From the NCBI RefSeq assembly GCF_007625205.1, contig NZ_VMNI01000010.1, positions 124,001 through 188,000 of the forward strand: DNA of 64,000 nucleotides, read 5' to 3'. Made by a program: the position numbers and the translations under genes. The notes beneath the pieces were generated by a model. That model did no database searches and was not told the origin of the DNA. It saw only the letters and a list, made by a program, of their open reading frames with translations. The stretch comes from Denitromonas ohlonensis (GTDB taxonomy: Bacteria > Pseudomonadota > Gammaproteobacteria > Burkholderiales > Rhodocyclaceae). Every line of letters begins with the position of its first letter. Within the stretch, counting starts at the first letter, position 1. Shown one piece after another: positions 1 to 64,000 of the stretch.

Positions 1-1
1 C

Positions 2-2500
<2,499 letters not shown>

Positions 2501-2518
2501 TCGGTCAGGCATCGAGCA

Positions 2519-2540
2519 GCGGCGCCCTCGGGCGCCGTTG
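2519..2540 (+). terminator. Candidate terminator after secA
   Basis: A GC-rich hairpin CGGCGCC-CTCG-GGCGCCG lies 20 bases after the secA stop and is followed by only a weak T-rich stretch (TTGTCAT). The position supports termination, but the short T tract makes this moderate at best. Confidence 0.45.
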
Positions 2541-2593
2541 TCATATGTGGCGATGGGCTCAAGCTGACGGCCCCGCAGGCCGTTAAATTCAGC

Positions 2594-4057
2594 ATGTTTC
2601 CAGAACTCTCATTCGATGAAATCCCCCCGCTGCCCGGCGCAACGCCCGAGGGCCTGAGCGGGTGGGTGGCCCATATCCGCGATCAGGAGATGCCCGCCTT
2701 TGGCTCAACGGTCGACGGCATCCGCGCGATCATGGGCGATGACAGCGCCTCGGCCGGCCGGCTGGCCGCGGTGATTCTCAAAGACCCGGCCATGACCACC
2801 AAGGTCTTGCGCCTGGCCAACAGCGCCTATTTCAATAGCGCCCGGCAGGGCGTGGGCACCATCAGCCGCGCCATCGTGGTGCTCGGTTTCGATGTGGTGG
2901 CTGATCTGGCGGTCGGCATCGCGCTGGTCGACGGCCTGCTCAAAGGCGGTGTGCGCAAGCGTGTCGAGGCTGAGTTGGCGCATTGTTTCTTTGCCGCCAC
3001 GCTGGCGCGCGGCGTGGCCAAAATGCGGGGCGACGGGCGGGCTGAAGAAGTCTTCATCGCCGCGCTGCTCACCCGTGTGGGCGAAATGGCCTTCTGGTGC
3101 TTTGGCGGCGCCAAGGCCGATCTGCTGGCCGAGCAGCTGCCTCCCGATGTGACGCCGGAGTATGAAACCTCGACCCAAACCGCTGTGCTCGGCTTTCGCC
3201 TGCGGCAACTCTCGGTGCAGTTGGCGCGAGAGTGGCGGCTGGGCAATCTGCTGCACGCGGTGCTCGAGCCCGCGGCCCGGCCCGGCGCGCTCGAAACCTC
3301 GATTGCGCTCGGCCATCAAGTGGCTGGGGCGGTGATTGGCGGGTGGGACAGCACATCGACCAAAACCGCGTTGGCCGCGTTGGCACGTCATGTCGACCGA
3401 CCCGAAAAAGAGGTGCGCGATACGGTCGCGGCGCTGGCGAATGAAGCCGCCCGTCTGGCCACCGAGTATGGCGCCTCTGCCGCGGCACGCGGCATTCCCG
3501 CCTCGTCCGAATTCGTCGAGACCGCCGCCGAAGCGCTGCCCACGGTGTCGCCCGCCGAGCGCCAGCTCGCCATCCTGCGCGAACTGACGGCGCTGATCAT
3601 GTCCGGCGGGCGGTTTTCCGACGCGGTCTATCTCGCCTCCGAAGGCATCTTGCAGGGCGTCGGCTTTGCCCGTGTGGTGGTCGCCTTGCTCACGCCGAAT
3701 CGTCAGCAGCTCGTCGGAAAATACGGCCTCGGTGCCGGCGGCGAAGCCGTGCGCAAAGCCTTTGTATTGACGCTCGGGCAGGGCGGCAAAGACCCGGTCG
3801 ACACCCTGGTCAGCACCGCGCAGCCGCTGCGGCTCACCGCATCGCGCGGCCATCTGGCCGGCATTGTCGGCACCGGGCCGGCCGCCATGGCGCCCATCAT
3901 GGGTAATGGTCGGGTGATTGGCCTGGTCTATGCCGAACGCGATCCGGGGGGCGCCGCGATCGATGACGAAGCCTTCTTCGCCTTCGTGCATTTCGTCCAG
4001 CAAATGTCGATGGCGCTGGTCACCGCCAGCCGGGCAGGGGGCGCCACCGCGCCCTGA
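2594..4057 (+). CDS. HDOD domain signalling protein with C-terminal GAF-like region
   Basis: A 487-residue soluble protein. The first half (about 25-230) has the HDOD (HD-related output) pattern: LKDPAMTTKVLRLANSAYF, then ISRAIVVLGFDVV and a helical HD-like region without the full metal-binding HD pair. The last 150 residues (from about 325, ILRELTALIMSGG to the end) look like a GAF-type sensor fold. HDOD proteins are cytoplasmic regulators often tied to signalling and motility, but the target of this one cannot be told. Single gene between secA and argJ, with its own ATG at 2594. Confidence 0.8.
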   Translation: MFPELSFDEIPPLPGATPEGLSGWVAHIRDQEMPAFGSTVDGIRAIMGDDSASAGRLAAVILKDPAMTTKVLRLANSAYFNSARQGVGTISRAIVVLGFDVVADLAVGIALVDGLLKGGVRKRVEAELAHCFFAATLARGVAKMRGDGRAEEVFIAALLTRVGEMAFWCFGGAKADLLAEQLPPDVTPEYETSTQTAVLGFRLRQLSVQLAREWRLGNLLHAVLEPAARPGALETSIALGHQVAGAVIGGWDSTSTKTALAALARHVDRPEKEVRDTVAALANEAARLATEYGASAAARGIPASSEFVETAAEALPTVSPAERQLAILRELTALIMSGGRFSDAVYLASEGILQGVGFARVVVALLTPNRQQLVGKYGLGAGGEAVRKAFVLTLGQGGKDPVDTLVSTAQPLRLTASRGHLAGIVGTGPAAMAPIMGNGRVIGLVYAERDPGGAAIDDEAFFAFVHFVQQMSMALVTASRAGGATAP

Positions 4058-4144
4058 GGCGCAACTCCGGTATCATTTCAGCCGAAGCGTGGCCGTGGCC
4101 GCGCGCACAGACCTATTCAGCTGATTTCGTCCGGAGACGCCCCG

Positions 4145-5371
4145 ATGCCTGTCAATCTGCCGCCCCTCAAGCCCGACCACCTGCACGCCATCGCCGGCGT
4201 CCGCCTCGGCGTCACCGAGGGCGGCATCCGCAAGCCCAACCGCAAGGACGTGACCGTCATCGCCCTCGATGCCGGCACTCGCGTGGCCGGCGTGTTCACC
4301 GAAAACCGCTTCTGCGCCGCCCCCGTGCAAGTGTGCAAGCAACACCTCGCCAGCGGCAACATCCGCGCCTTGGTCATCAACACTGGCGTCGCCAATGCCG
4401 GCACCGGCGAACAAGGCCTGGCCGACGCCAACGCCACCTGCGCGGCGGTCGCCAGCGCGCTGTCGATCGCGCCCGAGCAGGTGCTGCCTTTCTCTACCGG
4501 GGTCATCCTCGAACACCTGCCTATGGACCGCCTCACCGCCGCTGTGCCCAAGGCCGCGGCCAATGTGCACATCGACGGCTGGTTCGACGTCGCCCACGGC
4601 ATCATGACCACCGACACCGTGCCCAAAGGCGTGTCGCGCCGCATCCGCATCGAAGACAAGGAAGTCACCCTCACCGGCGTCAGCAAAGGCGCCGGCATGA
4701 TCAAGCCCAACATGGCCACCATGCTCGGCTTCGTCGCCACCGACGCGGCCGTCTCCCAGCCGCTGCTCGAGCGCCTGGTGCGCGAAGCCGCCGACCTGTC
4801 CTTCAACAGCATCACCATCGACGGCGACACCTCCACCAACGACTCCTACATCCTGATGGCCACCGGCAAAGCCGGCCACAGCGAAATCACCGACGATGCC
4901 TCGCCGGCCTGGCTCGCGCTGCGCGAAGCGGTCATCGCCGTCTCCATCGAACTCGCCCAGGCCATCGTCCGCGACGGCGAAGGCGCCACCAAGTTCATGA
5001 CCATCGTAGTCAAAGGCGGCCGCGACCGCGCCGAATGCCGCAAAGTCGGCTACGCCATCGGCCAGTCCCCGCTCGTCAAAACCGCCTTCTTCGCCTCCGA
5101 CCCCAACCTCGGCCGCATCCTCGCCGCCATCGGCTACGCCGGCATCGACGACCTCGACGTCAGCCAGATCCGCGTCTGGCTCGGCGACGTCCTCGTCGCC
5201 GAACACGGCGGCCGCGCCGCCACCTACCGCGAAGAAGACGGCTCCCGCGTCATGGCCGAAGCCGAAATCGACGTCACCGTCGACCTCGCCCGCGGCCAGA
5301 CCGAAGCCACTGTGTGGACCTGCGATTTTTCGTATGACTATGTGAAGATCAACGCCGATTATCGGAGTTGA
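4145..5371 (+). CDS. argJ: Bifunctional glutamate N-acetyltransferase / amino-acid acetyltransferase ArgJ
   Basis: ArgJ moves the acetyl group from N-acetylornithine to glutamate in the cyclic arginine pathway, and many also use acetyl-CoA. It is 408 residues, normal for the family. The autocleavage site is visible as [15 protein letters not shown] with the nucleophile Thr at about 192, so the chain should self-process into alpha and beta subunits. The family motif [12 protein letters not shown] is near 80-91. The SD-like GGAG in tccggagacgcccc precedes the ATG. Convergent with the DUF4124 gene, with a long palindrome between them. Confidence 0.95.
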
Positions 5372-5412
5372 TGGTGGGCGTGTTGTCCTGATGGGCGACA
5401 AGCTGGATACGG

Positions 5413-5489
5413 GTAGGGTGCAATAACCGAAGGGCATTGCACCGCTCAACCGTTGCATGGTGCAATGCCCTTCGGTTATTGCACCCTAC
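5413..5489. repeat. 31-bp perfect inverted repeat between argJ and DUF4124 gene
   Basis: Left arm 5413-5443 and right arm 5459-5489 are perfect reverse complements (arms begin GTAGGGTGCAATAACCGAAG) around a 15-base loop. It sits between two convergent genes, where a strong hairpin could stop transcription from both sides. The core resembles widely dispersed intergenic palindromes of proteobacteria (GTAGG...CCTAC ends). Whether it is a terminator, a mobile palindrome or both cannot be decided here. Confidence 0.9.
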
Positions 5490-5505
5490 GCGGGCTTGGC
5501 GTGGG

Positions 5506-6012
5506 TTACCGAACCTTCCTAACCATCCCATCTTTGATGGCGACGAGCCCATCCATCGAAAGTCTTGTGCCTCCACAAAGGACATGGATATTTACCGTGC
5601 CATCCGCTGCGGGGTACCAATACGATGATGAGCATTCACTAGGAAGCCCAGTGAGAAAACGTTCTGCCTGGATGATGTCGCTGGGATTGGGGGCGAACGT
5701 ATTCTCGGGTGAGGTGGTGCGGCTCGATTGATGGTTCTGAGGCGCCGCAGCTGCTTCGGCTTGGAGCCGTTCTCTTATTCGTCTGGCTGCGGCTTCTCTT
5801 CGCAGTCTTTCCTTTTCGAGCTTCTGTCTCTTCTCTTCCTCAACGCTGATCCATTGCTTCCCGTTCCATCGATATCCGCTATCGCATCGAGTGTCGGAAT
5901 ACCTGATCGCGCCGCTTTCGCTCTTGCACTTGAAGACTTCCGCATAGGCGAATGCTGACACGCCGAGTGTTGCGGCGAGGAAGACGACAGAGCTTCGAAT
6001 GATCGATTTCAT
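5506..6012 (-). CDS. DUF4124-type exported protein of unknown function
   Basis: A 168-residue protein with a signal peptide (MKSIIRSSVVFLAATLGVSAFAYA, cleavage near 24). A short DUF4124-like segment follows (EVFKCKSESGAIRYSDTRC), with paired Cys that probably form a disulfide in the periplasm. The middle is a charged, coiled-coil-like stretch (EEEKRQKLEKERLRREAAARRIRERL). The C-terminal 60 residues contain two more Cys. No enzyme motif is seen. Function unknown. Confidence 0.75.
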   Translation of the reverse strand: MKSIIRSSVVFLAATLGVSAFAYAEVFKCKSESGAIRYSDTRCDSGYRWNGKQWISVEEEKRQKLEKERLRREAAARRIRERLQAEAAAAPQNHQSSRTTSPENTFAPNPSDIIQAERFLTGLPSECSSSYWYPAADGTVNIHVLCGGTRLSMDGLVAIKDGMVRKVR

Positions 6013-6575
6013 AGGGCAGAATGTTTAGCTGATTAGCATGGTGCTGCTATGTTATGCGACTGCGCTTTGAATGTCTCCGGGAAAGAAACGGCCATAGCCC
6101 GCGCAGCTTTGCTGCGCAGGCGGCAAGATGTGCTTTCCGTCCGGTTGGCACGGCCTACCCGCCCTCTGTCGCGCCAACCGGAGGCGGTGGCGGGCGGAAT
6201 AAGGGGCTTCGCTGTTTGAGCCCGCAGGGCGAGTTTGCGAAGCACCCCGCCCGACGCCGCCGTAGGGCGGGGACCCCCGCAGGGGGCGCAGAAGCGGGCT
6301 GTGCTTCTTTGCTTAGCTTTCTTGCACAAGCAAGAAAGTAAGTCGCCCGCCGGGGCGAGACCCGGCCAATCCAAGCCAGTCGGAGCCGTGGCGGTTCACC
6401 GTGATCGATGCGCGGTAAAAGTGCGCCCAACGCCGCCAGGTGAGGCTGATGCACCGAATGTTGGGCTTCGCTGCGCTCAACCCAACCTACGTCGGATTCG
6501 ATCGGCGTTTGATTCAAACGTTATTTGTGGTGAGCCACGATGGTGGGCGGCGAGCCGCCCACCCGACGACCCAGC
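6013..6575. other. 560-base intergenic stretch with palindromes, no convincing gene
   Basis: No frame here has coding character, and the open frames on both strands are GC-rich low-complexity shadows. It holds a 9-bp perfect inverted repeat CTTTCTTGC/GCAAGAAAG (6318-6326 and 6331-6339), GC-rich hairpin-prone DNA at 6110-6300, and a dispersed-type element at 6459-6490. Similar blocks are common between genes in betaproteobacteria. No function can be assigned. Confidence 0.6.
6459..6490. repeat. Dispersed palindromic element ending in CCCAACCTAC
   Basis: The sequence TGTTGGGCTTCGCTGCGCTC followed by AACCCAACCTAC has complementary ends (TTGGG/CCCAA) and an inner TCGCTGCG-like core. This motif type is scattered between genes in many proteobacteria. 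It shares the terminal CCTAC style of the element at 5413-5489 but is not the same sequence. Confidence 0.5.
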
Positions 6576-7172
6576 TCACAGCTTGGTGAGCCGAAGCCGC
6601 CGAAACCACCCGCCGGCCAGCGCGGCTTCGTCGCTCTCGACCCGCGCCCCCGGCGCCCCGGCGAGCAGCGTCTCGAACTCCACATCCATCCGCGTGGCAA
6701 TCCGCCCCGAAATCGGTGTGAGCCAGCGCCGCAGCCGCGCCCGTTGCCCTGGCCGCAGAAACTTGTCGAACACCAGCAGACTGCCGCCCGGCCGGGTGAC
6801 GCGAATCGCCTCTTGCAAGGCGCGCAACGGATCAGGCACGACGGCGAGGATGAGGTGCAGCACGGTGTGGTCGAAATGGCCGTCGGCAAAGGGCAGGGCG
6901 AGCACGCTGCCTTGTACGGCGTGATAGGTGTGCCGCCCGGCGCGCGGCAGGCTGCGGCTGAGCATGGCGGCGGTGAGGTCGATGCCGATGTAGTGGTGTT
7001 GCGGCGGCAGGTGGGGCAGGTCGAGGCCGGTGCCGACGCCGGCGACCAGCACGGACCCGGGGGTTTGCGCGGCGAGATGCGTGACGCTGCGGATGCGGGC
7101 CTGGCGGGTGGCGGCGGTGAGCACCGCGTCGTAGAAGGGCGCGATGAGGGTGTAGCTGTGGCGCAGCGACAT
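6576..7172 (-). CDS. Class I SAM-dependent methyltransferase
   Basis: A 198-residue protein of the Methyltransf_11 / UbiE-like type. The SAM-binding glycine loop is VLVAGVGTGLDLP (about 42-54), followed by the acidic ribose-binding IGIDLTAAML and the post-motif LPFADGHFDHTVLHLIL. The C-terminal segment after RVTRPGGSLLVFDKF is short. The substrate is unknown; a lipid or quinone-like small molecule would fit the family but is not shown. Same strand as apaG, 165 bases downstream of it. Confidence 0.85.
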   Translation of the reverse strand: MSLRHSYTLIAPFYDAVLTAATRQARIRSVTHLAAQTPGSVLVAGVGTGLDLPHLPPQHHYIGIDLTAAMLSRSLPRAGRHTYHAVQGSVLALPFADGHFDHTVLHLILAVVPDPLRALQEAIRVTRPGGSLLVFDKFLRPGQRARLRRWLTPISGRIATRMDVEFETLLAGAPGARVESDEAALAGGWFRRLRLTKL

Positions 7173-7336
7173 GGCGGTGCTCAGCGCATGTGAATGAATC
7201 GACTGCGGAGACAGATGGCTGCGGTGCTCACTTGTTCACTCCTCGCCCATTCATTTGAGATGTGTCGTCGTTCGAGCGCGTCGTTGCCTGATGCGGTCTG
7301 GCGTCGGGTTTGTGCGCGCGATGTGGTCACTTGTGT

Positions 7337-7723
7337 TCAGTGCAGCACGTTGGGCACGAGCAGCGCGAATTCGGGGATTTCGGCCTCGAAGCGCTCGCCG
7401 TCGGCGGCGACCATCTGGTAGGTGCCGCGCATGGAGCCGACCGGGGTGGTGAGCGCGCTGCCGCTGGTGTATTCGAAGCTCTCGCCGGGGGCTAGGTCGG
7501 GGTGCTCGCCGACCACGCCGAGGCCGCGCACTTCCTGCACGTCGCCGTTGCCGTCGGTGATGATCCAGTGTCGGCTGACCAGTTGCGCGCTGACCGAGCC
7601 AACATTGCGCAGGGTGATGCGGTAGGCGAACACATAGTGCGCTTCGTCCGGGTCGGACTGGTCGGCCAGGTAGAAGGACTCGGCGGTCACTTCAATATGG
7701 TAGGGATGTTCGTATTCGGTCAT
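7337..7723 (-). CDS. apaG: ApaG protein (DUF525 fold)
   Basis: A 128-residue ApaG with the typical order: [33 protein letters not shown], then [24 protein letters not shown] and [27 protein letters not shown]. It is a beta-sandwich protein, and the small family is linked to Co2+ resistance and ApaH in enterobacteria with no firm biochemical role. I chose the ATG at 7723 because the family starts right before this first strand; the longer open frame upstream has no support. Divergent from rpe. Confidence 0.92.
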
Positions 7724-7848
7724 GTCGGGGCGTCCCGCGGGGCGAGAGAATCGACTCATTGAAACGGAATCTCCCGATGCCCGCAAGCGCAGCACGGTGG
7801 GCGGCGGTAAAATGCGGGTCTGTTCAGCTCAACCTTGCCGGAGCCCAC

Positions 7849-8538
7849 ATGTATCGAATCGCCCCCAGCCTGCTGTCTGCCGACTTTGCCCGTCTCGGCG
7901 AGGAGGTGCGTAATGTGATCGCCGCCGGTGCCGACTGGATTCATTTTGACGTGATGGATAACCATTACGTGCCCAACCTGACCATCGGTCCGCTGGTGTG
8001 CGAGGCGATCCGTCCGCACACCGAGGCACCGATCGATGTGCATCTGATGGTCAAGCCGGTGGATCGCATCATTCCCGACTTCGCCAAGGCGGGCGCGAAT
8101 GTCATCACCTTTCACCCCGAGGCCTCGGAGCATATCGACCGCACGCTCGGGCTGATTCGCGATTCGGGCTGTCAGGCCGGGCTGGTGTTCAACCCCGCCA
8201 CGCCGCTACACCATCTGGATCATGTGATGGACAAGATCGACGTGGTGCTGCTGATGAGCGTGAACCCCGGCTTTGGCGGGCAAAAGTTCATCCCCGGCAC
8301 GCTCGATAAGCTGCGCGCGGCGCGCGCCCGGCTGGATGCGTATGAAGCGCAGAGCGGCCGCAAGATTCTGCTCGAGATCGATGGCGGGGTGAAGACGGAC
8401 AACATTGCCGAGATCGCCCGCGCCGGCGCCGATACCTTTGTGGCCGGCTCGGCGGTGTTTGGCGCCGCGCGTGACAGCGATCCGCATCACTACGACACCG
8501 TGATCGGCGACCTGCGCCGCGCGCTGGCCGGCGCATGA
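7849..8538 (+). CDS. rpe: Ribulose-phosphate 3-epimerase
   Basis: Rpe interconverts ribulose-5-P and xylulose-5-P (pentose phosphate and Calvin cycles). It is a TIM barrel of 229 residues. Seen: [16 protein letters not shown] at the start, metal/substrate residues in [17 protein letters not shown] (His32, Asp34), [14 protein letters not shown] and the phosphate-binding end VAGSAVFG. The start ATG at 7849 has SD CCGGAG seven bases upstream. Its stop overlaps the gph start by 4 bases (ATGA), so the two are translationally coupled. Confidence 0.96.
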
Positions 8539-9212
8539 CGCGGCAATTTGCCGTCGATGCGCTGCTGTTCGATCTCGATGGCACGCTGGTCGACAGCATT
8601 GGCGATCTGGCGCTGGCGGCCAATGCCATGCTGGCCGAGCTCGGTCGGCCGGCGCGCTCGCTGGAAGCGATCCGCTGCTTTGTGGGCAAGGGCATCCCCA
8701 AGCTGGTCGAGCGCTGTCTGGCCGATGCGCCGCTGACGGGCGCGGCATTCGACGCGGCGGTCGAGGTGTTCAAGCGGCACTACGCGCAAACCAACGGCCA
8801 GGTGTCGCAGGCCTATCCCGGTGTGGTCGACATGCTGACCACGCTGCGGGCGCAGGGCATCTCGATGGCCTGTGTCACCAACAAGGCCACGGCCTTTACC
8901 GAACCGCTCTTGCAGTTGGCCGGTATCGCGTCGTTTTTTGATGCGGTGGTCTGTGGCGACACGCTGGACGTCAAGAAGCCGCACCCCGGCATGCTCCTGC
9001 ACGCCTGCGAGCAGCTCGGGGTGGATATCGCACATGTGCTGATGATCGGCGACTCGGCGAACGACGCCGAAAGCGCCCGCGCGGCGGGCTGTCCGGTGCT
9101 GCTGATGACCTGGGGCTACACCGAGGGGGTGCCGGTGGACACCATCGAATGCGATGGGCTACTATCGAGCGCAAACGCACTGCTGCAGCGCGTTGCGCCG
9201 CGAGCGCCTTGA
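8535..9212 (+). CDS. gph: Phosphoglycolate phosphatase (HAD family)
   Basis: It dephosphorylates 2-phosphoglycolate. 225 residues. HAD motif I is [12 protein letters not shown] (nucleophile Asp13, acid Asp15), motif II is CVTNKA, motif III Lys lies in [10 protein letters not shown], and motif IV is [15 protein letters not shown]. The cap helix region lies between 20 and 90. It overlaps rpe by 4 bases; the rpe-gph-trpE order is typical of betaproteobacteria. Confidence 0.94.
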
Positions 9213-9250
9213 AACTGCAGCACTTTTCTGACTCGACAAAGATTGCATCC

Positions 9251-9358
9251 GTGACCCACGAAAGCCCGTCTTTTCCGAAGGAGATCGCATCGGCCTGCGC
9301 CGGCTTCAACGCCGTCCCGCGTGGCTGGCGGTCGTGGCCCTGGCGCCTGCGCCCCTGA
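9251..9358 (+). promoter_or_regulatory. Candidate Trp-rich leader peptide upstream of trpE
   Basis: Between gph and trpE a GTG-started frame of 35 codons ends in PRGWRSWPWRLRP, with three Trp in six residues, 58 bases before the trpE start. A GC-rich stem (CGCGGG/CCCGCG, 9364-9380) follows, and a TTTTT run is at 9401-9405, but they are not adjacent. The segment GGTCGT near 9333 could also pair with ACGACC at 9389-9394. This resembles a trp attenuator, though no clear SD precedes the GTG, so it remains a candidate. Confidence 0.3.
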
Positions 9359-9416
9359 TGCCTCGCGGGCCCGCCCCGCGCCGTCCTGACGACCCCCTGC
9401 TTTTTGTGGAGCTCAC

Positions 9417-10892
9417 ATGCTAGAAGCCGAATTCAATGCGCTTGCCGCGCAAGGCTATAACCGTATCCCGGTCACCCTCGAGACCTTTGCCGATCTCGAT
9501 ACCCCGCTGTCCATTTACCTGAAGCTGGCCAACGAGCCTTACACCTACCTGCTCGAATCGGTGCAGGGCGGCGAGCGCTTTGGCCGCTACTCGATGATCG
9601 GCCTGGCCGCCAACACGCGCATCGAAGTGTATGGTCGCAGCGCGCTGCTGCTCACCGGCAATCGCCTGGTCGAGCGCCGCGATTATGGTGATCCGCTCAA
9701 TTACGTGGCCGAGTTCATGGAGCGCATCAAGGTGCCGCCCAACGACGGCTTGCCGCGCTTTGCCGGCGGTCTGGTCGGCTGCTTCGGTTACGACACGGTG
9801 CGCTATATCGAGCCGCGTCTGGCCGGCACCAAAAAAGACGACCCCATCGGCACGCCGGATATCCTGTTGCTGCTCTCCGAAGAGATCGCGATTGTCGACA
9901 ACCTCTCCGGCAAACTGACGCTGGTGGTGTATGCCGAGCCGGAGGTGCCGGGCGCGTTTCGCCGTGCCAAGCGCCGCCTGCGCGAGCTGATCGACAAGCT
10001 GCGCGCCCCGGTGTCGATGCCCGAAGACGTGCGTGGCGAGCCCCTGCCCGAGGTCTCCAGTTTTGGCGAAGAGGCCTTCAAGTCCGCCGTGCAGCGCGCC
10101 AAGGATTACATCGTCGAAGGCGACGTGATGCAGGTGGTGCTCTCGCAGCGCATGAGCAAGCCCTTTACCGCCTCGCCGCTGGCGCTGTACCGCGCCATCC
10201 GCACGCTCAACCCCTCGCCCTACATGTTCTTCTTCAACTTCGAAGACTTCCATGTGGTCGGCGCCTCACCCGAAATTCTGGTGCGCCTGGAGGGCGACAA
10301 GGTCACCCTGCGCCCCATCGCCGGTACCCGGCCGCGCGGCGCCACCGAGGACGAAGATCTGGCGCTGGAGAAGGAACTGCTGGGCGACGAAAAAGAGCGC
10401 GCCGAGCATGTGCAGCTGCTCGACCTGGGCCGCAACGACGTGGGTCGCGTGGCCGAAGTCGGCTCGGTGCGGGTGACTGAGCAGTTCGGCATCGAGCGCT
10501 ACTCGCATGTGATGCACATCGTCTCCAACGTCGAAGGCCGCCTGCGCGACGAGCTGAACGCGCTGGCGGTGCTGCGCGCGTCCTTTCCTGCCGGTACCGT
10601 GTCGGGCGCGCCCAAGGTACGGGCGATGGAGATCATCGACGAACTCGAACCGGTCAAGCGCGGCATGTATGCCGGCGCCTCGGGCTACATCGGTTTCCAT
10701 GGTGACATGGACATCTGCATCAACATCCGCACCGCGGTGCTCAAGGATGGGCTGATGCATGTGCAGGCCGGCGCCGGCATCGTCGCCGACTCCGACCCCG
10801 ACGCCGAATGGGTGGAGACGCGCAACAAGGCCCGCGCCATGTTGCGCGCCGCCGAGATGGCCGAGCGGGGTCTCGACTCCGACCTCGACTGA
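9417..10892 (+). CDS. trpE: Anthranilate synthase component I TrpE
   Basis: It makes anthranilate from chorismate with ammonia supplied by TrpG, the first step of tryptophan synthesis. 491 residues. The N-terminal domain carries the Trp feedback site YLLESVQGGERFGRYS (LLES at 45-48). The chorismate-binding domain shows VLSQRMSKPF, FFNFEDFHVVGASPEILVR, IAGTRPRGATEDED, LLDLGRNDVGRV, FPAGTVSGAPKVRAMEIIDELE and QAGAGIVADSDPDAEW. SD GGAG lies 5 bases before the ATG. Its usual partner trpG is cut off 98 bases downstream, so the operon is broken. Confidence 0.97.
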   Translation: MLEAEFNALAAQGYNRIPVTLETFADLDTPLSIYLKLANEPYTYLLESVQGGERFGRYSMIGLAANTRIEVYGRSALLLTGNRLVERRDYGDPLNYVAEFMERIKVPPNDGLPRFAGGLVGCFGYDTVRYIEPRLAGTKKDDPIGTPDILLLLSEEIAIVDNLSGKLTLVVYAEPEVPGAFRRAKRRLRELIDKLRAPVSMPEDVRGEPLPEVSSFGEEAFKSAVQRAKDYIVEGDVMQVVLSQRMSKPFTASPLALYRAIRTLNPSPYMFFFNFEDFHVVGASPEILVRLEGDKVTLRPIAGTRPRGATEDEDLALEKELLGDEKERAEHVQLLDLGRNDVGRVAEVGSVRVTEQFGIERYSHVMHIVSNVEGRLRDELNALAVLRASFPAGTVSGAPKVRAMEIIDELEPVKRGMYAGASGYIGFHGDMDICINIRTAVLKDGLMHVQAGAGIVADSDPDAEWVETRNKARAMLRAAEMAERGLDSDLD

Positions 10893-10990
10893 GCTCGCCC
10901 TCATTGCGTGCCGCGCCAAGCCTGAGTGCCGTGCGGCAGCCCCCGGATGAACGGCGCGCCCTGAGCCGCGCCTTGCAGGAGCACCACAGC

Positions 10991-11020
10991 ATGCTGCTGA
11001 TGATCGACAACTGCGATTAG
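10991..11020 (+). pseudogene. trpG: 5' stub of trpG, cut by element insertion
   Basis: After SD AGGAG (10977-10981), an ATG opens the frame MLLMIDNCD and then stops with TAG. Intact TrpG proteins of this group begin MLLMIDNYDSFTYNL, so the first nine codons match (one Tyr to Cys change) before homology is lost. No remainder of trpG occurs elsewhere in the window. The position right behind trpE and right before an integrase shows that this is the attL side of an integrated element. If no other trpG exists, anthranilate synthase would depend on free ammonia. Confidence 0.75.
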
Positions 11021-11125
11021 CGTCCACTGAATGCTTTCTGGTTCCAAGAAAGATATATAACGCTCTGATATTCAAGGATTGATGGTCTGGTGAGGTCCAT
11101 GGTCTTCTAGACCAAGCCACTACAA

Positions 11126-11175
11126 ATGTGTATAACGGCGTGAGTAACAGCTCAACCGAAAGGCGTTATACACAT
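11126..11175. promoter_or_regulatory. 12-bp inverted repeat overlapping integrase start
   Basis: ATGTGTATAACG (11126-11137) and its exact complement CGTTATACACAT (11164-11175) flank a 26-base spacer. The right arm covers the space between the SD-like AAAGG and the ATG, including the first two bases of the start codon. It could be an operator for a directionality factor or an mRNA hairpin hiding the start. Confidence 0.55.
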
Positions 11176-12442
11176 GGCTCTCAACCTCCTCGCTGTCCGC
11201 AAGATCGAGACGGCACAAGCCAAGCCCAAGGCATACACGCTGCGGGACGGCGGCAGCTTGTTTCTGCGCATCCAGGCCAATGGAAGCAAGCTCTGGTGGT
11301 TTCGGTATCGCCTCGGGAATGTTGCCCAGATCTACTCGATCGGCGTCTTTCCCGAGGTGACTTTGGAGGCCGCGCGACAAGAGCGCGATTGGGCGCGCAG
11401 CATGGTCAGCGATGGTCGCGACCCAATCTTGGAGAAGCGGGTCAAGATCGCCAATCAAGTCGAGCAGAATGCGCGCACCTTCGAGGCGGTTGCCCGCAAG
11501 TGGATGGCGAGCAATGTACAGTGGAGCGACTACTACGCCGGTCAGGTGAAGACCTACCTTGAGAAGGACGTGTTTCCCAAGATCGGCAAGCTCCCCGTCG
11601 GGGTCATCAAGGCGTCTCACCTTCGGCCCATCATCCACGGCGTGGTTGAGCGCGGTGCTCCCACCGTGGCGATCCTGATCAGGCAGTGGTGCGGTCAGCT
11701 CTTCGCATATGCATCGGGGGAAGGGCTTTGCGACAGCGACCCGACGGCATTGCTGAAGCGTTCGGTGAAGCGCCCGAGGGTACGACACAATCCGCCGTTG
11801 TCGTGGCAGGATATCCCGAAGTTCTTGAACAGCGTGGACGATGCGGGCTACCGGACTACCGTGATCGCGCTGCGGCTGATGGCTCTGACCTTTGTTCGCA
11901 CCGCCGAGCTGCGCAAGGCGTATTGGTCCGAGTTCGATCTGGACAATGCCCTCTGGACGGTTCCCGAAGGCCGGATGAAAATGCGCCAGCCTCATTTCGT
12001 TCCGCTTTCGAAGCAGGCGATCGTGCTCTTGAAGGAACTGCACACGCAGACTGGCGGGGGCAAGGTGCTATTCCCCAGCTATCGGAAGCCAGGAGAAGTG
12101 ATGTCAGCCACGACGCTCAATAAGGTGTTGGAGCGCATGGGCTACGGCGGTCAGTTCTCCTCGCACGGCTTCCGCTCAACGGCGACGACGCTGCTTGGAT
12201 TGTTGAGCTATCCCGAGAATCGGGTCGACCTGCAACTGGCGCACTCAAAGCGGAAGAAGGATTCCTCGCGCGCGCCGTATGACCACACCAAGTACATCGC
12301 CTCACGAACCATCATCATGCAGGATTGGGCGGACATCCTGGATGGGTTGGCCGGCGGTGATTCCATGAGCAAGATCATGGAAGCCTTTGGGCCGCTGTCG
12401 AAGCGGCGCAGGGCACTGCTGAACGTCATCGAGCGGGAGTAA
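11174..12442 (+). CDS. int: P4-type tyrosine integrase of the ICE
   Basis: A 422-residue site-specific recombinase of the phage-P4/DUF4102 type. The N-terminal Arm-type DNA-binding segment reads LRDGGSLFLRIQANGSKLWWFRYR with GVFPEVTLEAARQERD. The catalytic set is visible: Arg242 in FVRTAELR, His331 and Arg334 in SSHGFRSTAT, His357 in LQLAHSK, and Tyr369 in RAPYDHTKY. This class normally recombines at a tRNA 3' end. Here there is no tRNA, and the gene stands 154 bases from a trpG stub. Transcription points into the element. The start overlaps a perfect inverted repeat, which suggests controlled expression. Confidence 0.93.
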   Translation: MALNLLAVRKIETAQAKPKAYTLRDGGSLFLRIQANGSKLWWFRYRLGNVAQIYSIGVFPEVTLEAARQERDWARSMVSDGRDPILEKRVKIANQVEQNARTFEAVARKWMASNVQWSDYYAGQVKTYLEKDVFPKIGKLPVGVIKASHLRPIIHGVVERGAPTVAILIRQWCGQLFAYASGEGLCDSDPTALLKRSVKRPRVRHNPPLSWQDIPKFLNSVDDAGYRTTVIALRLMALTFVRTAELRKAYWSEFDLDNALWTVPEGRMKMRQPHFVPLSKQAIVLLKELHTQTGGGKVLFPSYRKPGEVMSATTLNKVLERMGYGGQFSSHGFRSTATTLLGLLSYPENRVDLQLAHSKRKKDSSRAPYDHTKYIASRTIIMQDWADILDGLAGGDSMSKIMEAFGPLSKRRRALLNVIERE

Positions 12443-12458
12443 TGCCCGCAAGAGGTGT

Positions 12459-13085
12459 TCAGGATATCGAGCGGGCGCGTTGGATGAACCTCTCTTGGGG
12501 CCCGTTCAAGGACATGCAGGGACGTAGCAGGTAGGCCATTACGATGGCCGGTGCACCGGCCAGTGGCCGCGCCGCGACGCCGTGGCACAGGTAGCCGGCC
12601 AACCTCGCGGCAGGCGCAATGGCGATGCCGTACCCTGCCGCAACGAGCGTCATTGCCACGTCGAAGGTGTCGACCAACTGCTCGCAGCGCTGCAACTGGT
12701 CAGAGAACACGCGCTGCGCCACCGCGCGCCACGGTTCATCGGTCGTTGACTGCGCGCAGATCAAGGGCTGTTTGAGCACTTCGCAGCAAGGCACCTCCCC
12801 GTAGGCCAACAGGTGTGAGCGCTTGGCGACCGCGACTGCGAGCGTGTCGTGCCACAGCGGTTCGCACTCCCAGCCCGGCCACTGCCACGCGGCCGTGGAC
12901 AGGGCCAAGTCGAAGCGGTTGCCCGGCAGTTCCTGCATCGATGCGGTGGCGGTCCATCCGACCAGGGTGGCGGCGGTCTCGGGCTCTTCGGCGCGCTGCA
13001 GAGCCAGCACGTCGGCAAGCTGGGGCGGCACCCATTCGCCATGGATGGCCACTCGAATTTCGGTGGAGGCATCGCTCGATTTCAC
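12459..13085 (-). CDS. LysR-type substrate-binding domain protein without HTH
   Basis: 208 residues that look like only the effector-binding half of a LysR regulator: RVAIHGEWVPPQLADVLALQRAEEPE, DLALSTAAWQ, LWHDTLAVAVAKRSHLLAYGEVPC and VAAGYGIAIAPAARLAGY. No DNA-binding winged helix precedes it. The start is GTG at 13085 with SD GGAGG nine bases upstream. Such stand-alone domains occur in conjugative elements beside an Xre regulator and the relaxase, as here. It is either a modulator or a decayed regulator. Confidence 0.65.
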   Translation of the reverse strand: MKSSDASTEIRVAIHGEWVPPQLADVLALQRAEEPETAATLVGWTATASMQELPGNRFDLALSTAAWQWPGWECEPLWHDTLAVAVAKRSHLLAYGEVPCCEVLKQPLICAQSTTDEPWRAVAQRVFSDQLQRCEQLVDTFDVAMTLVAAGYGIAIAPAARLAGYLCHGVAARPLAGAPAIVMAYLLRPCMSLNGPQERFIQRARSIS

Positions 13086-13187
13086 GTCCAGCTTCCTCCA
13101 GGCAGTGGATTCGCGGCGACTGGGTGCCGCTGGATTGAGTTAAGTTTAACGTGGTTTAGAACGCGGCTGTATTCGACGCTTTTGACG

Positions 13188-13484
13188 ATGCAAAAGCGAT
13201 CGATTCAACGAGGCCGGCCTACCGGCACCACCACCTACGAAGCGGAACCCGCCATCGCGTTTGGGGCGGCCGTGCGCGAAGAAAGAACGAACCAGGCCAT
13301 CTCCCAGGAGGCGCTGGCGCATCTGGCCGGGGTCGAGCGCTCGCACATGGGCAAGATCGAGCGTGGCGAACACGTTCCCACGCTCCCCCTGATCCTCAAG
13401 ATCGCTCGTGCGCTGAAATGTAGTGCTGCCCATTTGATGGCACTCACCGAGGACAAGCTGGCGTCGCCCAATTCCTCGGACTGA
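13188..13484 (+). CDS. Xre/Cro-type HTH regulator of the ICE
   Basis: 98 residues with a central HTH_3 domain (IAFGAAVREERTNQAISQEA, then LAGVERSHMGKIERGEHVPTLPLILKIARALK). It is divergent from the LysR-like gene. The shared 100-base gap contains the small palindrome GTTAA-GT-TTAAC (13139-13150), which could be its operator. Probably an ICE regulator; its target is not shown. Confidence 0.8.
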   Translation: MQKRSIQRGRPTGTTTYEAEPAIAFGAAVREERTNQAISQEALAHLAGVERSHMGKIERGEHVPTLPLILKIARALKCSAAHLMALTEDKLASPNSSD

Positions 13485-13510
13485 AGCCGACCTGCACTGC
13501 GGCGGACGGT

Positions 13511-15388
13511 CTATTCCTGGCGGCCATGCCTGTCCGCCAAGTCTGAATCTTCGCGTCTTGCGGTTTCGTCGGCGAGACGCAGATGCGGATTGTTGGGTGG
13601 CACCTCCTGAAACAGCGTTTGGGGATCGGTCAACAGGTAGCCGTGCAGCCGCCGTGACTTGCGCGGCCCGGTGACTTCACATGTCCAAATGTTCAATCCG
13701 CTGGGCTGCTTGCGGTGCAGGCCCAGCTTCTCGAAGCGTTTCTGCACCCACTGCCATCCCTCCAGCTTGTCCGGCCTGGCCAACGTGGCGACCCGGGGAT
13801 GCTCTTGAACGTAGCGCTGGAAGACGCCAGGACTGACGAGGTAGGCCGTTCCATCTACGGTGTGCACCAGCGCCTTGGCATCGTTGATGATGAGTTTGCG
13901 CATCTGGATGCACTGACGCAGCCAGGCCATGAAGTGGGTGCCGGAAGGTTCGGTGCGCTCCTGGGCTGCAGTGTGGCTCACCGTGGCCGACAGCGCGGTT
14001 GACGGCATCGGCACGGGGTCAGCCTCGACGCCAACATCCGTGCCGACCTCGGGCTCGGATGCGATCGGTAGCGTCGATGGTGTGGGCGTGACGTCCAGCA
14101 GATCGAACAGCGCCGCCACGTCCTTGTCCGCGGTCATCGGTGCGGCCGGCAAGACCGCTGGAGCCGCCGCCGCGTGTTCCACGCCAGGGGCTTCAGGCTC
14201 AACGGGCGCCTGCGGCACCGGCTCTTCCTGTTCCTCTTGATCGACCAACACACGGCCCGCGAAGGAAGCCGGCCGGTCAGCGGGATCCCAAATCGCCGCC
14301 GGCGACAGCTTCAGGAAGGTGAAGCTGTGCGACCAGCCGGCGTCGCTGGTGACGGTGGCCTTCCAGATCGCCTTGCCGTCCGGCGTGGCCAAGGCAATGC
14401 CATTGTCCTGCAGCACGTTGAACACCGCCGTGTTGCTCGATGGAATGCCGTCGATGCCCTGCGCCAGCAGGTGCGCGCGCAACTTGTCGGAGACGGTCTT
14501 GCTGACCAGCCAGAGGGCGTCCTGAGTCAGCCAGCCATCCGAGGCCTGGGGTTGGTTCAGCTTGAACTCTTCCTTGAGCAGATAGCGCAGGCCGTCCAGC
14601 AGTTTGCGTTGCAGCGCGTGGCGGGGTGCCGCCAGCGCTTTGCCGGGATCGCCGCCGAGTTCCTGGGCCACCGATGCCTGGTCGGCCTGCACCACCAGTT
14701 CGCCGAGCTTGCCGGCGTGCTCGTGCTGGCCGGCGAGGACGTAGAGCAAGGCGGCCCAGAGGTCGGGGTAGTCGCTCAGCCAGTCGAAGATGTCGCGATC
14801 GAGCAGGCGGGCATAGAGCAGTCCGGTGGCGGCGCTGTGCAGCCGGTACTCACGGTCCTTGCGGTAGCGAAATCGGTACGGCCGCCGCAGTGGTCCATGC
14901 CACGGGTGCCAGACCGTGCCGTCGTCGTATTCCACATGCAGGTCGACGGCGATCTTGCCGATGTCGTGCAGCAGCGCCGCGTAAGCGGTGCCGGCAGTCC
15001 AGGCCTCGGCCTGGGCGGCCTGCGCTTCCGGTGTGGTGCCGGCGGGTAGCAGGTGCGACTGCCGCAGCTTGAGCGCATAGGCGACGATTTCCAGGCCATG
15101 GTCGAGCATGCCGCCCGGATAGGCGTGGTGGTGGGCTTCCGAGGCCGGGAACTGCTGGACCAGCTCGGCGTAGCGCTCCAGGGGCGTAAGGTACAGCGTG
15201 GCGAACTGGCGGCGCGACAGCGAGGTGCGTTGCCAGATGTGTTCCAGCAGCTTTTGCCGCCGCGGCGTGGCCAGCAGTGCGGCGGCCGGTTGGGGGCGCA
15301 GCAGCCCTTTGGGTGGCTCGGAGGAGGGCGTGGGCGCCGCCGCTCCGGCGGCGGACGGTACCCGTTTGCGTTGGAACAGCGAGAGCAT
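13511..15388 (-). CDS. traI: MobH-family relaxase TraI
   Basis: A 625-residue protein of the TraI_2 type that would nick the ICE origin of transfer and lead the strand into the recipient. The N-terminal TraI_2 domain contains an HD-type metal site: HHAYPGGMLDHGLE and LLHDIGKIAVDLHVEYDDG. A Pro/Glu-rich linker (about 385-480) is followed by the TraI_2_C domain (HFMAWLRQCIQMRKLIINDAKALVHTV to RLHGYLLTDP). Start chosen at the ATG at 15388 (MLSLFQRKR); the open frame upstream is basic low-complexity sequence. A MobH relaxase fits the conjugation genes found further right. Confidence 0.88.
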   Translation of the reverse strand: MLSLFQRKRVPSAAGAAAPTPSSEPPKGLLRPQPAAALLATPRRQKLLEHIWQRTSLSRRQFATLYLTPLERYAELVQQFPASEAHHHAYPGGMLDHGLEIVAYALKLRQSHLLPAGTTPEAQAAQAEAWTAGTAYAALLHDIGKIAVDLHVEYDDGTVWHPWHGPLRRPYRFRYRKDREYRLHSAATGLLYARLLDRDIFDWLSDYPDLWAALLYVLAGQHEHAGKLGELVVQADQASVAQELGGDPGKALAAPRHALQRKLLDGLRYLLKEEFKLNQPQASDGWLTQDALWLVSKTVSDKLRAHLLAQGIDGIPSSNTAVFNVLQDNGIALATPDGKAIWKATVTSDAGWSHSFTFLKLSPAAIWDPADRPASFAGRVLVDQEEQEEPVPQAPVEPEAPGVEHAAAAPAVLPAAPMTADKDVAALFDLLDVTPTPSTLPIASEPEVGTDVGVEADPVPMPSTALSATVSHTAAQERTEPSGTHFMAWLRQCIQMRKLIINDAKALVHTVDGTAYLVSPGVFQRYVQEHPRVATLARPDKLEGWQWVQKRFEKLGLHRKQPSGLNIWTCEVTGPRKSRRLHGYLLTDPQTLFQEVPPNNPHLRLADETARREDSDLADRHGRQE

Positions 15389-15588
15389 GGCGAACCCCGG
15401 ATGGCGGGCCGGTCGGGGGCGCTTTTTGACCTTTTCGGGTAGGGCCTTTCCCCTTGGCGCCCTTCCTTTTCCCCTTCCCAGCCCTTTGGCCTTTGTCGGA
15501 AGCCTTTGCTTATAGGGCCGTAGCTTCGCGGGTGCCACGATGAATGCGGCATGGGGCAACCCCGGCAAGCCGGAAGCCGTGGGGGACG

Positions 15589-15849
15589 TCAGCTCTGGCC
15601 CAAGCCGGTGTCGAGAGCGGCAGCTTGCGCCGCGAAGTCATCGGGGCGGCGCTTGAGGAAGGTTTCGAGATTGCTCAGCTTCCAGCGCAGCGCCAGCAGT
15701 TTAGCGGCGTGGTGGCATTGCACCAGCGACCAGTCCGGTTCTGCGCGCACCAGCCCGCTCAGAAACTACTTGTGGGCGGTGCTCAGTCGTTGTGGCAGCT
15801 CTCGCCGCAGCCTGGCGCGAGCGCCGAGAAGTGTCTCCAGGGAGCGGAA
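15589..15849 (-). pseudogene. Remnant of an AbiEii/AbiGii-type nucleotidyltransferase toxin
   Basis: On the minus strand, a frame ending at 15589 reads RRELPQRLSTAHK, a TAG stop (15766-15768), then FLSGLVRAEPDWSLVQCHHA and LRWKLSNLETFLKRRPDDFA. The pattern FL..L...EPDWSL...PALRWKL.NL..L resembles the C-terminal end of AbiEii nucleotidyltransferase toxins. The N-terminal catalytic part is absent and there is an in-frame stop, so it is dead. The assignment rests on memory of the family pattern. Confidence 0.5.
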
Positions 15850-15868
15850 ACTTAATGCAAACCCTCAT

Positions 15869-15893
15869 AATTGCCTAAAAATCAGGCAATTTT
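15869..15893. terminator. Hairpin between cupin gene and toxin remnant
   Basis: AATTGCCT (15869-15876) and AGGCAATT (15884-15891) form a perfect 8-bp stem around AAAAATC, with short T runs on both sides. It lies downstream of the cupin gene on the minus strand, so it may be its terminator. Confidence 0.45.
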
Positions 15894-15930
15894 CCGGAAA
15901 AATAGTTTTGCAAGAGGTTTACGTGAGTGC

Positions 15931-16293
15931 CTATTTCTCAGACAACGCAAAACCGGCATTGCCCGGTGCAACCACTGAGACAAATATGAATGGTACGGGG
16001 CCAGAGTTCATTGCACCATGCACTTGCCCAGGTTTTGCTATGGAAATATCTCCAGCTTTAAGACGGGTGACTATGCCGTCACCTTGATAATACTCGGCCT
16101 CACCTGAAATAACCGTCCATGTATCTTGGCCGTGAGGATGGACATGAGCGGCTATTTCTTGCCCAGGATGGGCATGCCAAACAACAACGGCAGAGTCGTT
16201 GGTTTCCAGAACCACCGAACGAATTGGTTCGCCGTTAGACGGGCGAATATACTCTGCAACCGAAAAAATCCTTGATTCTGTTTTCATATTCAT
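15931..16293 (-). CDS. Cupin-domain protein
   Basis: A 120-residue single cupin. Motif 1 is seen as WHAHPGQEIAAHVHPHGQDTWTVISGEAEYY (metal-binding His/His/Glu-like set) and motif 2 as GDISIAKPGQVHGAMN. Such small cupins bind a metal and a small ligand; no specific reaction can be given. Base composition looks lower in GC than the neighbours. It stands alone between element genes, with a hairpin downstream. Confidence 0.75.
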   Translation of the reverse strand: MNMKTESRIFSVAEYIRPSNGEPIRSVVLETNDSAVVVWHAHPGQEIAAHVHPHGQDTWTVISGEAEYYQGDGIVTRLKAGDISIAKPGQVHGAMNSGPVPFIFVSVVAPGNAGFALSEK

Positions 16294-16435
16294 ACCCTAT
16301 TTAAAACTGATTGGACGCGTAGTCACAACGCAACAGCACCTGAGAGTTCTAACAGATCGCTGGTCTTGGCGCTCAGCGGCCGCCGCTCGACGGGCAGCAC
16401 GCTGCCCGGAACACGACGTTGACCTCGATCTTCAC

Positions 16436-17674
16436 CTAGTTGGCGTCGTTCTCGACGATCAGCTTGGTGTCCCCCAGGTCCTTGGCGCAATAGTAACGGC
16501 GATTGCAGCCGGTGAGGATCTCACGCAGATCGATCAGGCTGTAAATCGGCTTCCTGACGGCCGCCTGTTCCCGGGTGGCGGGTCCATCCCGGTGTTCCAC
16601 CCTGCGGTGGTGCTTGAAGAAGGAAACATCATTGGTGGTGGTTTCAATGCGCAGCACCCGACCGAATTTGTCGTACATCTTGACCGAGTGATGGCCCTGT
16701 CGGTGCTTGATGCAAGTGCCCTCGATGTGGGTAGACAGGCGACTCTCGACTTCTTGTGCCAGTTGCGCCGTCAGCTTCTTGCCCAGGAAATGCATCACCT
16801 GCGGCGCCTTCACCGACACGATGGCTTCGCGCGAGAGCGATTCGTAGAGGTGCTGCATGATCGCGGCCGAATGGAAGGCCAGGTCGGTCGAACACTCGAC
16901 TTGCATCAGGCTCCAGTGGTCGGTCTGGGCAAAGACGTCGAGAACCGGACAGCATTGCTCAGCGTAGCGATCCAGAATCCGGTGCAGGACGTCTGGGGAG
17001 AGATGGTTGGCCAATTGCTGCGCTTGCGCCCAGTCGCCAATGCGAAGGAAGGCGTTGTCGGCCATCGCATAGTCGATCCCGGCTGCCATCAACTGACGTG
17101 CCAGCCAACTATGCCCATTGCAGTAGAACTGCAGGCGGAACGGGCACCAGGTCGGTACGCGCAGATAGATCAGCCCCAACTCGGCGTCGATGAAGTAAAA
17201 GTAGTAATGCAGGCACTTGCCGGGCGTCGGGCGCAGAAAGGTCTCGTGGGTCCGCTTGTCATGCCACGCCTTGTAGGACGAGCAGGCTTCCATGACCGAG
17301 ATGACATGCACCAATCCGGGGTGATCACCCCGCGCCTTGATCACCTCGGCGACCACCGCTTCCTTGCGCACATGCGCCTTGGCGATGTACTGAATGGCGA
17401 CCCCGGCCGACGCCGCCAAGGCCTCCGCGTTCGTCCGAATCCGCTCACGCAACGGCTCGGCAAAACGCGGATAGTCAAAAACGCGGATAGTCAAAAACGC
17501 GGATAGTCAAAAATGCGGATAGTCAAAAATGCGGATGTGCTTGGCGTTCAGGTAGCTCGTCATGCCTGCCGCGTAGCACGCGCCAGGCAGCGTGCCAGTC
17601 ATCACCATCCGGTCGTAGCAGGTCAAAACCCCCGCAATCCGGTCACGGTAGCGCTCAAGAAGCGGTGCGTTCAT
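16436..17674 (-). pseudogene. Conserved unknown protein gene broken by 16-bp tandem repeats
   Basis: The gene starts at the ATG at 17674 with a very good SD (AGGAG), reading MNAPLLERYRDRIAGVLTCY to NAKHIRIFDYPHF, then hits TGA at 17507-17509. The remaining 350 codons (DYPRFAEPLRERIRTNAEAL to the TAG at 16436) are open in the same frame. The break is made by extra copies of a 16-base unit in the codons for RIFDYPR. Three extra copies keep the overall frame but bring in the stop. The body has conserved-looking stretches (GDHPGLVHVISVMEACSSYK, CLHYYFYFIDAELGLIYLRVPTW). I do not know the function. A TTG at 17494 could restart a shorter product. Confidence 0.7.
17466..17536. repeat. 16-bp tandem repeat array, 4.4 copies
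   Basis: Unit CGCGGATAGTCAAAAA (or TGCGGATAGTCAAAAA) is repeated head to tail at 17466, 17482, 17498 and 17514, with a 7-base partial copy at 17530. The two unit variants differ only at the first base. It lies inside the coding sequence of the unknown protein near its codon 48. Because 16 is not a multiple of 3, gain or loss of units shifts the reading frame. Confidence 0.92.
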
Positions 17675-17953
17675 GGCAACCTCTCCTTCTCGTTGCAGAG
17701 TGCTTCTACTTTAGCCTGTTTGGTTCTGGCTCTGCCGGCTTAGGGTGTTTGGCTTGATGACGCCAGGGTCAATGCGTGGCTGGCCCAGACCGGATTGGAC
17801 GACCACCACGTTCCCGGATGGGCTTACCCTGCGCGACCGCATTGGCCATCTGGATGATGTGCGCATGACACGGGGTGGTGCAGGATGTTGACAAAATTGA
17901 CAAGAGAGACATGGGAGACTAGATTGCGGTTGTCTCAATCCTGTTTGCGGGTG

Positions 17954-18592
17954 ATGACCATGCCCAAGACCCTCGAATTCATCGCCGATCACCTGCCGCG
18001 CGTCACCGTGGATGATGTCGTACGCCGCTTCTCCGCCAGCATCGAGATCCGGGATGCCCGGGCCTTTGCCGCCGAACTGCAGGCGTTTGTGCATGAACGT
18101 GTGGAAGCGGTGGCGCTTCCGCCTTCCCTCGAAATGCCACGGGTGGAAACCACGGAACAGACCCTGGCGCGCAAGGCGGCTGCGCTGCGCGCCAGCACCC
18201 GGTGGGTGGCGGGCGAGACCGACATCCAGCGCGGCCGCGCCGCGATGCTGGAAGCCTTCGATCAGCCGCACAATCTGCCGCTGGCCGACTTCGCCCGACT
18301 GGCGAACAAGTCGCGCCAGCAGATCTACAAGGACATCGATGCACGCCGGTTGCTGGCACTGAACGTCGGGCCTCGCGGCCAGAAGTTGCCCGACTGGCAA
18401 CTCGATCCCGTGAAACAACGGTTGACGCAGGCCGTGCTGCAAGGGGCGGTCGAGGTCGACAACTGGACCCTGTACCGCGCCCTGTCCGAGCCGCTCGAGA
18501 GTCTGGGTGGCCGCTCGCCGGTGGAGGCCGTGACGGCCGATTCGGTCAGTGAGGTGACCACGGCGGTGCTCAACGTGCTGAGCATCCATTGA
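17954..18592 (+). CDS. Antitoxin of RES-type pair (ParS/Xre-like)
   Basis: About 212 residues from the ATG at 17954. The middle and C-terminal parts look like the DUF2384/ParS-type antitoxin fold that pairs with RES toxins: DFARLANKSRQQIYKDIDARRLLALNVGPRGQKLPDWQLD, then the TRALSEPLESLGGRSPVEAV-like end (here LYRALSEPLESLGGRSPVEAV). The HTH-like stretch around KSRQQIYKDID supports DNA binding and autoregulation. It lies 12 bases upstream of the RES gene, as expected for an operon. Confidence 0.72.
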   Translation: MTMPKTLEFIADHLPRVTVDDVVRRFSASIEIRDARAFAAELQAFVHERVEAVALPPSLEMPRVETTEQTLARKAAALRASTRWVAGETDIQRGRAAMLEAFDQPHNLPLADFARLANKSRQQIYKDIDARRLLALNVGPRGQKLPDWQLDPVKQRLTQAVLQGAVEVDNWTLYRALSEPLESLGGRSPVEAVTADSVSEVTTAVLNVLSIH

Positions 18593-18604
18593 GGTGGGCT
18601 TGGC

Positions 18605-19225
18605 GTGAGTATCGGCTTGACCTCGTTCCGAATCGAGACGGGCACACTGCTCCAGCATGTGAGTCGCGTGAGCTACCGGGGCCAGGCGCTGTACTTCGGC
18701 CGTGACGGCACCAACCGTTACGACGCGCCCGCCCGGGACTACGGCGTGCTCTACCTGGGCCGCGATCTACCGACTGCGTTGATGGAAGCCGTATTCCACA
18801 AGCACCAATGGGACAAGGACACCCAGCGCTCGATTGCACTGGCAGAAGTCCAGCGCCGGCTGGTACGCGCGGTCGGTGTGCTGGAAGAACTGCATCTGGT
18901 CGACCTCACGGCCGAAGGCGTGATGGCCGGCTACTTTGGCTTGAACCTGGAGCAGTTGGCCAGTCGTGGATATACGCACACGCAGCAGGTGTCCGGCCAG
19001 GTGCATGCGATGCAGGGGAGCGATGGGGTGCCATTGTTCGACGGTGTGCGCTATCCGTCACGCAACACCTACCCCGCCACCAGCATCGCCCTGTTCGAGC
19101 GGGCCGAGCGGAAGGTCAAGCTGATCGAGGACATCGACTTGCCTGATCATGCGGACTGGCCGAATTTCGTTGCGGACTACCGCAACGGCGTGGCGCCGGA
19201 TCCTGGTCCGGTAGAGCGGTCCTGA
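18605..19225 (+). CDS. RES-domain toxin
   Basis: A 206-residue RES domain protein. RES toxins deplete NAD by phosphorolysis or ADP-ribosylate a metabolic enzyme. The family-naming motif parts are here as SYRGQALYFGRDGTNRYDAP (R), LYLGRDLPTALMEAVFHK (E) and GVRYPSRNTYPATSIALFE (S). GTG start with SD GAGGTGGG. Located directly behind its antitoxin in the ICE, where it may stabilise the element. Confidence 0.82.
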   Translation: MSIGLTSFRIETGTLLQHVSRVSYRGQALYFGRDGTNRYDAPARDYGVLYLGRDLPTALMEAVFHKHQWDKDTQRSIALAEVQRRLVRAVGVLEELHLVDLTAEGVMAGYFGLNLEQLASRGYTHTQQVSGQVHAMQGSDGVPLFDGVRYPSRNTYPATSIALFERAERKVKLIEDIDLPDHADWPNFVADYRNGVAPDPGPVERS

Positions 19226-19249
19226 GCCAAGTCTGGAGAGATATCGACG

Positions 19250-19618
19250 ATGAAACCCGCCGTACACACCACCTTCGCAGAGCGCATCGGCCGGACGCTG
19301 GGCCGGGTGTGGCGGGGATTCGTGCGCCTGGATCGCAAGGCGCACGGGCGGCTGGTGGCTCTGGGATGGGCGCCGGGCATGGCCGGGGCGGCATTGCTGG
19401 TCCTCAAACTTGTCCTACTTGGCGTACTGGTCTATACCGCGTTCTGGTTGGCGTTGCTGCTCGCGTTCGTTGCGTTCGCGGCTTGGACAGCGCGGAACTC
19501 TGAGGGTGACGAAACAGAAGAGTGGGCGATCGGGGAACAGGCTGAGCACAAACACAACCCGGGGTACGACCCGATCCTTTACAACGACGCTCCAGATCCA
19601 CGATTCGATAAAGACTGA
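19250..19618 (+). CDS. DUF3742 family ICE protein
   Basis: 122 residues with the DUF3742 layout: a basic N-terminus, a hydrophobic central pair of segments (AGAALLVLKLVLLGVLVYTAFWLALLLAFVAFAAWTA), and an acidic tail ending NPGYDPILYNDAPDPRFD. It is commonly found next to the TraG-like gene of ICEs of this family, as here (convergent, 27 bases apart). Inner-membrane protein; role not known. Confidence 0.8.
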   Translation: MKPAVHTTFAERIGRTLGRVWRGFVRLDRKAHGRLVALGWAPGMAGAALLVLKLVLLGVLVYTAFWLALLLAFVAFAAWTARNSEGDETEEWAIGEQAEHKHNPGYDPILYNDAPDPRFDKD

Positions 19619-19645
19619 GTGCTTTGAGCACGGGGAGATAACCGC

Positions 19646-21163
19646 TCACCGAAGTCTATTTGAAACAGTTCCGGTTCCTTTCCCGCCGGCTTGGCCAGCT
19701 GGCCGCGTGGCATCTGAAAGCCCCTGAAGTGCCCCACCTGCCCGCACCCCAACCCACCCCAATGCGGCCACCCAAAACGTTGGCAGCACGATAAACATCG
19801 TCGCCATGACGAAGTTCAACAGCATGTCCCCGAACGCATTGTTCAGCCCGATCAGCGGATCGAAATTGCTGTGCGGCGTGTTTACGCCGAATCCCCAACC
19901 ATAGAGCGCATCGAGAATCGTGCTGTCGAGCCAGCGCGCGAGCTGGAACCAGAACTCCACGAAGAATAGCGCGAACTCCACGCAGCTCACCGCGATCAGG
20001 GACTTCAGCTCGTAGGTGCCGAACAGCAGCACCAGCGGAATGCAGATGACGAGCGCCATCTTGAGCAGCGACAGTACCATCGGCAGTGCCTGGCGCACCA
20101 CGTCCATGGCCGGGAAGAAACCCAGCGATCCAGCGGCCATGCCGAGGTCGCCGGCACCGCGCGTCACGATATTGGGCAGCGTCTTCTCGATCTGGCCACC
20201 ATAGTCGGCATAGACGGCGCCTTGGTTCATCTTCTGCTGCCGGGGCGCAACGACGGCGCGGATCACCGAGTCGTTGGCCTCGTTCTGCGACAGAAATCCC
20301 GCCCAGCGGCCGATGCGGGTCAGCAGATCGGGATCGACCTGGGCCAGCAGGCGCGCACGCAGCCCGCTGCTGCCGTCAGACCACCACTGTCGGCAGCTCG
20401 GATAGCCACCGCCACTGTCCACCTGGGCGAGCCCCGCATCGCGGGTCGCGTCATAGGGCCAGGCCGTGCGCGGCGTGCTCGAATGGTAGGTGTCGTAGAA
20501 GCCCGCCGTGTCGAGGAAGTAGCTCGAACCGATCCAGGTCACGTCGTTCAACTGATCGTCGGAGAGCGTCGGCCGGTTCATGAACAGCTTGGCGCGCGAC
20601 GGCCCGTAGCAGTCATGCACGAAGTCGCTGACCTCCTGTGCCAGCACCGGGTCGTCGATGCGGGTGGAATCGACGTCCATACGTATCTGCCGCAGGTCGG
20701 CCCCGCAGGGGATCGCCGCGACCGCGGCGCCGGTGACGGCCTTCGAGATGGCGTGCATGAAGAACCACCACACCGGCACCAGCGCGCTCTGGTTGTTGAG
20801 CGTGGTGTAGGCGTTGGACCAGCCCGTGTCCGCTGGTTGGGGCACGCTGACCTGGCACTGTGCGGAGCGCGTCGTGTCAAAGCGGATCGCGCTCAGGTCC
20901 ACCGGGATGAAGGGGATGCCGGCGAACATGATGACCATGATCGCCACCCATACGCGGTTCTCGATGCGCATCGAGGACAGCACGCCCTTGTTGCCCTCGT
21001 CTGCCCCCTCGGCCCGCGCCCGCAACCACTCCTGGATGACGATCGCGACGAAGGGCAAGGCGAACACGCCGCTGGCCACGAGGATGTTCCAGATGCCGTT
21101 GTTGACCACCCAGCCCACCAGGGTCAGGTAATACTCCAGATAGTCCGTCGTGTAGAGGGTCAT
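19646..21163 (-). CDS. traG: TraG-N-domain conjugal transfer membrane protein
   Basis: A 505-residue inner-membrane protein matching the TraG N-terminal domain family of ICE mating systems. Several membrane segments are seen: near 15-45 (VVNNGIWNILVASGVFALPFVAIVI), near 75-90, near 375-425 (LPMVLSLLKMALVICIPLVLLFG, then SCVEFALFFVEFW) and near 455-480. The middle is periplasmic, with Cys residues (CQVSV, IPCGADL, HDCYGPS, PSCRQWW). It likely works in mating-pair stabilisation or channel assembly. Last gene of the TIGR03757-03756-03755-DUF-TraG run. Confidence 0.85.
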   Translation of the reverse strand: MTLYTTDYLEYYLTLVGWVVNNGIWNILVASGVFALPFVAIVIQEWLRARAEGADEGNKGVLSSMRIENRVWVAIMVIMFAGIPFIPVDLSAIRFDTTRSAQCQVSVPQPADTGWSNAYTTLNNQSALVPVWWFFMHAISKAVTGAAVAAIPCGADLRQIRMDVDSTRIDDPVLAQEVSDFVHDCYGPSRAKLFMNRPTLSDDQLNDVTWIGSSYFLDTAGFYDTYHSSTPRTAWPYDATRDAGLAQVDSGGGYPSCRQWWSDGSSGLRARLLAQVDPDLLTRIGRWAGFLSQNEANDSVIRAVVAPRQQKMNQGAVYADYGGQIEKTLPNIVTRGAGDLGMAAGSLGFFPAMDVVRQALPMVLSLLKMALVICIPLVLLFGTYELKSLIAVSCVEFALFFVEFWFQLARWLDSTILDALYGWGFGVNTPHSNFDPLIGLNNAFGDMLLNFVMATMFIVLPTFWVAALGWVGVRAGGALQGLSDATRPAGQAGGKGTGTVSNRLR

Positions 21164-21178
21164 GACGACCTCCTCGTG

Positions 21179-21532
21179 TCAGCCGTTGCGCAGCCATTGG
21201 CTGCCTTCGAGCAACACGACAGTGACCACGGCCGCGATCTCGACCCGCAGCAAGCGTTGATGCGTCTCGGCCGTCGGCTCGCGTTGCCGCAGGCGCTGTC
21301 GCATCCACCACCAGCCAGAGGCCGTCGCCGCGTAGAGCACGAGGCGCCAGGCGAGGAAGTGGGTCGAGTGCGCGAGCAGCCAACGCTCCCAAGCATCGAT
21401 GCTGCCGACGACATGGATGCCGGTGACGTTTACGGTCACCGCAACGCCGCAGATCAGCAGCGCCCACAGCAGCGCAACGCCCAAGCGCCGACTGAGCAGC
21501 CGAGAAGGCCGCAACCAGGTCCGGCCGCTCAT
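21179..21532 (-). CDS. Small ICE membrane protein
   Basis: 117 residues with three to four hydrophobic segments (LGVALLWALLICGVAVTVNV, then FLAWRLVLYAATASGWWWM and VEIAAVVTVVLLEGSQW). It sits between the TIGR03755-type gene (4-base overlap, ATGA) and traG. A short membrane protein in this place is usual for this ICE family. Exact role unknown. Confidence 0.75.
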   Translation of the reverse strand: MSGRTWLRPSRLLSRRLGVALLWALLICGVAVTVNVTGIHVVGSIDAWERWLLAHSTHFLAWRLVLYAATASGWWWMRQRLRQREPTAETHQRLLRVEIAAVVTVVLLEGSQWLRNG

Positions 21533-22935
21533 GGCGTGCTCCGGGGCTTCTGCACTTCCTCGAGGCGGTCGCGCGTGGTGTCACCCTCGAAGATGCCGCG
21601 TGAACCAGCGGCGCGGGTGCTCTGACGTTGAACGATCGCCATCGCCGCGTTGCCAGCCAGCGTGCGTCGCAATTCGAGTTCGGTCTTGAGGTTGTTGATC
21701 TCTTGCTCCAGCGCGCCGTTTTCCTGGTCGACCGCCTTCACCGCCAGCTCGTTGGCCGCGACGTTCGGCTCCTTCTTGCCGGTGAGCAACGTGCGCTGCA
21801 ACAGCAGCGCCTTCTCCAGCACACTGGATAGTGCTGCCTCGGAGGCCAGGCGCTTGCCCAGCAGATCCTGGTCGGGCTCGTCGCGCAGGGCCTCGATCAC
21901 GCCGCGGGTGATCGGCAGCGAATTGCTCCCGGCCGCTTCGAGGTTCGCCACCGTCGTCGGCTTCGTGCCCGTCACCAGGTCCTGCAGCGCCTGCAGCTTG
22001 GTCTCGTACTCCTCCTGGATCACCGGCGTGAGGCCGACGCCGGGCGTGGTCTGAGTCTTGGTGCAGCTATCGCAGGTGCGCTGCTCGCGTTCGCCCAGCA
22101 CGCGGGTCGCGAAATCCGCAGCCGCCTGCGGTGAAGTCCAGGTCTGGCAGGTCAGCCGGTTGCCGCAGGACGCACGCGGGATCGACGAGGTGTCGGTCAC
22201 GCTGCGTCCGTTAAGCAGGTTGTAGCCCGCGCGGGTCACATCGCCCACCACCTTGATCGCGCTCTGGCCCGCGCCCCCCGCATTGCTGCCCCCGACCCAG
22301 GGCACGCCGTTGTTGCCCTTGTTCGACTCGGCCTGCTCCACCGCCGAGACCGCGTCGCCGTTGGTCGCGACCGAATCCCGCAGCGACATTCCCTCGGCAA
22401 GCTGATCCCAGCCGGTCTGGCCGCCGGCCATGTCGGCCATCCGGTTGGCGATGGCCCGGCAACTCATCTTCGACCGGTCGAAATCCAGGCGGGCCTGCAG
22501 CACGCCGTTGGTGAGCAGGTTATAGAGACCCGGGTCGGCGCGCTGGATGATCAGCGCCGGCAGCGATGCCACCGCGCTGGTGGCGTTCTGGATCACCGAG
22601 GACATGATCTGCTGGAAGCCATTGGTGATCCCGTTCAACTGGTTCTGCAGGGTGGTCGTGATGCTCATGTCACCGCAGATCAGGTTGCTGTTCCAGCCGA
22701 CGCCCACGCCAATGCTCTGCATGTTCCCGGCGCCGCCCATGGACACGGCCCGACCGCCGCCGATGCTGTAGAGCACGTCGTCGCCGATGACGCTGCCGCT
22801 CACGCTGACACTACTGGGGGCGATGCGGGTCTGCGCCCACGCCACGCTGCTCGCAGCCGCCACGGCACAGGCGAGGACGACAGCCCGGGCATGGGGCAGG
22901 GTGCTGCGGATGAGAAGGGAGATGGAAGTGCTCAT
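21529..22935 (-). CDS. Integrating conjugative element protein, TIGR03755 (PFL_4711) type
   Basis: A 468-residue exported protein (signal peptide to about 33, SSVAWAQ). It has an N-terminal Gly-rich part, then an alpha-helical region with Cys pairs (CGDMS, MSCRAI, RASCGNRLTCQTW, RTCDSCTK) and a C-terminal coiled coil (AVDQENGALEQEINNLKTELELRRTL). This matches the TraH-like periplasmic component of ICE mating apparatus. Start at the ATG at 22935. It is followed by overlapping genes in the same direction, so one transcript with its neighbours is likely. Confidence 0.85.
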   Translation of the reverse strand: MSTSISLLIRSTLPHARAVVLACAVAAASSVAWAQTRIAPSSVSVSGSVIGDDVLYSIGGGRAVSMGGAGNMQSIGVGVGWNSNLICGDMSITTTLQNQLNGITNGFQQIMSSVIQNATSAVASLPALIIQRADPGLYNLLTNGVLQARLDFDRSKMSCRAIANRMADMAGGQTGWDQLAEGMSLRDSVATNGDAVSAVEQAESNKGNNGVPWVGGSNAGGAGQSAIKVVGDVTRAGYNLLNGRSVTDTSSIPRASCGNRLTCQTWTSPQAAADFATRVLGEREQRTCDSCTKTQTTPGVGLTPVIQEEYETKLQALQDLVTGTKPTTVANLEAAGSNSLPITRGVIEALRDEPDQDLLGKRLASEAALSSVLEKALLLQRTLLTGKKEPNVAANELAVKAVDQENGALEQEINNLKTELELRRTLAGNAAMAIVQRQSTRAAGSRGIFEGDTTRDRLEEVQKPRSTP

Positions 22936-22945
22936 CGCAGACTCC

Positions 22946-23896
22946 TTACGGGAAATCAACGCTGCCGAGGAAGATCTGCCCCTTGCGCTCACAGCAGGCA
23001 TAGGGCCGCCACAAGGCCCAGGCGTAATCGCCCTGCTCGGCCTGTTCGCGCGTGTCGCTGTGTGGAAAGACCGCGCAGGTGTTGGCGAGGGTCGGTGTCA
23101 GCTCCTGCCACTTGCCGGTAGAGGCGTCGCTCTCCTTCAGGGCGCCTGCGGGCCAGTACCCATCCTTGGCGTCCGCCAGCAGCGACTGGTAGACGTGCGC
23201 TTGATTACTGCGCGTCACGATATCGCCCGCCCGCTGCGCGACCACGGCAGCGCTCATGTAGTCATCGCTCTGGTGCAGGAAGCCGCCCCGCGGATAGACG
23301 TTGCCCCACAGGTTGGCGCCAGCGCGGCTACCGATTTCACGCATGCCGGGGGTCCGCGCCTCAGGGTAGTACTTCTCGGGAATGTTGTTTCGCCAGGCCA
23401 GCGTGTCGAGCGTGCTCAGCAGGTACGGCATGAAGGCCGTGCCCGCGCCTTCGCAGGCATAGCCGGTGCGGCTGGCGAACTGGCTCAACACGTAGCCGCC
23501 CGGATGGCCAATCACGTCCGCGTTCTTGAACTTCGCCAAGTTGTTCTCGTTGTCGTGGTTGGTGGTGCCGTCGCCGCCCGCCTGAGCCGAGTCGTTCGGG
23601 GGGCTCATCGCACGCACGTCCGTCCACGGGTTCTCGCCGGTATTCGAATAGCTCGAGACCACCGCATCCGGGATGTAGTGGCGCACTTTCACCGAGGTGC
23701 GCACCGAGCAACTCGTCCACGTGCAGTGCAGCCAGTAGCAGATGCCGACCACACGGTATTCCAGGCAGTCCACGGACAGGACGGACGAGGTGATGGTGGC
23801 GGTGTTCAGGGCGAAGGCCGATGCCGCGCCACTGAACAGCACGGCGGCCACGGCTGACCGCACGCGCCGTGTCGGCGGAGTCAGCAGGCAGCTCAT
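22946..23896 (-). CDS. Integrating conjugative element protein, TIGR03756 (PFL_4710, TraU-like)
   Basis: A 316-residue exported, Cys-rich protein. After the signal peptide (to about 29), it reads CLEYRVVGICYWLHCTWTSC and VRHYIPDAVVSSYSNTGENPWTD, the hallmark of TraU-like proteins. Near the end are YWPAGALKESDASTGKWQELTPTLANTC and YACCERKGQIFLG. It is a periplasmic mating-pair assembly factor by family. It overlaps TIGR03757 by 4 bases and precedes TIGR03755 by 10 bases. Confidence 0.88.
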   Translation of the reverse strand: MSCLLTPPTRRVRSAVAAVLFSGAASAFALNTATITSSVLSVDCLEYRVVGICYWLHCTWTSCSVRTSVKVRHYIPDAVVSSYSNTGENPWTDVRAMSPPNDSAQAGGDGTTNHDNENNLAKFKNADVIGHPGGYVLSQFASRTGYACEGAGTAFMPYLLSTLDTLAWRNNIPEKYYPEARTPGMREIGSRAGANLWGNVYPRGGFLHQSDDYMSAAVVAQRAGDIVTRSNQAHVYQSLLADAKDGYWPAGALKESDASTGKWQELTPTLANTCAVFPHSDTREQAEQGDYAWALWRPYACCERKGQIFLGSVDFP

Positions 23897-24348
23897 GGCT
23901 GGCCGCTCCGATAGGCATCGATACGGGCCACGGCACGCGCCACGTCAGGTTCGCCATAGACCACGTAGCGCCGGTCGACCACGACAGCCGGAATCTTGGC
24001 GATACCCAAGCTCCAGGCATCGGCCACGCCCTGGTAGGCACGCCTCATCCGGCGCTGCAAATCGCCTTGGCCGCCGCTCAGCCGCTGGCGTGCGAGGGCT
24101 GTGGCCTGGCCGGGATCGGTAGGCAGTCCTGCGGAAAGTTCAGCTTCTATGCGTGCGGGCTGGTCCAACTCGATGATCCGCTCGCCGCCCATGGGCTTGA
24201 CTGGGTGATGGCTGTCGGTGACGACGAGGACATCGGCGGCGAAGGCGCCAGCGCTGAGTGCGGTCAGCACAGCAGTCGTTGCGGTGGCAATGCAGGGGGC
24301 CGGCCATCCCGGCAAGGATATGGAAAGGAAGTCCGGCATGTCGGGCAC
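23893..24348 (-). CDS. Integrating conjugative element protein, TIGR03757 (PFL_4709, DUF1525)
   Basis: 151 residues with an N-terminal signal segment and a thioredoxin-like TrbC/DUF1525 fold: ADVLVVTDSHHPVKPMGGERIIELDQP, ARQRLSGGQGDLQRRMRRAYQGVADAWSLGIAKIPAVVVDRRYVVYGEPDVARAVARID. It is the first gene of this conjugation block. In other elements of this family it follows close behind the TraC gene; here 19 kb of cargo lie between. Confidence 0.87.
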   Translation of the reverse strand: MPDMPDFLSISLPGWPAPCIATATTAVLTALSAGAFAADVLVVTDSHHPVKPMGGERIIELDQPARIEAELSAGLPTDPGQATALARQRLSGGQGDLQRRMRRAYQGVADAWSLGIAKIPAVVVDRRYVVYGEPDVARAVARIDAYRSGQP

Positions 24349-24920
24349 CTTGGGCGTTGATCAGGGGCGTAGTCAAACCCCGCAGGCTCCATCAAATCGA
24401 CAAACAAAGCGTTCCGCGCGTGTACCGATTACTGCGTTCGTCCCCGGATAAAAATGCGGTTCGATGCGTTGTGAGGTTGGATACCCGCATTCAACCAAAC
24501 TTCGAAACAGACTGATTTGTGCAATACAGCGTTGGGAGGCGAAATGCCAATGAACGTACGAAGCTTGGAACAGCCATCCATCATCACGATGGCCCTGCGG
24601 CAGGTTCCCGCACGGAGCGGACGCGCAGTGCGCGGAAGCGGCAGGTTCATGGTCGGACCGGTCCGCGAGGGTAGGAGGGCGCCGGTCAGCCATCTGCTCT
24701 CATTGGCGGGCCTCAGGAATCGGCGAACTGAACGTCGGCAGCCACCGAGACAGCTGACGTTCGCACGACATGGCGATTTCCCGAATTTTGGCCGTAGCCC
24801 AAGCCGAATCGGGCCTCAAGACAGGGGCAAATTGTCGCTGGCACGAATACCATGCGAACATATTGCAGCACCGTCCGCTGCCGACGGTTTCTTATCGCGT
24901 CCCCCGCTTTTGAGGCCCAC
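24349..24920. other. 570-base gap between conjugation block and defence cargo
   Basis: A divergent spacer. One frame from an ATG at 24544, preceded by GGGAGG, runs to a stop overlapping the next gene start (ATGA at 24921), but most of its protein is Arg/Pro-rich and does not look coding, so I do not call it a gene. The minus-strand frames are no better. Upstream signals of both flanking genes should lie here; I see no clear promoter consensus. Confidence 0.5.
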
Positions 24921-26039
24921 ATGAAAATCTTCATCAGCTCACTGATCACCGGCTATGAACCGCTACGCGCGGCCGCGCGCTCGGCGGTAGAGGTGCTGAG
25001 GCATGAGCCCGTCATGGCGGAGGATTTTGGCGCCCGCCCCACGTCCCCGCAGGTTGCGTGCCTTCAAGGCCTGCGAGATTCCGACGTGGTCGTGTTGATT
25101 CTTTGCGATCGTTATGGCTACGTTCAGGGTAGGTCCGGAGTGTCGCCAACCCACGAGGAATATTTGGAGGTACGAGGAAAGAAGCCAATCTTGATGTTCG
25201 TTCAGGAGGGTGTGGAGTACGACGAGCAGCAGGCGCAGTTCGTGTCGGAGGCGCAATCTTGGCAGCAGGGGCACTTCCGGGCTGGCTTCAAAACTGCTGA
25301 CGAGTTGAAAGACCTCGTCACCCGCGCCATACACGACTACCAACTCGCTAACGCGGCTGGCCCTTTCGACACCGCAGCGCTATTGAAGGCGGCCGCCGAT
25401 CTTCTGCCGAAGGCACACCGAATTAGCCATTCAGGCTCGCCGATGCTGCACGTAGCGATTGTCGGTGGCCCCTCACAACGCATCCTGCGGCCGGCGGAGC
25501 TAGAGGCGACTGCCCTAGCCGAGAGCCTGCATCAGCAGGCGTTGTTTGGCGCCCCCAGACTGTTCACGCCATCAAAAGGGATCAACTTCGGCATCGAAGG
25601 CTCAGCGCTATTTCTGGAGCAGGAATACGGCGCGAGGATTCAGGTCGACGAGTGCGGCTCCCTCTTGCTGCGGCTCCCGCTGGAGCATTCCGAGAATGGG
25701 CGCCGCCAGAACTTTGGGATGTTCGCTCTAATTGAGGAGGATGTCGTTCGAGAGCTCGGCTCGGCCATCGCGTACGCCGCATCGACGCTAGATCGCATCG
25801 ATTCGACCCAGCGCCTCACACACATCGCGCTGGCAGCATGCATCGAGGCGAGCGACCACCTTGGGTGGCGGACGCAAGCCGAGCAAGACGCCAGCCCAAA
25901 CTCGGGTGCCATGAGGATGGGCGGGGTGCAGGAACAGTCAGCCACACAGGTCGATCGGCCGCGTGCCGCGTTGCGGTTCGAAGCACATACCTTGGCCGAG
26001 GATTTGATGGTTCCACTCCGGCGTCAGTGGAAGAATTGA
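24921..26039 (+). CDS. DUF4062-domain protein, probable defence gene
   Basis: A 372-residue protein. The N-terminal 120 residues form a DUF4062 domain: MKIFISSLITGYEPLRAAAR, VMAEDFGARPTSPQVACLQGLRDSDVVVLILCDRYGY, SPTHEEYLEVRGKKPILMFVQEGV. The middle and C-terminal 220 residues (from LLPKAHRIS) are not recognised; they show mixed alpha/beta character and no enzyme motif. DUF4062 is often fused to NTPase or effector domains in defence genes. First gene of the cargo. The ATG at 24921 has GAGG close by. Confidence 0.65.
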   Translation: MKIFISSLITGYEPLRAAARSAVEVLRHEPVMAEDFGARPTSPQVACLQGLRDSDVVVLILCDRYGYVQGRSGVSPTHEEYLEVRGKKPILMFVQEGVEYDEQQAQFVSEAQSWQQGHFRAGFKTADELKDLVTRAIHDYQLANAAGPFDTAALLKAAADLLPKAHRISHSGSPMLHVAIVGGPSQRILRPAELEATALAESLHQQALFGAPRLFTPSKGINFGIEGSALFLEQEYGARIQVDECGSLLLRLPLEHSENGRRQNFGMFALIEEDVVRELGSAIAYAASTLDRIDSTQRLTHIALAACIEASDHLGWRTQAEQDASPNSGAMRMGGVQEQSATQVDRPRAALRFEAHTLAEDLMVPLRRQWKN

Positions 26040-26332
26040 CCTCGCTCAAGTTTATGGCCGCACAGCTCGCCCATCGCCGGCAACCGATCTGACCTGCAAC
26101 AATAGGGGGTCACTGTTCTACGTCCAGCGCTGCATCGCCGTGGGCAGGTGGCGCCCTGCTCACCTGTAAGGAAAAGTGCTTTTCTGAGCTCTTCAGCGCG
26201 ACGCCTGCCTCTTGCTTCGATGTTCGGCCACATCTTCCGTTGTGCCTACCCTCGATAGCGTGCCTATGGGCACAGGTAACGGCCGCCCAGTCTGCGATAA
26301 TCCGGCGCACATCATGACACCGGACATTCGTC

Positions 26333-27829
26333 TTGCAGCATTCAACGATTACGCTCGCCCAGCTTGAATCACACCTTTGGGAGTCGGCAAACATCCTGCG
26401 CGGCCCGGTGGATGCCGCAGACTTCAAGACCTACATCTTCCCGCTGCTGTTTTTTAAGCGCATCTGCGACGTCTGGGACGAGGAATATCAGGAAATCGTC
26501 GACGAGACCGGCGATGAACAACTGGCCTGGTTTCCGGAATCGCATCGCTTCCAGATCCCTGATGACTGCCACTGGAACGACGTCCGCACCAAGGCGAGCA
26601 ACGTCGGTGCCGCGCTCCAGCGGGCCATGCGCGAGATCGAAAAGGCCAACCCGGAAACCCTGTATGGCGTGTTCGGCGACGCGCAGTGGTCGAACAAGGA
26701 GCGGCTGTCTGATGCCTTGCTCAAGGACCTGATCGAGCACTTCTCCAAGCTGCCGTTTGGCAACAAGAACGTCGATTCGGACCTGGTCGGTGACGCCTAC
26801 GAATACCTGATCAAGAAGTTCGCCGACGCCACCAACAAGAAGGCCGGCGAGTTCTATACCCCGCGCAGCGTGGTGCGGCTGATGATCGACATGCTCGACC
26901 CGAAGGAAGCCGAAACCATCTACGACCCGGCCTGCGGTACCGGCGGCATGTTGCTGGCCGCCGTGCAACACGTCAAAGAGATGCACGGCGACGTCAAGCG
27001 CCTGTGGGGCAAGGTGTACGGCCAGGAAAAGAACCTCACCACCTCCTCCATCGCGAGGATGAACCTTTTCCTCCACGGCATTGAGGACTTTCAGGTGGTG
27101 CGTGGCGACACCCTGCGCAACCCGGCTTTCTTCGACGTTGACCGCTTGGCCGTCTTTGACTGCGTGATCGCCAATCCGCCGTTCTCGCTGGAAAAGTGGG
27201 GCGAAGACCTGTGGTTGAACGATCCCTTCGGCCGCAACTTTGCCGGACTGCCGCCATCATCGAGCGGCGACTTTGCCTGGGTGCAGCACATGGTCAAGTC
27301 GATGGCTGACGTAACCGGCCGGATGGCCGTAGTACTACCCCAAGGGGCACTGTTCCGCAAAGGGGTGGAAGGCAGCATCCGCCAGAAACTGCTGGAGATG
27401 GATCTGGTCGAGGCCGTGATCGGGCTCGCACCCAATCTGTTCTATGGCACTGGCCTTGCCGCGTGCATCCTGGTCCTGCGAAAACGCAAACCGGCCACGC
27501 GCAAAAAGAAGGTGCTGATCGCCGATGCCTCACGACTGTTCCGCCGGGGCCGCGCGCAAAACTACCTGGAGCCCGAGCACGCCGCCGACATCCTCGGCTG
27601 GTATCGCGGTTTCACCGATGTGCAGGACACGGTCCAGGTGGTCACCCTCGACGAGATCAAAGCTGAAGACTGGACGCTGAACATCTCGCGCTACGTCCTC
27701 CCGCCGCTGCAAGAAGACATCCCGCCCCTGCCCGAAGCCATCGCAGCGTTCAAGGATGCCCTCACCCGCTGTCGCGAGGCCGAAGATCGGCTTGCGCAGG
27801 TTATGACTGAAGGGGGATGGCTGCAATGA
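26333..27829 (+). CDS. hsdM: Type I restriction-modification DNA methyltransferase subunit HsdM (first copy)
   Basis: A 498-residue N6-adenine methyltransferase subunit. The HsdM_N region (LESHLWESANILRGPVDAADFKTYIFPLLFFKRICDVWDEEY) is followed by SAM motif I YDPACGTGGMLL (about 196-207) and catalytic motif IV ANPPFSLEKWG (about 280-290). The likely start is TTG at 26333, since no in-frame ATG precedes the conserved N-terminus; a GATAAT box lies at 26296-26301. It overlaps the second hsdM by 4 bases. Both catalytic motifs are intact. Confidence 0.93.
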   Translation: MQHSTITLAQLESHLWESANILRGPVDAADFKTYIFPLLFFKRICDVWDEEYQEIVDETGDEQLAWFPESHRFQIPDDCHWNDVRTKASNVGAALQRAMREIEKANPETLYGVFGDAQWSNKERLSDALLKDLIEHFSKLPFGNKNVDSDLVGDAYEYLIKKFADATNKKAGEFYTPRSVVRLMIDMLDPKEAETIYDPACGTGGMLLAAVQHVKEMHGDVKRLWGKVYGQEKNLTTSSIARMNLFLHGIEDFQVVRGDTLRNPAFFDVDRLAVFDCVIANPPFSLEKWGEDLWLNDPFGRNFAGLPPSSSGDFAWVQHMVKSMADVTGRMAVVLPQGALFRKGVEGSIRQKLLEMDLVEAVIGLAPNLFYGTGLAACILVLRKRKPATRKKKVLIADASRLFRRGRAQNYLEPEHAADILGWYRGFTDVQDTVQVVTLDEIKAEDWTLNISRYVLPPLQEDIPPLPEAIAAFKDALTRCREAEDRLAQVMTEGGWLQ

Positions 27830-29385
27830 GGCCCCCAAGCAGACGCATCAGCCAGCAAGAGCTGGAAAGCTACCTCTGGGGCGCCGCCGTGCTGCTACGC
27901 GGCCTCATCGACGCGGGTGACTACAAGCAGTTCATCTTCCCCCTGCTGTTCTACAAGCGCGTGTCGGATGTGTGGGAAGAGGAATACCAGACTGCACTGG
28001 CCAACTCAAATGGCGACCTGTCCTATGCCCAGTTCGCCGAGAACCATCGTTTTCAGATCCCTGAAGGTGCGCACTGGAACGATGTGCGCCAGTCTCCGAA
28101 AAACGTTGGCGCCGCCATCCAAAAAGCCATGCGCGCGATCGAGACCGCCAACCCCGATCTGCTCGACGGCATCTTCGGCGACGCGCCGTGGACCAACCGC
28201 GAGCGTTTGCCGGATGAAACGCTGAAAAACCTCATTGAGCACTTCTCCACCCAGACGCTGTCGGTGGCCAACGTACCCGAGGACGAGCTCGGCAATGCCT
28301 ACGAATACCTGATCAAGAAGTTCGCGGACGATTCCGGGCACACGGCGGCCGAGTTCTACACCAATCGCACCGTCGTCCACCTGATGACGCAACTGCTGGC
28401 CCCGCAGGCTGGCGAGTCGATCTACGACCCCACCTGCGGCACCGGCGGCATGCTGATCTCGGCGTTGGACGAGGTGAAGCGCTCGGGCGGCGAGCACCGC
28501 ACGCTCAAGCTGTACGGACAGGAACGCAACCTCATCACCTCATCCATCGCCCGCATGAATCTGTTCCTGCACGGCGTGGAGGACTTCGAGATCATCCGAG
28601 GCGACACCCTGGCCGACCCCAAGCACATCGAGGGCGACCGCCTGCGCCAGTTTGACGTAATCCTGGCCAACCCGCCGTACTCCATCAAGCAGTGGAACCG
28701 CGAAGCCTGGGCGCAGGACAAATGGGGCCGCAATCATCTGGGCACGCCGCCGCAGGGCCGCGCTGACTACGCCTTCCAGCAACACATCCTGACCAGCCTA
28801 ACATCCAAGGGCCGCTGCGCCGTGCTGTGGCCTCATGGCGTGCTGTTCCGCAATGAAGAGCAAGCCATGCGCGCCAGGATGATCGAGCAGGACTGGGTGG
28901 AGGCCGTGATCGGTCTCGGCCCCAACCTGTTTTACAACTCCCCAATGGAGTCGTGCATCGTCATCTGCAACCGCAAGAAGGCGGCTGCCCGGAAAGACAA
29001 GGTGCTCTTCATTGACGCGGTGAACGACGTAACCCGCGAACGAGCACAAAGTTTCCTCAAACCCGAACACCAGCAGCGCATCCTCGGCGCTTTCAAAGGC
29101 TTCGCCGATGAACCGGGGTTCGCCAGGATGGCAACGCTCGCCGAGCTTCAGAAGAACGCCGGAAACCTCTCGATTCCGCTTTATGTGAAACGAAGACCCG
29201 CCGGCGCTTCAACTGCCGACGATGGCACACATCCCGATGACCTTGCCGAAGCATGGGCCGCATGGGAAGAGCATGGGCGAGACTTCTGGCAGCAGATGGA
29301 TTCCCTGGTCGAGACGCTGGACGCGCTCGAGCAATCAGGTAGCGAGCCTGAAGGGGATCTCTCTCGCGCTTCGACCATTTCCTGA
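27826..29385 (+). CDS. hsdM: Type I restriction-modification DNA methyltransferase subunit HsdM (second copy)
   Basis: 519 residues, with the same architecture as the gene before it but clearly diverged: LWGAAVLLRGLIDAGDYKQFIFPLLFYKRVSDVWEEEY, motif I YDPTCGTGGMLI (about 199-210), motif IV ANPPYSIKQWN (about 280-290), and a longer acidic C-terminus. The ATG lies in the ATGA overlap with the first copy. Two different, apparently active M subunits with one S gene is unusual. They might form a mixed M1M2S methylase, or one may serve a second specificity. Confidence 0.93.
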   Translation: MRPPSRRISQQELESYLWGAAVLLRGLIDAGDYKQFIFPLLFYKRVSDVWEEEYQTALANSNGDLSYAQFAENHRFQIPEGAHWNDVRQSPKNVGAAIQKAMRAIETANPDLLDGIFGDAPWTNRERLPDETLKNLIEHFSTQTLSVANVPEDELGNAYEYLIKKFADDSGHTAAEFYTNRTVVHLMTQLLAPQAGESIYDPTCGTGGMLISALDEVKRSGGEHRTLKLYGQERNLITSSIARMNLFLHGVEDFEIIRGDTLADPKHIEGDRLRQFDVILANPPYSIKQWNREAWAQDKWGRNHLGTPPQGRADYAFQQHILTSLTSKGRCAVLWPHGVLFRNEEQAMRARMIEQDWVEAVIGLGPNLFYNSPMESCIVICNRKKAAARKDKVLFIDAVNDVTRERAQSFLKPEHQQRILGAFKGFADEPGFARMATLAELQKNAGNLSIPLYVKRRPAGASTADDGTHPDDLAEAWAAWEEHGRDFWQQMDSLVETLDALEQSGSEPEGDLSRASTIS

Positions 29386-29395
29386 GGTCCCGGCC

Positions 29396-30508
29396 GTGCT
29401 GGAAGAGGCCGTATTACGCTATTACGAGTACGCCTCAGGCAGGAAGCGGATTCCGTTTCTTGCTGAACGGACCGGCATCAGTGCGAGGGGGCTGGGCAAG
29501 GGTCTGAAGAAAGGTCTTCGGGAATCGACCATTTCACGCGCCCGGCGCCATTCCGAAGAGAACGTCCGGGATCAGTTGCGGCAGTGTCAATTCAGTGAGG
29601 ACGAGATCAGCGCCTGGATCAGCGGCCACCCCGGAACGCTGACCGCAGGCATGATCTATGAGACCGAGGTGCAAGGATTGATCGAGTTTCCGCTGACAAT
29701 GGCTCTCGCCAGGCGCATTGACGAACTGGGCATCGCGCTGATCAGTGCTCGCCAGAGCGACGATTTTGCGAAAGCGAAAACTACACTGCTCGACACCGAC
29801 TGGCTCCACTCCCCGCACTTTTCGAACAATTACGACGAAGCATCCGACGCCTGCCCAGAGTTGCTGCGACAGGCACAGTCTGCGAGTGTATGGTCCGAGC
29901 TTGAGAAGCCTGCCGCCGGAGCTGCAGCCAATCTACTGTTCTCGCTGCTTGCCCAATGGGACATCGAATTTCAGTCGCTGTACCTTCGGCAGATGCAGCG
30001 TCGCCCGGTGTTCAGTCTGTTGCTACCGCTCGCCGACATCGAGCGCGTTCAGGCCAATCCGCGTGGTCGCGAACCCATCCGCTTTCCGGTTTCGCGGCTG
30101 ATAGACCTGCTCTACGCGATGCACCATCGCCATAGGTACTGCAGGTGGCCCGACACGCGCCCCGGGCTTAAGGACCTCGTGCCCGTGTGCAACGAGTCCG
30201 AGACCAACCTAGTCAACTGGCGGGATGGCACCAAGCACCTGTCGCTGAAGAACTTCGAACAACTCCGGCAGGCGTTTTTTGTGCCACCTAAGGACAGCTG
30301 CCCGCCCCCCATCATGCCGCTTTACGTCGCCGCGGCCCTGTTTCAGGTACTGCTGGTGAAGGTCGATACCGCCAAGAGGGGCAAACAGATTCGCTTGCAC
30401 AACGAGGAGTACCTTTACTGGTGGAACGAACATCTGCAACGCATGAAGCAGGCCGGTGGGGTTGTCAGCGGTGACACCCCATGGCCTGCCTGGCTCAGCG
30501 AACCTTAG
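29396..30508 (+). CDS. Unknown protein following the two hsdM genes
   Basis: 370 residues from the GTG at 29396 (SD GAGG, 8 bases spacing); the frame is open further upstream but overlaps hsdM2. The sequence is soluble, with no signal and no recognisable catalytic motif. N-terminal part: LRYYEYASGRKRIPFLAERTGISARGLGKGLKKGL, perhaps a helix-turn-helix-like segment. The C-terminal part has aromatic-rich stretches (LHNEEYLYWWNEHLQRM). It lies 10 bases after hsdM2, so it likely belongs to the restriction operon. It ends in a 4-base overlap with a convergent small gene. Confidence 0.6.
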   Translation: MLEEAVLRYYEYASGRKRIPFLAERTGISARGLGKGLKKGLRESTISRARRHSEENVRDQLRQCQFSEDEISAWISGHPGTLTAGMIYETEVQGLIEFPLTMALARRIDELGIALISARQSDDFAKAKTTLLDTDWLHSPHFSNNYDEASDACPELLRQAQSASVWSELEKPAAGAAANLLFSLLAQWDIEFQSLYLRQMQRRPVFSLLLPLADIERVQANPRGREPIRFPVSRLIDLLYAMHHRHRYCRWPDTRPGLKDLVPVCNESETNLVNWRDGTKHLSLKNFEQLRQAFFVPPKDSCPPPIMPLYVAAALFQVLLVKVDTAKRGKQIRLHNEEYLYWWNEHLQRMKQAGGVVSGDTPWPAWLSEP

Positions 30509-30660
30509 TCGTTGCCCTCCGGCAGTAAAGCGTCGGTCTCGACTCTGTCCTCCCAGTCATCCGGGCGTTCGTCCCAACCGCGGGACTCCCAGTATGTGTC
30601 ATTGTTCGGGTTCAACTGGTCCGCATGATTGTCCAGATCGTCTTTGCGTGACATGCTCAT
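30505..30660 (-). CDS. Small acidic protein, 51 residues
   Basis: It reads MSMSRKDDLDNHADQLNPNN, then DTYWESRGWDERPDDWEDRV and an acidic end. It starts at the ATG at 30660 with SD GCAGGAG directly upstream. High Asp/Glu/Asn/Trp content makes a compact globular fold unlikely. Similar short proteins are, as far as I recall, found in other proteobacteria without a function. It is the second gene of a two-gene minus-strand unit inside the otherwise plus-strand restriction locus. Confidence 0.65.
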   Translation of the reverse strand: MSMSRKDDLDNHADQLNPNNDTYWESRGWDERPDDWEDRVETDALLPEGND

Positions 30661-30682
30661 TCTCCTGCAAAATGTCGGGGAT

Positions 30683-30853
30683 TCATTGGTCGTTGGAATC
30701 GATGGTGTTTCGCTCGGCCGCCTCCTGCATGCGCCCCACGTAACTGTCCTTGGGCACTTGTCCGTCGTTCTTTTTCGCGACCGCCGACTGTATGCGGGCC
30801 AAGTCGGTCTTGTTGATCGGCTTGCGGTTGGTGTTCGGTTTCGACTTGCTCAT
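30683..30853 (-). CDS. Small basic protein, 56 residues
   Basis: It reads MSKSKPNTNRKPINKTDLAR, then IQSAVAKKNDGQVPKDSYVG and RMQEAAERNTIDSNDQ. The pattern AARIQSA...NGG.VPKGSFA.R.Q.AA..N occurs in many short proteobacterial proteins, related in my memory to the seed-maturation-protein-like repeat; function unknown. Start at the ATG at 30853, six bases from AAGGAG (the ATG at 30859 overlaps the SD). It lies 22 bases upstream of the 51-residue gene, probably cotranscribed. Confidence 0.65.
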   Translation of the reverse strand: MSKSKPNTNRKPINKTDLARIQSAVAKKNDGQVPKDSYVGRMQEAAERNTIDSNDQ

Positions 30854-31000
30854 TTTCATCTCCTTGGCGAAGCAAGAGTTGGTGGACACCCGACGCATCG
30901 GGAGTGCGCAGTGTCGCCGCTTGCGCTCGTCAGGCCGTTCCAAAAAACGGAACTTTCAGACACCGAACATCCAGATGGTCGTTCGTGACACCACAATTTA

Positions 31001-31023
31001 ATCTTTACCTGATAGGTAAAGAT
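31001..31023. promoter_or_regulatory. Operator-like inverted repeat upstream of higB
   Basis: ATCTTTACC (31001-31009) and GGTAAAGAT (31015-31023) form a perfect 9-bp inverted repeat with a 5-base spacer, 22 bases before the proposed higB start. The site sits where the promoter should be, which fits autorepression by the HigA-like HTH protein encoded downstream. Confidence 0.6.
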
Positions 31024-31044
31024 GAATATCATTCGGAGTGGCTG

Positions 31045-31374
31045 TTGGAGATTCGATACCAGGACAAGAAGCTCCGCGAGCTGTGTGAAAAGCAGGCCGC
31101 CGCCGAGAAGAAACTTGGGGCGGCCTGCTCGCGCAAGCTGCGCAACCGACTGAGCGATCTGGAATCCGCAAGCCGGGTGAGTGAGCTGGCTGCTGGCAAC
31201 CCTCATCCGCTCAAGGGTGATCGTGCGGGGCAGTTCGCGCTCGATCTGGCCGGCGGCTGGCGTCTGGTATTCGCGCCAGCCCACGATCCATGTCCAACCC
31301 ATCCGGACGGCGGGATCGACTGGTCCCAGGTCACCATCGTCTGCATCGAATACATAGGGGATTACCATGACTGA
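31045..31374 (+). CDS. higB: HigB/RelE-like toxin
   Basis: A 109-residue RelE-superfamily protein: basic N-terminal helices (DKKLRELCEKQAAAEKKLGAACSRKLRNRLSDLESA), then LAAGNPHPLKGDRAGQFALDLAGGWRLVFAP and IVCIEYIGDYHD. This is the strand order of HigB ribosome-dependent mRNA interferases, with a long loop. Start TTG at 31045 chosen for its SD (GGAG) and family length; the frame is open further upstream through the operator. It overlaps higA by 8 bases. The toxin precedes the antitoxin, as in higBA. Confidence 0.75.
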   Translation: MEIRYQDKKLRELCEKQAAAEKKLGAACSRKLRNRLSDLESASRVSELAAGNPHPLKGDRAGQFALDLAGGWRLVFAPAHDPCPTHPDGGIDWSQVTIVCIEYIGDYHD

Positions 31375-32491
31375 ACTGAGTGCTCCCTTTGCGCCAGACT
31401 GGGTCTCCCCACCTGGCGAATCCATCCTCGACATCGCAGAGGAGCGCGGCTGGACGCAAGCCGAACTGGCCCTGCGCCTGGGCTACAGCGAAAAACACAT
31501 CAGCCAGCTCATCAACGGCAAAGTCCCGGTGACGGTAGATGCGGCCCAGCGTCTGGAACGTGTGCTCGGCAGCACCATGGATTTCTGGCTCACGCGCGAG
31601 GCCAGCTACCAGAAACACAAGGCGCGCCTGGAAGCGGCCGAACGCCATGTCGGATGGGTGCCCTGGCTGGACGAATTGCCACTCAAGGAGATCATGAGCA
31701 GCGGCGCCATTGCCAAACAGCGCGTGGATGCCAGGAACAAGCCCGGCTTGGTCGAAGCCTGCCTGCGCTTCTTTGGCGTGGCGTCCCCCGACGACTGGCG
31801 CGCCCACTATGGCAGCATGCAGATGGCTTTTCGCCGCAGCCGCGCCGAGCAGTGCGATGTGGGCGCCATCTCGGCCTGGTTGCGTCTGGGTGAGCAGCAA
31901 GCCGAAAGACTCGACGGCCCGAAATACGACAAAGCCCGTTTCGAGAATGCCCTGAACGCCATTCGCGGCCTGACCTGCGAGGCGCCCGACGTCTTTGAGC
32001 CTCAGATGCGCAAGCTCTTGCACGAAGCCGGCGTTCTTCTGGTACTCGTGCCGGCCATTCCCCGCGCCCATGTCAGTGGCGTGGCGCGCTGGCTGGGGCC
32101 GACACGCCCGCTGATCCAGCTCTCGCTCTACGGCAAGACCAACGACAAGTTCTGGTTCGCCTTCTTCCACGAGGCGGCCCACATCCTGCTGCACGCCAAC
32201 AGCCATGCCGACAAGAAATCCATCTTTCTCGACGACCCCAATGCCGCGCATACGGATGACCCGCAGGAGCACGAAGCCAATCAGTGGGCCGGCAACCGCC
32301 TGATTCCGGCGCAATGTGCGCATTTGCTGCCCGGCCTGCGCAGCAAGGCTGCGGTGATCGAGTTTGCCCTGCAGATCGGCGTACATCCCGGCATCGTGGT
32401 CGGGCGTCTGCAGCATGACGGGCTGATCGATCCTTCATGGATGAATGATCTGAAGCAGAGCTTCCGCTTCAAGGAAGCGGCGGATGCGTAG
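31367..32491 (+). CDS. higA: HigA-type antitoxin fused to an IrrE/ImmA-like peptidase domain
   Basis: 374 residues. The N-terminal HTH (about 18-75) reads ILDIAEERGWTQAELALRLGYSEKHISQLINGKVPVTVDAAQRLERVLG, as in HigA. The C-terminal half has the Zn-peptidase motif FFHEAAHILLH (HEAAH at about 268-272) and DDPQEHEANQWAGNRLIP with the third metal ligand Glu. IrrE/ImmA peptidases cut repressors, so this antitoxin may also act as, or respond to, a protease. It overlaps the AlbA_2 gene by 8 bases, tying the toxin-antitoxin pair to the restriction locus. Confidence 0.85.
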   Translation: MTELSAPFAPDWVSPPGESILDIAEERGWTQAELALRLGYSEKHISQLINGKVPVTVDAAQRLERVLGSTMDFWLTREASYQKHKARLEAAERHVGWVPWLDELPLKEIMSSGAIAKQRVDARNKPGLVEACLRFFGVASPDDWRAHYGSMQMAFRRSRAEQCDVGAISAWLRLGEQQAERLDGPKYDKARFENALNAIRGLTCEAPDVFEPQMRKLLHEAGVLLVLVPAIPRAHVSGVARWLGPTRPLIQLSLYGKTNDKFWFAFFHEAAHILLHANSHADKKSIFLDDPNAAHTDDPQEHEANQWAGNRLIPAQCAHLLPGLRSKAAVIEFALQIGVHPGIVVGRLQHDGLIDPSWMNDLKQSFRFKEAADA

Positions 32492-34394
32492 CGCTGCCGA
32501 GCTTTTCGCCGAACTCAACGCGGTAGACGAATCCACCCGAATCGAGGCCAAGCGCGCCAGCGAACTGGGCAAGTCGGTCATGCAAACCGTCATCGCCTTT
32601 GCCAACGAGCCTGGGCTCGATGGCGGTTATCTGTTGCTGGGCGCGGAGTGGTTCACAAACGAAAAAGGCGACACGGTCTATCGCGCTGCGGGCCTTCCCG
32701 ATCCGGACAAGGTGCAGCGCGACCTGGCCAGCCAATGCGCCTCGATGCTCAACGTGGCATTGCGCCCCGAGATGCAACCGGAAACGGTAGACGGACAGAC
32801 CGTGCTGGTCGTGTACGTGCCAGAGGCCGACGTCACGCAAAAGCCCGTCTACCTGAAAGCCACCGGTCTGCCGCGCGGCGCTTATCGTCGTATCGGCTCC
32901 ACCGACCAGCATTGTGTCGATGAAGACCTGTGGGTGCTGCGGGGAGAAAGCCAACCGGCGCACGGCCCCGACCAGAGCATTCTGTCCGATGCAAGACTGG
33001 ACGATCTCGACCCCGCGGCCATCGCCGCCTACCGGCGCGAGCGCGCGCGCATCAATCCGCAGGCCGAAGAGCTCGGCTACGGTGATGAAGACATGCTCGA
33101 GGCGCTCGGTGTGCTGCGCCGCATGGACGGGCACCTGCTGCCCACACTGGCCGGCATCGTGATCTTCGGCAAGCCGCTGGCCCTGCGGCGTCTGTTGCCC
33201 ATGGTACGCATCGACTACATCCGCGTGCCGGGCAACGAATGGGTGGAAGATCCGGAGAACCGCTTCCAGTCCATCGACATTCGCAAGCCGCTGCTGCTGG
33301 CCTTGCCGCAGGCCGAAGCCAGCATCATCGACGAGCTGCCCAAGGGCTTTCGCCTGCCCGAAGGGCAATTGCATAGCGTGCAGGAGCCCGTCCTGCCGCG
33401 CAAGGTGATACGCGAGGCGCTGGCCAACGCGGCCATGCACCGCAACTACCAGCAGCACAGCCCGACGCAGATCATCCGCTACAGCAACCGCATCGAAATC
33501 CGCAACGTCGGCTACTCGCTCAAGGAACCGGCGCAGTTGGGCAGCCCCGGCTCGCGCCTGCGTAACCCCACCATTGCCGCCGTGCTGCACGACCTGCATC
33601 TGGCCGAGGCCAAGGGGACCGGCATCCGTGCCATGCGCCGGCTGGCCGCTGAAGCCGGCTTGCCCCTGCCCGAGTTCCACTCCGACCGGCAGGCCAACGA
33701 GTTCAAGCTCACCCTGTTCCTGCACAATCTGCTCACCGAGGAGGACCACGCCTGGTTGCGTGGCTTCACCGGCAACGGGCTCAGTGCCGAAGAGGCCAAA
33801 GTACTGATTTACGCGCGCGAAACCGGCGCAGTGGATAACACCGCCTGTCGCGACTTCTGCGGGCTGGACACGCTCGCGGCCAGCCTAGTGCTGCGCCGCC
33901 TGCGCGACCGGGGGCTGCTGGAAAAACAGGGCGCCGGCAGTCGCACCTACTACACGCTGAAATCGGCGGACCGCGCCGAAGCCCGTAACGCGACCCAGCG
34001 GGAATTGCCGCTCGAAATCCCCACAAGCCCGGCCGGCGCTGCGGGGGATTCCGGCAATCCCCACAAGCTGGATGAGCAATCCCCACAAGCACTTGTGGGG
34101 ATTCCAGAGGCATTGCGCCTGCGCATCCAGGCCGCCGGCAAGAAACCGCGTCAAGCCACGGTGCGCGAGCTGTTACGCGACCTGTGCGCGCTACGAGCCT
34201 ACACCGCGCAGGAGCTGTGCCAGGTGCTTGGCCGCAGCGACGCCCGCGAACTGGCCCGGCTGCACCTCAAGCCCATGCGCGAAGCCGGCGTGTTGACCCT
34301 GCTGTACCCGGAAAGTGAAAAACACCCGCACCAGGCCTACCGCACCGTGGGCGCTGAAGGCGAACACGAGAAGGAACAAGGCGGCGATGACTGA
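32484..34394 (+). CDS. AlbA_2/Schlafen-type putative DNA-binding ATPase of restriction locus
   Basis: 636 residues. AlbA_2 domain at about 15-140 (ESTRIEAKRASELGKSVMQTVIAFANEPGLDGGYLLLGAE); HATPase-like domain at about 300-410 (VIREALANAAMHRNYQQHSP, RIEIRNVGYSL, AKGTGIRAMRRLAAEAGLPLPEF); then winged-helix-like segments (VLIYARETGAVDNTACRDFCGLDTLAASLVLRRLRDRGLLEKQG). A linker at about 505-545 is coded by DNA carrying four ATCCCCACAAG sites. Such COG2865 proteins often sit among hsd genes. It overlaps higA and hsdS by 8 bases each. Its role in the system is unproven. Confidence 0.82.
   Translation: MRSAAELFAELNAVDESTRIEAKRASELGKSVMQTVIAFANEPGLDGGYLLLGAEWFTNEKGDTVYRAAGLPDPDKVQRDLASQCASMLNVALRPEMQPETVDGQTVLVVYVPEADVTQKPVYLKATGLPRGAYRRIGSTDQHCVDEDLWVLRGESQPAHGPDQSILSDARLDDLDPAAIAAYRRERARINPQAEELGYGDEDMLEALGVLRRMDGHLLPTLAGIVIFGKPLALRRLLPMVRIDYIRVPGNEWVEDPENRFQSIDIRKPLLLALPQAEASIIDELPKGFRLPEGQLHSVQEPVLPRKVIREALANAAMHRNYQQHSPTQIIRYSNRIEIRNVGYSLKEPAQLGSPGSRLRNPTIAAVLHDLHLAEAKGTGIRAMRRLAAEAGLPLPEFHSDRQANEFKLTLFLHNLLTEEDHAWLRGFTGNGLSAEEAKVLIYARETGAVDNTACRDFCGLDTLAASLVLRRLRDRGLLEKQGAGSRTYYTLKSADRAEARNATQRELPLEIPTSPAGAAGDSGNPHKLDEQSPQALVGIPEALRLRIQAAGKKPRQATVRELLRDLCALRAYTAQELCQVLGRSDARELARLHLKPMREAGVLTLLYPESEKHPHQAYRTVGAEGEHEKEQGGDD
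34017..34103. repeat. Cluster of four ATCCCCACAAG sites, two forming a palindrome
   Basis: Direct copies start at 34017, 34057 and 34079, and an inverted copy occupies 34092-34102. The third and fourth make a 12-bp perfect inverted repeat (34078-34089 and 34092-34103) with a 2-base spacer. They fall in different reading frames (IPTS, NPHK, SPQA), so DNA rather than protein sequence is conserved. They lie about 285 bases before the hsdS start. Confidence 0.85.
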
Positions 34395-35514
34395 GCAGAC
34401 CGCGAATCTCAAGCCCGGCTGGAAGATCTGGCGCTTTGATCAAATGGCGACCAACGTCAATGTCCGCATCGACAACCCGTCCGAGTCCGGGATGGCGCAC
34501 TACGTTGGCCTCGAACATCTGGATACCGACTCGTTGAAGATTCGGCGCTGGGGCTCGCCCGATGACGTGGAAGCCACCAAGCTGATGTTTAAGAAGGGCG
34601 ACATCATTTTCGGTCGCCGCCGGGCCTATCAGCGCAAGCTCGGCGTCGCTGAGTTCGATGGGATCTGTTCGGCACATGCGATGGTGCTGCGGGCCAAGCC
34701 TGACGTTGTGCTTCCCGAATTTCTGCCGTTCTTCATGCAGAGCGAGCTGTTCATGAGCCGGGCGGTGGAGATCTCGGTGGGTTCGCTGTCGCCGACGATC
34801 AACTGGAAAACGATGGCGGTGCAGGAGTTCGCGCTGCCGCCGATGGAGGAACAGCGACGGACATTTGATCTTCTGAATGCTGGTTTGGGCACCGTTGACG
34901 AGCTGCAAGCCGCTCTAGACGTGCTCCCGATACTTCGACGTTCGATGGAAATGCGTTTGCTCTCGATGGAGAGCGTACCAAGACAGAGAGTCGGGAACAT
35001 CGCCAAGTTCACCAGCGGTAAGGGAATTCGGGTTTCCGACCTGCCGAAGAGCCCTTCCGATACGAATCCGGTTCCAGTTTTTGGTGGGAACGGGATTTCT
35101 GGGTACACGGACTCGGTTATGGATGGCACAGCAGAGCCAACAGTCGTCATTGGTCGTGTTGGACAGTTTTGCGGAGTCACGTCAATGACGGCGGGGCCTT
35201 GCTGGATTACTGACAACGCGCTCTATCCAGCCAAGATGAGCCGCGATGTTCATCCGGCGTTCCTAGCTATTTGCTTACGCGCTTCAAATCTAAACCGGAG
35301 CAAGCTGGGTGAATATTTGCCGCTGATCACTCAAGAAGTTGTACATAAGATCGAGATTCCCGTGCCGCCCCCATCAGATCAGTGTGCAGCAATTAAGGAG
35401 TTTGCTCAGATAGAAGCGACCGGAACGTCGCTGATGGCTCGGTTATCTAGCACGCGATCTTTTTTGATGCAGGTAGCGAGTCAGGTCCTTGAAGGGGGCG
35501 CGAATGGCATTTAA
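34387..35514 (+). CDS. hsdS: Type I restriction-modification specificity subunit HsdS
   Basis: A 375-residue S subunit with two target-recognition domains. The first half (about 1-195) ends in LPPMEEQRRTFDLLNAGLGTVDELQAALDVLPILRRSM, the conserved helical spacer. The second half (from QRVGNIAKFTSGKGI to the end) closes with VPPPSDQCAAIKEFAQIEATGTSLMARLSS. TRD signatures seen: KKGDIIFGRRRAYQRKLGV and VVIGRVGQFCGVTSMTAGPCWITDNALYP. It sets the DNA sequence recognised by the HsdM/HsdR complex. It overlaps AlbA_2 by 8 bases and hsdR by 11. GC looks lower in the second TRD, as usual for swapped recognition domains. Confidence 0.93.
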   Translation: MTEQTANLKPGWKIWRFDQMATNVNVRIDNPSESGMAHYVGLEHLDTDSLKIRRWGSPDDVEATKLMFKKGDIIFGRRRAYQRKLGVAEFDGICSAHAMVLRAKPDVVLPEFLPFFMQSELFMSRAVEISVGSLSPTINWKTMAVQEFALPPMEEQRRTFDLLNAGLGTVDELQAALDVLPILRRSMEMRLLSMESVPRQRVGNIAKFTSGKGIRVSDLPKSPSDTNPVPVFGGNGISGYTDSVMDGTAEPTVVIGRVGQFCGVTSMTAGPCWITDNALYPAKMSRDVHPAFLAICLRASNLNRSKLGEYLPLITQEVVHKIEIPVPPPSDQCAAIKEFAQIEATGTSLMARLSSTRSFLMQVASQVLEGGANGI

Positions 35515-38500
35515 CGAATCCAACACCGTCGAAGCCTACGTCCGCGATCTGCTCGCCGGCCCGATCAAGGCTGTCCCTGCCAACACCGTCCAGGAACCTC
35601 AAGCCAGCTACGGCCCCGGCCCCAAGGGCATCGGCTGGCGCTACGCGGCACCTGCCGACGTGCCACGGCAGATTCAGGAAGTGCTGGTCGAGCCATGGCT
35701 GCGCGATGCGCTGATCCGCCTGAACCCGGAGATTGCTGCCCAGCCCGACCGCGCCGACGAGGTGCTCTACAAGCTGCGTGCCATCGTGCTGTCGGTGCGC
35801 TCGGATGGCCTGATCCGCGCCAACGAGGAAATGACCGCCTGGATGCGCGGCGAGCGCTCGATGCCCTTCGGCCACAACCACGAGCATGTGCCGGTGCGGC
35901 TGATCGACCTCGACGACCTGTCGCAGAACCAGTTCGTCGTCATCCAGCAATTCACCTACCGTGCCGGCCCCACCGAACGCCGTGCCGATTTGGTGTTGCT
36001 GGTGAATGGCCTGCCGGTGGTGCTGATCGAGGCCAAGACGCCGGTCAAGAAGTGCATCAGCTGGGTGGACGGCGCGGTGCAGGTGCATGACGACTACGAA
36101 AAGTTCATCCCCGAGCTGTTCGTCTGCAATGTGTTTTCCGTCGCGACCGAGGGCAAGGCCTACCACTACGGGTCCATCGGCTTGCCGGTCAAGGACTGGG
36201 GGCCGTGGCACCTGGACACGGGAGCTCAGTCGGCACACGCGCAGCACCACCCGCTGAAATCGCTCAAGCTGTCGGCCGAGAGCATGCTACGGCCGAACGT
36301 GGTGCTCGACATCCTGGGCAGTTTCACCCTGTTCGCCACGGACAAGAAGAAGCGGCGCATCAAGATCATCTGCCGCTATCAGCAATACGAGGCCGCAAAT
36401 AAGATTGTCGAGCGGGTGCTGGCGGGCTACCCCAAGAAAGGCCTGATCTGGCACTTCCAGGGTTCGGGCAAGTCGCTGTTGATGGTGTTCGCGGCGCAGA
36501 AGCTGCGCATGCACGCCGGCCTGAGGAACCCCACGGTGCTGATTGTGGTCGACCGCATCGACCTCGATACGCAGATCACCGGCACCTTTACCGGCGCGGA
36601 CATCCCAAACCTGGAAAAGGCCGACACGCGCGAGAAGCTGCAGCAACTGCTGGCGCAGGACGTGCGCAAGATCATCATCACGACGATCTTCAAGTTCGGC
36701 GAGGCTCCCAACGGAAAATCGGGCAGCCTGAACGACCGCAGCAACATCATTGCGCTGGTAGACGAAGCCCATCGCACGCAGGAAGGTGACCTGGGCCGCA
36801 AGATGCGCGAGGCGCTGCCCAATGCCTTCCTGTTCGGCCTGACCGGCACCCCCATCAACCGCGCCGACCGTAACACCTTCTACGCCTTCGGTGCCGACGA
36901 GGACCTGGCCAACGGTCGGGGCTACCTGAGCCGCTACGGCTTCGAGGAATCAATCCGCGATGGCGCCACACTGAAATTGCACTTCGAGCCGCGCCTGATC
37001 GACCTGCACATCGACAAGGCTGCGCTCGACGCTGCCTACAAGGATTTGACCGGCGGCCTGTCGGATCTGGACAAGGACAACCTCGCCAAGACCGCCGCCA
37101 AGATGGCGGTGCTGGTGAAAACGCCCGAGCGCATTCGCAAGATCTGTGAGGACATCGTCGAGCACTTCCAGACCAAGGTGGAGCCGAACGGCTTCAAGGG
37201 TCAGATCGTCACCTTCGATCGTGAGTCCTGCCTGCTGTTCAAGGCCGAGCTGGATAAGCTGCTGCCAGCGGAGGCCACGGACATCGTGATGTCAGTGCAG
37301 GCGGCCGACAAGAAGGACCATCCGGAGTACGCGCCCTATGACCGTTCGCGGGATGAGGAAGAACGGCTGCTCGACCGCTTTCGCGACCCCGCCGACCCAC
37401 TGCAGCTGATCATCGTCACGGCCAAGCTGCTGACCGGCTTCGACGCACCCATCCTGCAGGCGATGTACCTGGACAAACCGCTGCGGGACCACACCCTGCT
37501 GCAGGCGATCTGCCGGGTGAACCGCACCTATTCCGAGCAGAAGACCCACGGCCTGATCGTGGACTACCTCGGCATCTTTGATGATGTAGCGGCGGCGCTC
37601 GAGTTTGACGACCAGAGTGTCAAGCAGGTGGTCAGCAACATCCAGGAGCTGAAGGACAAACTGCCGGAGGCGATGCAGAAGTGCCTGGCCTTCTTTGCCG
37701 GCATCGACCGCAGCCAGCACGGTTACGAGGGCCTGAGCGCAGCGCAGGACTGCCTGCCGAACAGCGAGGTACGCGACAACTTCGCCGCCGAATACAGCGT
37801 GCTCAACAAGATCTGGGAGGCGCTGTCACCCGACACGGTGCTGGGTCCATTCGAGACTGACTACAAGTGGCTGTCGCAGGTGTACCAGTCGGTGCAACCC
37901 TCCAGCGGCCACGGCAAGCTGATCTGGCATTCGCTCGGTGCCAAGACCATCGAGTTGATTCACCAGAACGTGCATGTGGATGCGGTACGCGATGACCTCG
38001 ACACCCTGGTGCTGGACGCCGATCTTCTGGAAGCGGTCCTCTCGACCCCTGACCCGAAGAAGGCCAAAGAGATCGAGATCAAGCTCCAACGCAGGCTGCG
38101 CGGACATGGCGGCAATCCCAAGTTCAAGAAACTGTCTGAACGGCTCGATGCGCTGAAAGACCGCTTCGAGTCCGGGCAAATCAATAGCGTGGAGTTCCTG
38201 AAAGCTTTACTGGAGATCGCCAGGGAAACCCTGCAGGCCGAGAAGGAGGTCCCGCCCGAAGAAGACGAGGATCGCGGCAAGGCGGCGCTGACCGAGTTGT
38301 TCAACGAGGTCAAGACGGCGGAAACGCCCATCATCGTCGAACGCGTGGTCACCGATATCGACGAGATCGTGCGCCTGGTGCGCTTCCCGGGCTGGCAGGG
38401 CACGCAGGCGGGGGAGCGCGAGGTGAAGAAGGCTCTGCGCAAGGCGCTCTTCAAGTACAAGCTGCATGCCGACGAGGAGCTGTTCGAGAAGGCCTACAGC

Positions 38501-38521
38501 TATATCCGGCAGTATTACTAA
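35504..38521 (+). CDS. hsdR: Type I restriction endonuclease/translocase subunit HsdR
   Basis: 1005 residues. N-terminal PD-(D/E)XK nuclease domain with VVLIEAKTPVKK (about 175-185). SF2 translocase: Walker A HFQGSGKSLLMVF (about 318-330), LVDEAHRTQEGD (about 417-428), FGLTGTPINRADRN, LLTGFDAPILQAMYLDKPL and LLQAICRVNRTY (motif VI). Helical C-terminus that binds the methylase core. ATG at 35504 inside the end of hsdS. All motifs are intact, so the restriction activity should work if expressed with M and S. Confidence 0.95.
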   Translation: MAFNESNTVEAYVRDLLAGPIKAVPANTVQEPQASYGPGPKGIGWRYAAPADVPRQIQEVLVEPWLRDALIRLNPEIAAQPDRADEVLYKLRAIVLSVRSDGLIRANEEMTAWMRGERSMPFGHNHEHVPVRLIDLDDLSQNQFVVIQQFTYRAGPTERRADLVLLVNGLPVVLIEAKTPVKKCISWVDGAVQVHDDYEKFIPELFVCNVFSVATEGKAYHYGSIGLPVKDWGPWHLDTGAQSAHAQHHPLKSLKLSAESMLRPNVVLDILGSFTLFATDKKKRRIKIICRYQQYEAANKIVERVLAGYPKKGLIWHFQGSGKSLLMVFAAQKLRMHAGLRNPTVLIVVDRIDLDTQITGTFTGADIPNLEKADTREKLQQLLAQDVRKIIITTIFKFGEAPNGKSGSLNDRSNIIALVDEAHRTQEGDLGRKMREALPNAFLFGLTGTPINRADRNTFYAFGADEDLANGRGYLSRYGFEESIRDGATLKLHFEPRLIDLHIDKAALDAAYKDLTGGLSDLDKDNLAKTAAKMAVLVKTPERIRKICEDIVEHFQTKVEPNGFKGQIVTFDRESCLLFKAELDKLLPAEATDIVMSVQAADKKDHPEYAPYDRSRDEEERLLDRFRDPADPLQLIIVTAKLLTGFDAPILQAMYLDKPLRDHTLLQAICRVNRTYSEQKTHGLIVDYLGIFDDVAAALEFDDQSVKQVVSNIQELKDKLPEAMQKCLAFFAGIDRSQHGYEGLSAAQDCLPNSEVRDNFAAEYSVLNKIWEALSPDTVLGPFETDYKWLSQVYQSVQPSSGHGKLIWHSLGAKTIELIHQNVHVDAVRDDLDTLVLDADLLEAVLSTPDPKKAKEIEIKLQRRLRGHGGNPKFKKLSERLDALKDRFESGQINSVEFLKALLEIARETLQAEKEVPPEEDEDRGKAALTELFNEVKTAETPIIVERVVTDIDEIVRLVRFPGWQGTQAGEREVKKALRKALFKYKLHADEELFEKAYSYIRQYY

Positions 38522-38532
38522 GGGAGCGCGGG

Positions 38533-38667
38533 ATGAGCACTCAGACAAATAACAGTGCATCGCATGCGACCTGGTTCGTCGGCGCAAGCTACGACGGTAA
38601 CCCCAGCCGTTGTTACGTCTGCTGCTCAAAGACGCTGTATTGCATCAGCCAGGAGATCACTCAATGA
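38533..38667 (+). pseudogene. Short remnant resembling the N-terminus of McrB-like restriction proteins
   Basis: A 44-codon frame reads MSTQTNNSASHATWFVGASY, DGNPSRCYVCCSKTLYCISQ, EITQ. The HATWFVGASYDG start resembles the N-terminal segment of large EVE/McrB-type AAA restriction proteins; what follows is not recognised. The stop overlaps the SIR2 start (ATGA). Either a deletion fused the start of a lost gene to the region before SIR2, or it is a genuine small gene. Similarity is from memory. Confidence 0.4.
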
Positions 38668-39905
38668 CCGTAAGTGTTCACAATCCCGACCAATACATGG
38701 CCAGCCTGCGGCAGATCATTGCCCAGGGGCGCAAGCGGATTGGCCTATTGGTTGGGGCAGGCGCGCCAGCCGGCATCTTCCCGCCCGGTAGCGATAAACC
38801 ATTGATTCCCGCCGTCGCCGGCCTCACCGACATGGTGATGGAAGCGCTGAATGCGGACTATGGCAACGCTCTGGACGCCGTGCGGGCCGAGCTTGACACC
38901 CCGAACATCGAAACGATCCTGTCGCGGGTACGTAGCCTGGCCGGAGTCATTGGAAAGACGAAGGTTCACGACCTGGATGGAGAAGGATACAAAAGGCTGA
39001 GCGAGGCGATCTGCGAACAGATCGGCACTATCGTCAACAGGCCTCTTCACGAGGGGGCTTCGCCGTATACCGAGTTTGTAACGTGGATCAGCGGTACGGG
39101 TCGTGAACATCCAGTGGAAATTTTTACCACCAACTACGACCTGCTGTTCGAGCAGGCGTTGGAGCGTGCACGCGTGCCGTTCTTCGATGGATTCAGTGGT
39201 GCCAGCGAACCATTCTTCGATCCTTCGACGGTTGCCAGCAATGATTTACCAGCGCGCTGGACCCGCTTGTGGAAACTGCATGGATCGCTCGGTTGGGCCG
39301 CCAATGTGAGAGGTGAGGTGGTGCGTACTGGGCGAGCCAATGCAACGCACTTGGTGTTCCCAGAACACCTCAAGTACGACCAGACACAGAAAGCGCCGTA
39401 CGCCGCGCTCTTCGATCGGCTTCGGGCTTTCCTGATGACACCGGACACGCTGTTGGTTGCGACAGGGTTTTCCTTTGCCGATGCGCACATCTCCGCAAGG
39501 ATTGATGAGTGTCTGGCGGCCAACCCCTCGGCCAGCGTCTTCGCATTTCAGTTCAAACCGCTTGATCAGGAGATCCATGCCCGCGATATCGCGGGGCGCC
39601 GCGCCAACATGAGCCTGTATTCCCCAGACAAAGCCATGATCAACGGCATTGCCGCTCCCTGGATGCCGGGAGACCCACCAACGCGAGATTGGGGAGCCAT
39701 TCGTGCCACCTATTGGGGCATTGATGAGAAAAGCGGGACCGCGCAATTCCAACTGGGGCGCTTCGATCGACTTGCGCGATTCTTTGCGTCATCGCGCGCC
39801 GCACAGCATTTTCCTCATGCCGCGCCGGTAGCGGCCCCAGTGGCTGAAGCCGTGGAGTCTGCTCCTCAGGCTGATGGAATTGCTCCTGCGACTGCTACGG
39901 TATGA
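38664..39905 (+). CDS. SIR2-domain NADase of a SIR2-HerA defence pair
   Basis: A 413-residue SIR2-like protein. The NAD-binding site is seen in IGLLVGAGAPAGIFPPG (about 26-42), EIFTTNYDLLFEQAL (about 152-166), LWKLHGSLGW (about 202-211) and LLVATGFSFADAHI. SIR2 proteins paired with HerA kill infected cells by degrading NAD. The stop overlaps the herA start by 4 bases (ATGA), so the pair was made as one unit. Because herA is now broken, this subunit may be inactive, or unregulated but tolerated. The last 40 residues are Ala/Pro-rich and probably disordered. Confidence 0.85.
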   Translation: MTVSVHNPDQYMASLRQIIAQGRKRIGLLVGAGAPAGIFPPGSDKPLIPAVAGLTDMVMEALNADYGNALDAVRAELDTPNIETILSRVRSLAGVIGKTKVHDLDGEGYKRLSEAICEQIGTIVNRPLHEGASPYTEFVTWISGTGREHPVEIFTTNYDLLFEQALERARVPFFDGFSGASEPFFDPSTVASNDLPARWTRLWKLHGSLGWAANVRGEVVRTGRANATHLVFPEHLKYDQTQKAPYAALFDRLRAFLMTPDTLLVATGFSFADAHISARIDECLAANPSASVFAFQFKPLDQEIHARDIAGRRANMSLYSPDKAMINGIAAPWMPGDPPTRDWGAIRATYWGIDEKSGTAQFQLGRFDRLARFFASSRAAQHFPHAAPVAAPVAEAVESAPQADGIAPATATV

Positions 39906-40196
39906 GCACGAAACCAACCCTGTTGGGATACGTGGGAGCAGTGACTGGCGCTGCGGTCAGCGTCAGGCAGTCACCCAGCGTGGCGTCGGGTATCGCAATC
40001 ATTGGAGGCAAAAGCTATCGCATCGGGCAGGTGGGTAGCTTTGTACGCATTCCTCAGGGATACCACGATCTGTACGGCATCGTGGCGGAAGTTGGTGCCA
40101 GCGCGACACCAGAGGCGGCACGTGAGCCCAATGATCGAGGTGATCGTTGGATGACGATCCAACTCGTCGGTGAAATCGTTGGAGCGTCTTTCGAGC

Positions 40197-40206
40197 GCGG
40201 TATCAG
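40197..40206. repeat. 10-bp target site duplication of the IS in herA
   Basis: GCGGTATCAG occurs at 40197-40206, directly before the IS left end, and again at 41477-41486, directly after its right end. Identical 10-base flanks show a simple, fairly recent transposition. Confidence 0.93.
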
Positions 40207-41476
40207 CAGGGCTACCGCACCTTTATGTCATGAGCCCAAGTAGTTCAGCGCGGAACTGATCGGAGGAGGCGGCGAGCAGCCGCTTGGTCTTGATGCTGCC
40301 CTTACGGGTGGCGTTCAAACGGATGAGGTTCATGGTGATATGGCGCACGATAGCAAAGTTGTTGGCTGCGTAGCCGGTGCGCACGCGCGACTGGTCTTCA
40401 TTCAGTTGGACGTCCAGGCACCAGTGCAGCCGATTCTCGATTTCCCAGTGGCTGCGCACCGCGTGCGCGATGCGCGCGGCGTCGGCAGGCAGACTGCTGA
40501 TGTAGTAGCGACACTCGTGGGAGGTGCGCTCGCCCACCTTGCGCAAGCGCTCGACGATCGCGAAGCTGCGCAGGCCCTCCCACTGTTCGGGCTTACTGAG
40601 CCGATCGATGCAGTCGTAGGCCCAGCAGCGGCGCAGTTCGATACGCCCGTGAGCTTTAGTGGTCTGCTCGAAGTAGGACGGCTCCGGCAGCGGCTCGCCC
40701 ACGCCGGCCCGAGCGAGCATGATCGACTCGGAGAGCTTGGGCTGGTTGTCCTTGACGCACAGCACGTAGTCGGCCCCGCGGCTGACGATGGTGCGCGCGA
40801 TCGCCGTCTGGGTCCCCATCGCATCGATGGTGACCACGCAGCCGTCGATCGCCAGCGTCATGAGCAACTCGGGAATGGCCGTGATCTCATTCGATTTCTC
40901 GGCCGTGGCGCGCTGCCCGAGCACGATGCCCAGGCCGGCGACGAAAGCGCTGACCAAGTGCAGCGGCTTGCTCTTGAGCTTCGAGGTCGTGCGTCGGCTC
41001 GCCTTGCCGTCGACGCCGATGATCGTGTCCGTTTCTGCATCGGCCTTCAGCGCCGGAATCACCATGCCCACCCAGCGCCGAAACGCGGCTTCGAAGTGAT
41101 GTGCATCGAGCATCGCAAAGACCCGCTCGAACGTGTCGTGCGACGGGATACCGTGCTCAAGCTGCATGAAGCCGCGCAACCAATCGAGCTTCTCCTTGCC
41201 CCACGCCTCGATGCTGGTGAACTCGTCGGCCCCGCACAACACGGCGCACACCGCCACCGTCAGCAGCTCGGCCAGATCGTGGCGCACTTGACGGCGGCTG
41301 CGAGGATCGGGAATCGACACGAACACTTGTTGCAACGGCGTGACGGCTGTCTTCATGGGAGGCCCAAAAAGACAGTAAGCTACACAAAATATGACAATGT
41401 GAACAGGGGGTGCGTAACTGCATGATTGTTAACGGATTATCTGCATGGGTTATGCATAGTCGGTGCGGCAGCCCTG
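40207..41476 (-). mobile_element. ISAs1-family insertion sequence, 1270 bp
   Basis: Ends are CAGGGCTACCGCAC (left) and the complement of GTGCGGCAGCCCTG (right), that is 13 of 14 bases matching as terminal inverted repeats. It carries one transposase gene filling nearly the whole element and is flanked by 10-bp direct repeats, as typical for this family. Appears complete and potentially active. Confidence 0.93.
40223..41356 (-). CDS. ISAs1-family DDE transposase
   Basis: 377 residues. Start: LLQQVFVSIPDPRSRRQVRH-type N-terminus (here TPLQQVFVSIPDPRSRRQVR) with DUF4338-like helix region, then DDE residues in TDTIIGVDGKASRRT (first Asp), VVTIDAMGTQTAIA (second Asp) and RSHWEIENRLHWCLDV (Glu). 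Frame uninterrupted and normal length. It lies antisense to herA, within the terminal repeats. Confidence 0.95.
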   Translation of the reverse strand: MKTAVTPLQQVFVSIPDPRSRRQVRHDLAELLTVAVCAVLCGADEFTSIEAWGKEKLDWLRGFMQLEHGIPSHDTFERVFAMLDAHHFEAAFRRWVGMVIPALKADAETDTIIGVDGKASRRTTSKLKSKPLHLVSAFVAGLGIVLGQRATAEKSNEITAIPELLMTLAIDGCVVTIDAMGTQTAIARTIVSRGADYVLCVKDNQPKLSESIMLARAGVGEPLPEPSYFEQTTKAHGRIELRRCWAYDCIDRLSKPEQWEGLRSFAIVERLRKVGERTSHECRYYISSLPADAARIAHAVRSHWEIENRLHWCLDVQLNEDQSRVRTGYAANNFAIVRHITMNLIRLNATRKGSIKTKRLLAASSDQFRAELLGLMT

Positions 41477-43221
41477 GCGGTATCAGCCAGTATCCAAATG
41501 TCAGAGACGAAGTCCATCTTGTGACCGAGGAGGACCTTGCAGTCATCTATGGGGCAGAGGATGGCGGGCAAGTGATGATTGGACGCTTGGCGAGCGCTGA
41601 AGGCATTCCTGTTCGGGTCGATCTCGACAAGCTCGTTACACGGCACAGCGCCGTGCTGGGTTCGACAGGGGCCGGAAAATCAACCACGGTAGCCAGTCTG
41701 CTGAGGTCGATTGCATTGGGTGGCGGTGCGGAGGGAAGTACGAACTTTCCTAGTGCGAGGATATTGCTTCTGGATATACACGGAGAATACGGTCGTGCGC
41801 TGAAGTCTGTTTCGACGGTGTTTCGCGTCAACCCGAGCGCGGACGAGCAGCCACTGCACATTCCATTCTGGGCGCTCGATCCGGTGGATTTGCTTTCATT
41901 CCTGATGGGGAAGCTTGACGACAAACCACTGTCGCAAATTCTTGATCGGGTGCTCGACTACAAGACCAAGCTGGTGAATGAGTCGTCGATAGCTGGCCTT
42001 GACGTCAACTCGATGACCGCTGATAGTCCGGTTTCGTTCAGTCTGAAGAAACTCTGGTTTGAACTGCTCGAACCGGAAATCAAGACTTGGGCCGATCAAC
42101 CCCGGACGATTCCAGCGTTGGATGAAGCTGGAGACGCGGCGACGCTGAAGGCTCCTCGATACAGACCGCACGGTGCTGGAGCTACTGCGCCCTTCATCAA
42201 CCAGATCGGGGTGCTTGGTATTCGCCGCCCACTGGATCAAATGCGATCTCGATTGCTGGATCGGCAATACGACTTTCTTCTGCATCCAGGAGCATGGGAA
42301 CCAGACTTAGACGGTAAGTCGGCAAAAGATTTGCCTGCACTTCTGGAAGCATGGCTTGGTCACGATAAAACGGTCACTATTCTCGATCTATCGGGCATTC
42401 CCAGCACAGTAGTTGCCCGTCTGATCGGCGCGATTCTCAAGATCATCTATGAAGGGTTGTTCTGGGGGCGAGAGAAGAGCGAAGGGGGAATTTCGAGGCC
42501 ATTGCTCGTTGTAATGGAAGAGGCACACCGCTATCTCTCAAAAGAGGCGGACGGGCCAGCGCGGTCGATGGTTCAGCGTATCGTGAAGGAAGGCCGCAAA
42601 TTCGGTATTGGCGCCATGGTCGTCAGCCAGCGTCCTTCCGAGGTCGACGAGACCATCCTTTCGCAGTGCGGCACATTCATCGCGCTGCGACTTTCCAACT
42701 CGGCGGATCGAGCGAAAGTACAGGCATCGTTGCCGGATAACCTTGCTGGCGTGGTTGACAGTTTGCCCGTGCTGCGGGTCGGAGAGGCCATAATCACCGG
42801 AGAAGCAGCTCGGCTGCCGATCCGCTGTCGCATTACGCTACCCGACGAAAATAATCGACCGAACAGCGAAGACCCGGCCGTGGCCAAGCGGTGGCAGGGT
42901 GCTCGGTTGCCCGAAAACTACGAACGGGTCGCAGCGGCCTGGCGCGCCCAGAATCCGATATGGACCACATTGCGAGTGCTGCGCACCGCGCTTACCCAAG
43001 AGGAGGTTGAGAACATGGACAGAGAAACCGTCGCTTCGTCGACAGTGATTTCAATCGGCTACGAGCCGAGCAGCAACACGCTTGAGGTCGAGTTCAGGAA
43101 CGGTATCTATCAGTACTACAATGTGCCAGAACCGATTTATCAACAGTTCATGGCATCGGATTCGAAGGGAAAATTTCTGCATGCCTATATCAAACCAGCC
43201 TACCCATGCTCACGGGTGTGA

Positions 43222-43639
43222 TTCAGCGCTCAACGTCGGGCTAACGGCCCTTGATGGCGTGCAACCGACCGGTGGAACCTGCTGTCACTGACCTGTCCCA
43301 CCTAGAACTTGTCGCTCAGGCAGCAAGAGTCGCTTCGGTGTATCGAACTGTCGCTCCCGTCGCCTCGGTTGCAGGGGCAAACGGCCGCTTTGAAAGAACT
43401 CGACTGGCCAGTTCTGATCGGGGGTAATCCGAAAGGGTGTGTTCGCCGAGCGGGGAGCTACCGTTCGGCCCGAGTTTCAAGCCTATGTCCGTTTGCGGAT
43501 CGAGTCCGGCCCTAGAGCCATCCTTGGTTCAGCGGCAGCTGAGGCCGAGTTGTGTGAATTGGCCCAACGTCACGTCTCGAAGTGCTGCGGACGTTCACGC
43601 TGCCGGTTTGCGGAAACGGCATGCGGCTGCACCTCGCCC
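43222..43639. other. Spacer between herA and radC, no gene seen
   Basis: About 420 bases with no frame of coding quality in either direction. It separates the plus-strand defence cargo from the minus-strand conjugation genes. Nothing recognisable apart from the radC terminator at its right edge. Confidence 0.5.
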
Positions 43640-43664
43640 AAAAAAACGGGAGCCGAAGCTCCCG
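43640..43664 (-). terminator. Rho-independent terminator downstream of radC
   Basis: On the minus strand CGGGAGC-TTCG-GCTCCCG is followed by seven T. A perfect 7-bp stem with the very stable UUCG tetraloop, starting 10 bases after the radC stop. It ends the transcript of the conjugation operon that runs leftward from the RAQPRD gene. Confidence 0.92.
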
Positions 43665-43673
43665 CGGTAATGG

Positions 43674-44168
43674 CTACAGCAGTCCCGACTCAGCGAACGA
43701 GTACGGTGTGCCCTTGCCGATGACGAAGTGGTCCACCACCCTGATGTCGACCAGCGACAGGGCTGTTTTCAGCCGATCGGTGAGCGCGCGATCGGCCGTC
43801 GAGGGCTCGGTCACGCCGGACGGGTGCTGGTGCGCCAGGATGAGCGCTGAGGCATTGAGGGCCAAGGCGCGCTGAACGACCACTCGCGGATACACCGAGG
43901 TCTGGTCCGCCGTGCCCTTGAACAGTGGCTCGTAGGCGAGCACCTGGTGCTGGCTGTCGAGGAACACGACGGCGAAGACTTCGTTGGGCTCCACGACCAG
44001 TTTCAGGCGCAGGTAATCGCGTACGGCGTCCGGGCTGGACAGCGCTGGACCTGCCTTGAAGACACGGTTCTCAAGCAGCGTGATGGCCTGCTGGATGATC
44101 CAGTCTTCGTGCTGGGCGGCGATCAGGGTGAGCGATTCCGGTCTGGAATCGGCGATGACGCAAGACAT
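43674..44168 (-). CDS. radC: RadC/JAB-domain protein of the ICE
   Basis: 164 residues with the MPN/JAB metal-binding pattern of Rad[71 protein letters not shown] (HxHPSG plus the Asp ligand) and [10 protein letters not shown]. The longer N-terminal UPF0758 region of chromosomal RadC is absent, as usual for element-borne copies. Role in mobile elements unknown. Start ATG at 44168. It is the last gene of the leftward block, followed by a strong terminator. Confidence 0.9.
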
Positions 44169-44505
44169 GGCGAACCTCCAATGGATGAGATCGGAGGGCG
44201 CCTGCCCCGGGAGGGCAAACCCTCCAGGGGATGACGGGATGAGGCAGGCGAAGAGAGGAGGGCATCCGCCACCGCGGGGGCGGTGGCCGTTCGCGGCGAG
44301 GGATGCGATGCGAACGGGGTTTCGATCAGCGCGGTCGCGCCGCACCGTAGCCTTGAAGATCGAGGGCTACCTGGGCATGTCGCCGACGGACGCGGCGGAC
44401 ATGTCTGGGGATCGGGGCGGCTCGGCTGTCGCCAGGTTGCCTGCGGCAAGCAGGTCGAGTGCCGAAAGTCGCGGCCAACGCACCATGGTTCTCCCCCTCA
44501 GCCGC
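44169..44505. other. Gap between traC and radC
   Basis: About 340 bases. No gene is supported. The long plus-strand frame across it is an antisense shadow. It could hold the radC leader, but no promoter consensus stands out. Confidence 0.45.
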
Positions 44506-47472
44506 TCAAGCCAGCGATCCGAGCGGCAGCGACTCGATGCCCCGGGCGCGGTCGATCTTCTCGGCCACCTTGAAGGCCGCCTCCAGCTCGCCGATGCCGT
44601 ACTGCTGCATCAGCTGGAAGCGCTCGGCCTTCTCTTCCGGCTCGGTCTGGGCCAGCGCCAGGTACAGGCTCGGCGGCACCGCGCGGAACAGCACCTCCAT
44701 CGACTTGGACAGGATCACGCCCTCGGTGAACTTGCCGGCCTCCTTGCGCGCGGAGAGCATCAGCGCCTTCTGTGCCGGGTTCAGTTCGCGAAAGCGCGCG
44801 ATCTTCTCTACCTCGTCCGGCGGCATCGAGAGGCAGATCCACCACTCGATCATGTTGAGCATGGGCTCGGCCGCCTTGGGCAGGTCGTCGATGTTCTGCG
44901 TCGCCAGCCAATACCACGCGCCGAGCTTGCGCCACATCTTGGTGATCTTGACCACGTAGGGCGCGAGCAGCGGGTTCCTGGTGATGATGTGGCCTTCGTC
45001 GGTCACGTTGATGATGGGCCGCCCGAGGAACTGGTCGCGCTCGGCGATGTTGTTGACCGTGTTGATCAACGAGATGTACGCGATCGAGAGCTGCGCGTTG
45101 TACCCCTCGCGGGCGAAGGTCGCCAGATCCACGACGGTGATGTCGGCCTCGGGCCAGGGCGTGCCGGGGCGGTCGAACATCTCGCCGTCCACACCCTGGC
45201 AGAACATATCCATGGCATCCGCCATCTCCAGCAGCCGGGTGCGCCGGACCTCCGGCAGGGTCGCATCGCGGGCGCGCTCGCGCAGTGCGTCGCGCACGTT
45301 GCGGGTGAGCACCGTGCGCCGGTCTGCAACACAGCGCTGCGCCGCGTCGAGGATACACTGGCGGATCAGGCTGCGGTCGGCGCGCGTCATGCGCGCTTCT
45401 TCCTTGTCTTCGCCACCGGTGATCATCAGCCGCGCGGTGATCTCCAGCTCGCCCAGCACGTCGCGCTGCTCGTCGCCTTCCTCGTCGCGGTGGGTCGCTT
45501 GCGCGGCGTCGTCCCGGTCCTCGTCCAGGGCGTCGGCATCGAGGGTCTGCACCTGGCTGGGGGTGTCCACCAGGCGCCAGGCGTCGGCGAACGGGGCCAG
45601 GCTCACGCCGGCACCCGGGGCGAGCTTGACCCGATGCACCGTCAGGCCCAGCCGGGTCGCAAAGTCGCCAAACAGGCCGAAGCTGTTGCCCGCCTCGACG
45701 ATGAAGAGGCGCGGCCGGTAGATCGCCGTGATCTGGTTGAGGATGTTGTTGAGGGTGGCGCTCTTGCCCGAGCCGGTAGGGCCGAAGAGGAACAGGTGGG
45801 CGTTCATCTGCCGGTCGAGGCGATTCAATGGATCGAAGGTGATCGGCCCGCCGCCGCGGTTGAAGAAGGTGATGCCGGGATGCCCCGTGCCCTGGCTGCG
45901 GCCCCACACCGGCGCCAGGTTCGCGGCGTGCTGCGCGAACATGAGCTGGGTGTACCACTGGCGCTTGTCCAGGGTCGGGTCGAACACGCAAGGCAGCCAG
46001 CGCAGATAGCTGTTGAGCGGCGCCACCTCGTCTTCTTCGCGCACGGGCTGCAGGCCCGCGTTGAGCATGACGTTGAGGAGCTGCAGGCCGCGGGTGTCGA
46101 GCTGCTGCAGATCGCGCCCGCGCAGGTAGAACGCCAGCGCGCCCCGGTAAAGCTTGTGCGCGCTGCCGATCAGGCCGCGCGCCTGGTGCACATCGTGCCG
46201 GGCCTGCTCCGAGGCGAGGGTCTCGCCGACCGACTTCCTGCTCAGGTGGTTCAGGTGCGCTTCCAGCACGTCCTGCGGCGTAGCGACCAGGGTCAGGCAC
46301 ATCACCGTGTCCTCCGGCATCTGGTCGAACAGCGCATTGACCGCATCGCCGCCCTTGCGGGTCTCGCCGGTGATGTGGCCGGTCGAGGGCGGCATGCGCA
46401 GCCGATCCATCACGATCACCCGATGGGGGAGGCCATCGAAGTGCCAGGTGCCGCTGTCCACGTCCGAACGCGGCTGGCCGAAGAACAGGCGTTGTGCGAA
46501 GTCGCCACTTGCGAGTTCTATTTCCAGCTCAATCTCGTCCGCTTCCTGCGCCTCGGGATAACGGGTCAGCGCGTAGAAGCGCTCCCGATCCTCGGCGCTC
46601 GGGCCAAGCAGGGTCGGGTGGGGGTTGAACCAGCGCAGCAGCCAGTCGTGAATGTCGGCAGCGCCCAGGCGGCGAGCCTTCACGCCCGCATTCGCGAGCC
46701 CACCGGCGAGGCGGTCGCAGATCGTCGTGAGCGCCTGCTCGGGCGACTGGCCACGGCGGGTCGAGGCGGGCGTGGGCGTGCGCCGGTAGACCACCATGCG
46801 CACCCGCCGCACCTGGCCGCGCCATGGCAGGCGTGTCACCGTGGTGTCCTCGAACAGTCCGCCGGGTTTGGCGATGGCGCGCAGGTGATGGGCGAAGAAG
46901 CGCAGGTAGAACGCGCTGAAGGCACTGCCCTGGGCGCGCGGTCGCACGTAGCGCGCGAGCGCCCGCAGATAGCCGTCCCAGCTCGCCTCGTCCTGGGCGT
47001 AGAGCTGGACCACCCAGGGGTTCTCGTCGAGTTCGTCGAAGGAATCCTGCAGCGCATTTTCCAGCGCATCGCGGGCCTGCCACAACCAGGCCATCTCGCG
47101 CCCCTCGGTGCCGATCGGCTGCAACTCGAAGAAGGCTGCGACCGACTGGCCGTCCTCGAGCAGCATGCTCCTGGCGTCGGGCAGGTATTCCACCCAGGGC
47201 AGGAGGTCGGCAAAAGACGGCGCCACATCGTAGAGCGCCTGGGCATCCGCTTCGGTGGCGGGTGTGCGTTGGGGGCTGTCCAGGGCGCTGCCGGGCTCGG
47301 CAATCCCGTGCGCCGCCAGGGCCGACACGTGCCGCGTCCAGGCGTCGGCGGCTGGTGTCTGGGTGGCTGAGGTCTGGGCGGCTGACGTCTCGGTGGCTGG
47401 CGTCTCGGTGGCTGGCGTCTCGGTGCTGGTATGCGCCGCTGCCTTGCGCGTCCAAGGCAAGGTCCAGGCCAT
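44506..47472 (-). CDS. traC: VirB4/TraC-type conjugative transfer ATPase, TIGR03744 (PFL_4706)
   Basis: 988 residues, the main energiser of the mating channel. N-terminal spacer is a Thr/Ala/Glu repeat (ETPATETPATETSAAQTSATQ) that varies between strains in such low-complexity stretches. Walker A in FLFGPTGSGKSATLNNILNQ (about 555-570), Walker B region INVTDEGHIITRNPLLAPYVVKITKMWRKLGAWYWLATQ (about 820-860). DNA repeats of GGTGGCTGGCGTCTC in this spacer give the Thr-rich sequence. The ATG overlaps the stop of the lipoprotein gene. Cytoplasmic side of the inner membrane. Confidence 0.93.
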   Translation of the reverse strand: MAWTLPWTRKAAAHTSTETPATETPATETSAAQTSATQTPAADAWTRHVSALAAHGIAEPGSALDSPQRTPATEADAQALYDVAPSFADLLPWVEYLPDARSMLLEDGQSVAAFFELQPIGTEGREMAWLWQARDALENALQDSFDELDENPWVVQLYAQDEASWDGYLRALARYVRPRAQGSAFSAFYLRFFAHHLRAIAKPGGLFEDTTVTRLPWRGQVRRVRMVVYRRTPTPASTRRGQSPEQALTTICDRLAGGLANAGVKARRLGAADIHDWLLRWFNPHPTLLGPSAEDRERFYALTRYPEAQEADEIELEIELASGDFAQRLFFGQPRSDVDSGTWHFDGLPHRVIVMDRLRMPPSTGHITGETRKGGDAVNALFDQMPEDTVMCLTLVATPQDVLEAHLNHLSRKSVGETLASEQARHDVHQARGLIGSAHKLYRGALAFYLRGRDLQQLDTRGLQLLNVMLNAGLQPVREEDEVAPLNSYLRWLPCVFDPTLDKRQWYTQLMFAQHAANLAPVWGRSQGTGHPGITFFNRGGGPITFDPLNRLDRQMNAHLFLFGPTGSGKSATLNNILNQITAIYRPRLFIVEAGNSFGLFGDFATRLGLTVHRVKLAPGAGVSLAPFADAWRLVDTPSQVQTLDADALDEDRDDAAQATHRDEEGDEQRDVLGELEITARLMITGGEDKEEARMTRADRSLIRQCILDAAQRCVADRRTVLTRNVRDALRERARDATLPEVRRTRLLEMADAMDMFCQGVDGEMFDRPGTPWPEADITVVDLATFAREGYNAQLSIAYISLINTVNNIAERDQFLGRPIINVTDEGHIITRNPLLAPYVVKITKMWRKLGAWYWLATQNIDDLPKAAEPMLNMIEWWICLSMPPDEVEKIARFRELNPAQKALMLSARKEAGKFTEGVILSKSMEVLFRAVPPSLYLALAQTEPEEKAERFQLMQQYGIGELEAAFKVAEKIDRARGIESLPLGSLA

Positions 47473-47906
47473 CAGTAGTCCTCCAGACGCTCGCCCGGCA
47501 TCGCGTACTGCACGCGCTGGTACAGCGGGAACACGGTCGTGTAGCCGGGCACCGGCACGGGATCGCTGCCGGCCAGGTGCGGGAAGACATACATGACCAG
47601 GTCCGGGTTCGGGAGCCGGTGGAACTGACGGTAGATCTCGTTGGCGGCGGTCCGGGTGTAGGCCGCGTTGGCGGCGGGGGCGCGCTGCACGTCGGCCTCG
47701 GTCAGCGCCCGGCGAAGACTCTGGCGCGCATCGAGCAGCTGCCGGGCGGGCAGGGCACCGCCTGCACCGCCGCCGGTTTCCTGGTTCCAGACGTCGAGCA
47801 TGGTTTGCGGGCCGCGCGGCATCAACGCGTCCTTGCTGGTGGCGCAGCCACCCAGCACCATGACCGCGAGCAGGGGCGCGGCAGCTTCAATCCAGTTCCG
47901 ACGCAT
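47472..47906 (-). CDS. Conjugative transfer lipoprotein, TIGR03751 type
   Basis: 144 residues with a lipoprotein signal (LLAVMVLGGCATSKDALMPRG, lipobox Cys near 21). The rest is GPQTMLDVWNQETG, then RQLLDARQSLRRALTEADVQ and YRQFHRLPNPDLVMYVFPHL, ending in PVPGYTTVFPLYQRVQYAMP as in the family. Outer-membrane lipoprotein of the mating apparatus (TraV-like position). It starts inside the end of the TraB-like gene (20-base overlap) and ends on the traC start. Confidence 0.85.
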   Translation of the reverse strand: MRRNWIEAAAPLLAVMVLGGCATSKDALMPRGPQTMLDVWNQETGGGAGGALPARQLLDARQSLRRALTEADVQRAPAANAAYTRTAANEIYRQFHRLPNPDLVMYVFPHLAGSDPVPVPGYTTVFPLYQRVQYAMPGERLEDY

Positions 47907-49323
47907 GGGTTTCTCCGAGGCGGTGATTGACCCGGCGCCCCTTGGCGTCATAGTCAATGTTGAGCGGCTGCTCCAGGTGGACGGCGACCTTCGCGCCGGG
48001 CTGCACGTAGATGGCGGCGAAGGCCTGGCCGTAGAGCTTGTTGACCCAATCGGCCATGTCACGCACGCCGCCGGCCAGGATGCGACCCATGGCTTCATTG
48101 CCGCTGATGCCGACCGTCCCGAGGGAGCCGTTGCTGTTGGCAACCACGGCCACGCTGCCGCTGTCGGACTTGATGAGCGATGCTGCGCCCGCGCCCGCCG
48201 CGGTGATCAATGCGTGCGAGCCGAGATATTGCTGAGCGTTGCTGCGCCGCTCGCCGGAAACGCACGGGATGCCGTAGGGGTCGCTGATCCAGCCCAGGCC
48301 GCCCTGAGTCGTGCTGTTGCCGTTGGATTGGCTGCCGCGCTGGCCCCTGCTGCCGTCCTCGGGCACCGTGCGAATGGTGCCGTCGTGAAAGACGAAGGTG
48401 ACGCTGCGGATCTGGCCGCGCACGCAGGAAAGCGTCCAGTCGCCCGAGGCGGTGCCGCTGACCACGGCGCCGGCCACGTCGGGGATGTCGATGCCGTTGG
48501 CGGTGAGGTTGTCCGGGCCGATCAACACCTTGAAGGGATACGGGTCGTTCACCGTGCCGTCGATCGGCACGCGGCCGATCAGCGCGGTCATGGCCACCGA
48601 CCCCATCAACGTCGAGTTCGACGGCACCGTGTAGGCCGGCTTGATGGAGGCGCCCACGGCGCGGCTCCCTGCGGCGGCGACCGTGTCCGCCGCGTTGGAG
48701 AGGGTTTTTTGGACCGGCCCGAAACTCGTCGGAAGGCTCGGTCCGCTACCGATGCCATCGATCTTAGCCTGAGCCAAGGTGTCATCCGGCTCGACCCAGC
48801 GCGTGCTGTTGCCATTGCCACCGCTGAAGTGCTTGCCGTCACCCGCTTCCAGGCCCAATCCAACGGGCAGATTGGTCTGAGCGCCCTGGCTTGAGAGGCT
48901 GTCGAGACGCTGCTGCAGATCTTGCAGCAGGCCCTGGGTCTGCTGGCGGTCGCTCGCCACCTGCTCGCGGTCCTGCTGCAGGCGAGTACGCTCGCCGTCC
49001 AGGGCGGTCTTGATACGCTGATCGATTGCGCTTTCGCGGGCGCGCATGCGCTCGTTCTCGGCCCTCTGGTGCTTGTTGTCGGTGAGGGCCGTCTGCAGTT
49101 CGTTGCGCAACTGCTTGACCTGGGCCACCAGGGTGGCGACGGTATCACGCGGTGTGTCGCCCGCGATGCCCAGGGCCTTCATCTCTTCGGGCGTGAGCTG
49201 GCTCGTAGCGCCGGGCGGCGCGGGCCGGGCGCCGCGATCACCGGAGAAGAGCTTGATGCCGACGAACACCAGCAGCAGCGCCATCGGGATCAGCAGCCAC
49301 TTGAGCAGCGGATTACTCTTCAT
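47887..49323 (-). CDS. TraB-like mating channel protein, TIGR03752 (PFL_4705)
   Basis: 478 residues. One N-terminal membrane segment (LLKWLLIPMALLLVFVGIKLF), a long coiled coil (VKQLRNELQTALTDNKHQRAENERMRARESAIDQRI to QGLLQDLQQRLDSLSS), then a beta-rich VirB10/TraB-like domain (STLMGSVAMTALIGRVPIDGTVNDPYPFKVLIGPDNLTANGIDIPD, GTASGDWTLSCVRGQIRSVTFVF). It would bridge inner and outer membranes. Neighbours overlap on both sides, showing tight translational coupling. Confidence 0.92.
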   Translation of the reverse strand: MKSNPLLKWLLIPMALLLVFVGIKLFSGDRGARPAPPGATSQLTPEEMKALGIAGDTPRDTVATLVAQVKQLRNELQTALTDNKHQRAENERMRARESAIDQRIKTALDGERTRLQQDREQVASDRQQTQGLLQDLQQRLDSLSSQGAQTNLPVGLGLEAGDGKHFSGGNGNSTRWVEPDDTLAQAKIDGIGSGPSLPTSFGPVQKTLSNAADTVAAAGSRAVGASIKPAYTVPSNSTLMGSVAMTALIGRVPIDGTVNDPYPFKVLIGPDNLTANGIDIPDVAGAVVSGTASGDWTLSCVRGQIRSVTFVFHDGTIRTVPEDGSRGQRGSQSNGNSTTQGGLGWISDPYGIPCVSGERRSNAQQYLGSHALITAAGAGAASLIKSDSGSVAVVANSNGSLGTVGISGNEAMGRILAGGVRDMADWVNKLYGQAFAAIYVQPGAKVAVHLEQPLNIDYDAKGRRVNHRLGETHASELD

Positions 49324-50248
49324 CGCGCGCCTCTTTTTCCCGGCGACCGTCGGCCTGGCCGGCGGCCGCTGCCGGCGGCAGGTTCACCATCGCATCGATG
49401 GGGGCGACCACCGGCAGCAGCGACTCGGCCAGGCCATGGCTGCGGGTGACAAGGTAGACCACCGTGGTGTCAGCCGACCGACCCGCCGGCCCGAGGGTCG
49501 GATGCTGAAAGGTCGCCGCGACGAAATCGCCCTGGAGCGCGCGCGGATCGAGCTCCAGCCAGCGCGCGGAAGCGTTGCTGAGCCGCACCGCCGTCACCCA
49601 CTGGTCTTCCAGCCGCCACGCGGCCAGCGCCTGTGCGCGCACGGGCAGCGTGGGCAACAGGCTGTCCAGGGCGAGGTCGCGGCGCAGGCTGACGCGAACG
49701 ATACCGGCCACGGGCTCGACAGTGCGCAGCGGCACGTACAGGTTCTGCGCCGCATAGCGTGTCAGCACCACGGACACAGGGGATGCGCGCCCGGTGGTCG
49801 CCGTGGGCGTACCGGGGCCGGATGCTTCATCCGCGTTGGCCGCGTCACCGGCCTGGTCGCGACGCCGGCCGGCTGGCGCGTCACCCTCGACGATGCGCAC
49901 CGGCTCCAGCGGCGCCTGGCCCGCCGTTGCCGGCTCGGCCGCGATGTCGAGCAGGATCAGCGCGCCGGATTCCACGTCCTGCAGTTGCAGCCGCGTCGGC
50001 GGGATCGGCTCGCTCGCACGCAGGTAGATCGCACCGCCCGCGCTCTGGACGCGCAGGTGCTCGCCGATGCTCTCCGGCACACCGATGCGCACGTTGCGGT
50101 CGATGAAGACCACGCGCTCCTGACCGACCACGAGGGGCACGGCCAGCGGCAGGCGCTCCCAGCGCAGGATCTCCACGGCTTGGCTGGCGGAGATGAGACC
50201 CAAGCTGAGCAGGAGGCCGGCCACGGCCGGCAGGACAAGGCGTTTCAT
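49313..50248 (-). CDS. TraK-like secretin-associated protein, TIGR03749 (PFL_4704)
   Basis: 311 residues with a signal peptide (LVLPAVAGLLLSLGLISASQA). Periplasmic beta-rich domain: EILRWERLPLAVPLVVGQERVVFIDRNVRIGVPES, LRVQSAGGAIYLRASEPIPPTRLQLQDVESG. A variable Ala/Gly/Thr-rich insert lies at about 120-155. The later part (VRVSLRRDLALDSLLPTLPVRAQALAAWRLEDQWVTAVRLSNAS) fits the TraK-type secretin fold. Overlaps its neighbours by 4 and 11 bases. Confidence 0.88.
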   Translation of the reverse strand: MKRLVLPAVAGLLLSLGLISASQAVEILRWERLPLAVPLVVGQERVVFIDRNVRIGVPESIGEHLRVQSAGGAIYLRASEPIPPTRLQLQDVESGALILLDIAAEPATAGQAPLEPVRIVEGDAPAGRRRDQAGDAANADEASGPGTPTATTGRASPVSVVLTRYAAQNLYVPLRTVEPVAGIVRVSLRRDLALDSLLPTLPVRAQALAAWRLEDQWVTAVRLSNASARWLELDPRALQGDFVAATFQHPTLGPAGRSADTTVVYLVTRSHGLAESLLPVVAPIDAMVNLPPAAAAGQADGRREKEARDEE

Positions 50249-50937
50249 GGGGCTTCCCTTTGCAGATCAAGTCCGGCCTTGGCGGGTGGGCTGGCGGGCG
50301 AGGGGGCCGATGGCCGCTCGATGCGTTGCGGTGCGCTCGCGTAGCAGTCCAATGCCAGGCCGAAGGGGTTGCGCTCCGGGTCGACGTCCATGCGTACGAC
50401 CTTGAGCGCGTAGCGCACCAGTGCGCGCTTGACCTGCTCGGCGCCCAGGTATTCGTCAGCGCTCACGTCCAGCGTGACGACCCAGTTGCTTGCCGACACG
50501 GCCTGTACGCGCAAGGTCGGATCGTCGCCATAGCCCCGCCCCGGAATCTCGTAGATGCCGCGCACACGTTGGCGCAACTCGCCGTTGCTGCGCCGATACT
50601 CGTAGTCCTGTTGCAGGAAGGCCCGGCAACTTGGCGTGAGATAGGCGGACAGCGCGTGCAGGTTGCGTGGGTAGTCCTCCTCCCCATTCGTTGGCCAGCG
50701 CTGTGCCTGCTGCCAGATGTAGAAGGTGAAGGCGTAGACGCTCTCCGGTGGCACGTCCCACCATTGGCGGGTGCTGCCGGAGCGCAGGTCCGGCGGTACG
50801 TGGATGGTCAGGCTCTTGGGCGCGCTCCACCAGCCGAATCCGAGCAGCAGCGCCACCACGAACAGCGCGGCGGCACCGAGACGCAGCGTCTTCACATGCG
50901 CCTGCAGGTGGGTGACCTCGTTCTTGAATCGGCTCAA
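50245..50937 (-). CDS. TraE-like mating protein, TIGR03746 (PFL_4703)
   Basis: 230 residues. It begins with a TTG start at 50937 (SRFKNEVTHLQAHVKTLRLG) preceded by a strong GGAGGG SD seven bases away; the TTG overlaps the stop of the upstream gene (TTGA). One membrane helix (AAALFVVALLLGFGWWSA), then a periplasmic domain: YAFTFYIWQQAQRWPTNGEEDYPRNLHALSAYLTPSCRAFLQQDY and VRGIYEIPGRGYGDDPTLRVQ. The longer open frame upstream is not coding. VirB8/TraE-like assembly factor. Confidence 0.88.
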   Translation of the reverse strand: MSRFKNEVTHLQAHVKTLRLGAAALFVVALLLGFGWWSAPKSLTIHVPPDLRSGSTRQWWDVPPESVYAFTFYIWQQAQRWPTNGEEDYPRNLHALSAYLTPSCRAFLQQDYEYRRSNGELRQRVRGIYEIPGRGYGDDPTLRVQAVSASNWVVTLDVSADEYLGAEQVKRALVRYALKVVRMDVDPERNPFGLALDCYASAPQRIERPSAPSPASPPAKAGLDLQREAP

Positions 50938-51437
50938 TGGACCACCCTCCGCACTGCGTGCTCCGGGGCTCGCGCGTGGGAACGGCCCGGCGCGCTCAAT
51001 GAACCACCCTCCACTCGGGCGGCTGCGGCGGAACGCTGGCGCTGGGTGCTCCACCAGCCCGAGCGGGTGATGAGCTCGCATCCCCCCGCGTAGGCCGCCA
51101 GTGAGGGGTAGCGCAGTGCGAGCCGCCACTGGAGCTGGCGGTAGAGCCAGGTGTCGGGGCGGCCGCGCTTTTGTCGGCGCAGGAAGCCGCCGCCCACGAA
51201 AACACCCATCCCGATGCCCGCGACGATCAGCGTGGGCACCATGGCAATACTGTGCGTCAGCCAGGCCAAGGGCATCCCAGCCGAGAACCCGGCCACCGCC
51301 GACAGGCCGGAACAGATCCACAATTCGTCCGCCGTCAGCCCACGCACAACCACCGGGTGTCGGTTCAGGCGATGCGGCAAGAAAGTCACGAGCCCGTCGC
51401 GCGGACTCTCCCGCGGACTGTCCATAACGCCGGCCAT
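50934..51437 (-). CDS. Conjugative transfer membrane protein, TIGR03750 type
   Basis: 167 residues: LVTFLPHRLNRHPVVVRGLTADELWICSGLSAVAGFSAG, two membrane segments (LWICSGLSAVAGFSAGMPLAW and MVPTLIVAGIGMGVFVGGGFL), and the conserved RRQKRGRPDTWLYRQLQWRLALRYPSLAAYAGGCELITRSGWWS. Matches the TraL-like TIGR03750 family. The C-terminal 40 residues are variable. Four-base overlap with the TraE-like gene. Confidence 0.87.
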   Translation of the reverse strand: MAGVMDSPRESPRDGLVTFLPHRLNRHPVVVRGLTADELWICSGLSAVAGFSAGMPLAWLTHSIAMVPTLIVAGIGMGVFVGGGFLRRQKRGRPDTWLYRQLQWRLALRYPSLAAYAGGCELITRSGWWSTQRQRSAAAARVEGGSLSAPGRSHARAPEHAVRRVVH

Positions 51438-51449
51438 CGGTCCCGGCCC

Positions 51450-51815
51450 TTACAGCACGCCAGTGGCCTTGGTCAGCAGCCAGATGCCGACGACCAGCAA
51501 GATCGCGCCCACGGCCACCGTCAGGCCGAACTGGCCCCAGGTGGCGCGGCCGGTGTGGATCTCCGAGTAGCGCGTGTAGGCGTGGTAGCACACGCCGACG
51601 AACATCGAAGCGACCACGAGCAGCGCGATCAGCAGCACGATGTCGTAGCCGTGGTTCTGCAGCGTCTGCATGATGCCGCTGCCCGCGCCGCGCGACGGGT
51701 TTTCCAGGGTGGGGAGTGCAGCCCAGGCGGCCAGCGGCGTTGCCGCGAGGCCCAGTGGGGCGAGCACGGCTGCGAGGCGGTGAACAGTGCGACGGGGAAG
51801 CGAGGAAGCGTTCAT
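51450..51815 (-). CDS. Conjugative transfer membrane protein, TIGR03745 (PFL_4702)
   Basis: 121 residues. Signal/anchor MNASSLPRRTVHRLAAVLAPLGLAATPLAAWAALPTLENPSRGAGSG, then two hydrophobic helices (YDIVLLIALLVVASMFVGVCY and FGLTVAVGAILLVVGIWLLTKA). The family is a small TraA/VirB2-like pilin-size membrane protein; a pilin role is an inference from size and topology. Start at the ATG at 51815; the longer frame upstream is out of register with the family. Confidence 0.86.
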   Translation of the reverse strand: MNASSLPRRTVHRLAAVLAPLGLAATPLAAWAALPTLENPSRGAGSGIMQTLQNHGYDIVLLIALLVVASMFVGVCYHAYTRYSEIHTGRATWGQFGLTVAVGAILLVVGIWLLTKATGVL

Positions 51816-51838
51816 GGCGATACACCTTTTCGTGGTGG

Positions 51839-52078
51839 TCAGGACAGGAGGAAGTAAGTCAGCACCAGGTACATCGCGACGAAGCGCACGACGACGCCCA
51901 GGAACTGGCGCTGGGTCAGTCGGTTCTCGGCCCAACCGACATAGGCGGTACGCATCGCCCACACGCCCCACAGCAGGAGGACAGCGAAGACGAAACTGAG
52001 TACGACGACGGAAACGGTCGCAGGCGTGAAGCCGCCGTTGGCCTGAAAGGCGGCGACCTGATTGGCAGACGGTGTCAT
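51839..52078 (-). CDS. Conjugative transfer membrane protein, TIGR03758 (PFL_4701)
   Basis: 79 residues: FQANGGFTPATVSVVVLSFVFAVLLLWGVWAMRTAYVGWAENRLTQRQFLGVVVRFVAMYLVLTYFLLS. Two membrane helices with a short polar loop, as in the family (DUF3262). It overlaps the RAQPRD gene by 4 bases and lies 23 bases before the TIGR03745 gene. Confidence 0.87.
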   Translation of the reverse strand: MTPSANQVAAFQANGGFTPATVSVVVLSFVFAVLLLWGVWAMRTAYVGWAENRLTQRQFLGVVVRFVAMYLVLTYFLLS

Positions 52079-52443
52079 GGCGTGGACTCCTCCCGCTCGT
52101 TACGGCGCACGTAATCACCGGTCAGCGGGATCGGGTCGCGTGGTTGGGCGCGTTGCGGGACGAGGTAGTCGTGCAGGCCGGTACGTACGCGCCGCAGATC
52201 GGCGCGCAGCCGGGTGTAGTCGAAGTGGTAGCGGGCGCGTTCCTGCGGCGCTGTGCTGGCCTCGTGCTCGGCCAGTCGGTCGATCAGGTCGAGCTGGCGT
52301 GCGAGCGCGGCGAGTTGCTCGCGCTCCAGAGCATCGCCAGCTGCATAAGCAGGCTGCAGGGCCGAGAGTGACACGGCCAGCGCCCAAGGCAACACGGCCA
52401 TCGAGCGTGGCCACGCATAGGTGCTGCGCCAAGTCTGTCTCAT
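52075..52443 (-). CDS. RAQPRD-family integrative conjugative element protein
   Basis: 122 residues. Signal peptide (MAVLPWALAVSLSALQPAYAA), then a helical segment (EREQLAALARQLDLIDRLAEHEAS...RARYHFDYTRLRADLRRVRTGLHDYL) and the naming motif RAQPRDPIPLTGDY at the C-terminus. Exported. It is the first gene of the leftward conjugation operon present here; genes usually further upstream (TraD, TIGR03747) are absent from the window. Confidence 0.9.
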   Translation of the reverse strand: MRQTWRSTYAWPRSMAVLPWALAVSLSALQPAYAAGDALEREQLAALARQLDLIDRLAEHEASTAPQERARYHFDYTRLRADLRRVRTGLHDYLVPQRAQPRDPIPLTGDYVRRNEREESTP

Positions 52444-52626
52444 CGTGCCATTCCCAGCTAAAGCGAATGGCGTTGATACTGCGGCGGGGGATTAACGTGC
52501 GCTGCAGTGAATGGGAACCGAAGGGTGACCGGATTGATGCCGACTGTGCGGTCTTGGCTCGTTGTGAAGGCTCGGTACTTTGCCGGCTTACCCGAGCCGG
52601 CAAAGGGACTGCCGCGGGACGGCCGC

Positions 52627-52655
52627 TTGAGTTTATGTGTCCCAAGGGCTACATT
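52627..52655 (+). promoter_or_regulatory. Possible promoter of hipB
   Basis: TTGAGT (52627-52632) and TACATT (52650-52655) are spaced by 17 bases, 4 of 6 matches each to the sigma-70 boxes, 40 bases before the hipB start. The sequence AGGGCTACA occurs at 52645 and again just before the start codon, which might be part of an operator. Weak evidence. Confidence 0.3.
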
Positions 52656-52694
52656 AATAGTCATAGAAGGCCAATTTGATGCCTGAGGGCTACA

Positions 52695-52952
52695 GTGACA
52701 ACACTATCCGATGTTGCCGAGATGCTCAGAAGTGCTCGCCGCGAAACGGGATTGAGCCAGGATGAACTTGCCCAGCAGGCGGGCGTTGCGCGCACGACCG
52801 TGACGCGGATGGAGAACCTGGCCAAGGGTGACATGAGCGTGTCCGCGCTGGTGCGCTTGCTTGAGGCCGCTGGCTACGACCTGAAGCTGGTGAAGCCTGG
52901 GCACGCACGCACGCACGGTCGAGGACATCCTTGCCGAGCAGCGCCGAGGTGA
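52695..52952 (+). CDS. hipB: HipB-like Xre antitoxin
   Basis: 85 residues; HTH_3 domain (DVAEMLRSARRETGLSQDELAQQAGVARTTVTRMENLAKGDMSVSALVRLLEAAGYDLKLV) typical of HipB, a repressor that also neutralises HipA kinase. GTG start with SD GAGGG. The last 17 residues are unlike the family and may have shifted. Six bases before the truncated hipA. Confidence 0.8.
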   Translation: MTTLSDVAEMLRSARRETGLSQDELAQQAGVARTTVTRMENLAKGDMSVSALVRLLEAAGYDLKLVKPGHARTHGRGHPCRAAPR

Positions 52953-52958
52953 TTCCGC

Positions 52959-53504
52959 ATGAAGCTCGATGTTCAAGTCAGCGGCAAGACCGTCGCCCAG
53001 CGCTACCGTGAGCGCGACGAGTACGTCTTGAAGTATCAGACTGACACCGATCCGGCCGATTTCGTCAGCCTGACCATGCCGGTGCGTGATGAAACTTGGC
53101 GTTGGCCGCGTGACCTGCACCCGTTCTTCCGCCAGAACTTGCCCGAGGGCTATCTACTGAACATCATCCGCGAAGAGTTCGGGCCTTTGCTCGACGGCAC
53201 GGATCTGTCCTTGCTGGCGGTCGTAGGGGCCTCCGGTATCGGCCGCGTCACGATGACGCCCGAAGGTGGCAAGCCCGGCGTCGAGATGGAGCCCCTGCAG
53301 ATCAACGACCTGCTGACGGCGGACAACACTGCTGGCCTTCACCCCAAAATCGTAGGGCTTACGCGCTGGCGCTCGTTCTTCACCGCGGTTCGTTCGCGCG
53401 GATCTGCCGCCCTGCATCCTACGGTTCGATTGGCGTCGCGACCGGGGTCACCGGGTGAGTTTTGCAGGGCCGACTACTTCTTTATCCGCCCGTCGAGGAC
53501 ATGA
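52959..53504 (+). pseudogene. hipA: hipA truncated after its N-terminal domain
   Basis: The frame starts like HipA: KLDVQVSGKTVAQRYRERDEYVLKYQTDTDPADFVSLTMPVRDETW, LHPFFRQNLPEGYLLNIIREEFG and LLAVVGASGIGRVT. After about residue 125 (NDLLTADNTAG) the homology ends, and 55 unrelated codons lead to a stop that overlaps the 3' end of moaA. The kinase core (about 300 residues) is missing. The break near 53335 marks the left boundary of the perchlorate block. Confidence 0.78.
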
Positions 53505-54453
53505 ACCGGACAACCCGCTCCGGACGCTCCCGGAATTCGTGACGGGCTGGCTTGGCCTGCAGCGCGGCCCGAAAACGCGCCGCGATCTGTTCGTCGTCGC
53601 AGCCCGAGCGCAGCAGCTCGCGGAAATCCACCGCGTCCTCCTGGCCGAGACAAAGGTAGAGCATGCCCTCGACGCTCAGACGGACCCGATTGCAGGTCTC
53701 GCAAAAGTGTTGGGAAATGGGGGTGATGAAGCCTAGCCGATGGCAGCCATCGGGCGACATCAGGTAACGCGCCGGACCGCCGCCCGGCACCATCCCGTCG
53801 ACGAGGCCGAAGCGGGAGCGCAAGCGCTCCCGAAGGGGGCGCAGGTCCACATAGCCGGCGCGCCTGCCTGTATCGCCAACCGGCATCATTTCAATGAACC
53901 TCAAGACGAATCCCCGGGCGCCGCAGTACTCGACCATGGCGTCAATGTCCCCATCGCGCACTTCCGGCAGGACTACCATGTTGATCTTGATGACCTGGAA
54001 GCTCTGTGCCCGCGCCGCTTCCAGTCCGTCCAGGATCTGGGGCAGAACGTCGCGGCCGGTGATCTTGTGCACGCGTTCAGGATCGAGGGAGTCGAGGCTC
54101 ACGTTCAATCGCGTGACGCCGGCGGCTCGAAGCGCGGCCGCATTTTGCTTGAGCCGCGTGCCGTTGGTCGACAAGGAGAGGTCCTCCACGCCAGGTAGTC
54201 GGGCCAGCCGCTGGGCAAGTTCAGGGAGGTTGCGCCTCAGCAGGGGTTCGCCGCCGGTCATCCGGATGCGCTTCACCCCCAATCCCGCGAGCACCGCCAC
54301 GAGACGTTCCAGTTCGTCGAAATTAAGCCAATTCCCGGGTTCCTCGTAGTCCTTGAACCCGGGCGGCATGCAGTAGGAGCAACGCAGGTCGCAACGGTCC
54401 GTCACCGACAAACGAAGGTATTCGACGCGACGCCCCAATCCATCTTCCAACAT
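53482..54453 (-). CDS. moaA: GTP 3',8-cyclase MoaA of the perchlorate island
   Basis: 323 residues. Radical-SAM cluster in VTDRCDLRCSYCMPPG, GGEP in RMTGGEPLLRR, C-terminal second cluster FCETCNRVRLSVEGMLYLCLG, and the closing MSSTGG tail needed for activity (usually double-Gly). It makes the first intermediate of molybdenum cofactor, which PcrA needs. The ATG at 54453 has an excellent SD (AGGGAGGTG). An extra moaA belongs to described perchlorate islands, so it is likely a dedicated copy. Overlaps the hipA remnant tail. Confidence 0.93.
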   Translation of the reverse strand: MLEDGLGRRVEYLRLSVTDRCDLRCSYCMPPGFKDYEEPGNWLNFDELERLVAVLAGLGVKRIRMTGGEPLLRRNLPELAQRLARLPGVEDLSLSTNGTRLKQNAAALRAAGVTRLNVSLDSLDPERVHKITGRDVLPQILDGLEAARAQSFQVIKINMVVLPEVRDGDIDAMVEYCGARGFVLRFIEMMPVGDTGRRAGYVDLRPLRERLRSRFGLVDGMVPGGGPARYLMSPDGCHRLGFITPISQHFCETCNRVRLSVEGMLYLCLGQEDAVDFRELLRSGCDDEQIAARFRAALQAKPARHEFRERPERVVRFMSSTGG

Positions 54454-54484
54454 TTGCACCTCCCTTACCACCCCGTCCGGCACC

Positions 54485-55360
54485 TCAGAACTTCATCGCA
54501 GTGAGGTCGGCCGCGGTGTCGATGCCGAGCTTGTAGCCGAGCGAAACCTGGTGGAAGCGACCGGCGGCGTTGTCGTCGTGGATCGCGAAGCCAAAGTTGT
54601 AAGCCTTGCCTGCCTCGAGCTTGACGTCACCGTCGCCGCCCGTGAACTTGCGCGCAAAGACCACCGACCAGCTGTCGCCATCCAGTTTGCCGTCCGCACT
54701 GACCAGCGCCTTGCCGCCTTCCACCACCCGGGTATCGGCCACATGACCGTCGAAGCCCTTCTTCTCGCCACTGCGCCACTGGACCAGATCGTAGAAGCGG
54801 CCCTCGGCGAGTGAGCCGCCCTTGACGTACTTCTTCTTGGTGTCGGCTGCATTGGGCATGGTGCGCGAGTCGGCATGGCAGCTGGCCCAGCATCCGCTCT
54901 GGTCGGCGAGCTCGACCTTGCCGCCGGATTCGAGCATGAACGCGATCTTGACCGGGTTCTTGTCGTCCATCTTGGCGGCGCCCGACGACTTGGGCTGTTT
55001 CCAGGTAAAGCGCAGGTACAGCGTGTCGCCGTCGTGCGCAGCCTGGACCTTGACCGGGATCGACGAAGCCTTGCCGGCAATCGGGCTGGGTTCGATCTTC
55101 TGCCCGCTCGCCATCTTCTTGCCCATGTCGGCGGTTTCTTCACTGTGACACTCGGCACAGGTTTCGCCCTTCTTCAACCCCCGGGCGCCGCCGTGCTCGG
55201 TACCCTTGGTGATCCACTCCAGCGGCGAAACGCCGGGATGGAACAGGGTGATGTTCTTGGCAGCGACCTTGCTCCAGTCCGCCGGCGCGGCGGCGCCGGC
55301 GCCACCCGCTCCGAGTACCAGCAATGCGCCAGCCACTGCGCTCATGATCGTCTTGTTCAT
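54485..55360 (-). CDS. Ethylbenzene-dehydrogenase-type periplasmic cytochrome c
   Basis: 291 residues with a signal peptide (MSAVAGALLVLGAGGAGAAAP). Heme site 1 is the normal CAECH (in KKGETCAECHSEE); the second is CWASCH with three residues between the Cys (CX3CH). The domain around VKVQAAHDGDTLYLRFTWKQP and DQSGCWASCHADSRTMPNA is of the EB_dh / type II DMSO reductase gamma-subunit class. Probably shuttles electrons between the NapC/NirT protein and the reductase. Located 50 bases after the tetraheme gene. Confidence 0.82.
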   Translation of the reverse strand: MNKTIMSAVAGALLVLGAGGAGAAAPADWSKVAAKNITLFHPGVSPLEWITKGTEHGGARGLKKGETCAECHSEETADMGKKMASGQKIEPSPIAGKASSIPVKVQAAHDGDTLYLRFTWKQPKSSGAAKMDDKNPVKIAFMLESGGKVELADQSGCWASCHADSRTMPNAADTKKKYVKGGSLAEGRFYDLVQWRSGEKKGFDGHVADTRVVEGGKALVSADGKLDGDSWSVVFARKFTGGDGDVKLEAGKAYNFGFAIHDDNAAGRFHQVSLGYKLGIDTAADLTAMKF

Positions 55361-55409
55361 GTTTGATTCTCCATTTGAAACTCAACCAGCCACAGCGGCT
55401 GCGTACCGC

Positions 55410-56015
55410 TCACTCTTCGTCTGCCTCAGTCATGCCTTCGGGCTTGTGATGCGCAATGCCCTTGTGGCAATCGATGCAGGTCATGTTGTCCTCGCGCGCC
55501 GTCTCATGCTGTTTGCGCGCGCGCTGCCTTTGCAGTTCCGAGTTCATGCTCTCCAGACTGTGGCAGTTGCGGCATTCACGCGAGTCGGATACCTTCATCC
55601 GTGCCCACTCGTTGCGCGCCAGCTGCAGACGCTTGGCTTCAAACTTTTCCCGGGTGTCGATGGAGCCGGTGATCTTGCCCCACACCTCCCGCGAGGCCTG
55701 GACCTTGCGGATCATCTTGTGCGTCCAGTCCTTGGGTACATGGCAATCGGAACACACTGCACGCACCCCGGTACGGTTGCTGTAGTGGATCGTTTCCTTG
55801 TATTCCTGATACACGTTGTCTTCCATCTCGTGACACGAAATGCAGAACTTCTCCGTGTTCGTCCATTCCATGACTGTGTTGAAGCCGCCCCAGAACACGA
55901 TGCCCGAGAAGAAACCGGCCACGAGTAGGGTCAGCAAGGTGTACTTAACACGCGACCGGCGCTGAGGCGAGCCGAGCCGGGCCGGTCCGCTGGAGGGGGA
56001 TTCCTTGTCAGTCAC
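55410..56015 (-). CDS. NapC/NirT-family tetraheme quinol dehydrogenase
   Basis: 201 residues. An N-terminal membrane anchor (VKYTLLTLLVAGFFSGIVFWGGF) and four heme motifs: CISCH, CSDCH, CRNCH, CIDCH. NapC/NirT proteins take electrons from quinol and hand them to periplasmic cytochromes; described perchlorate islands carry such a quinol dehydrogenase. GTG start at 56015. Two hairpins lie between it and the cld gene upstream, so it may have its own transcript. Confidence 0.92.
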   Translation of the reverse strand: MTDKESPSSGPARLGSPQRRSRVKYTLLTLLVAGFFSGIVFWGGFNTVMEWTNTEKFCISCHEMEDNVYQEYKETIHYSNRTGVRAVCSDCHVPKDWTHKMIRKVQASREVWGKITGSIDTREKFEAKRLQLARNEWARMKVSDSRECRNCHSLESMNSELQRQRARKQHETAREDNMTCIDCHKGIAHHKPEGMTEADEE

Positions 56016-56050
56016 TTGAGTATCCTGTTTTAGGGGGGCTCCCCCTGTTG

Positions 56051-56090
56051 CGCGACGAGGTTCCCGCCCGCAAGGGGCGGGGATGTCGCG
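56051..56090 (-). terminator. Nested hairpins between cld and the tetraheme gene
   Basis: Outer stem CGCGAC/GTCGCG (56051-56056, 56085-56090) and inner stem CCCGCCC/GGGCGGG (56063-56069, 56075-56081). A second hairpin AGGGGG/CCCCCT is at 56032-56046. No long T tract follows, so termination may be partial. It may set different levels for pcr-cld and the downstream genes. Confidence 0.45.
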
Positions 56091-56133
56091 GTAAATTCAC
56101 GGCGGAGGGAAAGGCGACACCTAGCCGACCCCC

Positions 56134-57725
<1,592 letters not shown>

Positions 57726-57786
57726 GACATTCCTCAATTCTTGATATGTTCAAAACCTCTGAATAAGAGCTTGGGCAAGCTCGGAA

Positions 57787-58512
57787 CTATTCCGGTTCGG
57801 GGGCGTCTTCTTGGAGCTTTGACCGGACGTCCGGAACCGGATCGCCCTTAAATACGCCGCGCAGTTTAAAGTGGGTATGAACCGGATTCTTCGGACCAGT
57901 TGTCATCACCGACTTTTGGTAGTCAAACTGGTATTTTGCATCGACGGAAGGGTGATACGGTGTGTACGGCGGCTTTGCCTCATGTTCCGTGGATCCCTCG
58001 TAATTGAGGTGGCATCGGGCGCAGCTCTTTTCCATATCAAAGACCTGTCCGGCATCAGCCAGCGGCTTGCGTTCGCTGGTCTCAAACATTGTCTTCAATC
58101 GGTCCTCTGCATCGGCGTGAAGCGACCGATAGTTTCCGCCAGCGCCATGGCAGGATTCGCAGGTGACGCCCACCACCCTCTTCATGTCATCTGGGGAAGC
58201 TCCCGGCACGAATCCCCCAGGCTCACCATAGCCGGTTACATGACAACTCACGCAGTTTTCATCCTGCGTATAGTCTTTGTCAGGGTCCAATTTGGCCTTG
58301 GTTTTTGCTTCTTTTTTCGTGCCGGGTCTCAGTGCATCGAAGGCCTTAGCATGGGCGGTCGTACTCCAAGATTCCCGTTGATCGTAGTGACACTTGCCGC
58401 ATGCGTTAAAACCGATGTACTCCGCTTGTTGAGCAAGGGCAGTGCCTGGAGCCATTACCGCAAATAACAGGGTTATAAAAGCTATTGATTTCCGCATGAA
58501 ATAACGATCCAT
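57787..58512 (-). CDS. pcrC: PcrC, tetraheme periplasmic cytochrome c
   Basis: About 241 residues. Signal peptide ([20 protein letters not shown]). Four CXXCH sites: CGKCH, CVSCH, CESCH, CARCH, in the cytochrome c554-like arrangement. Proposed electron carrier to PcrAB. The start is uncertain: ATG at 58512 or at 58497 (MRKSIAF); neither has a strong SD. Third gene in pcrABCD. Confidence 0.9.
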
Positions 58513-58563
58513 CAAGTGTGTGGAAGTAGAGCGCAGCTTTGCAGCTGCTCTTCGCGGTGCAAG

Positions 58564-59565
58564 TTAAGTCATTGGAGAAATCATCATGTCGGCGGATCGC
58601 CGACCGATAAGCACATCCATCAGTTCCGATTCTTTTCCTTCCATCTTCTTCATACGCTCAGCTTGCAAAATATTCATCACATCGCGTACCTGTTTGCCGA
58701 ATAGTTCTTCAAGCTGTGCCAACGGGATTTTCGGATCCGCCGACATTGTTCCATCCGGTAGTTCCATCTTCGGCCCGAGCACCGGCGGTATGTAAAATAC
58801 GTTGGGCTCTGTGCCGAACTCCGGGTGCAACGGCAAGGCCACCTTGTACTGCTTAACCAATTTGTATACCGAGCTATTGGTGTCGTCGATGAATCCGACA
58901 TGCATGGCGCGCCCTACGCATTGGGCAACGCATGCTGGCGCAACGCCTTTTTCAATCCGCGGAAAGCAGCCGATGCATTTGTTTGACTTATTGGTCAATG
59001 GATTGAAATACGGTTTAGCGTAGGGGCAGGACTGGACACAGGCTTGTGTGCCTTTGCACTTGTCCAGATGTATCACGACGATGCCGTCTTCTTCCCGCTT
59101 ATAAATGGCGTCGTTCGGGCAAGCTTCAAGACAGGCCGGCTTGGTGCAGTGGTTGCACATGCGCGGCAGGTAGAAGTACGAGTTGTTGGGATAGTCCCCG
59201 TCGCCCTGATCCTCATCCCAATTGGGTCCTGAGCGAGGTGTTGGGCTCGGACGTACTCGCCCTTTCTTACCTTCAAAGAGACGCCCGTTATAGTCGAACT
59301 CGAACGGAATTCCATAGTCGATCATCGGAGGCAACTTTCCCACCTGGACTTCTCCGTCCTTGTAACCGCCGCCTTTGGTTTGCCAGTTTCTGGGGTAACC
59401 GAGACCAGGCGAGGTTTCAACATTTCGCCAGTACATGTACTCCTGGCCCGGACCGGTGGTCCACAGGTTCTTGCATGCGACGGTACAGGTCTGGCAACCG
59501 ATGCACTTGTTCAAGTCAGTTACGTACGTCAGTTGTCGTTTGGGCGCTTTCATCACTTTTGCCAT
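58564..59565 (-). CDS. pcrB: PcrB, iron-sulfur subunit of perchlorate reductase
   Basis: 333 residues, the type II DMSO reductase beta subunit. Four Cys groups: CIGCQTCTVAC, CNHCTKPACLEACP, CKGTQACVQSCPYAKPYFN and CIGCFPRIEKGVAPACVAQC, holding three [4Fe-4S] and one [3Fe-4S]-type cluster as in NarH. It travels with PcrA through Tat and has no signal of its own. Thirty bases after pcrA. Confidence 0.95.
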   Translation of the reverse strand: MAKVMKAPKRQLTYVTDLNKCIGCQTCTVACKNLWTTGPGQEYMYWRNVETSPGLGYPRNWQTKGGGYKDGEVQVGKLPPMIDYGIPFEFDYNGRLFEGKKGRVRPSPTPRSGPNWDEDQGDGDYPNNSYFYLPRMCNHCTKPACLEACPNDAIYKREEDGIVVIHLDKCKGTQACVQSCPYAKPYFNPLTNKSNKCIGCFPRIEKGVAPACVAQCVGRAMHVGFIDDTNSSVYKLVKQYKVALPLHPEFGTEPNVFYIPPVLGPKMELPDGTMSADPKIPLAQLEELFGKQVRDVMNILQAERMKKMEGKESELMDVLIGRRSADMMISPMT

Positions 59566-59595
59566 GACATATGCTCCTATTCTGTTAATCTGCGA

Positions 59596-62385
59596 TTATG
59601 ACTCAAGCGCGAGGGGTGTTGCCCCGAGGTAACGCTTCACCTCCACTCGCGTGTCGCGTTGACTTCCGCCCGGTCCGTAATAGTTAGGCCGAAAAACGAG
59701 ATGCCCATAGTTGCCGACAAGGTGGGTTGGGGTGATGCGAATAGGTACAACGCTCTGAGAAGAACCTTCGATGAGATCCATGTACAGCTCGGGGGTATGC
59801 CACATCGTGACCCGGCCATTCTGCTCACCCTTCTTGACCTTGACGCGGACGATCACCTTGCCGTGGTTGTTCCACACTTCGACCCAGTCGTTGTCGTTGA
59901 TGCCGCGTTCCTGCGCATCGGCTGGCGACATCTCGATCGACGGGCCGCCGCGCTGCAGCCGCAGCAACAAGATGTTGTCCTTGAACGTCGAGTGAATCGC
60001 GTGGCGGCTATGCGGCGAATTGAATCTGAGTGGGTATTTGTCGGCATCTATCGGCGCCTTATAGGTCGGCAGCTCGACCCCAAGATCAAAGAAGGTGTCA
60101 TGATCCAAATAGAACTGTTGCCGTCCGGTCAGTGTCGGCCATGGTTTTTTGTCGTCGATGTGGTTCTTAAACGGCGTGTAAGGCACGCCATCTTCCATGG
60201 GTGAAGTCCAGTTCGACTTGAAGCGCTGTGGTTTTTCGCGCAGCATGTCGAGGGTAATTCCTTTGGTTTGGGGCGCGCTGTCCAGGAGATACTGGGCTGC
60301 TGCCTCGTCCTGCTCTAGCTTCCCATTCATGGTCATCTGGTTCCACAGATTGGAAAGATCGCGCACCCACTTGAACTTCTCGTCATTGAATCTTTCGAAA
60401 TTTTTTCGTTTCGCCGCCATCTCTACGCGTTTGGCAAGTGCAAGGAAAATCTGCCAATCGGTCTTCGATTCCCACATCGGCTCAATGGCCGGCTCAGTCA
60501 TGTTGATATAGGTATGCTCTCCAGTTACGTTCAGATCCAGCTTTTCATACCAGTGTGCCGATGGAAGAACAACGTCGGAGTACAGCGCGGTCGAATCCAT
60601 TCGGATATTCACGTCCACGATCAGCTCCAGCTTCGGCCAGAGATTTCGCAGCACGTGCTGCTGACCTTTTGCTTGATTCAGGAAGTTGCCGCGATATACA
60701 AAAAAGACCTTCGGATCACGGAAATTTTCGGGAAGATTGGGCATCTGGCCCGTAGCAAATGCATGGCGGAGGTATTTCCCTGTATTAATGCCTTCGTGGA
60801 CCATCTCATCATTGATTTCGCCATGGAGGTAGGTCCAGATGGTGGTCTGACAGAATCGTTGCTTACCCGGCCCCTCCGGGAAGGACAATGCCACGACACC
60901 GGGCACGAAGACTGGTTTCCACTGGCCAATGTAGTGATTCATGCCCCCGCCATTTTTCCCCTCGTTGTTGGTCAGCGCTGTGAGCAAGTGCATGGCGCGC
61001 AACAGTACGTCACTGTAGTACCAATGCTGAGTGCCGCCGCCGCAGATAATCATCGCCGGCTTGGCGGTGGCGTATTCCCGTGCCAGTTCGACGATGGCAG
61101 CGGCAGGTATGCCGGTGATTTCTGCCATCTTCTTGGGGCTGTTGTCCGCCATGACGCGCGATTTGAGAATTTCGAATACCGGCCGGACTTCGACGGTTTT
61201 GCCATCGAGCAGTTGGATCTTGAACTTGCCTTCGAGAGCAGGATCTAGATCGCCCAGTGCGATGTAACCTTTGGGAAAGGTGTTGGTATTTCGTCCCATG
61301 AACCCAATGGGCCGCGCCTTCTCTTCCGGCTGATCGCCCCAACATCCCTTCGCAATCGCTGCCTTGCCCGTTTTGCTGTCCCACAAGTAGAACTTGTCTT
61401 TCGATCCATCGGCAACGACATCCGCTTCACGCAAGAAACGCTTGTTGTCGGCACGTACCAGATAGGGAAGATCGGTCTGCTCTTTTAGGCTATGCGCGTC
61501 ATAGAGGTTTTCCTTGATGATAGTGTACGCCATCCCCATGGCAAGCGCACTGTCAGTGCCGGACTTTGGATGAATCCATTTGTCGGCCTTGATTCCCGAG
61601 CTATTGTATTCCGGTGCAATGCTGACGACCTTCGCACCGTTCAATTGCGCTTCGGAAAGGAAGTGAGCGTCCGGAATGCGTGTCTGAGCCGGATTCGAGC
61701 CCCACAGGATAATGTATTTCGAATTGAACCAATCCGCGGTCTCGGCCGTGTCGCCCTGATAACCGGAGGTCTGGGTCTGCCCGGTGGGGTGATCACCATA
61801 CCAGTCGAAAAAGGTGTGGGCGTGGGCGCCGATGTAGTGCGCGAAGCGATGTCCGGCCGCAAACGACACCGGAGACACTGCCGGCACCGGCGAGTACACA
61901 CTGATGCAATCCGGCGCATGATTCTTAATCGTATCGACAACCTTGTCCGCGATCAGGTCTAAGGCCTCATCCCAGCTGGCACGCCGCCACTTGCCTTCGC
62001 CGCGCTCACCGACACGGATTAAGGGGTACTTGATCCGATGTGGGCCATACATGTAGTCGTGGCCGCACTCACCCTTGTTGCAGCCACGCGGGTTGTACTC
62101 TGGTATGTTTGGCATCGGCATTATGTCTTTGGACTGCTCTTCGCGCATGACCACGCCATCTTTCGTATAGACGAAATGAGGGCATGCCCCGGTACAGTTG
62201 ACGAGATGAGCGCCGCGCGTCTTTTTGTCCCAAGTCCATTCCGCCCGGTGGAAGTTCTCCCAACCCGAGTATTCAAATTTACCGCTAAGATCCATGGTGG
62301 CAGCAAGAGTCTTGAAACTAAGAGTACTGCCCACGAAAGTTGCACTGGCGGCCGCTAAAAAGCGTCTGCGAGTCATCTGAACCAT
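59596..62385 (-). CDS. pcrA: PcrA, catalytic molybdopterin subunit of perchlorate reductase
   Basis: 929 residues, type II DMSO reductase family. Tat signal TRRRFLAAASATFVGSTLSF. FS0 cluster ligands H-x3-C-x3-C in HLVNCTGACPHF, and CNKGEC. The Mo-ligating Asp is in TFFDWYGDHPTGQTQTSG. Start set at ATG 62385 (MVQMTRRRF) because SD AGGGAGA stands 7 bases upstream; the open frame extends 61 codons more but without signal. Gene order and the linked cld favour perchlorate over chlorate reductase (clrABDC has another order). Reduces perchlorate and chlorate to chlorite in the periplasm. Confidence 0.95.
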   Translation of the reverse strand: MVQMTRRRFLAAASATFVGSTLSFKTLAATMDLSGKFEYSGWENFHRAEWTWDKKTRGAHLVNCTGACPHFVYTKDGVVMREEQSKDIMPMPNIPEYNPRGCNKGECGHDYMYGPHRIKYPLIRVGERGEGKWRRASWDEALDLIADKVVDTIKNHAPDCISVYSPVPAVSPVSFAAGHRFAHYIGAHAHTFFDWYGDHPTGQTQTSGYQGDTAETADWFNSKYIILWGSNPAQTRIPDAHFLSEAQLNGAKVVSIAPEYNSSGIKADKWIHPKSGTDSALAMGMAYTIIKENLYDAHSLKEQTDLPYLVRADNKRFLREADVVADGSKDKFYLWDSKTGKAAIAKGCWGDQPEEKARPIGFMGRNTNTFPKGYIALGDLDPALEGKFKIQLLDGKTVEVRPVFEILKSRVMADNSPKKMAEITGIPAAAIVELAREYATAKPAMIICGGGTQHWYYSDVLLRAMHLLTALTNNEGKNGGGMNHYIGQWKPVFVPGVVALSFPEGPGKQRFCQTTIWTYLHGEINDEMVHEGINTGKYLRHAFATGQMPNLPENFRDPKVFFVYRGNFLNQAKGQQHVLRNLWPKLELIVDVNIRMDSTALYSDVVLPSAHWYEKLDLNVTGEHTYINMTEPAIEPMWESKTDWQIFLALAKRVEMAAKRKNFERFNDEKFKWVRDLSNLWNQMTMNGKLEQDEAAAQYLLDSAPQTKGITLDMLREKPQRFKSNWTSPMEDGVPYTPFKNHIDDKKPWPTLTGRQQFYLDHDTFFDLGVELPTYKAPIDADKYPLRFNSPHSRHAIHSTFKDNILLLRLQRGGPSIEMSPADAQERGINDNDWVEVWNNHGKVIVRVKVKKGEQNGRVTMWHTPELYMDLIEGSSQSVVPIRITPTHLVGNYGHLVFRPNYYGPGGSQRDTRVEVKRYLGATPLALES

Positions 62386-62480
62386 TGCTATTCTCCCTAT
62401 TTGCTGTTTGACCGGATGTAACGGGGCATTTGAAGCACTATTCCTGAACGGCTGGTGCGGTTCGCTCCTGGATCTATCTC

Positions 62481-62495
62481 GCAACAAACGTGCCA
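62481..62495 (-). promoter_or_regulatory. Sigma-54 (RpoN) promoter of pcrA
   Basis: On the minus strand TGGCACG-TTTG-TTGC matches the -24/-12 consensus (TGGCACG N4 TTGC) completely, with GG and GC separated by 10 bases. Expected transcription start near 62469, giving a leader of about 85 bases before the pcrA ATG at 62385. Requires an enhancer-binding regulator. Confidence 0.82.
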
Positions 62496-62586
62496 CCTTG
62501 GAGTATTCTGGTAATGCCCAGGCAAAGCCCCTTTTATGTACAGGGTCTGAGTCGCCCGGTTCGATCAATTACCTCAGAGAAGTTAG

Positions 62587-62633
62587 CGTTTCGTTCAATC
62601 GGGCGAATATAAGTGAACGTTTCGATAAATTGA
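62587..62633. promoter_or_regulatory. Candidate enhancer sites: two direct repeats 32 bp apart
   Basis: CGTTTCGTTCAATCG (62587-62601) and CGTTTCGATAAATTG (62619-62633) match in 12 of 15 bases. The 32-bp period is three helical turns, placing both on the same DNA face. They lie about 120-160 bases upstream of the predicted start, where sigma-54 activators bind. Confidence 0.4.
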
Positions 62634-62849
62634 ATGAGTTCGGTCACGAGATTTGGCGTGCCGATTTTGCCTCAACGCTCACCGAAACTGACCCATTTAT
62701 GCTCATGAGAACGGACCCAGGAAGTGCGCGCGGTGTTCTGCTGCCAGGAAAGGGGTCAAGGGGACCGTGGAATAAATGCGGCGGTTTCATCGCCGCGTTT
62801 ATGCCGCGAAAGCCCCTTGACGCCTTGGATGGCAGATACGCTCGCGGCA

Positions 62850-62882
62850 GCGCCGGGGATGGGGTTTTTCCATCCCCGGCGC
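62850..62882. repeat. 13-bp perfect inverted repeat
   Basis: GCGCCGGGGATGG (62850-62862) and CCATCCCCGGCGC (62870-62882) with a 7-base T-rich loop. Lies between the istB remnant and the pcrA regulatory region. Could be a terminator stem or debris of a mobile element. Confidence 0.6.
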
Positions 62883-62949
62883 CTGCCTCACGGCGAGTGC
62901 GGGGTCTGGGGCGGCGCCCCAGGGTTTGCGAAGGGGAGGATGCGGCCGG

Positions 62950-63139
62950 TTATGTGGAGGCTGCGCTCGGGAGGTGCGCCGATTTGGACGCGCGCTTGAT
63001 CGGCGGCGAGTGCGGCGCTGGCGTTCGGAGCGAGGGGCCGTCGATGCGAATGGTGATGCAGCGGTGCTGGAGCCGGTCGAGCAAGGCATCGACGAGTGGC
63101 TTGTTGGCGAACAGGTCGTACCAGGCGGTCGGTTCCAAA
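62950..63139 (-). pseudogene. 3' remnant of an IS21-family istB gene
   Basis: Minus-strand frame LEPTAWYDLFANKPLVDALL, then DRLQHRCITIRIDGPSLRTPAP. This is the C-terminal end of IstB-type helper ATPases (DALLDRL.H.C..I.I.G.SLR). Everything before it is lost, so it marks a former IS21-type insertion next to the perchlorate genes. Confidence 0.65.
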
Positions 63140-63196
63140 TTTAATGCACTGTCCAGTTTTATGCGGAGCCCCCTCATCAGAGGCCCCGTCGGCGCT

Positions 63197-64000
63197 TCAT
63201 CTTGAAGCGTCTTCGCTGCGCATAAGGGAACGCGGATTCAGCGAGGCGATGAGCGCATCGGTGGCCTTGAAGCGCCCTGAGCGGAGCTTCGGCGCAATGA
63301 TGGACTCAAGTGCTTCCAGTTTCACGGAAGGATCGGCACGGGTGTACATCTCGGTCGTTTGCATGTGGGCGTGCCCGAGCCAGAGAGCGACTTTTCGAAG
63401 ATCCTTGGTGGCCTGGAGAACCGTCAGCGCGCATGTGTGCCGCAGCACGTGCGGGGAGATGCGCTTTGTTGCCAGCGAGGGGCAACGCTGTTCGGCGATG
63501 CGGGCGTGCTTGCGCAGGATGTATTCGAATCCGGAACGCGTCATCGGTTGGCCGCGGGCGTTGAGGAACAACTCCGGCGCCAGGACCGGGCCCCGAACCG
63601 CTAACCACGCACGCAGTGCCGAGGTGGTTTGCTTCCACAGGGGCAAACAACGCTCCCTTCGGCCTTTGCCGTGAACGAGAACGCTGGCATTGGGCTGGAG
63701 TTTCAGATCGTCGAGGCGAAGTCCGATGAGTTCGGACACGCGCAGCCCGCCGGCGAAGCATAAGTGCAACATGGCGCGGTCGCGGAGGCCATCCCGGTGC
63801 TCGGGTGCGGGCGCATCCAGGATGGCCTGCATCTCGTCGACCGTGAGATGCCTGACCAGGCGGGTATCGGCTTTCTTGGTTGGAATCGCCAGAATGCGCC
63901 GGATCTGCTCCAGCGCTGAGGGTACGCGATACTCCATGAAATGCATGAACGACTTGATGGCCGCCAACCGGATGTTTCTGGAATTCGCGCCGTTGCCGCG
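63197..64000 (-). CDS. Tyrosine recombinase (5' end outside window)
   Basis: At least 268 codons, open to the window edge. XerC/D-like catalytic domain: HLCFAGGLRVSELIGLRLDDL (catalytic Arg), SPHVLRHTCAL (HxxR), LWLGHAHMQTTEMYTRADP (H/W-like and Tyr nucleophile). The N-terminal end in view, NIRLAAIKSFMHFMEYRVP, is the end of a SAM-like core-binding domain. Similar integrases occur in groups of two or three next to each other in transposon-like units; only one end is visible here. Placed at the right edge of the perchlorate block. Confidence 0.9.
   Translation of the reverse strand, partial: RGNGANSRNIRLAAIKSFMHFMEYRVPSALEQIRRILAIPTKKADTRLVRHLTVDEMQAILDAPAPEHRDGLRDRAMLHLCFAGGLRVSELIGLRLDDLKLQPNASVLVHGKGRRERCLPLWKQTTSALRAWLAVRGPVLAPELFLNARGQPMTRSGFEYILRKHARIAEQRCPSLATKRISPHVLRHTCALTVLQATKDLRKVALWLGHAHMQTTEMYTRADPSVKLEALESIIAPKLRSGRFKATDALIASLNPRSLMRSEDASR

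Follow-up and report, generated by a model that had tools for sequence, protein, structure and literature searches.

SIR2-HerA systems of the Nezha type give protection against phage by depleting NAD, and their two proteins act as a 12:6 complex; in the homologues that have been studied, HerA binds a SIR2 dodecamer. One report states that HerA is necessary for NADase activity and that immunity is lost when herA is deleted in a Vibrio cholerae homologue (PMC11559045), and another describes an NAD pocket of Sir2 that is opened by HerA binding (PMC12198126). We analysed a stretch of 64,000 nucleotides from Denitromonas ohlonensis (hereafter the window). It carries a gene pair that resembles these systems in gene order, gene overlap, a SIR2_2 domain and a HerA composed of a barrel, a DUF87 motor and a KTSC end, but differs from them in its interrupted herA and in its setting, an ICE in which a type I restriction gene precedes the pair. 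Our reading, to which we assign a probability of roughly 0.85, is that an ISAs1-family element recently struck a Nezha-type pair on a PFGI-1-class ICE, so that no full HerA can be made and the pair is most likely off.

The SIR2 gene, encoding a putative NADase effector, is uninterrupted (38664..39905, plus strand) and matches Pfam SIR2_2, PADLOC PDLC04094 (591.8 bits) and PDB 8w9l (E 3.3e-78). Judged against the open reading frame of its relative L003, its start is probably ATG 38664 and not TTG 38610. A SIR2-like NADase domain is recognised by the PF13289 profile, and the stretches FTTNYDLL and LWKLHGS align to PDB 8w9l. PMC11559045 assigns a role to a conserved Asn and His of the SIR2 NADase; that these correspond to residues within the two stretches is our own reading. 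SIR2 ends at 39905 and herA begins at 39902, so that the two genes share ATGA, the 4-base overlap already described in the initial annotation. When the proteins were compared with PDB, SIR2 matched 8w9l and the HerA 3′ piece matched 8wiv, and the entries 8wld, 8woc, 8wod and 8wof were common to both lists. Domain matches together with matches to the SIR2 and HerA chains of shared entries thus uphold the earlier naming of the pair as SIR2-HerA, and by its sequence it is of the kind called Nezha. The NCBIfam SIR2_antiphage and HerA_antiphage models scored below cut-off (59.3, 216.9 and 164.7 bits against 500, 850 and 800, with HerA represented by its 3′ piece only), and we read these models as describing other branches.

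The barrel and the DUF87 ATPase of HerA are both present beside SIR2 and in order, but as two pieces. The 5′ piece (39902..40206, plus strand, left target copy included) carries the N-terminal (HAS) barrel, matching PADLOC PDLC04105 positions 7-111 and PDB 8wiv residues 10-108; its 102 native codons are followed by 11 residues encoded by the IS and a stop at 40241-40243. The 3′ piece (41487..43221, plus strand) carries the end of the barrel, the ATPase motor and the C-terminal KTSC domain (matches to DUF87, HerA_C and KTSC; PDB 8wiv residues 107-696, E 1.4e-158). Its Walker A motif lies at 41659, its KTSC domain at 43036..43203 on the plus strand (PF13619, 71.2 bits, residues 543-598 of the frame from 41410), and it is free of stops up to 43219, with 580 codons open. 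A single uninterrupted HerA chain was not found, as the IS occupies 40207-41476 and the stop at 40241-40243 lies in the 5′ frame.

ISAs1-family elements have inverted ends starting with CAGGG and duplicate 8-10 bp of their target. The element here (1270 bp, 40207..41476, minus strand), delimited by its boundaries, end repeats and transposase, shows all of these traits: its inverted ends, CAGGGCTACCGCACC (40207-40221) and CAGGGCTGCCGCACC (41462-41476), begin in this way, and exact 10-bp copies of GCGGTATCAG stand at 40197..40206 and 41477..41486. Its uninterrupted transposase of 377 aa (40223..41356, minus strand) scores 391.5 bits against NF033564 transpos_ISAs1, for which the cut-off is 70, and also matches PF13808 and PF01609, which settles the family assignment made earlier; the element is probably an unnamed member. 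The assembly is a draft, and the IS ends could in principle have been falsely joined to herA; with the same 10-bp repeat at both junctions, matching inverted repeats at the IS ends and a 10-bp repeat also at a related IS (L130), such an artefact is scarcely credible.

The initial annotation placed the cut at codon 102, between the GCGGTATCAG copies, and held that removing the IS and one copy restores the frame. The boundaries prove exact, and coordinate arithmetic puts the herA pieces in the same phase, (40197-39902) mod 3 and (41477-41410) mod 3 both being 1. The comparison with relatives that it called for agrees: in 80/80 relatives, the best 80 of 321 found with SIR2 as the search query, herA is continuous across the site, the N and C pieces aligning in frame and without a duplication. 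The commonest 10-mer at the corresponding site is GCGGCATCAG, in 8 of the 80. More distant SIR2-HerA relatives occur on plasmids; no HerA barrel was found in phages and no HerA motor in viral contigs.

In-phase flanks of this kind, with an uninterrupted transposase frame between them, might suggest a reversible switch in which precise excision between the 10-bp repeats re-activates the system in part of the population. However, transposition by default leaves exact repeats behind, so that frame-true flanks are no evidence for a switch; most IS are only rarely excised precisely, and no IS-free allele was seen in the draft genome of the strain. A literature search gave nothing on point for precise excision of ISAs1 elements, and the open-licence literature (titles and abstract openings) gave no report of an IS-switched SIR2-HerA pair. 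We consider such a switch very unlikely.

A HerA that is split but still works, with the barrel fragment staying with SIR2 and the motor fragment starting inside the IS, is extremely unlikely. The insertion point falls between strands 96-99 and 110-113 in a structure model of the intact L003 HerA, a model of modest quality (mean pLDDT 74.4), and is thus predicted to lie in a loop that precedes the final strand of the N-terminal barrel. In addition, no stop interrupts the 3′ frame as far back as 41410, and it has in-frame starts inside the IS at GTG 41410, ATG 41422 and ATG 41452, so that a motor fragment might be made. Against this, the N piece is left without the last predicted barrel strand, and none of the 80 relatives (best 80 of 321) is split at the site. 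A search for a promoter directed outwards from the IS found 0 matches to a sigma-70-like consensus in 39800-41900 (shuffles, mean 0.7).

The history of the element bears on where the insertion took place. Searches with its DNA, its protein and its end motif detected no second copy or relic of the IS in the host genome (draft, 40 contigs), the 15-bp end motif having no further exact match there. No near copy was seen among 297 family, 399 order and 369 class genomes, with scoring limited to two candidates in each genome; the best full-length relatives in the same family reach 72-74% nucleotide identity. Near relatives were absent from plasmids by megablast and from phages, and one relative was found in viral contigs, at 39%. 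Plasmid copies of the family such as the ISPa60-like ones share the NF033564 transposase, CAGGG ends and 10-bp duplication, and the best-ranked, from Hydrogenophilus, has 61.5% protein identity to the transposase here. These data leave a fair chance, somewhat short of even, that the IS struck the pair in an earlier host or ICE copy and that the pair arrived already broken, which is compatible with our main reading; further IS copies may, however, be collapsed in the draft, few candidates per genome were scored, and related full-length elements do exist in the same family.

The surroundings of the pair are those of a PFGI-1-class ICE. Genes for the relaxase and for conjugation score above cut-off (TIGR03760/MobH, TIGR03744, TIGR03752 and TIGR03746), among them the MobH/PFGI-1-class relaxase (13511..15568) and the conjugative ATPase TIGR03744 (44506..47472), both on the minus strand; the window contains no tRNA gene. 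Directly upstream of SIR2 lies the type I restriction gene hsdR (35489..38521, plus strand; domain and PADLOC matches), a neighbour outside the pair. Type I restriction is not a constant partner, as a tblastn search, with this genome's own Hsd proteins as queries, placed Hsd genes near SIR2 in only 1 of 80 loci (L008). The same genome has a second, uninterrupted SIR2-HerA pair about 85 kb off (L119, 6644-9669), which shares the two-gene layout and the best PADLOC HerA model (PDLC04105) but is only ~29% (SIR2) and ~32% (HerA motor) identical, stands between hsdS and hsdR and has no KTSC match. The host genome yielded no 16S gene; its rpoB, compared with 21 named genomes of which 19 gave a match, is 82% identical to that of a Zoogloea bin and reaches 77% at most in long matches to the others.

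The insertion looks young, since the 3′ piece is stop-free over 580 codons and its dN/dS is low. Relative to L003, dN/dS is 0.033 for the herA 3′ piece and 0.037 for SIR2, and it is 0.023-0.069 between relatives in 6/7 pairs where computable, all rough values because dS is near saturation. On the branches to the window and to L003, the C piece of HerA gained 25 and 11 amino-acid changes with L013 as outgroup (17 and 12 with L002) and 85 and 65 synonymous changes (67 and 73 with L002). The larger number of amino-acid changes in the window lineage might point to some relaxation.

Damage to herA by IS recurs. In an Alphaproteobacteria bin (L031) herA runs into an IS21-like end at about codon 219, and in Paracoccus laeviglucosivorans (L041) into an IS66-like end at about codon 512; both breaks lie at contig ends, so that a single side of each is visible, and the remainder of herA was not found in either genome. 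As in the window, SIR2 is complete beside a cut herA, which shows such a state to be viable elsewhere, whereas IS family and site differ. With the window, this makes 3/81 loci, three IS families and three sites, the relatives being the best 80 of 321. Further decay is seen as a frameshift in L008, frameshifts in L047, a SIR2 reduced to codons 1-44 in a same-family genome (G014) and a replaced HerA C terminus in L012, where the far part of the new DNA resembles ethanolamine ammonia-lyase and no IS was seen at the replaced end. It could be argued from these loci that, when phage pressure is low, selection favours losing the activator of a costly system that depletes NAD, IS being one common means. 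Such selected loss appears unlikely, since 3/81 may be background, L031 and L041 are one-sided views, and L008, L031 and L047 are metagenome bins; the SIR2 query and the choice of the best 80 of 321 also favour intact SIR2, and we therefore claim no bias between damage to herA and to SIR2. The initial suggestion that the IS was tolerated or selected accordingly fares unevenly: L031 and L041 lend mild support to its being tolerated or even favoured, but selection is not borne out. More speculative, and improbable, is the idea that IS restrain an abortive system, herA being repeatedly disarmed by them while SIR2 is kept, because a disarmed pair would cost nothing and could be switched on again once the IS is excised or an intact herA arrives and recombines.

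Returning to the recent insertion as our preferred reading, the break after codon 102 leaves barrel and motor no longer in one chain, and with the two apart no full HerA is possible. Without HerA to open the NAD pocket, SIR2 should stay idle, which most likely leaves the pair inactive, a harmless state and not a toxic one. The pair had been called disabled. Loss of intact HerA stands; loss of immunity is probable and a sound inference, because deletion of herA abolishes it in the V. cholerae homologue.

In summary, we see here a known system inactivated by an IS, an ordinary event that is of mild interest because it recurs and that leaves knowledge of the SIR2-HerA system itself unchanged. It provides a clean natural knock-out in a known kind of defence pair that depletes NAD, and 80 relatives, the best of the 321 found, allow comparison. 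SIR2 without HerA is evidently tolerated, which fits HerA as the activator. What is new is the IS-broken herA of L031 and L041 and, with it, the loss of herA to unrelated IS more than once; this recurrence turns whether the activator is shed while the effector is kept into a question that can be counted.

The herA gene of this SIR2-HerA pair is split by a 1270-bp element (40207-41476) with matching inverted repeats at its ends, and identical copies of GCGGTATCAG flank it left and right. SIR2 and herA overlap at ATGA (39902-39905); the 5′ herA frame reads through 102 native codons and then 11 codons of the element before a stop, the 3′ frame stays open between 41410 and its stop at 43221, and both have equal phase relative to the repeated target. 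Coordinates and phase thus bear out what was measurable in the initial annotation (element, flanking repeats, overlap and matching frames), as does the transposase assignment for its ISAs1 identity. Relatives provided an independent control: herA is contiguous and in frame across the site in 80/80 relatives, the best 80 of 321 from a SIR2 search of named genomes.

The SIR2 protein has a SIR2_2 domain and matches a PADLOC SIR2 model at 592 bits, and one PADLOC HerA model spans both herA pieces (positions 7-111 and 108-573 for the 5′ and 3′ piece, respectively); the pair stays below the cut-offs of the NCBIfam SIR2/HerA anti-phage models. The best solved chains for the pair are 8w9l and 8wiv, with overlapping entry lists; both are presumably E. 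coli Nezha structures. The alignment to the 696-residue HerA chain of 8wiv extends through the end of the C-terminal KTSC domain, and an uninterrupted HerA frame that includes KTSC was counted in 15 of the best 80 of 321 relatives, their C-terminal ends being judged by eye. The name Nezha and the requirement for HerA come from PMC11559045, where herA deletion abolished immunity. According to PMC12198126, HerA in homologues binds the SIR2 dodecamer and opens its NAD pocket, with the HAS domain as the docking face in HerA-DUF4297. The element parts the HAS domain from the motor; based on a model of the intact HerA of L003 (mean pLDDT 74.4), the insertion site lies in a loop preceding the last barrel strand. 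From this domain-motor split and the herA deletion effect in the homologue (PMC11559045), we infer that the locus yields no working HerA and that the pair is off; as an inference, its earlier description as disabled is well supported.

The element is present once in its own genome, where exact matches to its 15-bp end motif occur only at its two ends. When no more than two candidates in each genome were scored, its DNA was matched in 43/399 order, 111/297 family and 28/369 class genomes, own included; among the matches listed, none besides the element itself exceeded 74% over the full length, and short pieces matched at up to 96%. An exact 10-bp repeat accompanies the related copy L130 and was sought and absent at L131 and L132. 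Relatives of this probably unnamed ISAs1-family element thus live in the same family. The pair is flanked by a type I restriction set and PFGI-1-class ICE conjugation genes, and the element plausibly arrived with the ICE. By rpoB, the host is a betaproteobacterium, with Zoogloea the closest of the 21 genomes compared. The restriction set also encodes, between its hsdM and hsdS, a Schlafen AlbA_2 + HATPase_c_4 protein (32484-34394). Beyond the conjugation genes, a minus-strand set (53482-62568) that looks like a perchlorate- or chlorate-reduction operon includes chlorite dismutase (56134-57003, -), a DMSO-reductase-type II alpha subunit (59596-62568, -), FeS, cytochrome and NarJ-like subunits, NapC/NirT and a moaA-like gene.

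The 3′ piece carries no lesion. Its dN/dS against L003 is 0.033 (SIR2, 0.037), and values of 0.023-0.069 were obtained in the 6/7 relative pairs where computable; because dS is near saturation, these ratios say only that the insertion is young, not how young. A sign against youth is the excess of amino-acid changes in this piece on the window branch over the L003 branch (25 to 11 or 17 to 12, depending on outgroup).

HerA is also broken in five of these best 80 of 321 relatives: by a frameshift in L008 (a metagenome bin), by frameshifts near its start in L047 (a bin), and in L012 by replacement of its C terminus with unrelated DNA at about 9889, with loss of KTSC and no C-terminal remainder within the locus. 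In L031, an Alphaproteobacteria bin, herA runs into an IS21-like end (about 5215 to end), and in L041, Paracoccus laeviglucosivorans, into an IS66-like end (about 9747 to end), homology stopping 99 and 94 bases short of the contig end, respectively. From the junction on, the L031 bases have matches of up to 98% at numerous plasmid sites, one directly preceding istA/istB of an IS21 element and a second lacking an istA annotation; those of L041 have a match of up to 90% at a site directly preceding the transposase genes of an IS66 element. Judged by sequence, these final bases are IS ends. Both loci keep a full SIR2 frame (401 and 403 aa); neither genome yielded the remainder of herA, so simple insertion and IS-driven deletion are indistinguishable there. 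SIR2 is short in L044 (early stop, contig start) and L047; a search baited with SIR2, of which the best 80 of 321 hits were retained, counts too few SIR2 breaks, and it cannot show that herA is hit preferentially.

Across the compared loci (three rows), SIR2 plus HerA barrel DNA is 72-92% alike, and the motor/KTSC part forms two classes that stand 66-70% apart (HerA codons about 101-183): L002, L004, L006, L009, L010 and L011 versus the window, L003, L005, L007 and L013. These classes and the differing trees of the two parts suggest that the motor was exchanged behind a constant SIR2-docking end.

A SIR2 match was found in 4/100 relatives searched besides the own genome; only one, the same-family genome G014, has a SIR2 of this kind, cut to codons 1-44. 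The cut gene (L083 1498-2623 / L122) has a nucleotidyltransferase-like pair on one side and genes resembling AbiEi/AbiEii on the other.

The initial annotation held the insertion to be tolerated or selected, perhaps with switching back by precise excision. Recurring herA breaks support tolerance; selection is possible, and reversible switching is unsupported. About 85 kb upstream in the same genome, a second SIR2-HerA pair, distant in sequence and uninterrupted, lies between hsdS and hsdR of a type I restriction (hsd) operon (L119 2708-12595, C25) and could soften the loss of the interrupted one. Overall, this is an ordinary case of a known system inactivated by an IS.
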